Shown piece by piece: positions 1-64,000 of a stretch of DNA of 64,000 nt. A model generated the notes under the pieces. The model saw only the letters and a list, made by a program, of their open reading frames with translations, ran no database searches and was not told where the DNA came from. Numbering within the stretch: the first letter of the stretch is position 1; every line of letters starts with the position of its first letter. Made by a program: the position numbers and the translations under genes. The stretch comes from Ceratodon purpureus. Lineage: Eukaryota > Streptophyta > Bryopsida > Pseudoditrichales > Ditrichaceae. The stretch is taken from positions 56,105,375-56,169,374 of the forward strand of contig CM026426.1 in NCBI GenBank assembly GCA_014871385.1, in the 5' to 3' direction.

Positions 1-2270
1 ATCATAGGCTGTTTTATCTTGTGTAGATATTTGATTTTGAAATATCAATATTGGAGTGTGGAGACATCTTCCGGTTCAGAAGCCAAAAGTGTTGAGACAT
101 ATCAAATCATTATAATTTTGGAAGACCCAGATGCAATTCTCTTATATGAGGTTGTAGAACAATGTGATTGAAAATACCAAATCTATTCAAAGATACGGAG
201 AAAGTATTCATTTAACATTTAGTTTGGTCATGCATCAATTCAACTGAGTACATAGCTAGTTAAATTTTTTTTCATTACAATACATAACTTTCTAGTTCAT
301 AAAAATATTTGTTTGTCATGATAGTTGACGCAAATAATTCATAAAATCTGTAAAAGTTTTGAAAGAATAGTTAAGGTAAATGTTTGATAAAAAGTGTAGA
401 TTATTTGAATGATTTTGTTTGGAAAAGATGAGGATATTGGTCAAGCTTTTGATTTCAATTTAAAGATGGGAGTTGGAGCATCTGCACATGAATAACATAC
501 AAGGTAATCACCAATTGCAATTGATATGATAAAAAATTCAACATCAATTTCATTCTTGATATCATGAATTTGATAACTATAGCTAAAAAAAGAAAAATTA
601 GTGTATTTATAGCTTTGATCCATCAATACATTTTCAGGATATCTATCTTCACAAACTTATTAACAAAATTATTTTTCTGCAACAAAATTGTTAAAATGTA
701 TACTACTATAAATTAGCGATTGAACAAATCATTTTGGTAAGGCATCACAAGATACATTGATGATGAAAACTATATTTATATTTCAAAAATATCACAAAAT
801 TTTGGAACCATGAAACCCCAAAAATGCAAAGTCGTAAGTTGTTGATTTGATGCACTTTTGTTTCTACTTATATATGCTCATAATCCTACCTTGGACCCTA
901 TACTTTAGTTTCAACTTTCTCTGAGTTTTGTATTTGTAGGTGAACCTTGAAGTCCTCCACGCCTTGTTTAATCTTAAACCATTCTAGGTCCACAGTCATA
1001 CGTCTAAATAAGTTTCTAAAAAAAGAAATATTATGATATTACTCCTAGAATATCCAAATCTTCTAATTTTAAAATTTAAATTTAGTAAAATATATATTTT
1101 ATTTTTGGAAAATAGTCTCAATTTTCTACTCTCCGCTCTCCGCTCTCCGCTCTCCGCCCATCGATGGCATACAAGTCTTGTCCCCTTAAACATTAGTGCT
1201 TTTGCTTGCAATATATGCAAGTCATCTGCATGCTGGTCCATGTTGTAGCCCAAAGATACACTTGATTGTCTTCATATCAGCATTTAGATGTTACTCAACT
1301 GGATAACTCCTGTAACCTGATACTTCAAATTGTTCCTTGTTGGATTGTGCTTTATTAATATCATGAAAGCTTGTTTGATGAAACATGTGAGCACATAATT
1401 TGCTCACTTTCCTTTTTTAATCCCAAAATCCCTTATTTTAGTAGGAATTTGCATTTTTTAGATTAAAAGTAACCAAAAATAGAGTAGTTAGACTCTTAAC
1501 TACTAGTAATTCTATTTCTACTAATTTCCTCTAAAATTCCTAGGCTTGACTTCTCTAATTTCTTTTTAATTTTTTAATTTTTTATTTCCTTTGTTTCTCT
1601 TCCTCCCCTAAATTTCAATTCCTCTTTTAATTTTAATTTTTTCCTATTTCTTATTTTTCTTTAAAATCTAGATTATGTTTTTTCCATAATTTCCTTTTCT
1701 TATTCTTATTTTTTCATTATCCCACTTTTTATTTCTAATTTTTTATTTAATTTTTAGTTTTTCAAAAAATTGAAGAATTCAAAGCGGCTGCATTTATGCA
1801 TGCTATACCAGTGGTAGGTTAGTCGGAAAAAAATAAAATTTGTTGAAGTCTGTGTGGAAGGAAATGTGGAAGGAAAGGCTGCGGTGCTAGAGGAAGCCGG
1901 CAGTTGGGTCACGAGGAGTTACAACATTAGGCAGGCGCACATGGAGGCATACGGGCTCGGTTTGCAACCCAACCCACCTTCGACGGGGCTGGGTTTGGAG
2001 CCTGCCGCCCCGACGCGATTGTCCCCACACTCTATGGGGTTCGCAGCCCAACGCTTTGGATGTGCGGATTTCTACCGCAAAAACTTACCCCCAACGGTGA
2101 AAGACACTTCAAAATACTGCGGTGAAGTAAACATATTCACCCACCACCACCGCCCCTCTCTCTCTGCCTTCTCGTCACCCGTGCGCCCTAGCAACCCTCT
2201 TTGGCATAGTGACTTCTCTTGGGGTGTGTGCATGCTACAGTTAGGTTTTGTATTTGTGTTTCCTATAGGT
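1..2270. other. AT-rich non-coding stretch
   Basis: No reading frame here has a recognisable domain. The sequence is AT-rich with homopolymer runs and T-rich tracts from about 1560 to 1770. From about 1850 it becomes more GC-rich. That part could be the 5' end of the neighbouring Myb-like gene or the end of Harbinger copy A, but I found no matching inverted terminus. Confidence 0.6.
1129..1156. repeat. 7-bp microsatellite (CTCTCCG)x4
   Basis: Four perfect tandem copies of CTCTCCG lie in AT-rich DNA. No function is apparent. Confidence 0.9.
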
Positions 2271-2285
2271 GGGCTCCTAGACTTG

Positions 2286-3050
2286 ATGATCTTTGATGGT
2301 AGTGGGCCTTCTCAGGTGACTCAAGAGGAGAGGCTTGTGAAGAGGAAGGTCACTAGAGAGTTGTCAGAGGGCAGTACAAACTTTTTCCTCACAATGTATG
2401 CAGACAAGTATTGGGAGTATGATCGTAAACCATTCAAAGAGAGAAATTGGGTAGACTTTGCAGAGAAGTTGAATGTCGAGTTCCCCCAAGAGCCTCAGAG
2501 GACTTGGCAACAGTGTAGAGACAAGTGGTTGAGGATGAGGCATAAGTACTTAGAGGAGAAGGAGAAGCAGGGACAGACCGGAGCTGCACCTACAAGATGG
2601 CCTTGGTACGAGATTTTTGACAACATGCTTGGTGGTACCGCTAAGATTTGAGGTGTGCCACATGGTGTGGATCAGGGAATTCGCATGCCACATGAGGAGA
2701 TCCACTTGAGCGATGATGATGAAGAGTCTACACCAAAGGCCACTCCTACGAAGGCCAATTCCACTGCACCAATTTCACCACGCACGAGGGCGGCAAAGCA
2801 ACCACATTGGGTTGGTCAGTTGAACAAGAGTGCAGAGAAGCGGAGGAGGAAGTTGAGTGCAGGTGACCATGCGATTGCTAGTGCTATCACTGATTTCTCT
2901 AATGGCATCATAGAGATTGAGAAGATGAAACTACGGGTGACAGAGAAGATTATAGAGAGTGGGAAGCAGGGGAGAGAGATGGTCTTGCAGGGACAGTTGC
3001 AGAAGACAACATTGTTTGCAGAGGTCCTGAAGGCCAAAGGACAATCTTGA
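2286..3050 (+). pseudogene. Myb/SANT-like DNA-binding protein of a PIF/Harbinger element (copy A)
   Basis: In PIF/Harbinger transposons the Myb/SANT-like partner protein binds the element ends and helps bring the transposase to DNA in the nucleus. Here an ATG at 2286 follows a good splice acceptor (pyrimidine tract then CTATAG at about 2270), so an upstream exon is likely. The product has a trihelix/Myb-like region: conserved NWVDFAEKLN, then WQQCRDKWLRMRHKY, then WPWYEIFDNMLGG. An acidic, Thr/Pro-rich linker and a basic, helical C-terminus follow. An in-frame TGA at 2649-2651 separates the DNA-binding part from the C-terminal 131 residues, so this copy is probably dead. It faces the Harbinger transposase at 5354-6584. 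I am confident of the family and less sure of the exact start. Confidence 0.75.
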
Positions 3051-3229
3051 GGTTTTCTCTGGCTAGCTTCAGTTGGTTAAGTGAGCTTATACTGGTTTCT
3101 TTTCAGTTTTCTGCATTAGGTGTTTTCCCTAAGTGTTGTGAGGAGTTGACATTTGATTGGATTTGAATTAGATTTGTTTTTACAAACTTCTCAATTGTAC
3201 AACACAGAATTGAATTTTTCATTTATGTA

Positions 3230-3575
3230 TTTGCCATTGTGCATTAATTTGCCCATCACTTTGCATGTGAATTTAAGTTTGTCATTTTTTTTTGAAAATT
3301 TCCATAATGTGAAGCCACATTTATTTGCCCATCAATAAATTGCATGTCAATTTCCGTTTTCTATGAAATTCTCCATTATGTGAAGCCACATTTATTTGCC
3401 CATCAATAAATTGCATGTCAATTTCCGTTTTCTTTGAAATTCTCCATTATGTGAAGCCACATTTATTTGCTCATCAATAATTTGCATGTCAATTTAAGTT
3501 TTCAATTTTATTTTGCCAGTATGTCGAGCCACATTTATTTATCCATCAATTTGCATGTCAATTTTTGTTTTCATA
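3230..3575. repeat. Tandem repeat, about 71-73 bp period, 5 copies
   Basis: The phrase GAAGCCACATTTATTTG recurs at 3311, 3382 and 3453 with a variant at about 3526, each followed by CATCAATAA and TTGCATGTCAATTT. The two central units are nearly identical. A more degenerate unit starts at about 3236. The array lies just 3' of the Myb-like gene, inside Harbinger copy A. Confidence 0.9.
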
Positions 3576-3579
3576 ATTG

Positions 3580-5350
3580 TGTGTATTAGCTACATTTAAG
3601 CTGCGTAGTAATTGCATTTAAGCCATATTTAACACTTGTGTATACAAAGTTATTGCACTTAGGTTAAATTTTGGAATTAAAATCCATACATGGTTACGAT
3701 AGAAGTATTTTAATTTAAATTTTATTATTATTGAAATTGGAAAAGTTTTATCCAACATTATATTTCATTTCATTCATGTATATGCATTTTGATTTATAAT
3801 TTCATGAAGTTCTTTCAAATTCAAACTACAAAACAAAAGGGTACGCAAATAGTTCTGTTATTGTAATGGTTGTCTCCATCGCATTCAAGCTGCATGTATT
3901 ACATGTGAAGATGACTATTTCAATGAATATAATGTTTTATTTTTCTAAGTTTGTAGTACAATGACTTTTCATTTTATTTATGCTTATGCATTTTTTTTTT
4001 TTAATTTAGAAGTTATAGAAATTAGAAGTTTTAGAGTTTAATGTTGTTAAGAATAATTCTTCTTCTACTCAAACTTGTTTATATAAATAAAATTAAAAAA
4101 TCCTTATGTCTATCCATATATGACTTAATATAGACAAAATTTTAGGAAGTCGGAATTACATTTCTGTTTTAGAAATAATAATTTAGAAAAATTCTTTCAT
4201 TCAATTAAAGGGAATTACAAAAAAATTCATTGTATTGTTCAGGCTTGTGAGCGAGTTTGATTTGGTGTTCTCTATGGAGAATTCTAAATGAACGTTTCAG
4301 AATCCTTAGAAACCATTCACATTCTTCCTAGCATAATTTTATATTTGAAGCTACAATTTTAAAGGAATCATTTCTTCGAATGTATTTTCTGGAAAATAAT
4401 TCTTATATTCATAAGTTTTAGTTAGAAGGGTGTTTACATTTGAAATTTACGTATATCCTTTTAATAGACTACTTTGGTAAATTTCATGTAAGAAAATTTA
4501 ACCATGTAGAAGAGAATATTCAAATCAAAGTATGCACTTGTCAATTTCCAATGTATAGAAATTAAATTTAAGCCTACACAATAAAAGTAGTTGTAAAGTG
4601 AACCCTTCTTAAAAAAAATCATACTTTACTAGGATAATGTTTTACATATTTTATTGAATCACGTATTTCAATGCCACCATCTTCGATCACTCACCCACTT
4701 TCTACAACTTTAGGAATTTTTACATTTGCAAAATAAATAACTGAACTACTTATGAATTTTGATTTTGAATAATCACTTTAATGTTTACTAAAATTAGATG
4801 TCTTCTTGTATTCAAAATTTTAAAATTAAAATTTATTCAAAATTTACCTCAATTTATATTTGAAATGTATTTCCTTAAAGTTTTCAAATTTATTCAAAAT
4901 TTAAACCTGAATATGATTAATTTTATAATTTTTATTAATCTAAATAGTTTACATTTAATTAAACCACATGTATTTGTTCCCAAAAAAAACATTGTTAGGC
5001 AATAGCAAGCCGTCTTAAACAAATTCATTGAAGAATTTCAAATGAAAATAAAAAATCCCATGGCATTCCATTATCCTCACTTATTCCCCAGAATTTAAAA
5101 ACAATGGAAAAAGAATTTTGGTAACAACTAAGAAGGAATGCAAACAGTGCAATATCATCTAAATATAATCTACCAATATACTCGCATACAAAAATTGAAA
5201 TCCTACAAGCTTTCAAGCATAATATTCTTGATTAATCAAGATAACATTAGAAACTCAAACTCTAATTACTAGGGTTTTCAAGGATCCATTGCTCAAATAA
5301 CTTCTCTCTCAAACTCTCACCCTCTGCTTTGGCACCCTCCCCTCACAAAT
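3580..5350. other. AT-rich spacer inside Harbinger copy A
   Basis: This is low-complexity AT-rich DNA between the two convergent Harbinger genes. Short open frames here have no recognisable domain. Confidence 0.6.
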
Positions 5351-5353
5351 AAC

Positions 5354-6584
5354 TCAAAGCCTAACATTTCCAAAACCTTGCAATGGATCTCTACAATGTG
5401 GTCTATGGCCCCCTGGCTCAGGCAAATTCCATAGCTCACAGTAGTTATGCAACCAACAACAAGCTATGGTGATCCTTGCCGCTCTATCAACTCTAGAATT
5501 GAAGTTCTTCAAGAGACGCTACCTATTCTTCAAAGATCCAAAAGCATTCTCTATCACCACCCTCACTGAGTTCATTGCACTATCATATCTCTTCTTATCC
5601 TCATCTTGTGGTGACTTCCAATTCTTCTGCAAAAATGTGCGTGTAGGATAAGCGGAGTCCCCAATCAAGTATGGAGTGCACATCTTCCCTCTGACATCCA
5701 CAAGTGGCTCTTGCAAAATAGATCGGGTCCTCAGGTCTTTATACAAGCTGGAGACCTTGAACTGACCACCGTCATGAACACCTCCAGATTGACCTGCACA
5801 CACATTCCAAAATAGCTTGTTTGCATCGCAAATTGCCTGCAAAACAATAGAATGGAACTTCTTCTAACTAAAAAAAGTCACTCTCTGCAAGGATCACTTT
5901 GCGAATTGGCCGTTCTGATAGAGGAATGTGTGTTCCATCAATCGTACCACAAATGTTTGGCAACCGTGTGATCTCATGGAAGTCACCAATAATGCCTTGC
6001 AACCATACACCTGTGGGTACGCTAATGCATCGACTAAACAACTTGTCTCTATCAGAGAGAATGTCAGAAACTATGTCTATATATTTCCTGATAGTGTAAC
6101 TTGCATCTTTCAAGCGATCAGCGATATGGTCAGGAGAGTAACCATGGGCAAACCTATAAAGCACTACAGCAACAATTTTCCTAATCTCCAATTGAGGCCT
6201 AATATGATTTATGCATTGCGATTTCAAATACGGTGTCAACATTTGAATCATGTAGTCAAATGCCTCTGGACTCATTCTATAAAACTTTATGTACTTCCTA
6301 TAGTGCATCTCCTCTGTTGCTCTCCAAACAATGGGTTCAACATGATCCCAATGCGTCGTTTGCCTGGGTTCCACCCAAAAGATCCTTGGAACACAATTCT
6401 TCCTTGTGGCAATCAACCATAGAAGAGGTACAAAGTAGAACCCATTCATGGAATCAAGTACCTCAAAAGCTCTTGACTTGTAAGTAGCATAGTTGCCTAA
6501 TGTTATGGACATGAGCATCCATACAAGCACAACCATACGATGGAAAGAGGAGTCCACGGTTGCAAACAATGCACCTAAATCCAA
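5354..6584 (-). pseudogene. PIF/Harbinger DDE transposase (copy A)
   Basis: This encodes the DDE nuclease-type transposase (HARBI1/ALP1-like, DDE_Tnp_4 family) that cuts and joins element ends. Reading from the 6584 side, the N-terminal helical region has HYRKYIKFYRMSPEAFDYMI and then VAVVLYRFAHG. The first catalytic Asp is in CGTIDGTHIPL, the second in LIGDSAYPTRTF, and the Glu in RVVIENAFGSLKNR. The C-terminus continues with an LLKNFNSRVDRAAR-type segment to a stop at about 5354. The first in-frame ATG is near 6536, so the true start is uncertain and may be in an upstream exon. The frame is broken at a run of seven T (5871 region), and TAG at 5519-5521 sits where the family has Trp after SLKNR. 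Both suggest a dead copy. Confidence 0.85.
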
Positions 6585-6589
6585 AGAAA

Positions 6590-6926
6590 CGACAAAGAAT
6601 TTTCATTCAACAACTTAAACATTAAAAAATATTAAAAAAATCACCAACTCGACGCAGAAAAATTCAACCAAAATATTCAATATAATCTTCATGACATGTA
6701 CTACAACATCAATAAAAAAAAAACAACGGAAGAAGGACATACCCAAGTCAAGAAATCCCCTCCCAAAGTTGCCCCCCCCCGCAGCCTTCATTCCTTGCTC
6801 TAGCTATCCTCGCGGGAAACTTCAGACACCAATGCCGCAAGTCGCAGGAGGGAGGGCGTTCTCGTGGCCGTAAAAAAACCCCGACGCGTTCACACCGCGC
6901 CGGGTTTGGGATATTTCAAAAAGTTA
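6590..6926. other. Spacer, GC-rich toward its right side
   Basis: There is no gene here. A C10 tract lies at about 6771, followed by GC-rich sequence to about 6910. This may be the right flank of Harbinger copy A, but I could not pair it with a left inverted repeat. Confidence 0.5.
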
Positions 6927-6930
6927 TTAA

Positions 6931-7845
6931 CCCCTAAAAAGCCAGCCGTTTTTTGAAGCTCCAAGTTCCAAAACTGTCATTTTTGACCGCTTTGTGGGAA
7001 TGACGGTTTGGACCAGTTTTTTTCTTTTTTGTAGACATCTAACCGTAAGATCTTAAACTTTACCCTCTTTAGAAATACTGATGAAATTTTCAAGTGTTGG
7101 ATATTTACCATTTGTGAGATTATAATGTTTAAAGTTGCAGCAAAACATTTTTTTGGTATAAACCGAACGACATAGGGTAAATGGTGAAAATGGGGACTTG
7201 ATGTTCATTATCCCAAACATTTTGCTCATATTTTTTTCCATGTAGGTAATCAAGTTGGGTACCTCCATGCAAAATTTTAGAGACTTATTCCTTTTTTAGG
7301 ACCTTCATAAAAATTATTTTCTAGAAGCGGGTCTAAAAACGTTGATATCGTAAAACATGTATGACGTTATGTATACTTGGTTTTTGAAAAATCTAAATGG
7401 TGGTTAGGTGCCTTTATACATTTTTTATTTTTAGGCACAATTAATTTTGAAAAATTTCAAAATCTCAAATTTTGACGAATTTTGAAAGAAAGAATTCAAA
7501 AATTTGGAGCTTGTCATTGTAATTTTTGGAGGCTGCCCTTGTAAAATTGGTTTATTTTTGGACTTGGGTCTCTTTGGAATTTGAGTGGTGGTTTGGTTAT
7601 GAATATATTTCAAGAAAAAAATTTAATAAAACCTAATTTTAAGCTGCCCGTTTTGGACTTGAAACCTAAAATTTCTAGATGAAGGTCTTAAAATTGGAAT
7701 TTGGCTTTGAAAATTTTACCACATACACTTTGCAGTATAGGGAGTATCCAATAAAAATCTTAGGCAAAAATATGAATTTTAACCTCCTCATCGTGGCTGC
7801 CCAAAATAGCAAAAACCCATTTAGGCTTTCCTGGATTTTTAGGGG
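6931..7845. mobile_element. 915-bp non-autonomous element with 15-bp TIRs in TTAA duplications
   Basis: The left end reads CCCCTAAAAAGCCAG (6931-6945). The reverse complement of the right end (7831-7845) is CCCCTAAAAATCCAG, 14 of 15 identical. TTAA flanks both ends exactly (6927-6930 and 7846-7849). The interior has no transposase frame. A TTAA target with ends starting CCC(C)T is the pattern of piggyBac-type elements. A Harbinger-type MITE with a 3-bp target is the main alternative, because both neighbours are Harbingers. The element sits between the two Harbinger copies, at an AT/GC boundary. Confidence 0.7.
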
Positions 7846-8203
7846 TTAACCCCCCGAGCCTCCGACGGAGTCCTACACACCGGCGTCAGCACGCAGGTGT
7901 GGCGTGCGGGCCTGTGCGTGGGTCGTCGGGGTGGAGGCCCACCAAAATTCCTTCGCATGCACATGGAACCCCCATGCGCATCCATATGCATCTGCCTATT
8001 GATAGTTGAGGGCATCCCGAATGGCCCGCCATCAGGGCCCCTCCAACGGCTTTTGGCAGGCCCGCAGCCAAACTCCCGCCCCAATGGCCTCGCCAACCCA
8101 CCCTCCATTGTGCCGCGCCTCGCCACTCTTGGCTTGCTCTCGCCAAATTTCCTTCCCTTAGAGGGATACATTTTCAACACGCTATCACCCAGTCAACTCC
8201 AGG

Positions 8204-9374
8204 ATGGCACTTGCAGAGGCGGGAAGGGGGAAGAAGGGGAGGAACTTTTCTGCAGATGAGAAGAGAGTGCTTTGCAGGAGTTTTTTGGCCATATCGCAGG
8301 ACCCCATGTGTGGAAATGGGCAGAGGAACACTGCATTTTGGGAGCGCATCACAATGCATTTCAACCTCCACAAGGGAAGGGGGTCTCCTATCCATCCTGC
8401 TAGGTCTCTAGAATCAAAATGGAGTTACATTAAGCATGATGTTGCTAAATTCTGTGGTGCGTTCAAGCAAATTTGTGATTTACAGGAGAGTGGAGGCGTC
8501 GGAAGATGATGTTTTAGAGAGAGCTCTTGAGTATTACAAGAACCGTCACCCCAAGCAGCAAGATTTTAATGGCAAATTTTAAAAGAAGTTCCCAGGTGGT
8601 GGCAATTGGCGTTGGACGTGCAGCGGAGGCATGTCGGAGAGGGGACGGGGACACGGGCGGTGATGGCAGCCAGGAGGGCGACTGTCTAAGGTTCGGCAGT
8701 GGAAGGCTCGGCACAGGGCTGGGGAGTAGTGACGCTCCGAAGGCCGGGGTCGCACCAGATGTAGATGGCGACGAAGAGGTGCAGGTGGTTGATAGAGCTG
8801 CCTTTCCAAGTCAACCTGTAAGGCTGCAGGGGTGCAAGGCCGCCAAGTCCGACTTGGCAGAGCAGGGGAAGAGGGACGCTATATTGAAGACAGGAGGGAC
8901 GCTATATTGAAGACACAAGCAAGGGCGACGGAGCAAATGGCCGCTGCCAACCTTCGCAAGGCTGATGCCATGGCCGACCATGCAGCCATGTCTCTATTCC
9001 GCATGCTTCTGGAGAATTTAGACGCAGAGGCAAAAGAGTACTTCGGATTGAGAAGAAAGGAGGAGCTCGAGCGCATGAAGCGCCGCATGGAGGCGGAGAA
9101 GAGGACGGCGGAGAGGGAGAAGAGCGACCATGAGAAGCTCCTGCGAGAGCGATCAGCTGAAACTCAGAGCAAGAAAAAGCAGAGGGTGAGTGGAACCCCA
9201 GCTGCGGCTAATGCACAAGCGCAGCCCACTCAAACACCGGCCTCTGCTGCAGCCTTGCCAGTGCCAACAGAGGTGGAGGGGAGTACACCACCTGCAGCGA
9301 GCCATCGCGGAGCAAACCTTGCCAAGCGAGCCATCACCCAGCCTTCGAAGGTCCCCGAGCCTCCACACAGGTGA
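8204..9374 (+). pseudogene. Myb/trihelix-like partner protein of a PIF/Harbinger element (copy B)
   Basis: The ATG at 8204 opens a frame with NFSADEKRVLCRSFLAISQDP, NGQRNTAFWERI and LESKWSYIKHDVAKFCGAF. This is the Myb-like domain often annotated in plants as NAM-associated or glutathione-S-transferase-T3-like, found beside Harbinger-type transposases. The frame shifts near 8495. The following segment (EDDVLERALEYYKNRHP) continues the family's typical sequence in another frame. Further downstream, 8832-9374 encodes a Glu/Lys/Arg-rich coiled-coil-like region and an Ala/Pro/Thr-rich tail, also typical. A short direct repeat of about 25 bp at 8870-8915 (GGGACGCTATATTGAAGACA twice) disturbs the frame between these parts. 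The gene faces the transposase at 11640-12371. Confidence 0.7.
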
Positions 9375-9399
9375 GTTCATGTTCGCTTTTATTTTCTCG

Positions 9400-11430
9400 T
9401 TTTAATTTTTCTCCTTCACGGCTCATGCTCTTCAAATGCTCGTAGACCATGCCAGGGGCTTCGTTGTAGCTAAGTTACAGCCTTGCAGCCAAGGGGTTTC
9501 GTTGAGCCAATTTACCGCTTCCTTGCCATGTCGATCAGTTGCGGCTTCGTGTCAATGTTGACAGCTGCTTCCTGTCGATGTTGATAGGGTTTTTTATTTT
9601 CTTTTTTTTCTTTTTTAACCGAAATGGTAGAGCAGTTTTACTCAATTGTCGAGTTCTCTTATTGTGATGACAGCTTGGTTGAGTTTCTGTTTTATTTTTT
9701 TAATGTTTCCAATCGAGCAATTCTGAATTCTCTTTCATGTGTCCTCTCAAGCCGGTGTTCTTCTATCAATTTAGTATACTTCTTTCACTTTTTAATTGGA
9801 GTTTGGAGCGAGTGAATTTCAAATTTGATGTGATTCTGTAACTTCTTTGGCCAAGGTGAGTTTGTTTAGAATTGGGCTGTCAATGTTGATAGGGCCTGTT
9901 TTTATTTGTTTGGCATTTTTATTTTTTTTAATTCAATCGTTAGTTACATCAGTTAGCACATTCACTTGATGCAGGTTGGGAGATTTTGATGTTTGCGAAT
10001 TAGTTCAAGTTCAAACGTGCACCTTTTGGACTCAATTCGTTAACTGTAATTCATTTTTTGGTTCCTGTTGACTCGTTTTTTTCTGTTATCGACCTTCCGT
10101 CCTTCCTTTCGGTGTTTAATTTTGGGTTCATACATTCACAAAACTGATTGCCTCTCACATGTTTCCATTTTCTCTTCGAAGTCTCTACAAGGTTCTCGAG
10201 CTTATTTTTTTTTTTTGCTTTCATTCGTGCATTTTACATGGCTTCAAGAGGCAGCCTATTCTGATTTAAGTGGAGCCTTCTTTGATTCAATTTATTCGGT
10301 TTCAGTTGATTTTGCTTAATTTCAGGTCGAATCAGTTGATTTCGCTTGGCTTGGTTTCATTTCTTCTTCTCTGTTTTTATTTATTTTTATTTATTTTTAT
10401 TATTTCTTTCAGATTGCATTTGGCATGTCTTCAACTGGTGGCCTACTCTGATCTAACTTCGGAATGATACCCATTCAAAGGTGCGGTTTAGGGTAATTTG
10501 GTTTAGTCTTTGTTAACTCATTCATATTTATTTGTGATTTTTATTTTCTCTTTGAGCTTGAGCAAGGTGCTTACCACTTGGTTTCAATTTATTCAGTTCC
10601 TACTTTGTTATTTTCATTCATTTTCTGGTTTCTTTTTTTCTTTTCTCTTTCAGCTCGAGTGAATTGATCTCGTCTGATTTCCCCTGATTCGTTTGGTTTC
10701 TTCTTTGTTTTCTTATTATTTCTTTAACTTTTAATTTTTTTTTTTCTCTTTCAGGTTGATTCATTTCGTCTCATCTGATTTCTTTTCATTCAGTTCATTA
10801 TTTGTTTGCTCATGGTTATTTTTTTGAATTTTAATTCATTTTCTCTTTCAACTTGTGGAGAGTGATCTGATTTGATCAGAATTCATTCAATTTCTCCTTT
10901 GATTTCTCATTCTCTGTTTTTATTTTTTTTTATTTTTTTTAATATCCACCTCCAGGCCGAGACTTTTGATCTCCCCTGATTTCATTTCATTAGTTTCGTA
11001 TTGTTTTTTTCTTTTCCTTTCTTTTGATTTTATATTTTATTTTTACTTTTCATTCAGGTTGCATGGTTTCAATTCATGGCCTGTTCAGTTTAAAGTCAAC
11101 AGTGCTAGCTCACCGGTTGATTGGTTGCATTTGAGTCTCTCTCTTGTTTATTTTTTATTTTTTATTTCTTTCTTCCTTTGGTTGTATAGTCAGTTGATTC
11201 AGTTTGTACTCTGTTTGAAGCAAAGTGTGCACGAGCTGATTTGAATCAATTCATTGTGACGTCTCTAATTTCACCTTGGTCTGTTTGTTTGCTAATTGTT
11301 TTCTGTTTTTCATTTTCGAATCATGTACCATCTGCTCATTGTATTTCTCTGTAATTGAGTTTTCTGTGGGCTCCCTTTTCAGTCAGTTTTGTTTCTTATG
11401 GAGAGTGTAGTAATTTTAAGCTGATTTACT
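9400..11430. repeat. T-rich spacer with degenerate internal repeats, Harbinger copy B
   Basis: About 2 kb of T-rich DNA lies between the two convergent Harbinger genes. A phrase resembling TTTCAGGTTGCAT..GGC..TTCAA..GGCCTA.TCTGAT recurs near 10235, 10415 and 11060, and many stretches look like polypyrimidine-CAG acceptors. It reads as decayed tandem sequence, not exons. Confidence 0.5.
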
Positions 11431-11639
11431 AGTCTTGTGTTCACAGATGATGCACAGAGGGAGTACTGGGGAGATTCACAATGCATTCCAGAGTCACAGC
11501 CTCGGAATGACCCTAGTTTCAGCTCGAATAGTCCATTAGGGAATAGGCCAGTTGTTTATCCTCAACCACATTCCATGTACAATATAGAAACTTTGGCCAA
11601 GGCTTAAACCTCAATGCCCGTTTCTTCTCTCAATAAGAG

Positions 11640-12371
11640 AATACAATAAGGGAAAATTGTATTTACCTCGAAATTGAGGTCGTGGCCAGCACCCATAAGA
11701 AATTGAGGAGAAATGGTGAGCAATCAAGGACATTGATGTCATTGTTTCCACCTAGCATGCCAAAAAATGCATGCCAAATCCACATGCTCTGGTCTGCAAT
11801 GGCTTCGAGGATGAAGCTCTGGTTCTTGTCTCAGATATTTAGCCTCAAAGCAACCACGAATTGCCACTACAAACCGCTTCATACATTCCTAGGCAAAAGA
11901 CTCCCCTATCTTGCAATAGTCATTGCAAGGGTCAGCAGTAACTCGATAAGCCAACATATGAATGGCGGCAGTGCACTTCTGCAAAGTAGATAGACCCATA
12001 TGACATGCTGCATCTTTCCTAGGATGAAACCAAGGATCATATGTGGCTACAGCCTCTACCATGGTCAGAAACAATTCTCTCTGCATCCTAAAACGTTTCC
12101 GGAATTTAACAGGTCCGTAGGTAGGAAATTCAGAGAAATAGTCCTTGTACAAGAGATGATAAAAAAACTCACGAGATCGATACACAAACTCCCTACCTAG
12201 AACACTTCCACCAGCTTTGGGCCTCGAAGAAGAGGACTCCCCTAGGAGTTCGTCAGAGACAACATCAAACATCTGCATGAAAAAAACGTCCTCATACTCA
12301 TCTTCTAGCTCTTCATCAAACCCTAACTCTAATCCAAGACTTCTCTCAAGCTCCTTTTCCCATGATTCCAT
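11640..12371 (-). pseudogene. Internally deleted Harbinger transposase (plant transposon protein type, copy B)
   Basis: The chosen ATG at 12371 gives MESWEKELERSLGLEL, an acidic N-terminus, then the diagnostic block DYFSEFPTYGPVKFRKRFRM, the LFLTMVEAV region, and LSTLQKCTAAIHMLAYRVTADP ending in KIGESFA. This is the plant-specific Harbinger-like transposase family (PF04827 type). After a short C..RF segment the sequence jumps straight to SMWIWHAFFGMLGG and NNDINVLDCSPF. The intervening first catalytic-Asp region normally present in the family is missing, so this is an internal deletion derivative. The remainder decays by about 11640. It pairs with the Myb-like gene at 8204-9374 in the same convergent order as copy A. 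Confidence 0.8.
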
Positions 12372-12702
12372 GGCTGTAAAAAATAAAACCACATACCCTT
12401 TACAAAGCTCAATTCCACAATTCAATCCTCACACCACACTCCCACTTCCTCACACTCAAAGCTCAAGCACTCCCTACAGCCTCTAGTTTCCACACACACT
12501 AGTTTCAGCTCACTACTAGTCGCAATATCTCAAGCTACGCAGGAAGCGGTGACCACCAGGCCGCGGGAGTACATCGCCACAACTGGCCCACCTCCTGGTC
12601 ACGGTGGTGGAGGTCGCAGGCCACCTCACACGGCATCAACTCATGGCGTGGGCTCGATGGTGTCTCCGTTGGAAGACTGCCTCGCCAAACAAACTGGCCA
12701 CC

Positions 12703-13001
12703 GGGCAGGCCTCGTCCGTAAGGGCTCCCCACTTTGGGGAGAGCGCGGACGCTGCCCAGGGATCCCTTCTGCTCGCCTGGCCAAAACATACTACCCAAAA
12801 CATGTCATCAACCCAAAGAGGATGGAGAATATTTGGCAAAGGAGTCATCAACCCTAAGATGCCGTTCCGGCGTAGGGAACTATTGCGGCGACGCCGCAGG
12901 GACAGGATGGAACAGAGGCGAAGCCAGGCGGGCAGAAGGGCTCCCCCGGCAGCGTCTGCGCTACCCCCAAAGTGGGGAGCCCTTAGTGGCGAGGCCGGGC
13001 A
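12703..13001. repeat. GC-rich inverted repeat, about 80-bp arms, 140-bp loop
   Basis: The arm at 12703-12782 and the reverse complement of 12923-13001 share GGGCTCCCCACTTTGGGG, GCG.ACGCTGCC and CCCTTCTG.(T/C)CGCCTGG with few mismatches. Weaker pairing continues outward to about 12660 and 13050. This could be a fold-back MITE or a head-to-head pair of transposon ends. It lies next to Harbinger copy B's transposase. Confidence 0.85.
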
Positions 13002-13059
13002 GGGGGCTCGTCACTTGGCGTTTAGAGGGACCAGGTCTTCCCGTACCATTGGGGATGCC

Positions 13060-13860
13060 CTGAGCGAGTGCTTGCGGTACATAAGGCGGCGTGCCTACAA
13101 AGTGAAGGGCAGGAAGTGGCTGTTCCAATTGGTTGTAACCCACTTTAGGAATTTTTTAAACCGGACTTAAACGACCCTCCCGTGCCGATATCTGTCCTTG
13201 GCGAGACGTTCCGGGTTTTCCGACGTAATTACCCCGCGGAAAAAGCTCGCCCCAATGTAAAGGCCCGGGCAGTTTTTTTTTTTTTTGGGAACTTTTTTCC
13301 AAGAGTTTTTACCAAAAAAATTAAAATTCACAGACAATTTAAACTTCGTTAATTTTTGCTTAACTATATTCCTTCTAGAAACTTCATAAAATGAGAATCA
13401 TTTAAGGCAAATTTCACATTCTAAAAAAGTATAAAGAAGTGAAATGAACAAATCTGAGACAGACTTTACAGACTTATTGCGACAAGAAAACAAAGATTTT
13501 TTCGACGTGGGCTTTTGCTTTTACTCCATAGCATGGTTTGGAATGAACAGTATTCTTTTTGAGTCTGTGCTCACTAATTTCGATGTACAATTGTTTTAGA
13601 GTCTAAGGTGTAACCTGCACGTACTTCAAATTGAAAAACTAAAGAACTCAAAAATACTCTAAACTACTGCCTACTACTATGAAAAATGTGCTTGTATTCT
13701 AAGCTAGTTGCAACTACTGCGAACTTAGAGGCGCCGAATTGAAAGATTCAACCTGCATTACATAGATATGAACAATAGGATTAGATACCACCAAAATGAA
13801 AACATCAAAATAAAGACAAAAAAGATTACATTAAAAAGAATATGATCAACACACATACCT
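13060..13860. other. Spacer without recognised gene
   Basis: GC-rich DNA to about 13270, including a T15 tract, then AT-rich sequence up to the last recognised exon of the recombinase gene. Nothing supportable is seen. Confidence 0.5.
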
Positions 13861-16800
13861 TCGGAAGGTTCGACATAATTCTTGCTACCACAGCCGGATC
13901 AAAAGAGCCACTGAAATTGAAAAAATTGCAGTCTGATGCAGAGCCGAACAGGATTCCACCAGATGTACTGCCCTTGCTCACAATACACTAGTAAGACACA
14001 ATCCAAAAAAAATTCAGTATATTCAGTACATTAGACATAAACAAGTACATTAGAAGTACATAAGAGTAAATCTAAATAAAACATTCCAAGCATACCTCTT
14101 CTGCGATGTGTGAGGCTGTTTTTCCACCCCCCTGGATTTCGTCACCCATTATCGTACCCCGCATTTACACAAAACCATTTGTGAAGTTGGTGTCCTGTAA
14201 TTCCACATTGGCTTGCATTCCAGCAACTAAGCAAGACTCATTGATAACAGCCACCAAATAAGAGTAAGCTAATCATGATTAAGTACTGCAGTCGTTGATA
14301 ATCAGTGTCTGAGAATGCATAAATCACGCCGGCCATGCCAAACTTGAAACATTGAAAGAAAAGATAAATTTGTAAAATCAAAACGCAATATAAAAACAAC
14401 AGAGACAATATTTGAAACAGACAAAAACATAAAAACACATATATACCTTTGTAGAGACAAGAGAATCAATTTTCTTAGAAATGGACTTGATGTCGACAGG
14501 AGAACGTTCATCTTTAGGTTCTGCTTTAGCTGCATTCTTCGCTGAAAGACCATTCTGAATAAAAAACAAAAGCAATAAATCAATGTAAAGTCGCAGTAAT
14601 AAAAAGGAAAACAAGGCAGAAACTGAAAAAGACAATGTACACTTCAGAGTATCGAAATCAAGATGTGAATTGAAACTTCATCTGCACGGCATTTGCCTTC
14701 TTCACCTCCTGGGATAAAACTTCAGAGTACTTCTTGCCGTCACGAAAGATTATTCGTTGGCAGGTTTCCATCTGCAACTTTAAAGGGTTAGAGTTGTATT
14801 GGTTATAAGACTTTACATCTCGGTGCCCTGTGATTAACATACCCTTATTAGTAGGGATTTGAGCCTCGGTCATCCTTGATATACCCATCCTCCGAGGGGT
14901 TTTATTAGTAAAATTTCTATCCCCGATAACAATTCCTGAAAATACAATTAGATGTAAATTAGTACTCAAAAAGAGATTTCAAAAGATAAAAAATCTAGAA
15001 AACAAAAATATGTAAAAAACAAATTACAAAATGGGATAAGGAAAGACCTGGAGTAGATTCAATTAAGGTTTGGACAGCCTTCCCGAGTGCATTTTTGCCC
15101 ACAGCTCGCTTCTGAAACCAGACGGCATCCTGAAATCTGAAGTTCGTTTTCGCCATGAGGAAAACTGGGTGGGGGTCACCGTCATATCTCGCCATAAGCT
15201 CTTCATTCGTAAACTTCGGCCAGCGCCCTGAAATCCGCTTCCACGTCGTAACAACATCTTCATTGGAGCAGTCGATGCTGTGCCTGATTGAATGCTGGTT
15301 GCAGTGTTCAATATCCATCTTATAGGTTTTTGACAGACTTGGGTTATATCTGTAGAAAACAAACCAGGTCAGTAAAATATAACTTAAACTCTCTAAAACT
15401 TAGCCAATTACAATTAGAATAAAACATACAACTCATCAAAACTACAACTTACATATTTAGCAAACAACAAGAATTAGAAACTTAAATAATTCATACTTAA
15501 GAACTTAGCAACTACGAAACTTAGCAACTTAGAAAATAAATCTAAAAGCAAAGTTACCTCAGAAATTCTACACCATGCTCATTGAGCAACTGAAACTGCC
15601 CAACATGTGTGTTCCGCAACTCATCCTGGCCTCTTATAAAAAAATTCTACACAAAAAGTAGACAAATCTAAGAGTAAGCCCGGATGGTGTTGAAATTGAC
15701 GCCGCTGGAGACTTCAGCACTGTAATCTCCTCGTCCCTTGTGAGCACTGCAGAAGTCGAAGTAGTCAACCCCAGTCCTCGCCGAAACGATCTTCTCACCG
15801 ACTCCGTTCCAGCATTTTTGACCTTCCGATACCTTGGGTCGAACATTATCTTGAAGGGGGACTCCACCGCCGATGTCCGCTGGAGGCGAACTTCTTGTTG
15901 AGCACGGATTATCCGACCAATCGATCGGATCATATTCTACAACCTGCCAATCATTACCGACAAAGTTAGTAAACTTATTTGCAAACTGAATCTACAAACA
16001 ATCATACACATTCAACATATTTTGTACTAGTTTACTAGACTGCAGCACACTACTACAGAATACTCTTCCTAACTAGAAAGTGTTACTACAGAATTATTTG
16101 TCACACAGCCGTTCAACTTGGAAAGTGTTTGTGATAGATTTTCAGTTACATACAACTAACTAGGAAAACATGATTTTCTAGAATATGAATCTAAACTAAA
16201 TAAGTAAGAGAAAGGTAAAAGATTACTTACGTCTTGGGAGGATACAGTGAACCATCTTATTTGGTCACCTAGAGCACAAAGTCCTTCAAAGTTTCCACAA
16301 ATTCCCGGATATCTTCTTCCCCAAACAATTCGCCGATAGTCTTCTCGGTTGAGATGCCTCGAAAACGGCGCCACTCATCAAAAGCATTCTTCGCCCAAAT
16401 TTCAGAGTGAAGACTCCTCCTTTCTCCACCCATTGCGACATTCAGTAACTCCTTTTCGTCTAGGTCACGAAACCTAGTTCTTCGGGTTGTTGAATCTGAA
16501 AAATAATAATATGCAATTAGTAATCAAATCAAATTGAACAAATTGACAACATTAGCAAATACAAAAACAAACAAAAAAAAATCAAAAACAAATAAACTAA
16601 TACTCACCTGAGTTCTGAGGTCCAGTGTTTGCACCGTTGTTCTCGTCACATTCCTCCGCAGCTGCGTCGTCGACTCCATCATCAGGGAAATTACTACTGG
16701 AAGGTATAAAAAAGTTATCGGGATCTTCATCGTCATCGTCATCCTTATAGACCAAGGCATCAGAACAGTCCTCTTCTTCAGTCTCCTCCCTCTCCACGTT

Positions 16801-19368
16801 CTTGTCGTCGTCACCTTTAGGGTCCGACTTTGGTACTTCCACTACAGCAACTGCCAACCAAAACCAAAGCAGTTTCAAAATCAAACTCAAATATCTAGAC
16901 AATGATATTGACCAAAATATTTAATGATAAAATCAAATTTATTGAAGTTTACCTCCGCAGAAAGTAGCTACTCTCGGATCATGAATGTAGTTATATACGA
17001 GTCTTCTTCTGTTTTCAGCTTCCCTCCAACTAAAACTATACACAACTCCGCTATCTATAGAAACAAACACACATCAGATTAACTAAAATTCCAAAAGAAA
17101 AAAAGAAAAAAATGTAACACGTACCTGCGTCAACATAACCATTTTCATTCGGTGCTAACGAGCCAGGGCCATCAACATGATTCAAGCGCTGACCACTACC
17201 ATCTGCACAAAAACTGTAAAGGTAAGAAAACACTACAAAATACAAGAAGAAAATAGAATGAAAACACTCAAACAAAAAACATCAAAAACCTTACCATCGT
17301 CAACACTAATATCAGTGAAGTCTGACAAAGATTCAGATTCTGTAACAACAAAGAACAACAAAATAAAATCAAAAATTAATCAAAAGACAATCGGATACAG
17401 CCAAACTTTGAGAGACAACTTCAACATCTGAAAATACAAAAGATCAAACAATTAAAAAGCTGCTTTGTAAACGACAAAATACAATCATTATTCAGAGTAA
17501 ATCTAAACACCAAAATAAAGAAAGAACTGGATTAAACAAACAGATGAAAATAAAAAAGATACCATCTCCATGAAGCTCCGCCGCCACATTATTCTCCGCA
17601 TCAGACGCAAGAGCACCACGATTAACACCTGCCAAAACAGAACACATAAACAATTTGATCAGCAACATGCGCTGCCGCGCGGCTTCAGCGGCCTTCGACC
17701 GGGCATGGCCTCTGCTTTTAAAATTCAACCAAAACGAACTATATTATGAAAAAAATCATCTAAACCAGAACAATTCCAAAACCAGATATCATAAAAATAA
17801 AGTAAGAAATGCAATATAAAATACCATCCTGATAGAAATAAAAAATACCATCCTGATGAAATTCCACCGCCAAGTTGCTCCCCTCAGCAAACTTATCAAA
17901 ACTGTGGTGATCATCTGCAAAAAAGAACACAAAAAACAAATTAATTAGCAACATGGGCTGCCACGCGGCTTCGATGGCCTTCGGCCGAGCATGGCCCCTG
18001 CTTTTGAATTTAAAACAAGATGGATTACAATAAATTTTCTTGAACAACATTACTTCATTAACTTAATTAAAAATTTGATTAGAAAACTCAAATTATCACG
18101 TACCTGTGCAGGTTATGTCAACACAGTTGTTGACATCTTCTGCAACTGACTCGCTGACGATGTTACTATTATCCGCGTTTTTAACCTTAAAGTTTCAGAT
18201 TAGATTTTAGTATTTCCTAACGAATTTTAGAATCAAGTGATTTAATTACACATTTAAAATTTAATGATAACATTTACAGCTCAATGTCAATTCATTAACT
18301 GTTTAGAAATGTTAAAGCATACAAGAATTCTAAACTACATCAATTTTATTAAGCATACCTGCAATTGAGTCTGTGTCAAATACTCATCCCAGCTCAAATT
18401 GACCACTCGGTCCAACTCCTCGCTGTCGTTCTCTTCAAGTCTGGTTCGCACTTCAACTTCCTTCAAATGCTGGCGCTCAAGCTCCTCGAGTGTTTCATCG
18501 TCAACAACCTTGACTCCGAATTGAAAACGATCTACAAGAAGAATAAGAAAACAATATGATAAGTCAATTGGAACAAAATAATAATAAAAAGAGAATAAAT
18601 AACAGCTAAAGAAATAAGAACTTAATCATACCTGGAAGAACGTGGAATTCTGTTTTGATTTCGAGGACCGGTTGAAGGTTATTGTTCCGTTGCCGAAGGT
18701 TGAAAGAGGGAAGAACCATGACTTTAGGAACGGGCTCCACGTCAGATAGATCTGTTTCTTCTCGCGATTGCTTAGTTCCTGACAGACAAACATCCTCCAT
18801 CTAATACACAGCATTTCACAACACATTAACATTAGTTTATATCACACAGCACATTAACATTAGTTCGATGGACAAAAATAACAACCATGTGAATAACATA
18901 AAAATCTAACCAAAATCTATACAAAAATCTATATTAAATGCCTACCTTAACATCCAATAACGCTGTCGGCGTAACTACACGATCAGCCCCAGAAATACCA
19001 ACACAATCTGCTGCAGCATCTACTTCAACCTACAAAAGAGAAACAAACAATCAAAATAAATCACAACATAATCAAATCAAACAATATTGTCACAGAAAAC
19101 AGAAAAATAAAAAACTAAGAATAAGAGATACCTTAACTTGCACAGCTCCAAAATCCGCCGCTCCCGAAACAGCTCCAAAATCCGCCGAAGAGTTGTAAGC
19201 CGCGGAAGCTTCAACATCAAGCTAAGGAAAAGTCAAGAAACAAGAAATTAGAAATTAGAACTTGATGAGGCACACATACAGACAAAATACATCGAAACAC
19301 AGACAGACAAAACCAAATAGGAAAATCGATAAGATACAACAAATTAAACAGACCTGATTCGAAGGCAT
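13860..19368 (-). pseudogene. Multi-exon Crypton/DUF3504-like tyrosine recombinase gene
   Basis: This is a minus-strand gene of about 17 short exons separated by roughly 100-nt GT-AG introns. Exon 1 (19368-19354) encodes MPSNQ. Exons 2 (19221-19132) and 3 (19029-18946) follow in phase, then a long acidic region (including 16.60-16.86 kb). The exon ending at 16231 carries WAKNAFDEWRRFRG and a DGSLYPPK motif, the block that precedes the recombinase in ZMYM2/QRICH1/Crypton-type proteins. The recombinase spans exons 15943-15558, 15349-15048 and from 14935: first Arg in IRGQDELR, then VWFQKRAVGKNALG, NKTPRRMG (Lys where most have His), TGHR, and the likely nucleophile in SYNQY. A Ser/Gly-rich C-terminus follows. 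In-frame stops at 16269-16271, 16257-16259 and 15937-15939 and a frame break in a T7 run near 15640 indicate a dead copy. I see no reverse transcriptase, which argues against a DIRS-type element. Confidence 0.75.
17562..18010 (-). repeat. Tandem exon-intron duplication inside the recombinase gene
   Basis: Two neighbouring exons encode related peptides (one ending NNVAAELHGDG, the other SNLAVEFHQDG). Their upstream introns share a stretch of about 75 bp (around 17650-17722 and 17935-18010) reading AGCAACATG.GCTGC and CGCGGCTTC, then CATGGCC.CTGCTTTT. The unit is about 285 bp long. An exon and its intron were duplicated together, lengthening the acidic N-terminus by one module. Confidence 0.8.
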
Positions 19369-20039
19369 TGCCGCAACGCGCATGCACTAGATCCTGAAAA
19401 AACAACCACAACAAGAAATAAGAAACTAAGAAAATAAACACTAACAAAGAATATAAGAAACAAAATCAAGATACATAAACAACAAAGAAAATGAAGAAGA
19501 AATCAAACCTACTGATATCGCCGCAAACAGCTCCCCCGATTACGAAACAAATCGCAAGAACTACAAGAACTATTGAAACACTACGAAACACTCCGAAGAA
19601 GCAGACACTCGGAGCGCAGAAACATACAAGTTCAACTAATTTGTAAAACCTAGCCAACAAAACCCTAACGCACAAACACGGCACACAAAAAACTAATGCG
19701 AAATCGCATTTCAACGCAGCAAAATCACACAGCAACAACAAAACCTACGCAAACACAAAAGACAGACGATCCGAAGCACAAACAAAGAAAAATCCGACAG
19801 CGCTCTCGCGGGAGGCCGGAGCTCTCTCTCGCGCGAGGGCGGTGAAAAAGGACTTTAGAATTGCCAAACCCGACTTGTATAGTATTGATTCAACAGCAAG
19901 GATTGATTCAAGCACATCGGACGGTAAAGAGTGTCGATCGTTTTTCATCCAGTAGGGTTCATTTATCATCCTGTATTCTTCGTTCATATGGTCCACGTCA
20001 CCGCAGAATCAACAGACGTGGCACAGGGGTGTAGTCGAA

Positions 20040-20900
20040 TTGCAAAATGCCACGTGTTAACAAACCAATTCCAGGTAAATCCCATATCGATTGCCGAGGC
20101 GGGAACACTGGAATATAAATTGATTTCTAAAAAACCCACGGGTATGTCTAATGGCTTGTGCATGCAGGTCTCGGGGTCTGCGAATCCTCGAAGAGTTGTT
20201 TGGATCCACGTGGCATTTCTTGATTGTTCCGATTCTAGAATTTTTTCATTTTGAGAAGATTTTTATCCCATATCGATTGCAATTCTGAATAACATCATAT
20301 ATATATATATATATATAGTACTTTAAAACCAATGTTATTAAAACGAAATCAACGTGGACTGTGTCGATTTATCTGGCTAGGGTATATATCTGTAGCGGAT
20401 ATCAATAGCAGGGTCATAAGATGTATGGCACGCACTGGTTTCACTATCCGGGTATTGCCGGGTGCAGGGCACGTGCGAGAGCGAGAATAGCGCTTCACCA
20501 GCGGACGACACGTGTCCAGCTTTTGGTTTTTAAAAAGATTGTTATCCCATATTGTTTGATATTAAGCAAATGATCATGTATAAAATGATCACCAAAACGA
20601 GTTGCAGTCGTAATTAATTCTCGGTGCTGGGTAGTGTTTAAGTGAAGGATATTGTGGTGGAACATAACATGTGCGCGGGTATCATGTGCGTGTGCTGAAG
20701 CGGGTATCGATCGTCGGTGGCTTGTGTGAGCAGATTCGCTGTCATATCTAAGTGTGACACGTGTTCTTTAATTTTGGGTTGAACAACGGCTCTTAACCCA
20801 TATCGTTTGCTATTCAATAATCGATCACGTATACATTGACTCACAAAACTCGATGTGCACGTAGTAGCTTGCTGGGTATGGTGGGCAGAAATCGTCGGGT
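20040..20900. repeat. Degenerate repeat units of about 250 bp upstream of the recombinase gene
   Basis: The phrase CCCATAT(C/T)G(A/T)TTG recurs near 20078, 20268, 20547 and 20798, usually followed by GATCA(C/T)GTATA and GCTGGGTA.TG at a similar spacing. A (TA)n microsatellite lies at about 20297-20318. ACACGTG/CACGTG-like motifs occur between the units. The array covers the 5' flank of the recombinase gene and could be promoter sequence or decayed satellite. There is no gene. Confidence 0.6.
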
Positions 20901-20954
20901 ATAATAAATTATAATTGTCTCTGGGAGTTGGTCAGAGCCTCATCTTGCTAGGCA

Positions 20955-21035
20955 GTAGTCTGAATCGTGGGCAGTGCAGTATCTGAATCGCGGGCACTGG
21001 GGCAGTGATCGGGCAGACACTCGGGCAGTGGGGTA
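20955..21035. repeat. Clustered GGGCAGT motifs beside MULE copy 2
   Basis: GGGCAGT or GGGCA(C/G) variants occur about six times in 80 bp, at irregular spacing of 10-25 bp, just outside the left end of MULE copy 2. Confidence 0.6.
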
Positions 21036-21113
21036 GTAAGTGGTCAGACTCGGTCAGAATGGGTTGCGAAAAAAAATTCCTTTGTGGGTTACGCAGGGTA
21101 AGTCACCCCCGTC

Positions 21114-21204
21114 GGGGCTCCCGCGATGGGAGGTACCCCTACCGCACGGGCCAGGCTACGCCCTTGCCCTAGTGCGTCGGGGTACCTCCCATCGCAGGAG
21201 CCCC
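21114..21204. repeat. 26-bp-arm palindrome at the left end of MULE copy 2
   Basis: The arm at 21114-21139 and the reverse complement of 21179-21204 agree at 25 of 26 positions, with weaker pairing continuing into the loop. It abuts the left terminal inverted repeat of MULE copy 2 and has no counterpart at the right end. Confidence 0.9.
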
Positions 21205-22278
21205 TCCTTGGGACTATGGGCTCCATGGTGGGGCGCCAACGCCCCACCTGCCCGACCCCAAGGATTTTTGTACGCAGCCCGAATTGGAGCCCCTTGACCC
21301 GACCTGCGACCTTGGAGCCCGGGCCCGGGCGAGGCTGAGCAGTCCCTGCGAGCTGTCCCCAGTCCCAACCCTCTCTGCCACTTACCACCATTAAATTTTT
21401 CTTTGTCACTCTGACGTTTATTTTCTGATTGGAATTGTGATACTGTGACCTTAGACCCGTTAAATTTGTAGATGCATTCCAAATACAATTTGTATTCTAC
21501 TTACTACCAAAACAGCGTCTTCTGATTTTTAAGGAATAAAAGAAGTTCTGCAACTAAGCTAAGCTGGAATTGAGTTTTGTTGTTTTAACTTGATTGAGTT
21601 ATGTTGTTTTAAGTTACTTTACCATCTCACTGCGCGTCCCGTGTATAAGCTCCTCAATCGCTGTGCATATTCAATCAACTGGAATGAATGTGGGACTTCC
21701 AGAAAAGAATTCTACAAATTAATTCATGATACAACTATCATGCTTAACTGTTTGTCACAGTTTTTTTTCCATGTAGGAACACTATGAGCACAATATGAAC
21801 ACTATGTAAAATCGAATGTGTACGAGTACAACTTCTCGCAATTTTTCCACTGCTTGTGTAGGAGTATGTCACCAGAGCATGTAGAATAATTTGCAGTCGA
21901 TGACTTTCCTCTTGAGGTTAAAAAATGATTTACTGTTTCAAAGTGTAACACCTTATTCATTTTTTCTCCCTTTTGTATTAGTTTTAACATATTGAAGTTT
22001 GTTTCATTTTTGAAGATAATACATTTGTATTGTGAAGATTTTCATGAAGCAACATCACCTTTCAAGTTTGCATTGGTTATTTTAAAGAAGCTTCATTTAT
22101 ATAAATCTCGAAATGTATTTTTCATATATACTCTCTACATACTAATTCCATGTGCAACATATCACCAAACTTCACAATTTATTCCATAACAAAAAATGCC
22201 CACAGCTCTAACTTAACACATGATTACATCCTTTCTCTACTACCTTTCATTTATAATATTTGAAAAAAAACTCCATGT

Positions 22279-25200
22279 CTATTCCAAAATCAAAGGACTA
22301 TCACAGTTCTTGCAGACCACATAATTCTCTCCTCTCTCCACTACTGTGTTGACCTTACATTTGTCACAATGTATCTTGGGAACCTTGGGAAATACAGTCC
22401 TTTTCTGCTTAGAATGAGCCACAAGCGTGTGAGTTGGACGCTTTGAAGGTGGTTGTGACCCACTTCCTTCTCCATCTTCTTCAGTTACACGTTTCTTTCC
22501 ATGCCCCATCCGTGTTTGCTTTACATTCGCTTGAATCATGGCTAGAGATCCCCGTAGAGGCATCTCAACAGTTGGGGGTCTTTCAAAGGTAAACGGCTCT
22601 GATAGAGATGTTAGAAACTTTCCCACAACATTTGCTTTGTGTTTCACTTCTTCCTTCGTGTATGTTTCCAGTGAAGATCTTAATTCTTGACGCTTGGTCT
22701 CTGTTTTCACCAAATCCTCTAAAAATCTTCTTCTAGAATCATTATCTTCACCACTCTCTGTACTCATGTCTACATCTGGAGCATCTATATCCATGAAAGG
22801 AAGCGATTCCTCATTTTGATCATGCTCCGTCACATGCACTTCTGAGGTTGATGGAATAATGAAGTACTCTTGGACAATCTGTTGGACTCCCAAGTTGACA
22901 CTCTAGTTGGACAATCACAGAAATAAGTGTTCAAGGAAACACTATACTTGGTGTCTGGTGAACTTTCACTTACCACAGAGAACAACTTTAGCTCCAAGTT
23001 CACAACTTCCAATACAACACTCGGATCCGTTTGATAAGATTTGAATATGCGCTCTCCTCCTTTCAAGCGTCGGCGATGTTCCTTATCATTGCCTCTTCTA
23101 GAATACCTCTCAGAGTCACCTGTACATTACATCAAATTTTATTAGAACATTGATGAAATCTCAAAAAAATGTCTTCTGTAAAAAAATATAACAAAAAAAT
23201 TCAACTTTAAAAACACTTACTTATAAGTTGCACCATTTGAAAATGGTCTGTCAAAGTAGGTCCTCCAATACGACTCCCATCTTGAGTGCTACCAACAATA
23301 GCAACGATGAGATCTCTTAACGCACGATTCACCTTTCCCTATAGTAGAGTATACTTAATCCACTCCCAGTGCCTTTCTACATGGTTGGTTGTATCCATAC
23401 CACCATAAGAAAAGAGGCGCCCAAATCGTGGCCAAAGCTTTCTCCACGGGACATTTCACCTACTCAGCCAGCCTCCATGTAGTCTGCCACACTAGGTATG
23501 TGCTGAAAGTCTTCATAGAAATTTTTGAGATTATCCTCAAAATGCTCTTCCTTTGGACAATGCATCAGAACATGTAGGGCTAGCCACAACTTATTCTTTT
23601 CCGGTATAGGAACACGAGTTAAAAGGTTTTCACTCCAAGCTTTCATAACATGGAAATGACATAACAAAACCTTGCCAGCCACTTGTACCTTTACTCCATT
23701 CTCCGTGCTCCAACAATGATCATCAATCATCACAACGGCGTTGATAGAATTCAATGATGTTTTGTCTTTATCAATGACAATTGCAGACGGTCGTACTCCT
23801 TTCAAGGATTGAAAAACAGCCGTCAACGCCAACTCCAATGCTATACCGTGATGCCCTTGCTTCTTGTCCTTCGTACACAACATGTTGAACACAGGCACTC
23901 CCTTTCCATCTTGGTTTGGCACAATTGCAGCATATAACTGTAAATCATATTGATTAGTCTTGAAAGTAGAGTCCAGAGCCCAAGAGTTACCACGTGAGAA
24001 TCTTCTACCAACATCTCTCATCCAGTCATCTTGAATGACTACCACAAATGGCCGTTTCTTTTCGTCCTCGTGCTTTGGTGAATAAGGTTGGTAAAAAATA
24101 ACCTTCCCTTGTGTTTGCAGACTCCTAATTTCCACTTGAGCAGCATCCCAATCATCCTGGCGTAAAGCATCTACAAAACATGCAATAAATCCAATTAAAG
24201 ATTATTTTGCAAATAAAAAATACAATACAATTTTTTAAGTGACAAACTACAATAAAAAAATTTGAGTGACTAGAGGAAAACTTACCATTTACTCTCATAG
24301 TGTGCTTCAGTTGCTTTACTTCCTTTGGTATAATGAAAAATCGATAAGTCACTTGCTCCAAATTCCCAACCATAGCTTGAATTTTCTTTGCATCACGTTT
24401 GGATGCAAGAGACACTGTAGATGTTTAAACCATTCTCATCAAGTTCTCTCTGGCCATAGTCATAACATGTGGATGCACAGGCAAAAATAAAACATCACCT
24501 TCAGAACCTGGTTCATGTCCACTATGTCTGGTATGCACGAAAATAGAAGCAATCTTGTTGATGGATGCTCCTTTGTCTTCATCATCTATAATGGGCTCCA
24601 CAGTCTTCAACTTGAAAGAGCAATCCCGCAATCTGCTCTTCCTGTCTGGTCTGCCGTCCAAAAGCGAGAAGATCTCACTGCAGGTGCCTTCCTGTGAGGC
24701 CAACTTTTGTTTCCGCTCCTATGACAATGGTAGTACTTGACAATGTGATTTCTATACCTATTGGTATGACTCAACCTCCGTAAAACAACATATTCTGTGC
24801 ATATTTTATCCAGAGTGACATTTAAATGCCCGCAAGGAACTTCATGTATCTCATTCCACAGCTTAGATTCCTTGCAAGTGGAACAAGAATCAAGACAACT
24901 CTCTACATACTTGACCTGGATTCCCCCAACTCTGAAATCAGTTGTCCACTGTTCCCGAATTGCATCAAGCGTAGATGATAGGCTCAAATGTTTGCCATTT
25001 CTATCAACATGACACTTTTCAACTATTGAACACCAAAGTTCAATAGGAGGAATTTGCCTTCCCTTGAGTCTTGTTTTATAGGAGACAAACAAAAATTGTT
25101 ATTGACAGTTATTAACTTGACACTGTTTTGAAGTTTTTTCCATTGCTCAATGGTATGGAACACATCATTGACGTCTACAGGACGACCGTGACTCTTAGAA

Positions 25201-25652
25201 AAAGGGCAGAACCTAGCATCTGCTGCACGAATTTGTTCAAACGTAGGAAACACTTGTTTATTTAAACACTCAATCATGAGGTGCAAACTTGCAAGTGTAA
25301 AATGAACAAACTTTGGAAAAGTGACAATAGAAACATGCTCAAAGGAGGGAAGAGAAGTCTCATCTGTAGAGAAATCAATGTTGCCACTTGAAGTGTTTGG
25401 AGTTTCATTTTGAACTTCTTCCATTCCTTTCTGAACTCCGTCATTGCCATCACTTTCAGATTCATAAACTGAAGTGTTGAAATACGTCTCACCATGAGTT
25501 GTAGTGAAATCAAAATCCTTACTACTCCCTTGATTACCTCGAAGGACTTCCTCTCCAAGAATTTCCTCCACCTCTGCAGCATACTCCAACTCCTCTTCAA
25601 AATCTGAAGGATAGAAAGAATCATCCTCTTGAAATGAACTTCCTCCTTCCAT
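22279..25652 (-). pseudogene. MULE transposase gene (copy 2)
   Basis: The ATG at 25652 begins an acidic N-terminus of about 200 residues. A domain rich in Cys/His follows, then the DDE core: first Asp in WALDSTFKTN, second in IVIDKDKTSLNS, the CxH motif in LLCHFHVMKAW, and Glu in NHVERHWEWIKY near 23395. A SWIM-like FCDCPTRVSTW appears near 22930, but its second Cys-x-His pair is not conserved. The C-terminus has a CxxC...CxxC zinc ribbon (HCDKCK, VVCKNC). An intron with good borders lies between about 24285 and 24171. The coding frame changes several times (near 25090, 24700, 23470 and 22930) and a stop interrupts it at about 23460, so the gene is broken. It is the only gene in MULE copy 2 and presumably supplied its transposase. 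Confidence 0.8.
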
Positions 25653-25930
25653 GCTTAATGCCCAAATCTTCCAAAAGTATCAAAATTCTCCTCAATTAAG
25701 AAATGAGAGAATAATATGCAATATACTAAACCCTAAACCTATGAACAATGATAGGAAGTAATTTCAATGTGCTTAAAAGCACAAGCCTTAACCCTGAACT
25801 GTCCAACCTCTAAATTCTAACCTCTAAACATACTCAAACAAACAAGACTGATGGAAAATACAGTGTAAAATAAACTTTCATAGAATAAAATGAAACAATA
25901 TAAGGTATGAGCAATGTGAGATAGAAAAAT

Positions 25931-26086
25931 GATATAATCAAGAGAGATTGATACAATCAAGAGAGATTGATACAATCAAGAGAGATTGATACAATAAAGA
26001 GAGATTGATACAATCAAGAGAGATTGATACAATCAAGAGAAATTGATACAATCATGAGAGATTGATACAATCAAGAGAGATTAAGA
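25931..26086. repeat. 19-bp minisatellite, 8 copies
   Basis: GAGAGATTGATACAATCAA is repeated about eight times with one or two substitutions per unit. It lies in the presumed 5' flank of the MULE copy 2 transposase gene. Confidence 0.95.
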
Positions 26087-26089
26087 ATA

Positions 26090-27207
26090 TACAAAGAAAG
26101 AGTGAACAAGTAATACAACTTAAGAGAAGTCACAGTTTAAAGGTGTCTATCCTTTATATTGGGTGCCGTTCTTTTGCTTTTTTAGTTCATTTTCACTAGG
26201 TTTTCTTTTCATATGTTTATTTTAGTTCCTTTTACTTTTTGGAGAGAAAGTAAATGTGCGGGGTTGCGGTGTGGGGGTTTTTGTTAGGCTGGAGACAAAA
26301 AAAAAGTTGTATGTGAAGGCAAAGTCAATAACTTATGACTATTTTACCACAAATTTTTAAATTAATCGTGCATTTAACAAAACCTAAACAAATTAAGAGA
26401 TGCGAGTTTAGTACAGTTATGATTAAAATTGTTAGTATGATATTTAAAGTTCATAGCCTGTGAACTATCAAGATCAAGTTGATGGTATACTCTCATTTCA
26501 AATTGCAAACACTTGTAAGCTTCAGTGCGCACAATACAACTACATTGGTTCAAATTTCTAGAGATCATCCATCATCGAACTACAGTAAAGCGTACTGGGT
26601 CAAACTACTGTATTGAGGAAGTCCTGTAGTGAGGAGGGGCAGCACTAAAGGCTGTGTAAGAAAGAAATTTACAGACTCATTGTCCCAGCATCCATGTATC
26701 AGACTCCATACACTGTTCTAATGCAGTAATTAAAACCATCTTCACCTGCACACATTTAATCTCATTGCTACAAGGCTGGAATAAGGTCTCATAAAAGAAA
26801 TTCTTCTGCCCACCAGAACTTATGAGACAGAGGCCCGGGCTCGGTTCTATGTGTACTCTTCCTTTCGTTTCTGGTTTTCCAGTGGTAATAAAAGTACCAT
26901 TTGCCCACAAAAAAAATAAAAAATAAAAAATCATACATATATATATATATTTTTTTTCCTATTCAGCATGTATCAAGATTTATATGCTGTGATGTGTTTT
27001 GAATTTGATAAAGATATCTGCGAGTTCATGATTAAGTGTAGAAGTGTGTGGGATAGTTTACATTCAAAGCACCCGTTCTGCATTAAAATAAGAAGTGGAC
27101 CAGGTGACACAGGGTTACCACTAATAGTATGTAACTTACACTGGGAATACCTTAGCATACAAAGTCCTTGCTTGACCAGGGACAAACCCCATACCACACT
27201 ATTAATA
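26090..27207. other. Non-coding interior of MULE copy 2
   Basis: AT-rich sequence between the transposase 5' end and the right inverted repeat, with a (TA)n tract at about 26935. No gene or domain is seen. Confidence 0.5.
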
Positions 27208-27619
27208 AATCAAGTTAAAACAACAAAACTCAATTCCAGCTTAGCTTAGTTGCAGAACTTCTTTTATTCCTTAAAAATCAGAAGACGCTGTTTTGGTAGT
27301 AAGTAGAATACAAATTGTATTTGGAATGCATCTACAAATTTAATGGGTCTAAGGTGACAGTATTACAATTCCAGTCAGAAAATAAACGTCAGAGTGACAA
27401 AGAGAAATTTAATGGTGGTAAGTGGCAGAGAGGGTCGGGACTGGGACAGCTCGCAGGGACTGCTCAGCCTCGCCCGGGCCCGGGCTCCAAGGTCGCAGGT
27501 CGGGTCGGGGGCTCCAATTCGGGCTGCGTACGAAAATCCTTGGGGTCGGGCAGGTGGGGCGTCGGCGCCCCACCGTGGAGCCCATAGCCCCGAGGGGAGC
27601 CCCTTCCGGGAGTGCCTTA

Positions 27620-28650
27620 TCCTTTACATTCCTTCTTGTTATGGTGTGTGCGTTCTGGTTGCTTTTTTTGGTCGGGTTGTGGCGGCATCTTGGAAGCTGG
27701 ACCAAGCTCAGGCTAAGCGGTCGGAACTTGAAGTCGGCTGGAGAGACATCGTTGCGAGCGAGTTTCAGAGCGCTGCATTTCCGGACTGAGAAGAAATTGA
27801 AGCTGCCTGGAGGTGGCCGGTTGTGGGTGTTTTTTTATTTTTTTTATTTTGTGTATGGTGTATGTGCATGCTGATTGCGGTCTGGGAGGAGAGGGGCGGC
27901 TACTTGCGGTTCGGCTGCGGTTGGCAAACAAGCGGTGGCTGCGATCTTCGAGAGGCGGTGCATTGCGGTTCGGTGGCTGGTTGCGGGCTTTCCGGCGGAC
28001 ATTGTCGGTTGTGGCTGCGGTGTTGAAGAGGCTGCCGGTGGTTTGGAAGGAAGAGTCGGAGCTGCGGTGGATTTTGGTATCGAGGCCGGAGTCAGCTGTT
28101 GATTGAAGAGACGGTGGCTGTAGGTGAATGCCGTGCGGTGAAGCTCCTGGCTGTCGGAAGGAGGTCGGAGGACTCGAGCTTGGTGGAGGTGATGGGACTA
28201 GCTGCTGCGACGGAAAGGAAGGCGGGGTGCGGTGATTCAATCTGGAGGTGGCTGTCTGTTTTGCCGGAAGAGGTTGCTAACTGGACTTGGTGGCTCGATG
28301 TGTAATTCTTGGAAGTGGAGCTGGCGAGAGAAGTTGCGAAGGAAGGGAAAACTGCCGGTTGGAGGTTCGGGGTTGAAGCTGCTGGACTGTCGGAGCGGAA
28401 GCTGAGCAGGGAAAAGGAGCTGAGAAATCTTGGCTGATCTGGAGGTGAGAGCTGAAGGAGGCTCCGGATTTCCGGAACGAGGTGACGGTGGTTTTCTTCA
28501 GATCGCTTTCTTCTCCTTGCTGGTCGTGGTCGCAAGGTTTGCAGTCGGTGGCTGCTTGTGAAGAGAACGGCGGGTGTCGACTGGACTTGAGGAGTGAAGC
28601 CGAGAGGCTAGAGGAGAAGTGGTCGACTGGTTACCTGTTCGTTTTTTAAT
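27620..28650. other. Strand-asymmetric G/T-rich block
   Basis: For about 1 kb the plus strand is rich in G and T and poor in C and A, with many GGAGG, GGTGGC and CGGTT words. Long frames exist on both strands but encode low-complexity Ser/Pro/Arg-rich sequence with no domain. It starts right after the MULE copy 2 terminus and ends in a T-rich tract. Its origin is unknown. A transposon leader or a decayed GC-rich transcript are possibilities. Confidence 0.5.
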
Positions 28651-28659
28651 TTTACTTTA

Positions 28660-30600
28660 GTCATTCTGTTTATTTTGTTTTTGTTGAGTGCTCGGTGTAT
28701 TGTTGATCTGGTTGGTTCCCATGGAATCTTGGTTCCCATGGTTACATGTTTGTTTTTTTTCTAATTCTTAGGATTGAGAGTTTGTTTTATGAGTGTTAAG
28801 CTCATTTGCTTAAACTTCTTCACATGTAGCACTTTTTCCTCATTAAGCTTTAGCACACATGTTATTGGCCCACACCTCAACTCTCAAATGAAGCAAAGTC
28901 AGTAGAGAACACCAAGGATCAAAGTTAGTAACAAGTCCCCGCTACGCCAAAATAAATCATAGATTAAAGTAAATGTTGAGACTCATCTTCAACCATGATG
29001 TCATTGAACAACAACATTGATCGTTGAACAACTTTAATATCAACAAAGAGGTTATTTTTTCATTGAGAATAATCTTGTTTGACATTTAAAAACATTCTTA
29101 TCAATCCTCACTTCTTTAATGACTCGACGCCCATCTATGTAGTTATACTTTGCAATGAAATGGAGAATCTTACTATTCATATTCCTTTGCCATTTTGCCG
29201 CCTTTTTACCAAGTAGGCAGCAAACTTTGCTTCATCTCAAATGCTACTGAAGTCACTTGATGCTTAATAACCTTGCATAGTGAACAATATCCTCTATTTA
29301 TTATCTAGTTGCCATCACACACTTCCAATATTACTTCTTCACTTAACTCCCTGTGAATCTTCTCAAAAGCAATTTGAGTTGCTACTGTACTTGTTTAACT
29401 TATCCATGACTACTATCCTAATCCCAAAGTCTCGCTTGCGGACGAAATGATTGCAATAGCATGTTATGTAGTAGTTTGGGAATCTTTCACGCCAATCAAT
29501 CTTTTCCTCTCTTTGCGTGCTTTCTTTCATTGCTACAATTGACTAAATAGTTGGAATTGAATTTGGGCTCGCAATATAGTCCGGCGCCGTTTAGCAATCC
29601 CTAATCCTGCTATCCATTAATTTTGGAACAATAACCATATTCAGATTGATAAATTACAAAAAAATGAGAGAGGAGGAAATTGATAGGAATGAACGGGGTC
29701 TCTCCAGCATAATTTTATGACTAGGCCATTTGTACTACAACCCGTGAAGCCCAACATGGCGGGCTTTCATTGCACTGCCCACCCAAATACAATTCAAGGC
29801 AAGGCTATAGCAATGGCCCCACCAAGCGAACACAATTATTCATTTGTTGAGTATAGACTTGAGCATATGATTCAACATTGTATTTAATATTGCATTGTGC
29901 AAAGATAAACACAAGAATGAAATTAGCAAAGACAATCAAAAGCATGCATCTATCCATCAATATATTTGATTACAATTTGTATTTAGCTGCCATCATGGTA
30001 CAAAACATGAATGTGTATTCCAGAATACAATACTAGCATAGACCACCCAAAGCTTGTTGTGGGTGAAACTAATCATATATCATCTTCAATATTGGCACGA
30101 AAGATGGACTGTTGAAGAACATAGTGCAAGTTCATCCACGTTCTTCATGCTTCTAGTGTGCACATGCTTGCAGAGCCCCCTTGGAGTTTCCATTATGTAT
30201 TTTAATTCTGCTTGCAACTCACACAATGTCATAGATCTTGACAATTCCGTCTCCAAAAATATTATTGTATTGCATGATGCCCTTGGTCTATGAGAAGGAA
30301 GCTTCAAAGAACCCAAAACATGCCAGCACTCAAAGTAGCAAGATGAGTGCACATTTTGATAGCCAACTCTAGCAAGATCACACACCTGAAAGTCATCTTT
30401 CTATAGCCCCATTCGTGAGTAGGCAAGTAGAGTGCTAGATCTGAGCAAAATAGACTTCTCTATGCATCTACACGCACATTTTAACACTATAATGAAGGAT
30501 ATTAACCAACAACCCTCCACATTGGTATGGCATAGTAACAACATCCCCTTTCATGTTCGTTGCAAACAACAGTTGCGTAGACACTAGGTCAATAGCAGAA
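28660..30600. other. AT-rich spacer
   Basis: No gene is recognised. A minus-strand stretch at 30086-30385 encodes an unbroken 99-residue frame directly downstream of the truncated recombinase copy. It might be a decayed C-terminal exon, but it matches nothing I recognise. Confidence 0.45.
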
Positions 30601-30608
30601 ATTATACG

Positions 30609-31440
30609 CTAGCAGATAATGTCATCCCGCCTCTCAGGTAAAGCATTGTATTGTTCATACGATTTAGGATCTCTATGACCTGTGATAGACATCTCCTTAT
30701 CTTGTGGTACTAATACCTGTTCAAGTCTTGAATTTCCAATTCTACGTGGAGTTTTGTTACTGAATTTTCTCCTAGCAAGGTCTATGCCCTTGGTTGATTC
30801 TATCAAAGCTTTTATGGTCTTCCCTAGGGTGTTTCTTCTGACTGCAGACCTATAAAACCAAACATGATCGTTCTTTTTTATATTGGACTTGGGTGTTAGG
30901 AAGATGAGGTGAGGCCATCCTTCCCATTTCTCGAGATCCTTTTAGAGAAAGTAGGCCAATGAGATTTCAGCGTTTTAAAGGTCAGTACGATGTCTTCACA
31001 GTAGACATCCAAGGGCTTACGCATCGAATGGTTTGAAGAATGTTTTATGTCCATTTTATAGTTCTTTGATAACATAGGCAGGTATTTGCCAAAACATGTA
31101 TATACAAGTTTTGTTCATGATGTCAGATGAATGGTACGCAACCAATGCTTTTAACAATCAATCATGACCTGTACTGGATTTGACAAATTAGAAAAAGATA
31201 TGTTTATTATTTCAATGAATAAGAAGAAAACTCAATACCGTTCTCATCCACACGAAGCTCAAATTGTGCAGCATTGATGTCTCGCAATTCTTGTTGACCT
31301 CTTATAAATATGTTGCGACAGCAAAAAAACAAGAACCAATTGTTCAAACCTCTCGGATGACTGAGTGAAGCCCCATTGCTAGCAAGTACCTACGCCTCCT
31401 CTTCCTTAGTCAGAATGTTGCTCTTTGATAAAGCACACTA
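30609..31440 (-). pseudogene. Truncated second Crypton-like tyrosine recombinase copy
   Basis: Collinear with the recombinase part of the gene at 13.9-19.4 kb. From right to left it shows the ILTKEEEA block, IRGQQELRDINAAQFEL (first catalytic Arg), KNYKMDIKHSSNHS, VWFYRSAVRRNTLGKTIKAL, NKTPRRIG, and SITGHRDPKSYEQYN (His/Arg and the nucleophile Tyr). Protein similarity to the first copy is clear but far from identical, so the two are old relatives, not a recent duplication. The copy has several frame breaks and stops. It ends at about 31440, where DNA of different composition begins, so its N-terminal exons are missing. The Lys in NKTPRR, where most tyrosine recombinases have His, is shared by both copies. 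Confidence 0.8.
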
Positions 31441-31444
31441 CATG

Positions 31445-33125
31445 TTTGAGTGACGTTCCTCACGGCCTGAAATGGCAAAAAGTGCGCCTTGGCGTTAGTT
31501 CTTTCACGCTTCGAAGCCTCAGCCGGTGGGGTGTGCTCTCCGCAGAATTCAGAGTGCTCAAAGTCACATAGGACAAGGACTAGCCATGGTGGAATTCGCG
31601 AAATTGATCGGCTTGCAGGTACTCGGGGTTGTGTGATGTGCGATGTGGGTTCGTTCTGGGCTTACGTGGACTTCTGGATTCCGACGTGGCTGATGAGTGG
31701 GTGAACTGATTTCGGAGACTTACCCCCACTTCGATGCCTGTGGTAATTGCTACGGGACTTTGTTCTCCGTTGGATTTGTTGCCTCGTTGTAGCATCCGAT
31801 TGGCGGAGGAGGTGCGACAGTCGGGTGGGTAAAACGGACGGGACCTCGAATGTGGTGATAAATAAGGCAATGATTGCCTTACACGTGGTCCAATAGAGAC
31901 CTATGTCGATTTGCAGGTAAATGTTGTGTTTACGGTGGGATAATTTTTGAATCCAGATTAAATTCGTAGAATTTACAATGCTGCGCAGATTGTGGGATTA
32001 ACAAATCGTCCATTCAATGTGTGTTTTGTCGTCGAAGGTCATAGTGTGCATGAGGAGGTAGACTTGTGCGAGACAGTAAATGCAATACAGACGACAGTGT
32101 ATCCAGAACAGGCAACCATTGAAATCTGAAGCCTTCGATCTCATGGTTTCTTATTAAAAAGAGCAGCATCAAAACAGCAATGCCTTCCACTCATTGACTT
32201 CGGCCCTCATCTAACACGATGTCATATGCTGCTACATTTGCAAACTCAACAAATATCTACCCCGGAGCACACACTCACCTCCAATAACGTACTGAAGGTG
32301 TCACGGATAGGACTGATAAGCTGTGGAGTCGTTGAACCCGGTGGCGTAACGGAATGCTTGAGGACGCTTAAGAAACGGTTTAAATCCTTGCGCGTCTCGG
32401 ACATGATGCTCCCTTCATGGTTAGCCTGACCCCGCTCGAATCCGCGTCATGGTTTGCCTGACCCTGCTTTTGACCAGTCGTATGGAAGCAATTCCAATAG
32501 AGTTACCCAACACCACACCACTGTACAAATACGCTAATAAATCCAAACCTGGCCTCCAAATGCTTTTCATAGAGATGTTGCATTAATATCTTGGGAGTCC
32601 TCAAAGTTCTGTGAGCAGTATAGCCGAAGGTTAGAATTGGTCTGCAAACATTATAACTGGATTGACTCAAAGTAGCAATCGTGCGTGGGTGTTATGTCGA
32701 AATTCTCACCTTAGTTGACTTTGCTGACCTCCACGTAGTTGAGATACCGAGACTGCCACAGAATAGTCGCATCCTTGGCAAAATCGCCCTTCAGTGCATC
32801 TGATAATGTCACAATACCTTCACGCTGTTTATCAGGATATAGGACCTGTGTGTTTGCCCACTCTGGATAGACGTGCTCAATCATCACCTATTGCATTCCA
32901 AACTCCCATCGTATGCCCTTCCTATTTGGGACATTTGGGGCTCACTTCTTCTTGATGGTGCGCCAATGTGGACCGCATCGTCCCAGTGCCACTGTCTTGT
33001 TCTGGTGGTCAGGATGGAGCACTTATACTGCCTTGTTCGGCTTCAGTTGATCGCACTGAGATCAGAGGAACAAGGTTCAAGACTGTTCAAGAATGGATTG
33101 AATGGGTTCTAGCATGGCGGAGGAT
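31445..33125. other. Mid-GC stretch without recognised gene
   Basis: Base composition changes at about 31440 from AT-rich to nearly even and stays so to about 44.1 kb, which suggests one large inserted unit. CACTACAT at 31437 resembles a CACTA terminus, but I found no partner with a matching 3-bp duplication. Short frames here have no domain. Confidence 0.45.
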
Positions 33126-33129
33126 GGTT

Positions 33130-36100
33130 TCCAAAAAGCTTACCCCTTCTGCCCGAGGCTTGTTTTCTGCGGGTGGAACGTAGTCCAGATACTTTTGAAG
33201 GCCTCTTCCTAACGCGTGTTGGTGGTGTCACAGTGATCGAGTCTGATGTTGAAGGAAGATCCCATGGTTTCGCAATCCCCTGAGCGTAAGCTCTGAGCGT
33301 CCCTTTTTGGTTAGCCGGTTTTGTTTTCTTGGCGGGCGTCTCCTTGTCCGCTGCATTCCAATACGATACACAGTTCTGTTAGGAGTTACCATGGGTCAAA
33401 TCATCGGGGAGGGATTCCACATACTTTATATATTTTAAAAAAAAATAACCTTGATAAAAAATGCATATGAAAAGCGTATCTCACTCGCGGGGACAAGCCT
33501 CTTCTTCGATTTAAGGTTCTCTCTATTGTCAGCTAATCCGAATGCAGCTTGCAGGGAAGACACAGGGGCTCCGCCTTGACCAAGTGTCGGAGACTGCACA
33601 GATGTAGGCGCTCCTTCTCCATGACAGATTACGTCTGTTACTTCCATCTCTGGCTCTGGTACCATGTACAAGTGAAAACGGTGTTAGACACTTCGTATGT
33701 CACTAATAGCATCTCACATACATGAAGGGGATTCTCACTAAGCATGTAACTGATCAATTTTAGGAATAGAGAGTCTATGGTTAAACGAACTGCGCTTACC
33801 TGGAGGGGAACCTTGTCGAAACACACGGCATACCTCCTCTGACACAGCCGAAGGTGTACCATATGTGGATTCTCCGCCAACAGCTCCATCATTTTGCGTC
33901 ATTTTGTCCCTACAATCGTAGCTATCCGTGAGTGCTGGGGGACTAGAAGTGAGCGTTGTAGTTGCAATGGTTGGTCCCCTTCACGGGCGTCCCCATTGAC
34001 TCTGGTTGGCATGATCACTCCGATAAGCAAATCTAGTTTTTTGTTCACGGCTGCCAAATTGTGCTCCACCCCATCCCTCCACTTTGCTAAGTCAAGAACT
34101 TGGCTTGTCACTGATCCCAGGTCTCGAATAATGGATCGGGCAGTCAAGTCACCTTTCTTCCTATTAACGATGGCTGCCGCCGCATGGCTGGGAGTGCCAT
34201 TGTCGTCGTTGATGGCCTGCGACAGTATGACACAGGGATTTCATTTCTCGAGGATTGGTCATGAACTTCCTTTTTCAGGAATCTGTGACTACACAATTAG
34301 CAAAGGGTACCTAAAGACTAATACATTCAATCGAAGAGAACGATGACGTGAAAATTACAAAGGGAAGATCATCTGGTACGAGGTGTCGTTGTCTCGTGAC
34401 ACTGGTGTGCTTGTGGTACCCACCGTCGACGCAAGCGCAGCCTGTTCATGACGTTGTTATAATCATATGCGCGGTACACACCTTAGCATTCCGACCTTCT
34501 ACATTAGGGTAGAGTAAACCATGCAACCCCAGCTATGGCCGACCCGACAATTCCTTTAAATTGAATTCCCCCGATATGTTCAATGAAAGTCTACGGCACC
34601 CTATGTACTCTACACGATACAAGTAGAGCTGCAGCAGGGTAACCTAAATTTGTGATGTTTACTTACATTGCTGTCAGGATTGTTCATCGCCGTTGAACCT
34701 GCCAAATCGTCCGTTGGTACAGAGTCCTCGCTCGGATCCTCGTCTTCCCAATCTATGTCTTGTTCGTCTTCATCCTGTAAAGGTTGCACGTTGAAATAGT
34801 TAGTTGCTCTAGAATGCGTGAAATTCCCTTAGCCAAGAACCATAATTTTAATTCAATCAGGAAGGTGCGGTTCTCGACCAGACTATGCGTTTCGTGGAAA
34901 ACCCAAGGGTGAGTACAACACTTACATCCCATTCCGCTAAGGTTTCTTGGCTGGCTCCTCCGTTTGAGATCCTAAGCTCTCTTTCCTTCATCTTAGCTGC
35001 CCTTTCTTCTTTCAAAAGCTTGGCTTCCTCGTCAGCTTCTCTAGTGCGCCAGTACTTAACAAGCGCTGGGTAGTACCGAATTAGACATCAAGAGTGCTTC
35101 TCTCCCCTACCCGTACTAATCCACTGTTTACGCCAGACGTACTGGGCTGTACGCAACGAACTCTCAATGTACTCTAGGATGTAATCCTTTCTGAGTGGAG
35201 GGTCGAACTGGAATCGCCTATCCAGATCATCTACGAGTACTTCAATGTCCGCATCCGGGTGGTCTCTCCACTTTATCGTTGAAAGATTCAAGAACCGCCT
35301 CGCGGAGGCCCTGAATTGTGTGTGGACCATAGTCCTAAATTCGAGTGGAATTTCACCTTCCTCTGTACCTTCAATCTTCATGGGCCACTGCGTAGACAAA
35401 ATCTTGAATGCCCTTTGTTTTTGTCTCTGCAACTTTCTCTGTGCGGTTTTCTTTGACTCCACATAGGGGGCAATACCTTGTTCAGGTTGCGATGTAGTGG
35501 GTGCGGGCTCCGGGGTTCTCCTCTGAATGGCAGATGTATTAGTTGCTGGATTGGTCGGTGGTGCGTTTCCCATTGGGAATGAGAATGGGGATAACAAGGA
35601 GGGGGCCCCCCTGTTGGGCCACTGCATGTTCTCTGGTGCGTAGAAGGGGGCAAGAGGGTTTTGAGACATTGTCGACAAATACTGCTGCTGCCTTGTGTTA
35701 GATGCTTCGGTGCTGGCTGCATTTCCTGGACCGGCACTGCTTGCAAAGCTTCTCTCTTGTCCGAACGAGCCCGACATTTGGCCCGACGTCAAAGGACGGT
35801 GACCGTTGTAAGGAGCATCGCTCGTTGCCGATATCCCTCTGGGTGGCATCCCCCCGGTCCCGGCAGAGTATTCCATGTTAAGAATGTTTGGGTTGAGCAT
35901 CCAAGGGGTAGGAGACATCCCCTGCATCCGGTTCTGGTTGCCCTGCATCTGTGGATGCGAGAAATCATGGAATAGATACTGCATTTGTTCGGTTGCTGCC
36001 GCTGAGGGGGCACTGCTCAGTGTATATAATGGTTGTCCTGTCCACGGGTTAAAAGATGGAGGTCGCGGTGGATACGACGTCATGCCTGGCAAAGTCTGAT

Positions 36101-36131
36101 CCGGAGGCGCTCCTTGTACAGGCTTATCCAA
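33130..36131 (-). pseudogene. CACTA TnpA-like protein (Transposase_24-type), multi-exon
   Basis: The large exon 36131-35088 starts just after an AG acceptor (CTAG). Its first 200 residues are Pro/Ser/Asn/Gln-rich and disordered. They are followed by a basic stretch (KKTAQRKLQRQKQRAFK) and a globular region with KWRDHPDADIEVLVDDLDRRFQFDP and LRTAQYVWRKQW. This is the layout of the plant CACTA accessory protein that binds subterminal repeats. TGA at 35088-35090 interrupts the frame, which then runs on through YYPALVKYWRTREADEEAK. Downstream exons with good GT-AG borders encode an acidic segment (about 34.68-34.77 kb), a helical one (33.9-34.2 kb), and basic tails (33.48-33.66 and 33.18-33.36 kb). 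It is transcribed away from the tnp2 gene. The family call rests on general layout and the WRKxW/KYW region, so it is moderate. Confidence 0.6.
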
Positions 36132-36633
36132 CTAGATTCACTAGAGGAAATGAAACAGACTTCACGAATGGGTACAATGACGTCCTACATCAAGTGACAT
36201 AGAAGTGAAATCCGGATTTGTTTGTCATGTACCTGAGAGGCTGCGTTCGAGAGGTTGAATGAAGAGTTACTCATCTTGGCCTCGAGAGTAGGCGCTGCCC
36301 ATGCACAGTGGGGGGAGGACGTCACCACAAATACTACTCCTTCCTGTTGCTATAGTCATTCAAGTCAGAATGTTCTACTCATGCATACAAACCAGTATGT
36401 ACAACAGTAATTGGAAATCATCAGTTCGGTCTCAGGCACTCAGATTTTTCACTCTGGAGATCCTTGTCCGTTATAATCCCTCTTTATTTCAACCATTATG
36501 TGGTTTGACTTCGTTACAAGCATGTACTCTGCCGAGTTCGGTAAGGTGCCGGCCCAATGGATGTAACGCATGTGCCTACGATACTAGTCCTGTAAAATGA
36601 AAGAGGAGATGGACACGTGATTCTCTACGACAC

Positions 36634-37199
36634 TATTCTGTGTTAGTGTCGCTCTCGTCATATCCCGATGAATCATCCGTCATTGATAAAGGATTGTCAA
36701 ACTCTCCTATCGGGAGTCGATGCAGTCCATCACACCACCATTCCAGGCTCTACGGCCATTCGGGCCTGTCCTCTACAAACCGCTTCCAGCTTTTGCACAC
36801 ACATCTGAGGTTACAAAAGGCGTGGAATTTAGACACCCACGAGTACCCCTCCATTTGCATGGGCCAAGTAGATGCCAGGATGTCCTCTAGTGCTAACCCC
36901 TCCGACAACAAAGGCCACACCTTCGACAAAATGATGTCCTCTGTTAGAGGGTCGAGAAAGGACTCTGCTACTCTCGGAGCCGGGTCAAGAGATGAAGGGG
37001 GATTATCAATCTCCCAAGTGTAGTCCAGCTCACGATCGTATGCAGGAATTGGACGGATGTTGTGTTTAAGCATGTACCTCTCCACACGCCACCTCTAGAA
37101 ATGGATAACTCGGGTCATGGTTTCGTGAATCGTCTCCCGGAAGACATCTGACACGGGGGATTCCGGGACAACTTTGTGGACATCTGGGAAACTAGCCAT
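36634..37199 (-). pseudogene. F-box-like protein fragment within the CACTA-like module
   Basis: The ATG at 37199 opens MASFPDVHKVVPESPVSDVF. After a TAG at 37095-37097 the frame continues through an F-box-like block: LTEDIILSKVWPLL, then FCNLRCVCKSWKRFVEDRPEW. A second TAG (36750-36752) precedes an acidic tail ending ESDTNTE, with the stop at 36634-36636. An upstream exon beginning MAPPDGVYGF at 37438 may belong to it. F-box proteins are the substrate-binding part of SCF ubiquitin ligases, and no substrate domain is visible here. Its place between TnpA-like and tnp2 genes, with similar composition, suggests a host gene captured by the element. It could instead be a host gene next to the insertion. 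Confidence 0.55.
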
Positions 37200-37209
37200 G
37201 ACAATTTTA

Positions 37210-38000
37210 GACAGAGACGTTCGAAAGAAAAATCCTATAGTCCGCCTATGTGATTGCACAACTTACTTGCCCACAAAAATTGAGAGAGAAACAATGTGCA
37301 TCAATGTATGGGTCTAGACCTTACTTGGGAGGAAATGCTGAAGGTACACTGCGTTTGGAGATTGCGAGGATGTGTTGCATGCACCGTCATGTCTGGGAGT
37401 GCTCCGTAGAAGCCGTAGACGCCGTCGGGGGGAGCCATCGTCGTCAGCCAAAGTTCAAGCCCTAGAAAATTTTGCACAAAGCGTAACCCTAATTTCGAAG
37501 TAAAACAAAGAGCTCCATCTTCTCCCCGACCACATCGCTATTGCATTAATTCAAACTCCTCTCTAATTCTGGCAAGTTGTGTAAGTGCCATGGTCGAGGA
37601 ATGATCAATCGCTCCATCGTGGGATACACAGAAAGGACGCAAGAAATCCCATCCTCCACTAGGTGTGTAGCAGAGACACCTCTGGGTGCGACGTGCGTAC
37701 CTCTTTGTAAGCTAAACTCGTTATTCCCGGTCCTTGTGCGTTTCCATTGGGAGATGACCGTCAGTGGCCCCTTCGGTACGGCACTCATTTTCGCTATGGA
37801 AAGTGGGGCACGAAGATGCTTTATTAGTAATCACGACACGTTTCGTCGTGACCCCCGCCACTCCGTATCATATCCACTAACAAGAGGTACATAAAGCGGC
37901 AAGTGAAGTCGAAGCAGCAGATACTCTCACTTGCCATACGGAAATAGGTTGGGACGCATTTAAAGCTCTATAACTACATTTTGTCTTGTTCGGGGGTAAG
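37210..38000. other. Divergent intergenic region of the CACTA-like module
   Basis: This lies between the minus-strand F-box-like gene and the plus-strand frames. It contains the possible MAPPDGVYGF exon (37438 down to about 37324, ending at a CAA|GTAAGG donor). Nothing else is recognised. It may hold bidirectional promoters. Confidence 0.4.
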
Positions 38001-38008
38001 CAATATGC

Positions 38009-38692
38009 GTGCAACACAGATGGAGGTCCATAGTCACTGTGTTTGGTTTAGGAAGGCTTCTGGTACTGGGTGAAGGGACTGCACTAGTCGTTTCCTTCCA
38101 AGACTACAACATCTCCAAGAGTACACATTCGATCTTACGCACCAAGGTGAGTTGTTCTTCCTTTAAATTTCTGCACAGTGCTCGTGCTTTCTATAGATAC
38201 ATTCCGGCTGGTCCTCTCGTTTCTTCTTACACAAGCACGGACGATGTTCATGACGGCTCGAGGGTGGAGAAATTGGATGGGATGACAACTAGTACAGGCT
38301 GGTTGGACTCTGTTATCCATGAGTACGAGCTAGGTATTTTAGGGCCTCGCCACGAGTGTTACGAGCCCTGCGATTGCGATTCCTGTTTCAAACTTCGTTG
38401 GTTCAGAGACCCTGTGTGCACCTGCAAGATTGGGTTACTATGGGGTAGGTTCATATCACTAGAACATGCTATGCGTCAGAAGTGGAGATTATGCAGATGC
38501 AAGCCCAAGACACCACCGCCCCGTCACCCAAACTCTATATGCTCTTGCCTTTTACTGCTTCCGTCCCAAGAATTTGTGATACCTATAGGGCCAAACCCAG
38601 AGACTGATGACCTAGTGGACGAGAGTAGTGGGGGTGAAGACGATGACCTAGTCTTTGACCTTAGCCCGTTCATTGACAGTCCCGCCGTATAG
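38009..38692 (+). CDS. Unidentified Cys-rich protein or exon, 227 residues
   Basis: An uninterrupted frame with Cys pairs (HECYEPCDCDSC, CTCKIG, CRCKP, CSC) and a strongly acidic C-terminus (DESSGGEDDDLVFDL). The Cys spacing suggests metal binding, but I do not recognise a family. It lies upstream of and on the same strand as the tnp2 gene and could be its 5' part or a separate accessory gene. The first 45 residues differ in character and may not be translated; the start is uncertain. Confidence 0.4.
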   Translation: MQHRWRSIVTVFGLGRLLVLGEGTALVVSFQDYNISKSTHSILRTKVSCSSFKFLHSARAFYRYIPAGPLVSSYTSTDDVHDGSRVEKLDGMTTSTGWLDSVIHEYELGILGPRHECYEPCDCDSCFKLRWFRDPVCTCKIGLLWGRFISLEHAMRQKWRLCRCKPKTPPPRHPNSICSCLLLLPSQEFVIPIGPNPETDDLVDESSGGEDDDLVFDLSPFIDSPAV

Positions 38693-39289
38693 AAGACTTT
38701 GCAATGTCTAAGCAGATTAGGGTTTCAATATCTAAATAGAACGCCTGATTCTAAGGGGTTCATTGTCGGGGGTTTTTCTTAAGCACTATGTTAGTTTAGG
38801 GATAGGAAATGTACCGTGCCATCAAACGGGAAGTCCCTGTAGAACTGCATTACCGTCAGTCAGTCCCTGCAGAAGAATATGGTCTACTGTATGGGATTTT
38901 AGAGCCTGTCCATGTAGGGCAAAGTAGCGAAACGCTCAATTTGGCAATGAGCTTGTTACGGAGCTACGCTACAGAAGTGACGGACATGTTCACTTTGTAA
39001 TGTGCTGTTTGGAATTTCAAAACGTAATTGTATTGACATTTTGGGGAAATAGCAGTCGCCGCGTTGTGCGACCATCGTGGGTTTTTATATCACTGGTTTC
39101 TGTTTGGTGTGGTGAACGCGTGCTTTGTAGAAGTCACTTCGGGTTGTCATCGTTAAGTTCAATAGTGATGGATTTTCATGATTGGTCAGTCTGATGTGTT
39201 TGAGGGATTAGGTTTCGAACGAAGCGAATAGGAATCTGCCCCTTGTGACATGGACTTCCTAACATATCACTTGTCCGGTGCTCTCTCAG

Positions 39290-42200
39290 AACGTTGCCAA
39301 AATGGAAGAGATCAGGCGCAATGCACCGGACTAACAACGCATTCGCAGACGAGAAATACGATTGTTGGATCACGAACTTGCTCTTGCCAGACAGCGGAAC
39401 TCCAAAAGGATCCTTTGTCCCTGCCGAATACACATGAGGGAATCCGAACTTTCCATTGCATCGTACCGGCGCTGCGTCAGGGAGAACTCTCCTCACCCGT
39501 GGTTTTTTGGAGCTACAGAGGTATGCAAATATCCTATCACCACATGTTGTAATTGTGGGAAGTTGGAGCGACCATGTAGTCATTTAGGGAGTTGTGGTGC
39601 CTTATTTTGCTCTGATTCTCCCATTCAGCGGGTGCCGTTTCGCTATCTGCTAGTATAATGTCAGATGCTTGGTGGTTTATGTCTGTAATATATTTGCAAA
39701 ACAAGAGTTATCATCCCATACGCATCTCTCAACATTACACTAATTTGTAATATGCGCAGGGGGTCGATGCAGACGAATTCGATGACGAATGGGAGGATCA
39801 CATTGTATGGTGGTACGATGCTCAGGCCAGGAACAATGACAATGCACATGGTCCAAGGAATTTAGATCCCGGGATGGATATGACCGAGATGGTTGTCGAG
39901 GCCATGGACATTGTCGACAGGATTAGAGCGGAAGCAACCGAAGAAGGTGCAGACGTGGGACGTCCCCATGAACCGGGTGATGAAGGAGGTCACGAAGGGG
40001 ATCACCATGGGCAAGCAGCAGCAGAATTTGTGCAGCCAAGTCGGGAGCCTTACCATGACCAGGCAGGGTCTAGAGACATGGATGTCGATGGCGCATGCTA
40101 CGAAGCACCCTCCTTTGATACACCTGCTCACATAAGTCCCCCTCGCAAATGTTCACCTGAGAGACCATGCACTCCTTCACTTGACAGCGACAGAGATCTT
40201 CCCGCGGGCGGAGTCGAAGGGGTTGCAGGTCGACAATGGGCAGAAAGTGGGTCTGAGGCAGATGATCTCTCAGGGGATGATGAGGCCATGGACAGGGGTG
40301 AGTCTGATGATGAGTCAGACGTCGCAGTCATAGCTCTTGAAGAGGCGGCTGCAACACCTCTATTTGCAGGGTCGAATCACTCTAGCATGGGAACCACCTA
40401 TGTCCTTCTTAGTGGTGGGAAGTTACATGGTTGTACTGATACGTACATGAACGAGCTCTTTTGGACACTGAGTACCACGATACTTTCCGAGCCTAATTCG
40501 CTCCCGAAGACCTACCGCGAGGCTTCAGAGTACCTGAGAAGGCTCGGTCACTCATACAAGTCTTACGATGTATGTCCGAATAGGTGTAAACTATTCAAAG
40601 GTCCCTTGAAGAATGCAAGGGTATGTCCGGAATGCAGGGCACCACGGAAGAGGAGAGTTGGGAGATCTGAGGTTCCGTACAAGGTTTGTCGTGTGTTTCC
40701 ATTAACTCCAAGACTAAAGAGAATGTTTCGATCACCAATGGAGGCAGCTGCCATGACCTGGTGGGCGACATTGGGTGAAGAGGACGGCGTTATGAGACAT
40801 GTTTCTGACTCAGCGCAATGGAAGTGGATCAACAACCGCTATAGGGAAGAGTTTGGAAGCGAGGACAGAAATGTGCGGATGGCGCTAGTTACGGACGGGT
40901 TAAGTCAAAATTCAGATAAGCGAGGAACTTATTCAATTTGGCCCATTTTGTTGATGAGTTATAACATTGCCCCTTGGTTAACCACCAAGAATTATTTCAT
41001 TATGCTTTTGGTGCTTATCCCTGGGCCAAAATCCGTTACCGCTGAGCACTTTGATGTATTCATAGAGCCACTGATAGATGAGCTACTTGATCTTTGGACA
41101 TATGGGATATACTGTTGTGATGTGGCCAACTACAAGGAGTCCTCGCGTTTCATCCTGAAGGCAATGGTGATGTGGACAGTGGGAGATTTCCCGACATACG
41201 GAATGCTAGCTGGATGCACGACTAACGGCTTCGTGGGATGCCCTGTGTGTGGAGAGGGATTTTGGTCCAGGAGATCCAAGGTGCTCCACAAGAACATATT
41301 CTGTGGCTGCGCACGTGGATTCCTGCTTGAACATGATCACCACATGCGCTTTGATACGGAGAACTTTGATGACATTGAGGTGCGTGTGGCTCCACTACCG
41401 GTGATCGGGGCCGTGGCCTTGGCTCATGGAGAAGAGCGACTCCGGTGGCTTAGGGAGGAAGGCGCGCCTGCTCAACAAGATCCCGTTAGACGGAACGGAA
41501 TCAAACGAGTGTCTTCCCTCTTTCGACTGCCGTATTGGAAGGTTTGTGAACGCGAACCTTATAGACTTCATATGGTTTGGGGTTTGAAGTAGGGTTCGGG
41601 GGTGACATGTACTCGCTGGCCCATGAGGTATATATGCTTAGTTTGATGTCAACGTTAGACATGCATCATTTCAAACTTTCACGTGCAGACGTTAATATCC
41701 CGACCAAGATGACCGGCTTTGTATCCCAACGCCCACACTACCCTTGCATCTGTCCGCTTCATGAGCTGTAATGATGCCATTGAATACGCTGTGTGGGTGT
41801 AATTACCAGGATCCACCTCTCATCGGGCTGCATAATATGTGATGTCTAAGCGTATGGTATAGAATAAACGGCAACCTGTACCTTGACATTATTGGATTGA
41901 CCGTGTACATTTGTTGTCTTACATGGATATGGCAGACGTTTCCATGTCTGTAGTGGTCATACCTAGGTGTCACAGTATAGCAGTTCAGTTATTGTACATG
42001 TGTCTTGTTCTAACCATTGAGGTCAGAGTTTAATCTAAATTGAGTCATACGTTACAGGAACCAATGGTACCTCCGTTGCAACGATGCATTTTTTCAGAAT
42101 ACGTTTTGTACTGATTCTTGGGGTTGCGCGCAGGAGCTCCCAGTACGCCACACGCTCGATATGATGCATGTAGAAAAAAACGTGGCCGCAACCGTGGCTG

Positions 42201-44092
42201 CTTTTCTACTAGGCGATGAAGATACAATAGCTGTTCGAAGAGATTTGCAGGAGATGGGTGTGCGGGAAGAACTCCACCTGGTACGGGATGGGGACAATGA
42301 CAACTACCTCATTCCTCATGCTCCGTATGTGTTAAGAGAGCATGAAAAGAGACGAGTTCTGGAGACTATCAAATCAGTCCAAGTCCCATCCGGGCACTCT
42401 GCAAACTTCTCTAAGCTAAATAATCTGGAGAAGGGGAAGTTGCAGTTTATGAAGTCCCATGATTGGCACGTTCTGATCGAGGAGATACTTCCAGCAGCAC
42501 TGCGTGGTTCGTTGGCAGATGGTCCCCGTGTTGCCGTCATCCGACTTGGACATTGCTTCAAGATGATGTGTGAGAAGGTGATCCGAGTTAGCGAGTTGGA
42601 AGCGCTCACGACATATGTTGCAGAGACATTTGCGTTGTTAGAGATCCATTTTCCACCCGCCTTCTTGAATAAAATGGAACATCTTCCCTTACATCTTCCC
42701 CGAGAGCTTTATTGGTGCTGTCCCGTACACGCACGATGGATGTACAGTGTAGAGAGTTACCTGGGACACCTGAAGAGTTTAGTTAGGAACAAAGCTCGAC
42801 CAGAAGGATCTATGGCTATGGGCTACATGTATGAGGAGTCTCTTGGTTTCGTGACAAAGCATTTCAGAATGTATCCTGCAGCAGCAAGGGTAATCTGGGA
42901 CATGGACGAGGACATTCAAGACAATGGCGAAGTTTTAGAAGGCCGTGGTCGAGAGGCAACGTGGGGCGAAGATGAGTTGAAGGATCTGCACGAGCATATC
43001 ATACGACACACCAATGCAACAGACTAGCTGTACAGGTACATGCACGTACCAGACCTCGACTTTTCCAATGATTTGGGGTGCCTGTTTGTTTACCACATCA
43101 ATTGGAGTAGGTATGTCCAACCTACATTGCCTGTGTATGCTAAACGATTTAACCCAACACGCTACCTCTGCAATCCATGCAGTGAGTATACAGCACTTTA
43201 TGGCTCACAACATTGACGTAACCGAGGACGTGTGAAGCCGTTCTCAGACCGGCTGGAAGATAGGGTCCGTGAAATGAGTCAGTTAAGACTATCCCCGTCC
43301 GCCAAGTTGATCATAATGTCACGGCTCCCTTCAGTGATTGTAAAGCACCATTTGTCCATGTAGGCGTATGGTTACCATCTACGCGCTGAGGAAGAGAATG
43401 GCGCAAACTATGTGTCGTTTGACGGAGGAGTAGCAGCAATTATAACTCAAACATGCCAATCGTCCAGAGCTGACCAAAACCTGGTAGATGCGGAGCTCCC
43501 TTACGTGGGCATCATTAAGGACATTTTGGAAGTGGACTACAGACATATCAAACGGAATGTCCTCAGGTGCTCTTGGATTAAGCCAAACCTGCAGGAGGAA
43601 GAAACCATACGACCCGACGTCAAGTATGCCAGCCGGCAGCCACCCGGGGTCGAACCATATCTGCAACCCGTACATGCTCGACAGGTACGCCAAATTCTAT
43701 GAACCACGATACACGCAGTGGAAGTCACTCTTTCACATATAGATAGCCACACACCATTCTTCCGCTGTATTCTCAAGCATGTCATGAATGAAGAACTGAA
43801 TTTCTACATATCTGCTTGGTCGAGCAGGTGTATTTTGTAGACGACCCCCTAGACAGGGAGTGGAAGGTGGTGCGTTATAAAACCCCATGGTCGAAGCGCG
43901 TCGTTGACGGACTCTCGAAGGGTTCTCTATCCGCACCCGGTCGGTTGAACGCCACCCGCTGGTTTTCGCAAATGCTCCTGGAGCAAATCCCGTACAGGAA
44001 TTGCCGCCGGAACCAGTCCTCCAGGCTGACATTGACCATGTCATGGCCCACGAGGAATCAGATGACGAGGAATCAGATCACGTTTTTTTTTT
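39290..44092 (+). pseudogene. CACTA (En/Spm) TNP2-like transposase gene
   Basis: Exon 1 (about 39290-39520) carries the transposase-associated domain: ILCPCRIHM, then ASYRRCVRENSPHPWFFGATE. Exon 2 (39760-41541) carries the acidic linker and the tnp2 domain: YKSYDVCPNRCKLF, CPECRAPRK, ALVTDGLSQN, YSIWPILLMSYNIAPW, VLIPGPKSVTAEHFDV, and CTTNGFVGCPVCG. It ends LFRLPYWK at a donor. Exon 3 (from 42134) continues LPVRHTLDMMHVEKNVAAT and a DUF4218-like region (FPPAFLNKMEHLPLHLPREL, VESYLGHLKSLVRNKARPEG). After a stop at 43025-43027, downstream segments encode a DUF4216-like domain (LEVDYRHIKRNVLRCSW, then VYFVDDPLDREWKVV after a 43683-43828 intron). The transposase cuts and rejoins CACTA ends. Stops in exon 1 and after exon 3, and a shift near 43960, suggest an inactive copy. 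Confidence 0.85.
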
Positions 44093-44099
44093 CTACTGA

Positions 44100-45076
44100 T
44101 ATAAATATATTTATAGTAACGTAACGACTGAGAAATGTGATGCATAAGTTTTGATAATCATCACTGAAGATGCTCAAAGCCACTGCTGTGTCACTATCGA
44201 TCCTATACAGTGAACTACCTCCACAAGGTATACGACAACAATTAATTGTTCTGGTAAAATAAGTGAAGGGAAGAAGTGAATTTTATGAATTGCATTGAAT
44301 TTTATCAACAGTGTTAGTAGAATGAGGGTTGCGATCTAATCATGCATTTTAAATAGAAATGCAGCACAAATGAGTCACACAGAAAATGAACATCTTAAAC
44401 TAGCAGATGACAGTTTCGGTATTTACTTGAACTGTGTTTTGAATTCTTAAAACAACCACTGAATTACGAAGATTTTCTCTCGTCAATTTCTCAGTTGTGA
44501 TGACCCTGCAGGACCGGAGCCTCTCTAACCGTAGTGGACCGATGATGGCGAAATTGAAGCAACCACTAGAAAAGGTGAAAAATTCATTCTATACGTAATG
44601 TCGTACTTGGTTTCAGTGGAGAGCATTATTTATTGTTTTTTCATTGACGATGGCGGTGAATTTGTGTAGAAAATACATGAACGTCCAATATATGAATTTA
44701 TGGCAGTAAGTCAAAATTATTCCAAGAAATAAAGACAACTAAAAAAAATATAATATAAACATATGAAAATGACAACAAATGGTACTTTCTGTAGAAACTA
44801 CTTTTGTCATATGTTTCTGCACCGTTACTACTGTTTCTGAAATAACCAAACAACGGTAAATGCTGAAATTTGTTCTATAGTTAATTAAACCGTAAACTAA
44901 TGTTGTTAGAGTCCAAGTTCCAGTATGACCATTCCTCTGAGTAATAAATGTCTAAGTATGTTAGAGGAAATTTTCCATGGTGCCTGTGCAAATCTAACAT
45001 CTGAAATTTTTGATTCAGAGTGATACGGCAAACCCTTCGACATTTGCTGCACCTAGGTTGACTCTGCCGCAAGTTA
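44100..45076. other. AT-rich spacer between CACTA-like module and MULE copy 1
   Basis: No gene is seen. This is the DNA into which MULE copy 1 inserted, and it resumes at 54974 on the other side. Confidence 0.6.
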
Positions 45077-45085
45077 GTTGGATCC
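45077..45085. repeat. Left 9-bp target site duplication of MULE copy 1
   Basis: GTTGGATCC immediately before the left terminus is repeated exactly at 54965-54973. A 9-bp duplication is the Mutator superfamily hallmark. Confidence 0.95.
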
Positions 45086-45369
45086 GGGTCTATTTAATTC
45101 CCCCCTACAAGCGTTGCATTCTGCCCTCGCGCGGGCAGGGGCAGCGCTTGCCTCCCCGAGCCTCCTTCGCCCGACCCTAGCCCTCCCCGGCCCCGCTCCC
45201 GGCCCCGCAGCCGCCCCCGCGCGCCCGCCCAGCACCCCCCGCCGGGGCTACACCCTGCCCGCGCCCCGGCCTCATCCAACCCTCATCCCCGCCCCGTTGT
45301 CGTTCCACCCCCCCCCCCCCCCCGCCCCTCCTCCCCCGTCGTCCCCCCCCAAGCAATACTGCGCCGGCA
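45086..45369 (+). repeat. Left terminal inverted repeat of MULE copy 1
   Basis: A very C-rich repeat (runs of CCCCGG, and C18 at about 45307) ending CTGCGCCGGC. It pairs with 54688-54964. Frames across it are composition artefacts. Confidence 0.95.
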
Positions 45370-45420
45370 CTGTAGACGGCGCTTTGATTGTGACCGAGGG
45401 GATCTAAATTCCCTGCCGAG

Positions 45421-45502
45421 TTAGGCCGGGATGTTTGAATTGAGGCGATGGATCTGAATTCTTGGGCGAGTTAGGACAGGGGGTTTGAATTGAGGCGATG
45501 GA
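45421..45502. repeat. Two direct repeats of about 49 bp just inside the left TIR
   Basis: GAGTTAGG.C.GG followed by GTTTGAATTGAGGCGATGGA occurs at 45418-45453 and 45468-45502. The second unit contains the dispersed motif TTAGGACAG. This subterminal position is where MULE transposase or host factors often bind. Confidence 0.8.
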
Positions 45503-45725
45503 GGTGCGTGAGTGGGAGAGACGTGCTGGATCCTGAGGGAATAGCCTGGCTTCTGGTGTGACTTTTGCTCTCGTCTTGCACTGTATCGTGTGGGGATGGA
45601 AAGGTGATAATTCGGTGATGGGCTGTGGGCGGCCAGAGCTGGGTGTGAGTGCTGTCCTGGACACTAAGGTCGGAGAGATGAAAGTTAAGAACTTACAACG
45701 GCTGCATTAGGGTGGACAGTTGCAT

Positions 45726-48700
45726 ATGGACCATGGTCATCATTGTGGTTCGAGCTGTGTGGGACGTGGATTGAAACTGCAGGGACAGGCTGCTGGTCAA
45801 CATCAAGGTGTTGCCCATGATGTTCGAGATGAGACGTTTGCAGTCGACTTGGCTGCAGCCGATGATGACTTCCACTGGGATTCCGACGACAGCAGCCCCG
45901 AAGTTCCAGGACAGCCAACGGTGGTTTTAATTGAGGGTGTCCTAAATACTCAGGACACGCTTCCAGATCAGGTTACTGTGGGTCGAGGGGGAGCAGTTGA
46001 AGACATTGGCCTGGATGTATCCACACAGGGGCTAGATCTGAATGAGGAGCAGGTCCACGTTGCAGATAAAGACGGGGTTCTTCTTGGTGGCACTACTGTG
46101 GACATCGATCCCAACGAGAAGAAGAAGAGGCCCTCTTGGAGGAAACTCCTGGAGAAGGTCCAGAACTCTGTGCAGATCCCCCTCCCAGGCCCCTTCTTCA
46201 GGACAGATTTGAAGTGGGAGATTAAGTCTAACCAGGGAAGAGGGAAGAAGAGGGAAACGCAGAAGGCCACCATACCTTGGGATAGGCTTGATGACTTCAT
46301 AGAAGGAGAGATGTCTAGTCGTCAACATCTTTGTACTTTTGTTGAGGAGTCCCGGAAGTGCATAAAGAAGGAAGCCAGAAAGCAGGTTCGGGCAGAATCT
46401 GCAGTTCAAGAAATAAGGTATGGTGTCTCTGTCCTAAGTTTGTGATAGTCGAAGTTGAATTGCTACTGTCGGCTTGTTTGTCCTGTCCTAAACTTCCTGC
46501 GGGGGTGCCCATAGGTCGACTGTTTAGTAGGTTTAGGGTGAATAGCTTCTCTGACCTAAATTTGCTGTTCCATGTTTCTCAGCTACTGGTGCCAATATGG
46601 CCCTGAAGATTATAGCAGACAGTATAAGGTCGAAGTTCAGAAGGCTTTTGCACACTGTCTGACTCAGAAGAAGAATTCAACAAACGAGAGGAAGGCCTTA
46701 CAGCGTGCAAGGAAGATTGTCGACAAAGCAGCCAAGGACGCAGCAGCAAAGCCCCGGCCTAAGAAGAAAAGTAAGACAGAAGTTACCCTGGATCTGAATG
46801 CAGAGCCCATTGACGGGAAGCCTTGCCACGGAGCAGAGTTCGGGGGGCAGCGAGCTGGCCTATCAGGGCAGTTGTCTGCAGCAACCAAGCAGTGGATCGC
46901 AGAGTCTCTTAGGGCAGGTAAATCTCCAGCACAGGTCATGGCGGATCATAAAGCCAAGGTTCTCCGATTGGCCCAGAATAATTTGCCTCCTACCAGAGAC
47001 ACTTTCATTATGCCTGCAGACGTCTACAACTTGGCCAACAAGCTTGCAAAAGAGTTGTGGGAGAAGGATCCCAGTGATGCGAAGAGTGTGAAGATGTGGA
47101 CCGATGAAAATCCGGACAGCTACTTCTACTACCGCAGTGATGAGAAAATCGACCTCAATAACCCCCCTCCCCCCGAAGACGACCCATTTTGTATAGCACT
47201 GCAGACCGAGTGGCAGCTGGATATGATGATTAGACATGGCCACCGAAGGGCTTTGTCAATGGACGCAACGTTTTCTACGAACATCTGTAGGGTAAGCCCA
47301 CTGCCCTTGCAAATCGTATTAGGACACCCCTGTGCTAAGACAGTGTTTGGCTACTCTGTACATTCTAACCGAGACTTGTTTTCATTTTCCAGTATCCGCT
47401 CTACACAGTAATGGTTTTCGACGAATGGGAGCAGGGAATACCAGTTGCATTTGCCATTCAGGGGCAGTCAAGAGAAGTCGATATTGTTCCCTGGCTTCAG
47501 AAGTTGAGGGACCGGTGTGTGGCTGTGCAACCAGATTGGAAACCAAATGTTTTTCTAGTGGACAATGATCAGACCGAGCTGAATGCTATAAGGTATACAT
47601 CGAGGTTGTAATTCTCCAGTACTGTTTCACTGTCCTAAGATTTAGGGTTAGTCCTGACTGAATTTTCTGGAAACGTGTTGCAGGATGGTCTGGCCTGATG
47701 CAGATGAGGTAGGAGGAAACTCTAAGGACGAAGTGAAGATTCTCTTGTGCTTGTGGCACACTAGAAAGGCTTGGCTTGAAAATGCAACACAAAAAATTAA
47801 AGCCAACTACCTCCGTGCTGAGATACTTGCAGCCTGTGCTGACCTAATGTTTGGTAACGGGATACTGCAGGGTGATCTTGCTGTATAGGCGGCACAGGCC
47901 AGATTCGTGCATTTGAAGGCGAAGTATCCTCAGGCTAAGGCCTTTTTTAATTATTTCGAGAAAACCTGGATACCAAAAATTGAGATGTGGGTAAAGGGCT
48001 ATCGAAACATGCCCCATGCGAATCAGGATACTAATGCCGCTGTGGAGAGCTACCACGCAAATCTGAAGTCAATCTTGAGAACAAGCCGGCAGAAGTGGGG
48101 TGGACAACGGATTGACAGGTTGATTTATCACTTACTGAAAGATGTTTTAACACATTATTGGTATGCAGTGCAGTGTAAGCTTTATGGCTTCATAAAAAAC
48201 GGAAAGGCAGAGGGGATAGTGGCAAGTGCTGTAATTTGAGCTGAGGAGATTCCAGACGAGCATGTGAAGATTTCAGAGGAGGATGACATAGCTTATGTGG
48301 CCTCTCAAACAAATTTCCCAAACATTTGGGTGGTGACCAGTCCAAATACAGATTGGGCGTCCTGCAATTGCCCACTAGGTATGAGAGGAAATATTTGTTA
48401 ACATGTCATTAAAGTTTTCAGGATGATTAATAAGGGGCTTGAGGCTTCTGATATAATCAGGTACGCTGGAAGTCTTCGGGGAACAATTCAGATGGGGGCT
48501 GCTCCGGCTGGGCTTCATACACTGCAGGAACAGGATGCAGTGGGGACTACTCAGCAAATTCGCCAAGCTGCTGTGAAGACAGAGGATCCAGAGAAGCTAT
48601 TGGAGGAGTTCCTCATTGACCTAGGTGACTGTGGAACACTTGCTAGAGAAAATGCAAGTCTGAGAAGCCATTTCAGAGTAATGGCTAAGGAATTTAGGGG

Positions 48701-48863
48701 TAAGATGGAGACGTTGAAGGTGAAGTCTGATAAAGGCCTTCTACATCCCCTTTCACAACCAGCTCTCAAGGCCATTGCTGGACCCAACAACTTGCGCCGT
48801 TTCAAAGCTTGTTCGGAAATTGGACGCAAGAAGTCCAGCACCAGGGGAAGAAGTCGGACTTAG
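45726..48863 (+). pseudogene. mudrA-like: MULE transposase (mudrA-like), four exons
   Basis: Exons 45726-46417, 46583-47291, 47393-47592 and 47684-48863 join in phase at GT-AG borders to 926 codons. The N-terminus is acidic, followed by a basic DNA-binding-like region (RKLLEKVQNSV, KKRETQKATIPWDRL, KARKIVDKAAK-type). The DDE core has the first Asp in LSMDATFSTN, second in VFLVDNDQTELNAI, the CxxH motif in LLCLWHTRKAW, and Glu in NAAVESYHANLKS. A SWIM zinc finger follows (SCNCPLGMRGNIC then HVIKVFRM). The transposase binds the inverted repeats and makes 9-bp staggered cuts. In-frame stops at 47886-47888 (TAG), 48237-48239 (TGA) and 48399-48401 (TAA, between the SWIM Cys and His) imply this copy is not functional. 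Confidence 0.9.
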
Positions 48864-50069
48864 GACACACTGCCAAAGATTTCTCGGTGGTTGGGAGAGG
48901 TCAATTTTGACATTCTTAGATTTACATCAAACCTTTGTTGTATTTGAAATTCAGCTATGAGTATTTTCTCGAAGTAGCTGTGATACATCTTTATTCTTGT
49001 ATGTCCAGTACTAACACACAGTATGTTCCTGCTCTTGTTTCTGTATCTCCATTCGGGTGACCTATTGTTCGCTGTCCTAAGTCCTCTGTAGTAACATTCC
49101 GTCTCTTAACGTGGTGTGTCCTAACAGAATTATAAACAGTCGTTACTTTTTTATCTCTTCCGCGTTTTCATTGCCCTCTGTTTGTTTATTCCTTTGTTTT
49201 TCAAGTACTTCTATTCCCTCTTATTTTCCCGGTTACTGTATTTCCTGTCCTAACGTGCAGAGTGACACTTGCCATCCTACTTTTCCCTTTTTTGTATTTC
49301 CTGCTCCCTGTCCTAAGAGTCCATTTGAACTCAGCACTCGCCGTTTCTCTCCTTCTACTGTGTTTATTTTTATTAATCTTCAGTCCATAACCCTTTTATT
49401 TTCCTTCATGCCTATCGTACCTGTCCTAAGATTCACAGTGTGCAGTGGCCATCAGTTTTTTAATGTTTTTTCTATATATTACTTTTTCTTTTAATTTTTT
49501 TATTTTTTATTCTTTAAAAATTTTAAATTTTATTTGTTTTGTTTCTACGTTGTCCATTTTTTTCCAATTCATCCGGGCCCTAATATTCAATTTGGCACTT
49601 GCTTATTTATTTTTATTTTTATTTATGATTTTTTTTTTAAAAAAAATTTCTTTAATTTTTATTATTTGCGTTTATCCCTGTCCTAAATTTCTCATCCAGA
49701 AAGCTTTTTTAATCTTTAAAATTGTTTATATCGGTCCGCATTTAATCCATTGCATCCCTGTCCTAATATTCACATCGGCACTTGCCATTTTTTAATTTTT
49801 TTTCTGCCCGGTTTGAATTTTTAATTACTTATTTTCCATATTCAATTATTATTTTGTGGTCTGTCCCAACATTATAGTTTAATATGTCCGTTCTGTGCTG
49901 TCCTAACATTCTCATTTGGAATGGGCTGCCGTCACAATTTGAAACACTGAAGATGCATTTGATTTAGGACACCAATGCGTTCACAACATAAACGAACCCG
50001 CAAGCCCCTTTACCAGCCCCAATCCGATCAACTCCGCACCAACCCCCTTACAGTATTGAACTAACCAGC

Positions 50070-50108
<39 letters not shown>

Positions 50109-50215
50109 AAGGTCCAATTGTTTTCAAACTTGCATCCCCATCGAGCAATCCAAAGTCCAGAACAGCGCCTAACCCGCAGCCGTCATTGCCCTCTTACCTA
50201 GACGCCTGTCCTAAC
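48860..50215. repeat. Cluster of CTGTCCTAA motifs in the MULE copy 1 spacer
   Basis: TGTCCTAA (or TTAGGACA) occurs 11 times here: near 48860, 49073, 49117, 49246, 49309, 49422, 49679, 49759, 49900, 49974 and 50207, mostly as CCTGTCCTAA in the same orientation. Further copies are near 45471, 45938, 46430, 46484, 47319, 47631, 53667 and 54679. All but one (45938) are in introns, flanks or the spacer. Confidence 0.9.
50069..50110. repeat. C30-A12 homopolymer pair
   Basis: Thirty C followed directly by twelve A, in the spacer just past the 3' end of the accessory gene. The length is probably unstable, and sequencing error is possible. Confidence 0.9.
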
Positions 50216-50272
50216 TACCCAAACCATGATGAACTCGGCATCTGTACAACAAACTAACATCTGGCAACCCGT

Positions 50273-53200
50273 CTAAGCATTACCCTTAAAAACCACTATC
50301 GGGGCAAATAATTCTACTCTAGGCTCAGTGTCTTCCACCTGCCCCCAGTGCCCCCCCTCCTCCGTCTCGGTTGCACCCTGCCACCCCGGCCCGCCTTGCT
50401 CCACCACGGTGTCTCCTGTGTTGACCCTGCCGTGCCCTTCCCCGGTGTAGTGCGCTGCCTCAAACCTGCAGAGGACCTGCGACGCTCTGAAGTCGTCCAG
50501 ATCTTCGAGGTCGTCGTTTAGATTCCACGCTGTGATCTTTGCCTTGCAGGAGTACTGGCTCTCCACCAGCAATTTCTTCGACGCCTGGAAGAACTCTTCG
50601 CCCCCCCTCGCCCCGATACCAGTGCACTCAAGGGAGCCGAAGCAATACTCCAAGTCCATGTTTTCTCGAAGTAGGAGGATGGACCTGAATGCCCTGGTGA
50701 CGGCTTCAGTGTCAACTCCGCCTTCCTTCGCCACCCACATGTCCCTCAGCACGTCCAGTTGGTCCAAGTTCACCATGTCGAGACATGCCCTGATGAAGGT
50801 GTTTCGGCGCCAGTGAACGAAAAGCCCCACCTGTCCCCCGCGATTGTCTCCCTCATCGAGCACCATCCTGAAATCCTCGAAATCGTCCCCTGAAATATCC
50901 ATAGTCGGAAAATAAATCTTGCCGACCCGAATAAGCTCTTCCATGGCGAACATGATCTGATCAGGGCGGTCCAACATAGTATCCTCTGTAAGACCACGCA
51001 CAGGGCAGAGCATTGGCATTTTGGCTCCGATCTCGCCCCTTGCATACAGTTTAAGAGCCCGCGCCATGTGCGGCGGTGAATTCTTTTCGCCGATCCGAAC
51101 TCCCTCTTCCTTAAACCAGGCGACTAGCTTCTGGAACTCATCCTCCGTGTGGAGAAAAGGCCGGGCCAAGCAAGGGGGAGTGGGCACGAGTATGAAGTCG
51201 GCATACAGTGGCGACCAAATCCAGGCCTTCTTCTCAGCTTCCATGACCAGATCCATTTCAAACCGGTGCAACGCCTCCTGCACAAATTTCTTTCAGTTGA
51301 CGTCCACCTGCCTGGCTCTCTCCTCGAACTCTTTCAGCTTCCCCTGATACGTCATCACGTCGTCGTGATGCAAATAGAACTGATCAATTTCTTTCTCAAT
51401 CTGCGTCACGGATTTCTTCACGAAAGCTGCCTTGCAGCGGTCCACCGCTTGCAGAACTTCCTTGGCTAGGCCGGCCTGCCAAAAGCACCCTGTGTTACCT
51501 TAAGGAAACTACATTTTTCAAAGACGTTGCATGAAAACAGTTTGAACTCTTACCGTGAGTTCCGTGTCGAACTGCAGCGCTCCCCAGGCATTAGCCACCT
51601 TCCGAGAGAGATGCCCAAGTTCTTGCAGCGAGCGGAGGGTCGAAACAGCCCGCTGAAGATCATTTAGCAGGTCAGTCGGAATAATCTCACCAGTTAGCTC
51701 TACCAGGCAATACAAGCCAGGCGGCTGGGACGGTTCCTTCGGTGCCTCAGCCGGGTCCAGATCGGGGAACAACTCGAGGGCCTTCAAACGGGCATTCTGC
51801 TGCACCTCAAACCTGGCCCTTGTCTCTGGATCCTTCGGGAGGGAAGTGGTCCTCCAATTTGTCGCCGTTTCTTGCTGCCCGGGTGTTCCATCCGGCCCGC
51901 CCTGCTGCCCACCCCTGCTGGCCTCGCCTCTGGGAGTTCCCTCTACCACTTCCGGCGCTTCCTCCGACCTGCTACGCTTCCCACTGGGTTCGCATGCGTC
52001 CTCTTCCACCCCCTCGTCCCGACCTCTCCTTGTCGCCTTCGGAGCCGGAGTACCCTGTCCCGCGGCAGCAGCACCCTGTGTGCGACTGCCAATACCCTTC
52101 CCTGCAGCCGGCGTTGCTGTCCGCGTTGGACTGCTGCTGCATTCTCTGTTGCGCTGCGCCTTCCCCTTAGCACTCCCCGTCCCCTTCCCCTTAGGTGCAG
52201 CACTCCCGCTTGCCTTCTTCCCTGCAGGTGTGGCGTGGTCCTTACGCCTTTCCTCCAAGATTTCTGCAACACTCGGACCCTTCCCGACCCTGACCTTCTT
52301 CGTGCTGTACTCTTGGCCGAGTTCCACCTGGTCCTTCCTCCTTGGTGTCTTCTCCCCGCTCGGGCTGGATAAGACAATCACCTCCGGAATCCCACGCCCG
52401 CTGATATCCTCTCCTATGTCCTCGGACGCTGTGTCGTCCCCTTCATCCTCCCCGTTAGGCCCAATCTCCTGTTCCAACTCCTTGGGCGCCATGTGCTTGC
52501 CCATCATTTGCCAAGGAACCGGGATTTTGTACTTCTTAAACACTAATCTTGACTCCTTGTTCCCGTCCACTCCACGGCAGGGGTAAATCTTCAGCTAGCC
52601 CCGCTTATTGGACTCGTACACCGAGCACTGATCCATCTTCCTATGCCAGGACAGGTGAGCCTTGTCAACCATGTCCGTGTTGCAAAATCTGCAGACGAAG
52701 GGAATCTTGAAACGACCCTTTCCATTTCCCTGGCTCACATACGCCCGTCGCCAAAGCAGATTAACCTCTACCATCATCCAGACGTATTCTGAGATGGTAA
52801 AGGCATCCCTATTCGGGTCGTAGCATGTCCAAGTGCTTTGGCAAACAATGACAGCCTCCCGCCCCTGCTTCCCCAACACGTAGAGCTACAGGAACACAAC
52901 CGGCAACGCACAATATCAGTGTTTTTGCAGAAGCCCCCCTTCCTCCCTACAGCATACAGATACCCAGCGAATGAAGAGAATCTTGTGTAACTCAAAATAA
53001 AAACTCACCCCTTCGACAATGCCAGGTGCCTGAACGGCGATCTTCTCTTGCCACGATGTAGGTAGTGACTGCACATTCAGAATAGTCGCCCTGGCCTTGA
53101 GCACACGGCAGGCTTCTTCTCCGCTCAAACCCGAAAGGTCCGGGGGATTGCGGTCGTTGATCTGGACCACAACACAGGTCAGGCAGGAGCTCGAGAGATA

Positions 53201-54282
53201 AACAGACACCGTGGGAAACAAAAAAAATAAAGGCAAAGAGCAAAAGCAGATTAAAGCAGACAGAAATGGAAAAAAAAACTAAGAAATCAGGGAATGATAA
53301 GACATGCCTACACCGGCAATAAGTGATGAAGATTAATTGAACCATAGCGGAAAAAAAAAAAAAAAAAATTAAAAAAAAAAAAAAAAGATACAAAAAAAGG
53401 GAGAAAAGAAGCATGACTGTTCGGACAGGCCAAAATGATGAAGAAGGACAATGCAAAACGAAAATTAAAGGAATAACAGAAGCATAAGAAAGAGTCCTGG
53501 CAGACATGATCTAGGGAAAAATGGAGATGGATGGTGAATTCAGTGAAGACGTATTTGCAGAAGCAATATCAGGGTACGGCCTCAAGTAAGGAAAACGTGA
53601 GTTGTAAATGATAAAATGAAACGGAAACAAATAATTTTTTTTTAAAAAAAAGGCCTCATGCGTCTGTTAGGACAGGCCGTAACAGGGTACACGTAACGAA
53701 GAAAAAAGAACACAAAATAAAATAACAAAAGGAAAAATGCAAGTGAAAAACGGCACTGACTGAAGAATAACATAAAAAGGATAGAGGAGAGACTGTACTC
53801 AGAGAGAAAACATGAGAACAGAGTGAAACCCCAAGAGATAAGATTAAAAAAATTAAATACTACCGAAGAGATAGTCGCCGGGGAGGAGAAAGGCGTGGGA
53901 AGCAGACTGCTATCGACGAAGAGGAAAATAGACAAAACAGATAGCCGCGTCGTCAAGAAGAGCTCAAGCTACGTGAGAAGGAAACTTAAAAAAAAAAAAA
54001 AAAAAAAAACAGGAGATACGTGACCGAGACAGGAGAAGAAAACGGGGAAGGAGAGGACCACAGCAAACCCTAGAACAGATTGAAATGACGACCAGGAAGG
54101 CAGCGCGAGATACTCGAGAGAGGACAAGCATGGACAGCCGACGACTAGGGGCCGAGACGGAGCAAAACCAAGCAACAAGTCGAAGAACAGAGTGATGGAC
54201 TTGGATTGACTGCCGAAACACTTACAGAAGAGGAACACAGGCAGATCGAAGAGGGACTTACGAGATGAATAAAGTTCGCCAT
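50273..54282 (-). pseudogene. Unidentified accessory gene of MULE copy 1, five exons, about 900 codons
   Basis: All junctions are phase 0 and GT-AG: exon 1 54282-54262 (MANFIHL), exon 2 53161-53009, exon 3/4 52885-51554, exon 5 51475-50273. Order of parts: a short helical N-terminus (DLSGLSGEEACRVLKAR); a possible zinc finger (CRFCNTDMVDKAHLSWHRKMDQC-type spacing, C-x2-C, two His, Cys) near residue 140; an acidic then basic, Ala/Gly/Ser-rich disordered region; a helical segment (LLNDLQRAVSTLRSLQEL); a coiled-coil-like stretch (KEIDQFYLHHDDVM); and a 330-residue globular C-terminus with no family I recognise. TAG at 52595-52597 and TGA at 51293-51295 interrupt an otherwise open frame. It converges on the transposase. 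By position it may aid transposition as mudrB does for MuDR, but this is inference. Confidence 0.75.
53340..54015. other. Long intron 1 of the MULE copy 1 accessory gene
   Basis: The intron between exon 1 and exon 2 spans 54261-53162. It contains A-tracts (53350-53390, 53988-54010) and one GTTAGGACAGG motif at 53666. No gene is seen on either strand. Confidence 0.6.
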
Positions 54283-54687
54283 CGTCAAACCAACGTCACC
54301 GACACCTAAGTCTGCCGCCCCGCAACGCCGACTCAGCTCAGTCCGTGAACCCTCCTTCTCCCCACGCAGCGATGAAGTCCCCACTACTCTCCGTCAAATA
54401 CTCTACGTCAACCTAAAGCCGTTCGGCGGGGCTTAGTATCGTCCCTCGACTCCAAACAGTAAACCTTGCTGCCGGCCCTCTCCCCACCGTCTCCGATGTA
54501 ACCCTTGAGCTGGCAAACTCTCCTCAAACACGAACAGCAGCTCCGTTGAGGAAGACGACTTACGCAATCAAAGCACCGGAGACCTAAAACCCTACGCCAC
54601 TACAGCTCTCAAAGAGTGAAGTTTCTGGAAAAATTTGCCATAGCCTGTCCTAGACTGAGCAACGGACTTGTGAGTGAGTTAGGACAG

Positions 54688-54964
54688 GCCGGCGCAGTAA
54701 TGCTTGGGGGGGGGACGACGGGGGAGGAGGGGCGGGAGGGTGGAACGACAACGAGGCGGGGATGAAGGTTGGATGAGGCCGGGGCCCGGGCAGGGGGTGC
54801 AGCCCGGGCGGGGGGTGCAGGACGGGCGCGCGGGGGCGAGTGCGGGGCCGGGAGCAGGGCCGGGGAGGGCCAGGGTCGGGCGAAGGAGGCTCGGGGAGGC
54901 AAGCGCTGCCCCTGCCCGCGCGAGGGCAGAATGCAACGCTTGTAGGGGGGAATTAACGAGACCC
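54688..54964 (-). repeat. Right terminal inverted repeat of MULE copy 1
   Basis: Reverse-complement partner of 45086-45369. A GTTAGGACAGG motif abuts its inner edge (54678-54688) and CCTGTCCTAG lies at 54644. Confidence 0.95.
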
Positions 54965-54973
54965 GTTGGATCC
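54965..54973. repeat. Right 9-bp target site duplication of MULE copy 1
   Basis: GTTGGATCC, identical to 45077-45085. Confidence 0.95.
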
Positions 54974-55350
54974 CCTCAACCTTTGCTCTGCTTTTATAGA
55001 CATCAACGAGATACTTGTTTGCACGTGAATTAAGGTCAATCACTAATGGGTTCATTTGTTTAATTAAATTTCATCTAGTAACATAGTATTTTTTTTATGA
55101 ATCACTCAAAAGTTTCCGTTATATTACATTACTGTACAGTACCCGGAAGAAAAGATACGTGATTCTGTGTTATGTGCTAGAAAAATAGACTGAACATAGA
55201 ATTTGGTGAGCTCATGCGAGGTTGAAAATTCATGGAATTCAATGCAAGAAATTGCATTTGAAAGCCTGTAGACTCTATTTCAATAATAATATTTGTTTAT
55301 ATAGAAAAATAAACAAAATCAACACAAAATTTACTTTCTCCTATATAGTA
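54974..55350. other. AT-rich spacer between MULE copy 1 and the Tc1-like gene
   Basis: No gene is seen. The left terminus of the Tc1-like element should lie here, but I could not pair any inverted repeat with the right side. Confidence 0.5.
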
Positions 55351-55351
55351 C

Positions 55352-56377
55352 TCAAAATCTAGTACTACCACCTTTTGCACTAATTACTTCCTTCATACGT
55401 GTAGGCATGGTATCAATAAGGTTTTCTAAGAGGTCAAAAGGTATCTCTTCCCATACTCTTTGAAGTTGTTCCACCAATTCTTGTGCATTGCTTGGCCGGG
55501 ATTTACTTTGAACTTCATCTTTAATAATTTTTCATAGGTTCTCAATTGGATTTAGATCTGGAGAGTTGGCAGGCCACTTCAACTTCGTTATACCGATTTT
55601 TTGTCTCCACTTGTTTGGCAAATTGCTGCGATGGACTGGAGCGCCATCCTCCATAAGTAACATGTCTTTGTGAGGTTTATGGATAAAATAAAATGGAGTT
55701 AAAGCGCCATCGTAAATAAGTTCCACAAAATCACCTGCACTTCGCTTATCTGAAGGTATGATTACCAAAGGAGCCTTCTCAAAGCCACTAAAAGCACTCC
55801 AAACCATCACCGACGTACGCGCGGACTTGAAAGTTGGTACTAGACATTTATCTGAATATCTTTCATAAGCCTTTCGCCGCACTCTAATTTGTCTAGAACT
55901 CCTTCCTATTTCGAAAGATGATTCATCAGTCCAAATAACCTTCTTCCAATCCTTCTTTGTCGAGTTTTTATGCTCTTTAGCAAATGCTAACCTGTCTGCC
56001 ATGTGCTTTCTACTGAGAAAAGGTTTTTTTACTGCAACACAGCTTCTATAACCAAGGGTATGCAAAGCATTCCTGAAAGTACAAGTACTAACCTTTGCAA
56101 CACGTGCCATCTCATTTGTAATTTCTGTGAGTGGTTTACGACGATCTTCATTAAGGAGACGTTCTAACTGTCTCATATCCCGCTCTGTAAACTTTCGAGG
56201 CCTACCCGTTGGCTTTGGTGACTTCACACTTCCTCGTTTTTGGAAACTGTTTATAACACCATAAACGGTGGAAGAAGGCATACCTAATTCTCTTGCTATC
56301 TCCACACCTTTGCTTCCAGCTGTGTGCATTCCAACTACTTGTCCTTTCTCAGCATCTATCAAGGCTCTAGTCTTCAT
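55352..56377 (-). pseudogene. Tc1-like DD34E transposase with one internal stop
   Basis: The ATG at 56377 (MKTRALIDAEKG) starts a 341-codon frame, the usual Tc1 length. The N-terminal paired helix-turn-helix domain includes GVEIARELGMPSSTVYGVI, a GRPRK hook (PTGRPRKFTERD) and a second HTH (NALHTLGYRS). The DDE core has WTDESSFE, LLMEDGAPVH, and SPDLNPIE. The gap between the second Asp and the Glu is 34 residues, so DD34E. The C-terminus ends in ISAKGGSTRF, matching the typical AKGG.T.(Y/F) Tc1 ending. A single TGA (55532-55534) replaces the Trp of the invariant NPIENLW motif; otherwise the frame is open. The protein cuts at TA sites. Land plants usually carry the DD39D mariner type, so this branch is unexpected. 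I could not identify the inverted repeats. Confidence 0.9.
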
Positions 56378-56389
56378 CTTTCTCAAAAG

Positions 56390-59300
56390 ATTATACCACT
56401 CAACCTATCGACAATACCAAACAAACTTATTTCAATAAGAATAATATACCACACACTAAACAAAGTCACGCTAACACCCACAATCATCTCAAAAGTTAAC
56501 CCCACACTTACAATGCAATCACAATTCAATATCACATACATTTTTTTTTTTTAAACTGCGGCCCAAAACATTATTATACCATAATGAGGCCTAATAATAG
56601 TTAATGCATGAAAAAGGCGTAGACACACTTTAGATAGGGCAATGGAGAACTATTACTTTACATAGATTTTTTCTATAATTAGACACAAATCATTTACTTT
56701 TCACAACCTTACTCCTAGTTCTAAAAATAGGTGAAAACCCCAAGGCAATTGCTCACAAAGTGAAAGTGTAGTTACAATATAAGGAATAATCAATTTATCT
56801 TTATTTATGTTTTCTTCGGATGCATAAGGCATTGACTACTTGATGTATATCACTGTCCAACAACATTCGTCACAAGGACGACCTATTGTAGGATTCATTC
56901 AAGTAAGCATTCTACCTTCTACAGGAGAATCTTATCTCCTCTGTCCACTGTATTCCACAACGGCATTATTGGATTCTCACATTCAAGTGGCTGCATGGAT
57001 GCGCATAGGAAGAATGGACCATGTGAAGAAACAAGATCAAAAAGTCGGGAAGTAAGAGAGGTGACTACACTTTTACTACGCATCAGAATTGTGGATTAGA
57101 GAGGAGACAGAGTCTGGCTCGCAAGTGAGGCGAACGCAGACACAAGGGTGGGAAGTGGAACAGTCATTGCAATTGGAGGATCCGGGGTTTTCCACAACCG
57201 TCCCATCTCCCCACAGTACGTGCGTGTCAATTTGGAGTCCGTAACCCTAAACCTCCCTTTAATGGTCCATGTGGAGGAAGCTGAACAAGAAAGCCTGAAT
57301 GATGCAATTGGTTCAAGTGTGCTCTGGATGAAGCAGTTGACGTTTCGGGAATGTTGACATGAAGAACTCGTTCAAGGATAACAGGTAGAAGAAGATACAT
57401 GACGTTCCATGCAGTAGGTGAAAAACTTGTTAACAAATTTCAGTAGTCTTGGTTCAATCAAGGGAGCTGTCATTGATTATATTCACGGAGGAGAGTGTAT
57501 ATGGCACCTAAGGGACGCGGGAGCCATTAATGAACATGGCTATGGCCTGTTTATTTGTAAATTTTGCTCATTTGAGAGCAGTGATTTGAATTCCAAAACA
57601 ATGAAATGTAGATCCAGTATATGGATCTTTTATTTTATTCAAAAAGAAGGTGAAAACCTGAACTGGGCATGTGGTTACACCTTTCATGGATGAACGTAGT
57701 ATTTGGATGACATTCATGTGATAATCTCGGTCCACTTTGACCAAATAACAGCCGTCCACGCGTCACTGAAGTACTGGCCATTACTGAAAACGTAAAGTTA
57801 GTATATCAATGGCGGGAAACACAACGTCGACGCCACGTGTCTCTGTCAAGACATGTAGACCATGAAACATACAACGTCAAATGAACATAACAGTGACATT
57901 AAGTTAGAATTAGAACCATTATAGAAAGAATCAAAGGCAAACATTTCAAAGAGTACACTGAATATTCGTAGGGGTGTACAACTTCATTGATTTTGGGAAA
58001 CCGCAGTATATTGTAAATAGGATCATCTCTGAACAAACGGTTCCCCCGAAAACGTCATTTACTTCGAAGGTGAAAACAGTCCTAAATGACTGAGGACAGG
58101 TAATGACCTGTCCGTATTGACTGAACAGGGCAAGAGGGGGGAATCACAATAAAGGGAACCAAAAAAGTGCTTATCTTTTCACCAATTTCAGCCCCTTCCG
58201 TAAATACTAAAGAAAGTGGGATTTATGTTATGTCGATGCAAGATTAAGTTTGGGATACGGAAAGTAGACTTGGTCTTCTTCAACTTCTCAAAGTTGCAGG
58301 AGAAGACATTGAGTTTACAATGGAAAACGGAGACGTCGAACTCGGGCAAAGTGAATGGCATCATTTGGAAAAGTGAACAAAACGGTTTAGGGTTTTGTCT
58401 AAAATCACTTTTAATTTTGCGGGGCCCTTCGTATATTTAAGAGGTATACTAAAATAGTCAATTCATATACTCATTGGTTGATTTAGGGTTCCAAAAGTAT
58501 CGCAAGGATGCTTTTTAAGAGGGTCTTTTCCGCGATACTTTTTGTCACTTTTTTTTCACCGAACATTGATTTTTAAATTGAAAAAAACATCATCTAAAGA
58601 CAATAGAGGGCCCCAAATGAAGAAATCAAGACTTTGGAAAAGTTCATTTTCATGATTTAGAATTAGTGGTCAAATTTAGTTTCAATTCAAGATGGTCTTT
58701 TTATGAAGGTGTGTGTAAGATACCTTATGACACCTTAGAGAGCTCAAAAACTACACCAAAATCCTCAAAATCAGCTCTAAGCCTTCAAAAACAGCACACT
58801 TCATATTCACTTGTTAGTGGTCACATTTTGCACTTTGTGGCCCACTTTATTGTGCTCTCCCCCAAGAGTCATTTCCTTGAACAGTGGTCCTCAATGACCT
58901 GAATATAGGTCATTTACCAGGTCATTAAAGACAAGAATCCTACTAGTAGTGAGTTGCCCAGCCTTGGATGCATGAAGCAAAAAATCCGCACACAGTTGAC
59001 CCCACTGTACAACAAGTAGTAGAAAAGCACGTTACTCATTTGCTTCACCTGCACGATACATTTAGTAGTACATAAATTGACAAGCAACTCCACTTTATCA
59101 CGAGACTTCACATGACTGGCACTTAATAGCTATTATTTCTAAACAAAATGCATTCAGTAACAACGCATCCATTGCACCTGCGAGATTGCGTGCTAATTAA
59201 GCAGCAAACGAAGGCCATAGCATTAAGAGGCAGAGGCCTTGGAGATCTAAAATAACGAAGCCATTCTAAATCAAAAAGAGAAATAGAAAAAGTATACGCT

Positions 59301-59550
59301 CCACTCTAATTGCTATAAGAACCTGATGATCGAAAAAAAACGTCCGGAGGGCCTCCTGCGATAACACATGCAATGCAAACCCGGCATGCAAACCCGGCAT
59401 GCAAACCTTGCCGTCTGCACCAGCGCCTCCCGCACGATCACAGTATTCCCAAATCCATGACGCTCCGCTCCTTTCCCCGCCACCTGGATTGCTCGAACAG
59501 CACTCACGCAGCCTCACCTGGCCACCGTAACAACGCGATTCTAATCCAAA
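56390..59550. other. Stretch without recognised gene
   Basis: AT-rich to about 56830, then mixed composition. A frame at 57148-57357 (69 residues) and short neighbours show no family. Small palindromes occur at 58091-58113 (GAGGACAGGTAATGACCTGTCC) and 58885-58925 (repeated TGACCTG/CAGGTCA). No RNA gene is recognised. Confidence 0.4.
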
Positions 59551-59552
59551 TG

Positions 59553-59639
59553 CAACATTCCAAACGAAGTACTGTGATCACCAACATTCCAGACGAAGTA
59601 CTGTGATCACCAACATTCCAGACGAAGTACTATGATCAC
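59553..59639. repeat. 29-bp tandem repeat, 3 copies
   Basis: CAACATTCCAGACGAAGTAC plus TGTGATCAC, repeated three times with one or two changes. Confidence 0.95.
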
Positions 59640-59939
59640 CAGCATTATAGAATACGGAAACAAGTGTTCTCATGTTCATAGTTCGAGGTCACAATTCAAC
59701 TGTACTTAATTCCGACGTTTTATATATCATGGTATCCGGTTATAGGGGTACCGCATTCTGTAGGCAAAAGCCCCTACCTGATCCCCCTTCAATGTAGTGT
59801 CTGTGAACCTTCTAATCGTCACTCTAACAACAAGTCTATATACATGGCTCCTACTCCGAAGACAGAGACTACCCAGTCACTGGCAGCACTGGATTTTGGA
59901 AATCAAAAAGCAAAATTTACGATCTACTATTATGACTCC

Positions 59940-60500
59940 TCCTCGATGACTTCGTGTTCTCCATACTGTGTGTCATCTTGAAGGCCGTATTCACAGTAGA
60001 GGTTGCAGCAAACCTGGCCCAACAATCCCAACGTCAAGTATTCCCCCTGTCTACATACCCCTACAGTGGCAAACACTGTTGTCATCACAGAGTACGATAA
60101 TCTCCTTCCCAGCCATATACCCTGCCGGCTCTAGAATCTCGTTGCTTGAATCGAGAGCTCCTGCGCATGAAGGTACGGTTTTAAAATTCATAGTCAAGAA
60201 GAGTTATGCATGACAGCAAAGCCATGTTCTCAATACAAACTCTAGGCCAAAGTAGAGGAAATGCGGAGTGGAGTGCGAACATCCTCACCTAGTGCAGACA
60301 GTGGAATGTGGCGTTTACAGAGAGGGGAGAACTGCGGTGTTGCATTGTCACCGTACTCCAACACGAAACGCTCCATGACGGCCCCGTTCCAATCTCTCTC
60401 TTCCGTGACACGATTACCTGCTGCCCGAGGACGGTTATCCAGTCGTTGTGGAGCTTCTTCCTGTGTATGGTTTTTCCGAGGGAGTTAAGATCGTCATAAC
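59940..60500 (-). pseudogene. 3' part of an unidentified minus-strand gene (split by repeat block)
   Basis: Reading leftward, exons appear to encode LNSLGKTIHRKKLHNDWITV (about 60497-60410), ERDWNGAVMERFVLEYGDNA with FSPLCKRHIPLSAL (about 60430-60290, ending at a GTGAG donor), LDSSNEILEPAGYMAGKEII (after an acceptor near 60160) and a tail QVCCNLYCEYGLQDDTQYG. The last segment is Cys- and acid-rich. No family is recognised. It is collinear with the minus-strand exons at 62780-63964 and is separated from them by the palindrome-rich block, so it is probably the downstream part of the same gene. Exon limits are approximate. Confidence 0.4.
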
Positions 60501-60549
60501 AGACAGACCGTCCGTTAGTCCATTAGTCCGTCATGGTGACAAGACACAC

Positions 60550-62720
60550 CCAAATGTCCGTCTAAAAAGGGCGTTGACCGGTTGACTCATGGTAAGGGTA
60601 AAACGGATTTACCTAGCGCTGACTTTCGCACGCGCGTCCACTCAGGTGCGAGCATACGGGCGAGTGTAAAAAATAAATAAATTAATTAATAATTTATTTA
60701 TTTATTTTTTGGGCACTCGCCCGTATGCTCCCGCCCATCCGCACTCGCCCAATAGCTCGCGCCGGACTTCCACCAAGTTGTTGTCCATTTCATTTTCGTG
60801 CTACTTCTTCCTTTGCACTCGCCCGTATGATCGCGCCCGAGTCGACGCGTGCGTCCGCACTCGCCCGAGAGCACGCACCCAACTTCCACCAAGTTGTTGT
60901 TCATTTCATTTTTGTGCTACTTCCTCCATTAAGCGCGCGCAGACAAGCGCGAGCATATGAGTAAACGCGCGCAAAAAAACCAGCTAAAGTTCTTAACTTT
61001 ATTTATTTTAATTTTTTTTTTAATTTTTTTTTCGCACTCGCTCGTATGCTCACGCCCGTATGCTCGCGCCCGTCCGCACTCGCCCGATAGCTCACGCCAG
61101 ACTTCTACCAAGTTGTTGTTCATTTTATTTTGGTGCTACTTCTTCCTTTGAAGTTTGCACTCGCCCATATGCTCACGCCCGAGTGCTCGTGCCCGTCCGC
61201 ACTCGCCGTAGAGCTCGCACCCAACTTCCACCAACTAGTTGTTCATTGCAATTTCATGCACAAATTATTGTTGGTAGACCAAAGAGCTCAGTTGCTTAGT
61301 ACGCGATGTGATGGAGATCGATGAATGATGTGAACATTTTTGTAATATGATATTGGAATAAAAATAGTAGCAAAAGGTATAGATAATTAGATTAGTAGAA
61401 GAATTTGGAGTTAGTTTAATTTTGTTTAAACTAGAGCACTTTGTGTACATTTCCATTATCTTCGCGTAGATTAAATCAAAATTTATTTAAACGTCAATTC
61501 ATTGTTGACTATGTCATTCATCACACTTGATGGCTTTTTATCCATGACTTTTTTTCATATTTCTCCCATTCTATCCTTTTAATTGTTGATTTTTCTATTC
61601 ATCTTCCATTCTATCTTCTCGTTTTCCTTTTCTTCTATTTCCAGTGGATGATGTATTTATTTATTTTATTAGCTTTCCATTAATATACATTCTATCTTTT
61701 ATTTTTATGTATTGAATTTTTCAATTGTCTTCCATTCTACCATCTCGTCCCTTTTAACTTCATTAAAATTCCATTCTATCTTCTTGTTTTCCTTTTCTTC
61801 CATTTCTTAGTCTATCATGTATTTATTTATTCTTCCATTAGTCGCCCATTATATCTTTTATTTCTATTTATTTTTCCAGATGTCTTCCGTTCTATCATCT
61901 TGTTCTTTTTAAGTTCATTATTATTCCGTTCTATCTTCTCTTTTTCTTTTTCTTCCATTCCTAGTCTATCATGTATTTATTTTATCATTCCCATTCCATA
62001 ATGTATTTTTTTTTTCTATACTTTTTATGTAAACTTATTGTATGTGCCAATTGAATGAAACATGGTAAATAGATTCAAGAATAACATAAAATATTAGCTA
62101 TTTACATATTTAATTAATGAATGCAATCATGAACAAAATATAAAACTATATTTAACAAGAATAACTTTAATAGTACAAAAATCAAGATTCAAATCATATA
62201 AGAACACATATACATGAATTTTGGAAGTTTGGTTTCATTTCATTTTTGTGCTAGTTTTTTCTACACACACCGACACGCACACACCCAACCTCCATCCAAA
62301 AGTTGTTCATTTCATTTTGGTGCTTGATTTTTTCCTATGTGCATGCCTACATGCACAGGCCTACATGCACATGCCTAAAGGAGGAGCTAGCATCAAATTG
62401 AAATGAACAACTTCTTGGTGGAAGTCCACCGCGAGCTCTCAGGCGCGTGCGAATGGGCGCGAGCATTCAGGTGCGTGCATGAGGGCGCGCAAAAAAAATT
62501 AAAAAATTAAAAATATAAATAAATTTATTTATTTTTTAATTTTTTTTTGCGCGCGCCCGCCCGAGAGTGCGCGCGCGTACCTACGGGCGCGAGCAAACTC
62601 GACGATGGGCGCTATCCCATGGTAAACAGTAGTAAACTGTGAGGATAGTAATTTTACTCGCGTGCGAAAGCTCGTTCGATTATCGCGTACGATAGTCAGG
62701 TAAAAACTCGTCCGTCATGT
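60550..62720. mobile_element. Palindrome-rich repeat block with fold-back ends
   Basis: Two large AT-cored palindromes bound the block: 60650-60730 (17-bp perfect GC arms plus an AT stem) and about 62471-62575 (GCGCGC arms). Between them a unit reading AACTTCCACCAAGTTGTTGT then TCATTTCATTTT and GTGCTACTTC recurs near 60767, 60879, 61099, 61223 and 62288, and inverted near 62395. Each is preceded by GC-rich CACTCGCCCG(T/A)ATGCTCGC-like sequence. The centre (61265-62215) is AT-rich with TCTATC/CTTCCATT repeats. No coding region is seen. It looks like a fold-back or composite MITE. Imperfect direct repeats flank it (GTCCGTCATGGTGACAAGAC at about 60528 and GTCCGTTACGTGACAAGTC at about 62721). Confidence 0.65.
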
Positions 62721-64000
62721 CCGTTACGTGACAAGTCAACAATTTTATGTCCTGTCCGTCCATTATGATAACCTTGATCTTCATGACGCTTCCACCTGAC
62801 TCTACCTTCCCCTGCAGCCCATCTGCTTGGTGTTCATATTTTGTACGCTTCATCCTCCTCTCCAATGTGAAGTCGTCGTAGCTGTTCTCTTGGGCCTTAT
62901 TCTTTCCCCAGGGACTAGAAGTGTGCGCCAACAATGGAGTCCTCGAATGGTACTCGTAGAAACATGTATTCCTGAGCCAACTTTGTGTCAGTCTTCCAGG
63001 ATGCAGTGGTGAATAAGGGCCCGATCCCTGGGAGTCTTTCTTCTCCCCCGCCGCGTCAACGTCTTTGCGTTCCTCATCACGTGGCCCTCGACCTGGATAG
63101 CAATCACATCGGTGAGTTAGGATCTCAACCTAGAAATCACGTCCAGCATTAGGCACTCTCTACAACGGCTTTTATTGTTACGATGCTAACCCTACATTTC
63201 ATTGCGAAGATAACAATTACGAATAAACAGAAACTAACTGCTTGGAGTTCTGAACTGTACCTTTGGATATGATGCCGATACGCGTGGGCGGGGGGGGGGG
63301 GGGGGGGGAAGTTGTCCTCGTCGTCGTCCTCTACATTGAGGCTTGGTGGCTTCTTGCGCTCAGTCTCTGTGCCTAGGTAAACCATGAAGTTGACAGCATT
63401 GTGTTAGTGACTTTGATTCTGAGGCAGGTAAAATGCATAGGAAGGGGTAGAAGGTCTTGTACCCTTACCTTGGCTGCGTGGTTCCGAGACAGTGTCCACA
63501 TCGTGCTGGTCTCCACCATTGGAGCTATCGGAGTTCAATGATGGCCCCGATGATTCTCCCACTCTCTGTCCCCATAGCGGGCGCTCCACAACCGTCGGAG
63601 GAAGGGGCTGCAGCCACTGACCTAGGTTGAAAGTATTGGCTGCGGTGAACTTCTTCGCATTTTTGTTAATCTCCCAGTCGTCTGAGGCACCTTCCAAGCC
63701 CTCGAGTCCTTCGGGTTGCACCTTGTTCTCCGGCCAAGCGGCTTCTTCTCTAGCGCACTTCACTCTAAGACCCTTCAAGAACTCGAATGGTTGGCCTAAT
63801 TTCTTTCCTCTCGTGCACGCCTTCATAGCAAATCCTGCCCAGTCGACTGCATAGCCGAGTTTCTCTGCAAGAAATCTCCTTGCCATCGCCAACCGGATGG
63901 CCTTAACTTTGCCAAGAGGGCGCTGATGAGTCTTATGGTAGAGGAGTTCCATAGAGCATTGCATCTTCAGACTTTCACACCTTCTGGGGCAATCGCAGGA
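62721..64000 (-). pseudogene. 5' part of an unidentified minus-strand gene, running off the window
   Basis: The window's right edge lies in an exon encoding CDCPRRC, then YHKTHQRPLGKVKAIRLAMA, RRFLAEKLGYAVDWAGFAMK and KKLGQPFEFLKGLRVK, ending at a GTAAGG donor near 63470. The next exon (about 63375-63261) is acidic and holds a Pro run encoded by a G19/C19 tract (63290-63308). A third (about 63100-62777) ends NSYDDFTLERRMKRTKYEH and SGGSVMKIK, then may continue into the repeat block as IIMDGQDIKLLTCHVTD. The protein is basic and helical at its N-terminus. I do not recognise the family. Its composition resembles the CACTA-like module at 31.4-44 kb, so it may be another transposon accessory gene. 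Confidence 0.45.
63290..63308. repeat. G19 homopolymer in a coding exon
   Basis: Nineteen G on the plus strand encode the poly-Pro run of the minus-strand gene. The length is likely unstable and may alter the frame. Confidence 0.85.

What the first reader, a model, noticed from the sequence alone, without database searches (positions are those of the whole stretch)
45086..54964. Complete MULE with a convergent accessory gene of unknown family
The element is bounded by perfect 9-bp duplications and 280-bp inverted repeats. Besides the transposase it carries a spliced gene of about 900 codons in convergent orientation, as mudrB does in MuDR. The protein has a possible zinc finger and a long unknown C-terminus. 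mudrB is known from Zea relatives only, so an independent second gene in another plant lineage would be new.
Basis: partly seen in the sequence, partly recalled or inferred. Interest (0 to 1): 0.8.

Follow-up and report, generated by a model that had tools for sequence, protein, structure and literature searches.

The report
Moss transposons with helper-gene DNA address tags
A large family of jumping genes in what is probably a moss genome carries a second gene of no recognised family together with many copies of a short family-specific DNA word, an arrangement like the one by which some Arabidopsis jumping genes switch themselves back on after the plant has silenced them.

Summary
The element is real: 9-bp duplications GTTGGATCC, inverted repeats of about 285 bp (90% identical), a MULE transposase and a convergent spliced accessory gene. 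The window copy is dead (three in-frame stops in the transposase, two in the accessory gene). The accessory gene is no single capture: of 120 copies scored in the same 362-Mb genome, 104 have a convergent MULE transposase within 16 kb. Many are open; dN/dS is 0.06-0.19 in representative pairs. It matches no Pfam family convincingly; a C-x2-C-x12-H-x5-C motif is invariant.

CTGTCCTAA occurs 14 times in the window, always in non-coding DNA of this element. Ten of 13 elements read carry such arrays (CTGTCCTAA, CTGTCCGG or CTGGCCTAA), and the word follows the element's clade; three do not. Genome-wide, 20 of 20 close same-orientation CTGTCCTAA pairs lie within 8 kb of these genes; opposite-orientation pairs number 0. 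This resembles the VANC/VANDAL anti-silencing system of Arabidopsis, without detected protein relationship. Inferred mechanism: the accessory protein binds its family's word and de-represses the element (about 0.45). Alternatives: integration helper with transposase-read words, or autoregulation.

The parts
45077..45085 (.). left 9-bp target-site duplication GTTGGATCC
   Evidence: read
54965..54973 (.). right 9-bp target-site duplication GTTGGATCC
   Evidence: read
45086..45373 (+). left terminal inverted repeat
   Evidence: (90% identity)
54684..54964 (-). right terminal inverted repeat
45720..46417 (+). transposase exon 1 (approximate; start codon not fixed)
   Evidence: donor GT read
46583..47291 (+). 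transposase exon 2 (lacks a zinc-binding-like stretch present in relatives)
47393..47592 (+). transposase exon 3 (catalytic region; MULE domain in spliced intact relative)
47684..48863 (+). transposase exon 4 (DUF5575_C-like region, SWIM-like motif); stops at 47886, 48237, 48399
48864..50272 (.). non-coding region between the convergent genes; 8 of the 14 CTGTCCTAA sites, all in + orientation
50273..51479 (-). accessory gene C-terminal exon ('A5', about 400 codons; TGA at 51293-51295)
51554..52886 (-). accessory gene long exon: conserved N-terminal part with C-x2-C-x12-H-x5-C motif, variable basic middle (TAG at 52595-52597)
53009..53161 (-). accessory gene upstream exon ('A2'; boundaries approximate)
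45400..45502 (.). 50-bp tandem repeat, 2.1 copies, one unit carrying the word (45471-45479, -)
45471..45479 (-). CTGTCCTAA site
46429..46437 (+). CTGTCCTAA site, transposase intron 1
46483..46491 (+). CTGTCCTAA site, transposase intron 1
47630..47638 (+). CTGTCCTAA site, transposase intron 3
49072..49080 (+). CTGTCCTAA site; further + sites begin at 49245, 49308, 49421, 49678, 49758, 49898
50206..50214 (+). CTGTCCTAA site
53667..53675 (-). CTGTCCTAA site, upstream of the placed accessory exons
54679..54687 (-). CTGTCCTAA site at the inner edge of the right TIR

Best explanation
A decayed copy of a diverse, recently active two-gene MULE family. Gene 1 is a MULE transposase. Gene 2, convergent to it, encodes a diverging but constrained protein with a C2HC-type zinc-finger-like motif. 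Shown: the two genes are inherited together, gene 2 is under purifying selection, and 10 of 13 elements read carry, mainly in non-coding DNA, a dispersed array of a short word (CTGTCC-TAA, CTGTCC-GG or CTGGCC-TAA) whose spelling follows the element's clade. Inferred: the word is the address read by the element's own protein, most likely gene 2, which loads on the arrays in introns, the intergenic region and gene ends and counteracts host silencing of that family only. That is how VANC works on VANDAL elements, here with a protein not detectably related.
For: Multi-copy accessory gene: 120 scored of 389 candidates; 104 of 120 convergent with a transposase, median distance 2.9 kb; 127 of 150 scored transposases have an accessory gene within 16 kb in either orientation. 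Same layout of the parts found in 13 of 13 elements. Recent activity, from TIR identity: 8 of 9 elements with both ends have TIRs 98-100% identical. Purifying selection: dN/dS median 0.083 over the 25 of 406 pairs with dS 0.05-1.2 (pairs share members). MULE domain E 8.2e-11, above cutoff, in the spliced transposase of an intact copy. C-x2-C-x12-H-x5-C invariant in 9 of 9 rows; profile meets PRDM9 finger chains at 2.5e-5 for the whole chain, no single stretch passing alone. Word: 14 of 14 exact sites of the 64-kb window are in this element and outside its exons; top 9-mer 14 copies against a maximum of 5 in 60 shuffles; 10 of 13 elements have such a word above shuffles; flanks of the 14 sites little conserved. 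Non-coding preference: CTGTCCTAA 51 non-coding (23.2 kb) v 7 coding (29.7 kb), p 3e-12; without the discovery element 37 v 7, p 4e-8. Genome-wide close pairs: CTGTCCTAA 20 (reversed control 1), 20 of 20 within 8 kb of these genes, which is 0.8% of the genome; CTGTCCGG 67 (control 12), 49 of 67; CTGGCCTAA 4 of 4 in one element. Same orientation 20, opposite 0. Word follows accessory clade; of 102 accessory loci 25 have CGG pairs, 11 TAA pairs, none both. Words that differ between families in one genome point to an element-encoded reader.
Against: No binding, expression or methylation data. 3 of 13 elements (C9, C13b, C4) lack a clear CTGTCC-type array above shuffles although they carry the accessory gene. 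18 of 67 CTGTCCGG pairs lie elsewhere, and CTGTCCGG is also frequent in exons (13 coding v 43 non-coding). The accessory protein is not clearly faster in every pair: C13b-C4 differ by 0.088 in the accessory exon and 0.079 in the transposase. CpG observed/expected is higher in non-coding than coding parts in 12 of 13 elements, but also in array-less C13b and C4, so it does not support array-linked hypomethylation. The window's own genes are broken. 23 of 150 scored transposases have no accessory gene found.
Confidence: 0.45

Rival explanations
1. The accessory protein is a transposition or integration helper in the manner of MURB, and the word arrays are read by the transposase as internal or subterminal binding sites.
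For: MURB is reported as needed for new insertions (passage of PMC9168764). Transposase and accessory trees agree, so either protein could have co-evolved with the word.
Against: The words lie largely in introns and the intergenic region rather than at the ends. The transposase C-terminal part is mostly more conserved than the accessory exon (median end branch 0.12 v 0.32; C7-C11b 0.008 v 0.26; but C13b-C4 0.079 v 0.088) although the word differs between families.
Confidence: 0.25
2. The accessory protein is a transcription activator or repressor of its own element (TnpA-like autoregulation) without removal of silencing marks.
For: Words lie near both genes and in introns; zinc-finger-like motif.
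Against: In several elements about half or more of the words lie between the 3' ends rather than at the 5' ends. Hard to separate from anti-silencing by sequence alone; activation of Spm by TnpA correlates with demethylation (passage of PMC10398659).
Confidence: 0.17
3. The words are RNA-level or local-repeat features (branch points, 3'-end signals, by-products of minisatellite expansion) with no protein reader.
For: Some copies are in introns, one 46 nt before a 3' splice site; some arrays are short tandem repeats.
Against: In the window copy 3 of 14 sites are in placed introns and 8 are intergenic; the CGG words do not keep the CTAA branch-point-like core; flanks of the 14 sites are little conserved, so most are not simple duplicates; word spelling is clade-specific.
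Confidence: 0.1
4. A single captured host gene carried by one element.
For: None found.
Against: 119 further scored copies, 35-73% identical, 103 of them in the same convergent layout.
Confidence: 0.01

Closest known systems
VANDAL elements and VANC anti-silencing proteins (Arabidopsis; PMC5735166 parts 1-3 of 6 read, PMC10398659 passages)
   Same: MULE; accessory protein more variable than the transposase; short (8-9 bp) words dense in introns, intergenic and terminal non-coding regions; arrays in one orientation, partly tandem; word differs between families
   Different: no DUF1985/DUF287 match; zinc-finger-like motif instead; one accessory gene seen, convergent; TIRs of 262-348 bp; probably a moss
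MuDR mudrB of maize
   Same: second gene in opposite orientation to the transposase (passage of PMC9168764)
   Different: MURB sequence was not on hand to compare; no word arrays mentioned in the passages seen
ORFR of Abermu MULEs (barley and other plants; PMC9168764 passages)
   Same: oppositely oriented, divergent second gene of unknown function between transposase and 3' TIR
   Different: sequence not on hand to compare; no word arrays mentioned in the passages seen
Antisense plant-mobile-domain genes of MULEs (PMC6446971 passages)
   Same: antisense accessory gene in several MULE groups
   Different: no plant mobile domain match here
En/Spm TnpA (CACTA)
   Same: element-encoded protein whose activating effect correlates with demethylation (PMC10398659 passage); repeated short binding sites (recalled)
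   Different: different superfamily; sites subterminal there (recalled), largely internal here

Membership tests
MULE (Mutator-like) superfamily | MULE transposase domain PF10551 | tested here: met
   E 8.2e-11, 42.7 bits against cutoff 27.6, spliced transposase of intact copy C13a; the broken window copy was not tested spliced, and the window ORFs scanned singly do not match it
MULE (Mutator-like) superfamily | 8-11 bp target-site duplication and TIRs | tested here: met
   perfect 9-bp duplications in 9 of 9 elements with both ends, compared by eye (in C9 and C11b after shifting the printed boundary); TIRs 262-348 bp
MULE (Mutator-like) superfamily | SWIM zinc finger | tested here: met
   SWIM above cutoff in C4 (21.0 v 19.6 bits), below it in C13a (18.0) and C7 (16.7)
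VANC (VANDAL anti-silencing protein) | DUF1985 / DUF287 domains | tested here: not met
   no such Pfam match at E <= 1 in 13 and 9 members
VANC-like system (by working) | family-specific short word dense in non-coding DNA of the element, one orientation | tested here: met
   3 of 13 elements lack it
VANC-like system (by working) | accessory protein binds the word | not testable with these tools
   needs EMSA or ChIP/DAP-seq
VANC-like system (by working) | expression causes sequence-specific loss of methylation | not testable with these tools
   needs methylomes
MURB (mudrB) | sequence similarity to MURB | not tested
   no MURB sequence on hand
Plant mobile domain accessory genes | PMD domain | tested here: not met
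   no such Pfam match at E <= 1
Pack-MULE gene capture | host gene fragment in an element without transposase, not kept across copies | tested here: not met

The most novel reading that the evidence does not exclude
A sequence-specific anti-silencing system that evolved separately from VANC, in bryophyte MULEs, using an unrelated zinc-finger protein and its own coevolving word arrays. Mu-like transposons would then have invented the same escape from silencing at least twice, at opposite ends of the land plants, and within one genome the code would have split into at least three dialects.
Probability: 0.4. Interest if true: 0.85.

Novelty: new variant of a known kind. Interest (0 to 1): 0.66.

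Why it matters
VANC is a well-studied way in which a plant transposon undoes its own silencing with little harm to the host, and in the papers seen it is described from Arabidopsis (a 2022 paper on eudicots is known here by title only). An analogous but unrelated system in a moss would show that family-specific escape from silencing is a recurrent solution, give ready-made pairs of protein and target word for comparison, and offer sequence-specific epigenome tools. The more than 100 copies and three word classes in one genome make the coevolution question directly testable by binding assays.

Tried and rejected
Single captured host gene: rejected. Branch-point reading of the word: rejected as the main explanation (intronic sites of the window copy lie 145, 91 and 46 nt before the 3' splice site, 8 of 14 sites are intergenic, CGG class lacks CTAA). 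VANC homology: no DUF1985/DUF287. PDB relatives of the C-terminal exon: best E 0.16; of the transposase: none. Structure prediction from single sequences gave poor models (pLDDT 50.7 and 34.4), so no fold search was run. Attribution of the word to accessory rather than transposase by tree discordance: trees agree, no discrimination. CpG depletion as a methylation trace: ambiguous. A word for C13b/C4 (CYGTCCTG): not shown to be enriched in non-coding DNA. Other moss genomes could not be searched: the collections on hand hold prokaryotes, phages, plasmids and environmental contigs, besides this one genome. Organism named by inference only: 362 Mb with one 110-Mb contig fits Ceratodon purpureus, 360 Mb with U and V each over 100 Mb (passage of PMC8000587).

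Full report
What is there. The finding at 45086-54964 is a real MULE insertion. GTTGGATCC flanks it on both sides (45077-45085, 54965-54973; read). The inverted repeats are 45086-45373 and 54684-54964, 90% identical. On the + strand lie four transposase exons, and on the - strand, facing them, three placed exons of an accessory gene of about 900 codons. The window copy is dead: two in-frame stops interrupt the accessory gene, and three stops and a missing piece of exon 2 interrupt the transposase.

Where it is. The genome (G000) has 362.5 Mb in 151 contigs; the window lies on C6, of 110.5 Mb. This fits the fire moss Ceratodon purpureus, with a 360-Mb genome and U and V chromosomes each over 100 Mb (passages of PMC8000587). 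The name is my inference and comes from no record of the window.

Is the accessory gene part of the element family? Yes. Its C-terminal exon gave 120 scored relatives of 389 candidates in the same genome. A transposase piece gave 150 scored of 621. 104 of the 120 accessory copies have a transposase in convergent orientation within 16 kb, median 2.9 kb. The other 16 have no scored transposase within 16 kb in any orientation. A more distant accessory copy as query gave 96 scored rows, of which I took 37 places as a second subfamily (8 of them already among the 120; one adjacent piece dropped). Of these 37, 30 are convergent with one of 33 scored transposases that I compared. In total 127 of 150 transposases have an accessory gene within 16 kb, orientation not asked. 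I read 13 elements (the window copy and 12 others); the parts found have the same order and orientation in 13 of 13, but the A2 exon was not detected in C11a, nor A2 and A3 in C5. Nine of the 13 were read from end to end: nine of nine have TIRs (8 of 9 are 98-100% identical, the window copy 90%) and perfect 9-bp duplications by eye. I infer that the family has moved recently. The spliced transposase of intact copy C13a matches the Pfam MULE domain at 8.2e-11, above cutoff.

The protein. The exons are open in many copies. dN/dS of the C-terminal exon was computed for 406 pairs of 29 copies (4 of 33 with stops dropped). The 25 pairs with dS 0.05-1.2, many sharing members, have median 0.083. Representative separate pairs give 0.185 (C11b-C7), 0.15 (C5-C8), 0.061 (L018-L016) and 0.057 (C13b-C4); one close pair with few changes gives 0.51 (L023-L024). 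The zinc-finger exon gives 0.066 and 0.021 in the 2 usable of 85 pairs. The long exon has a conserved N-terminal part with an invariant C-x2-C-x12-H-x5-C motif (9 of 9 rows) and a variable middle rich in Gly, Lys and Arg. Pfam gave only weak matches (zf-C2H2 E 0.093 in 1 of 9 rows; best 0.023 in 2 of 13 rows of the C-terminal exon). The profile of the long exon meets PRDM9 zinc-finger chains at 2.5e-5 for the whole chain, though no single stretch passes alone. No DUF1985, DUF287 or plant mobile domain was found.

The word arrays. CTGTCCTAA occurs 14 times exactly in the 64-kb window, 14 of 14 inside this element and 14 of 14 outside its coding exons. The largest count of any non-simple 9-mer in 60 dinucleotide shuffles of the element is 5; six other segments of the window reach 3-7. 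The 9 bases are fixed by the search and the flanks are little conserved. The word was chosen on this element, so the other elements are the test. It is also the commonest 9-mer of C7 (15), C11b (17), C13a (6) and C2 (6), above shuffles in each (C2 narrowly, 6 v 5). C11a, C3, C8 and C5 have no CTGTCCTAA but carry CTGTCCGG (16, 15, 14 and 11 copies). C1 has CTGGCCTAA (8) besides a few CTGTCCTAA. C9, C13b and C4 have no CTGTCC-type array above shuffles. Leaving out the element of discovery, CTGTCCTAA sites are 37 non-coding (18.8 kb) to 7 coding (24.2 kb), p 4e-8; CTGTCCGG sites 29 (19.3 kb) to 11 (17.7 kb), p 0.007. Coding bounds are approximate, and for C1, C3, C8 and C5, read without both ends, some flank may be counted as non-coding.

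Genome-wide control. Two CTGTCCTAA in one orientation within 30 bp occur 20 times in 362 Mb (reversed pattern: 1), and 20 of 20 lie within 8 kb of a scored accessory or transposase place; such places make up 0.8% of the genome. In opposite orientation (word, then its complement) the number is 0. CTGTCCGG pairs: 67 (control 12), 49 of 67 near these genes and 18 elsewhere. CTGGCCTAA pairs: 4, 4 of 4 in element C1, control 0. Of 102 accessory loci ranked by similarity to the C11a protein, 25 have CGG pairs within 8 kb, 11 TAA pairs, none both. CGG loci score higher (Mann-Whitney p 0.015). The 35 closest have 19 and 0, the other 67 have 6 and 11 (Fisher 2e-5), but I set that split with the list in view and the loci are related. 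On the accessory tree the CGG elements form one clade (84/94), and the elements with two or more CTGGCCTAA another (100/100) beside the window's clade. The transposase tree shows the same CGG group (100/99) and the W-C1 pair (98/99), so the trees do not tell which protein reads the word. The accessory exon is mostly the faster-changing (median end branch 0.32 v 0.12; C7-C11b 0.26 v 0.008), but hardly so in C13b-C4 (0.088 v 0.079).

Comparison with what is known. The parts of PMC5735166 that I read (1-3 of 6) describe VANC21 of VANDAL21. It binds the 9-base YAGTATTAY, which is clustered in one orientation in non-coding regions such as introns, intergenic and terminal parts, partly as tandem repeats. 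VANC6 uses a different word. [quoted passage not shown] The elements described here match these anatomical points, except that three of 13 lack arrays (tandem units). They fail the membership test for VANC itself: neither of its domains is found. Seven searches on moss, Ceratodon, MULE, accessory-gene or anti-silencing terms (listings only, four of them showing a part of the papers found) showed no report of this gene or these words in a moss; subscription papers are mostly absent from that library.

Mechanism. Shown: co-inheritance, selection, arrays, clade-specific spelling. I give this 0.45, against 0.25 for transposase-read sites with an integration helper, 0.17 for autoregulation without anti-silencing, and 0.1 for no protein reader. 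CpG content does not help: non-coding parts are less depleted than coding parts in 12 of 13 elements, but the array-less C13b and C4 show it too.

Noticed in passing
window 23464-24135 (-): A second, different MULE transposase fragment (Pfam MULE 2.2e-13); not examined for an accessory gene or word array.
   Followed up: no
window 39874-41592 (+) and 42161-43027 (+): Transposase_21 (tnp2) ORF (1.2e-50), probably CACTA-type, followed by a DUF4218 ORF (7.8e-28).
   Followed up: no
window 55532-56386 (-): Tc1/mariner-type transposase ORF directly beside the MULE (HTH_Tnp_Tc3_2 1.7e-15, DDE_3 4.4e-9).
   Followed up: no
window 1854-2651 (+): Myb/SANT-like DNA-binding ORF (1.7e-8), a type that often accompanies plant transposons (recalled).
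   Followed up: no
G000 C2:20226671, C9:5805238, C9:16658649, C2:10631788, C6:825883 (loci L019, L020, L022-L024): One accessory clade has, instead of a clear CTGTCC array, GAGTGGAAA/GGGAATGGA-type and related repeats near the accessory gene; possibly another word class.
   Followed up: partly
G000 C6:14298799, C6:24795811, C2:7883351 and others (18 places): CTGTCCGG pairs away from the accessory and transposase places compared; may be non-autonomous or fragmentary relatives sharing the word (later shows an accessory fragment at C6:14295583, near three of them).
   Followed up: partly
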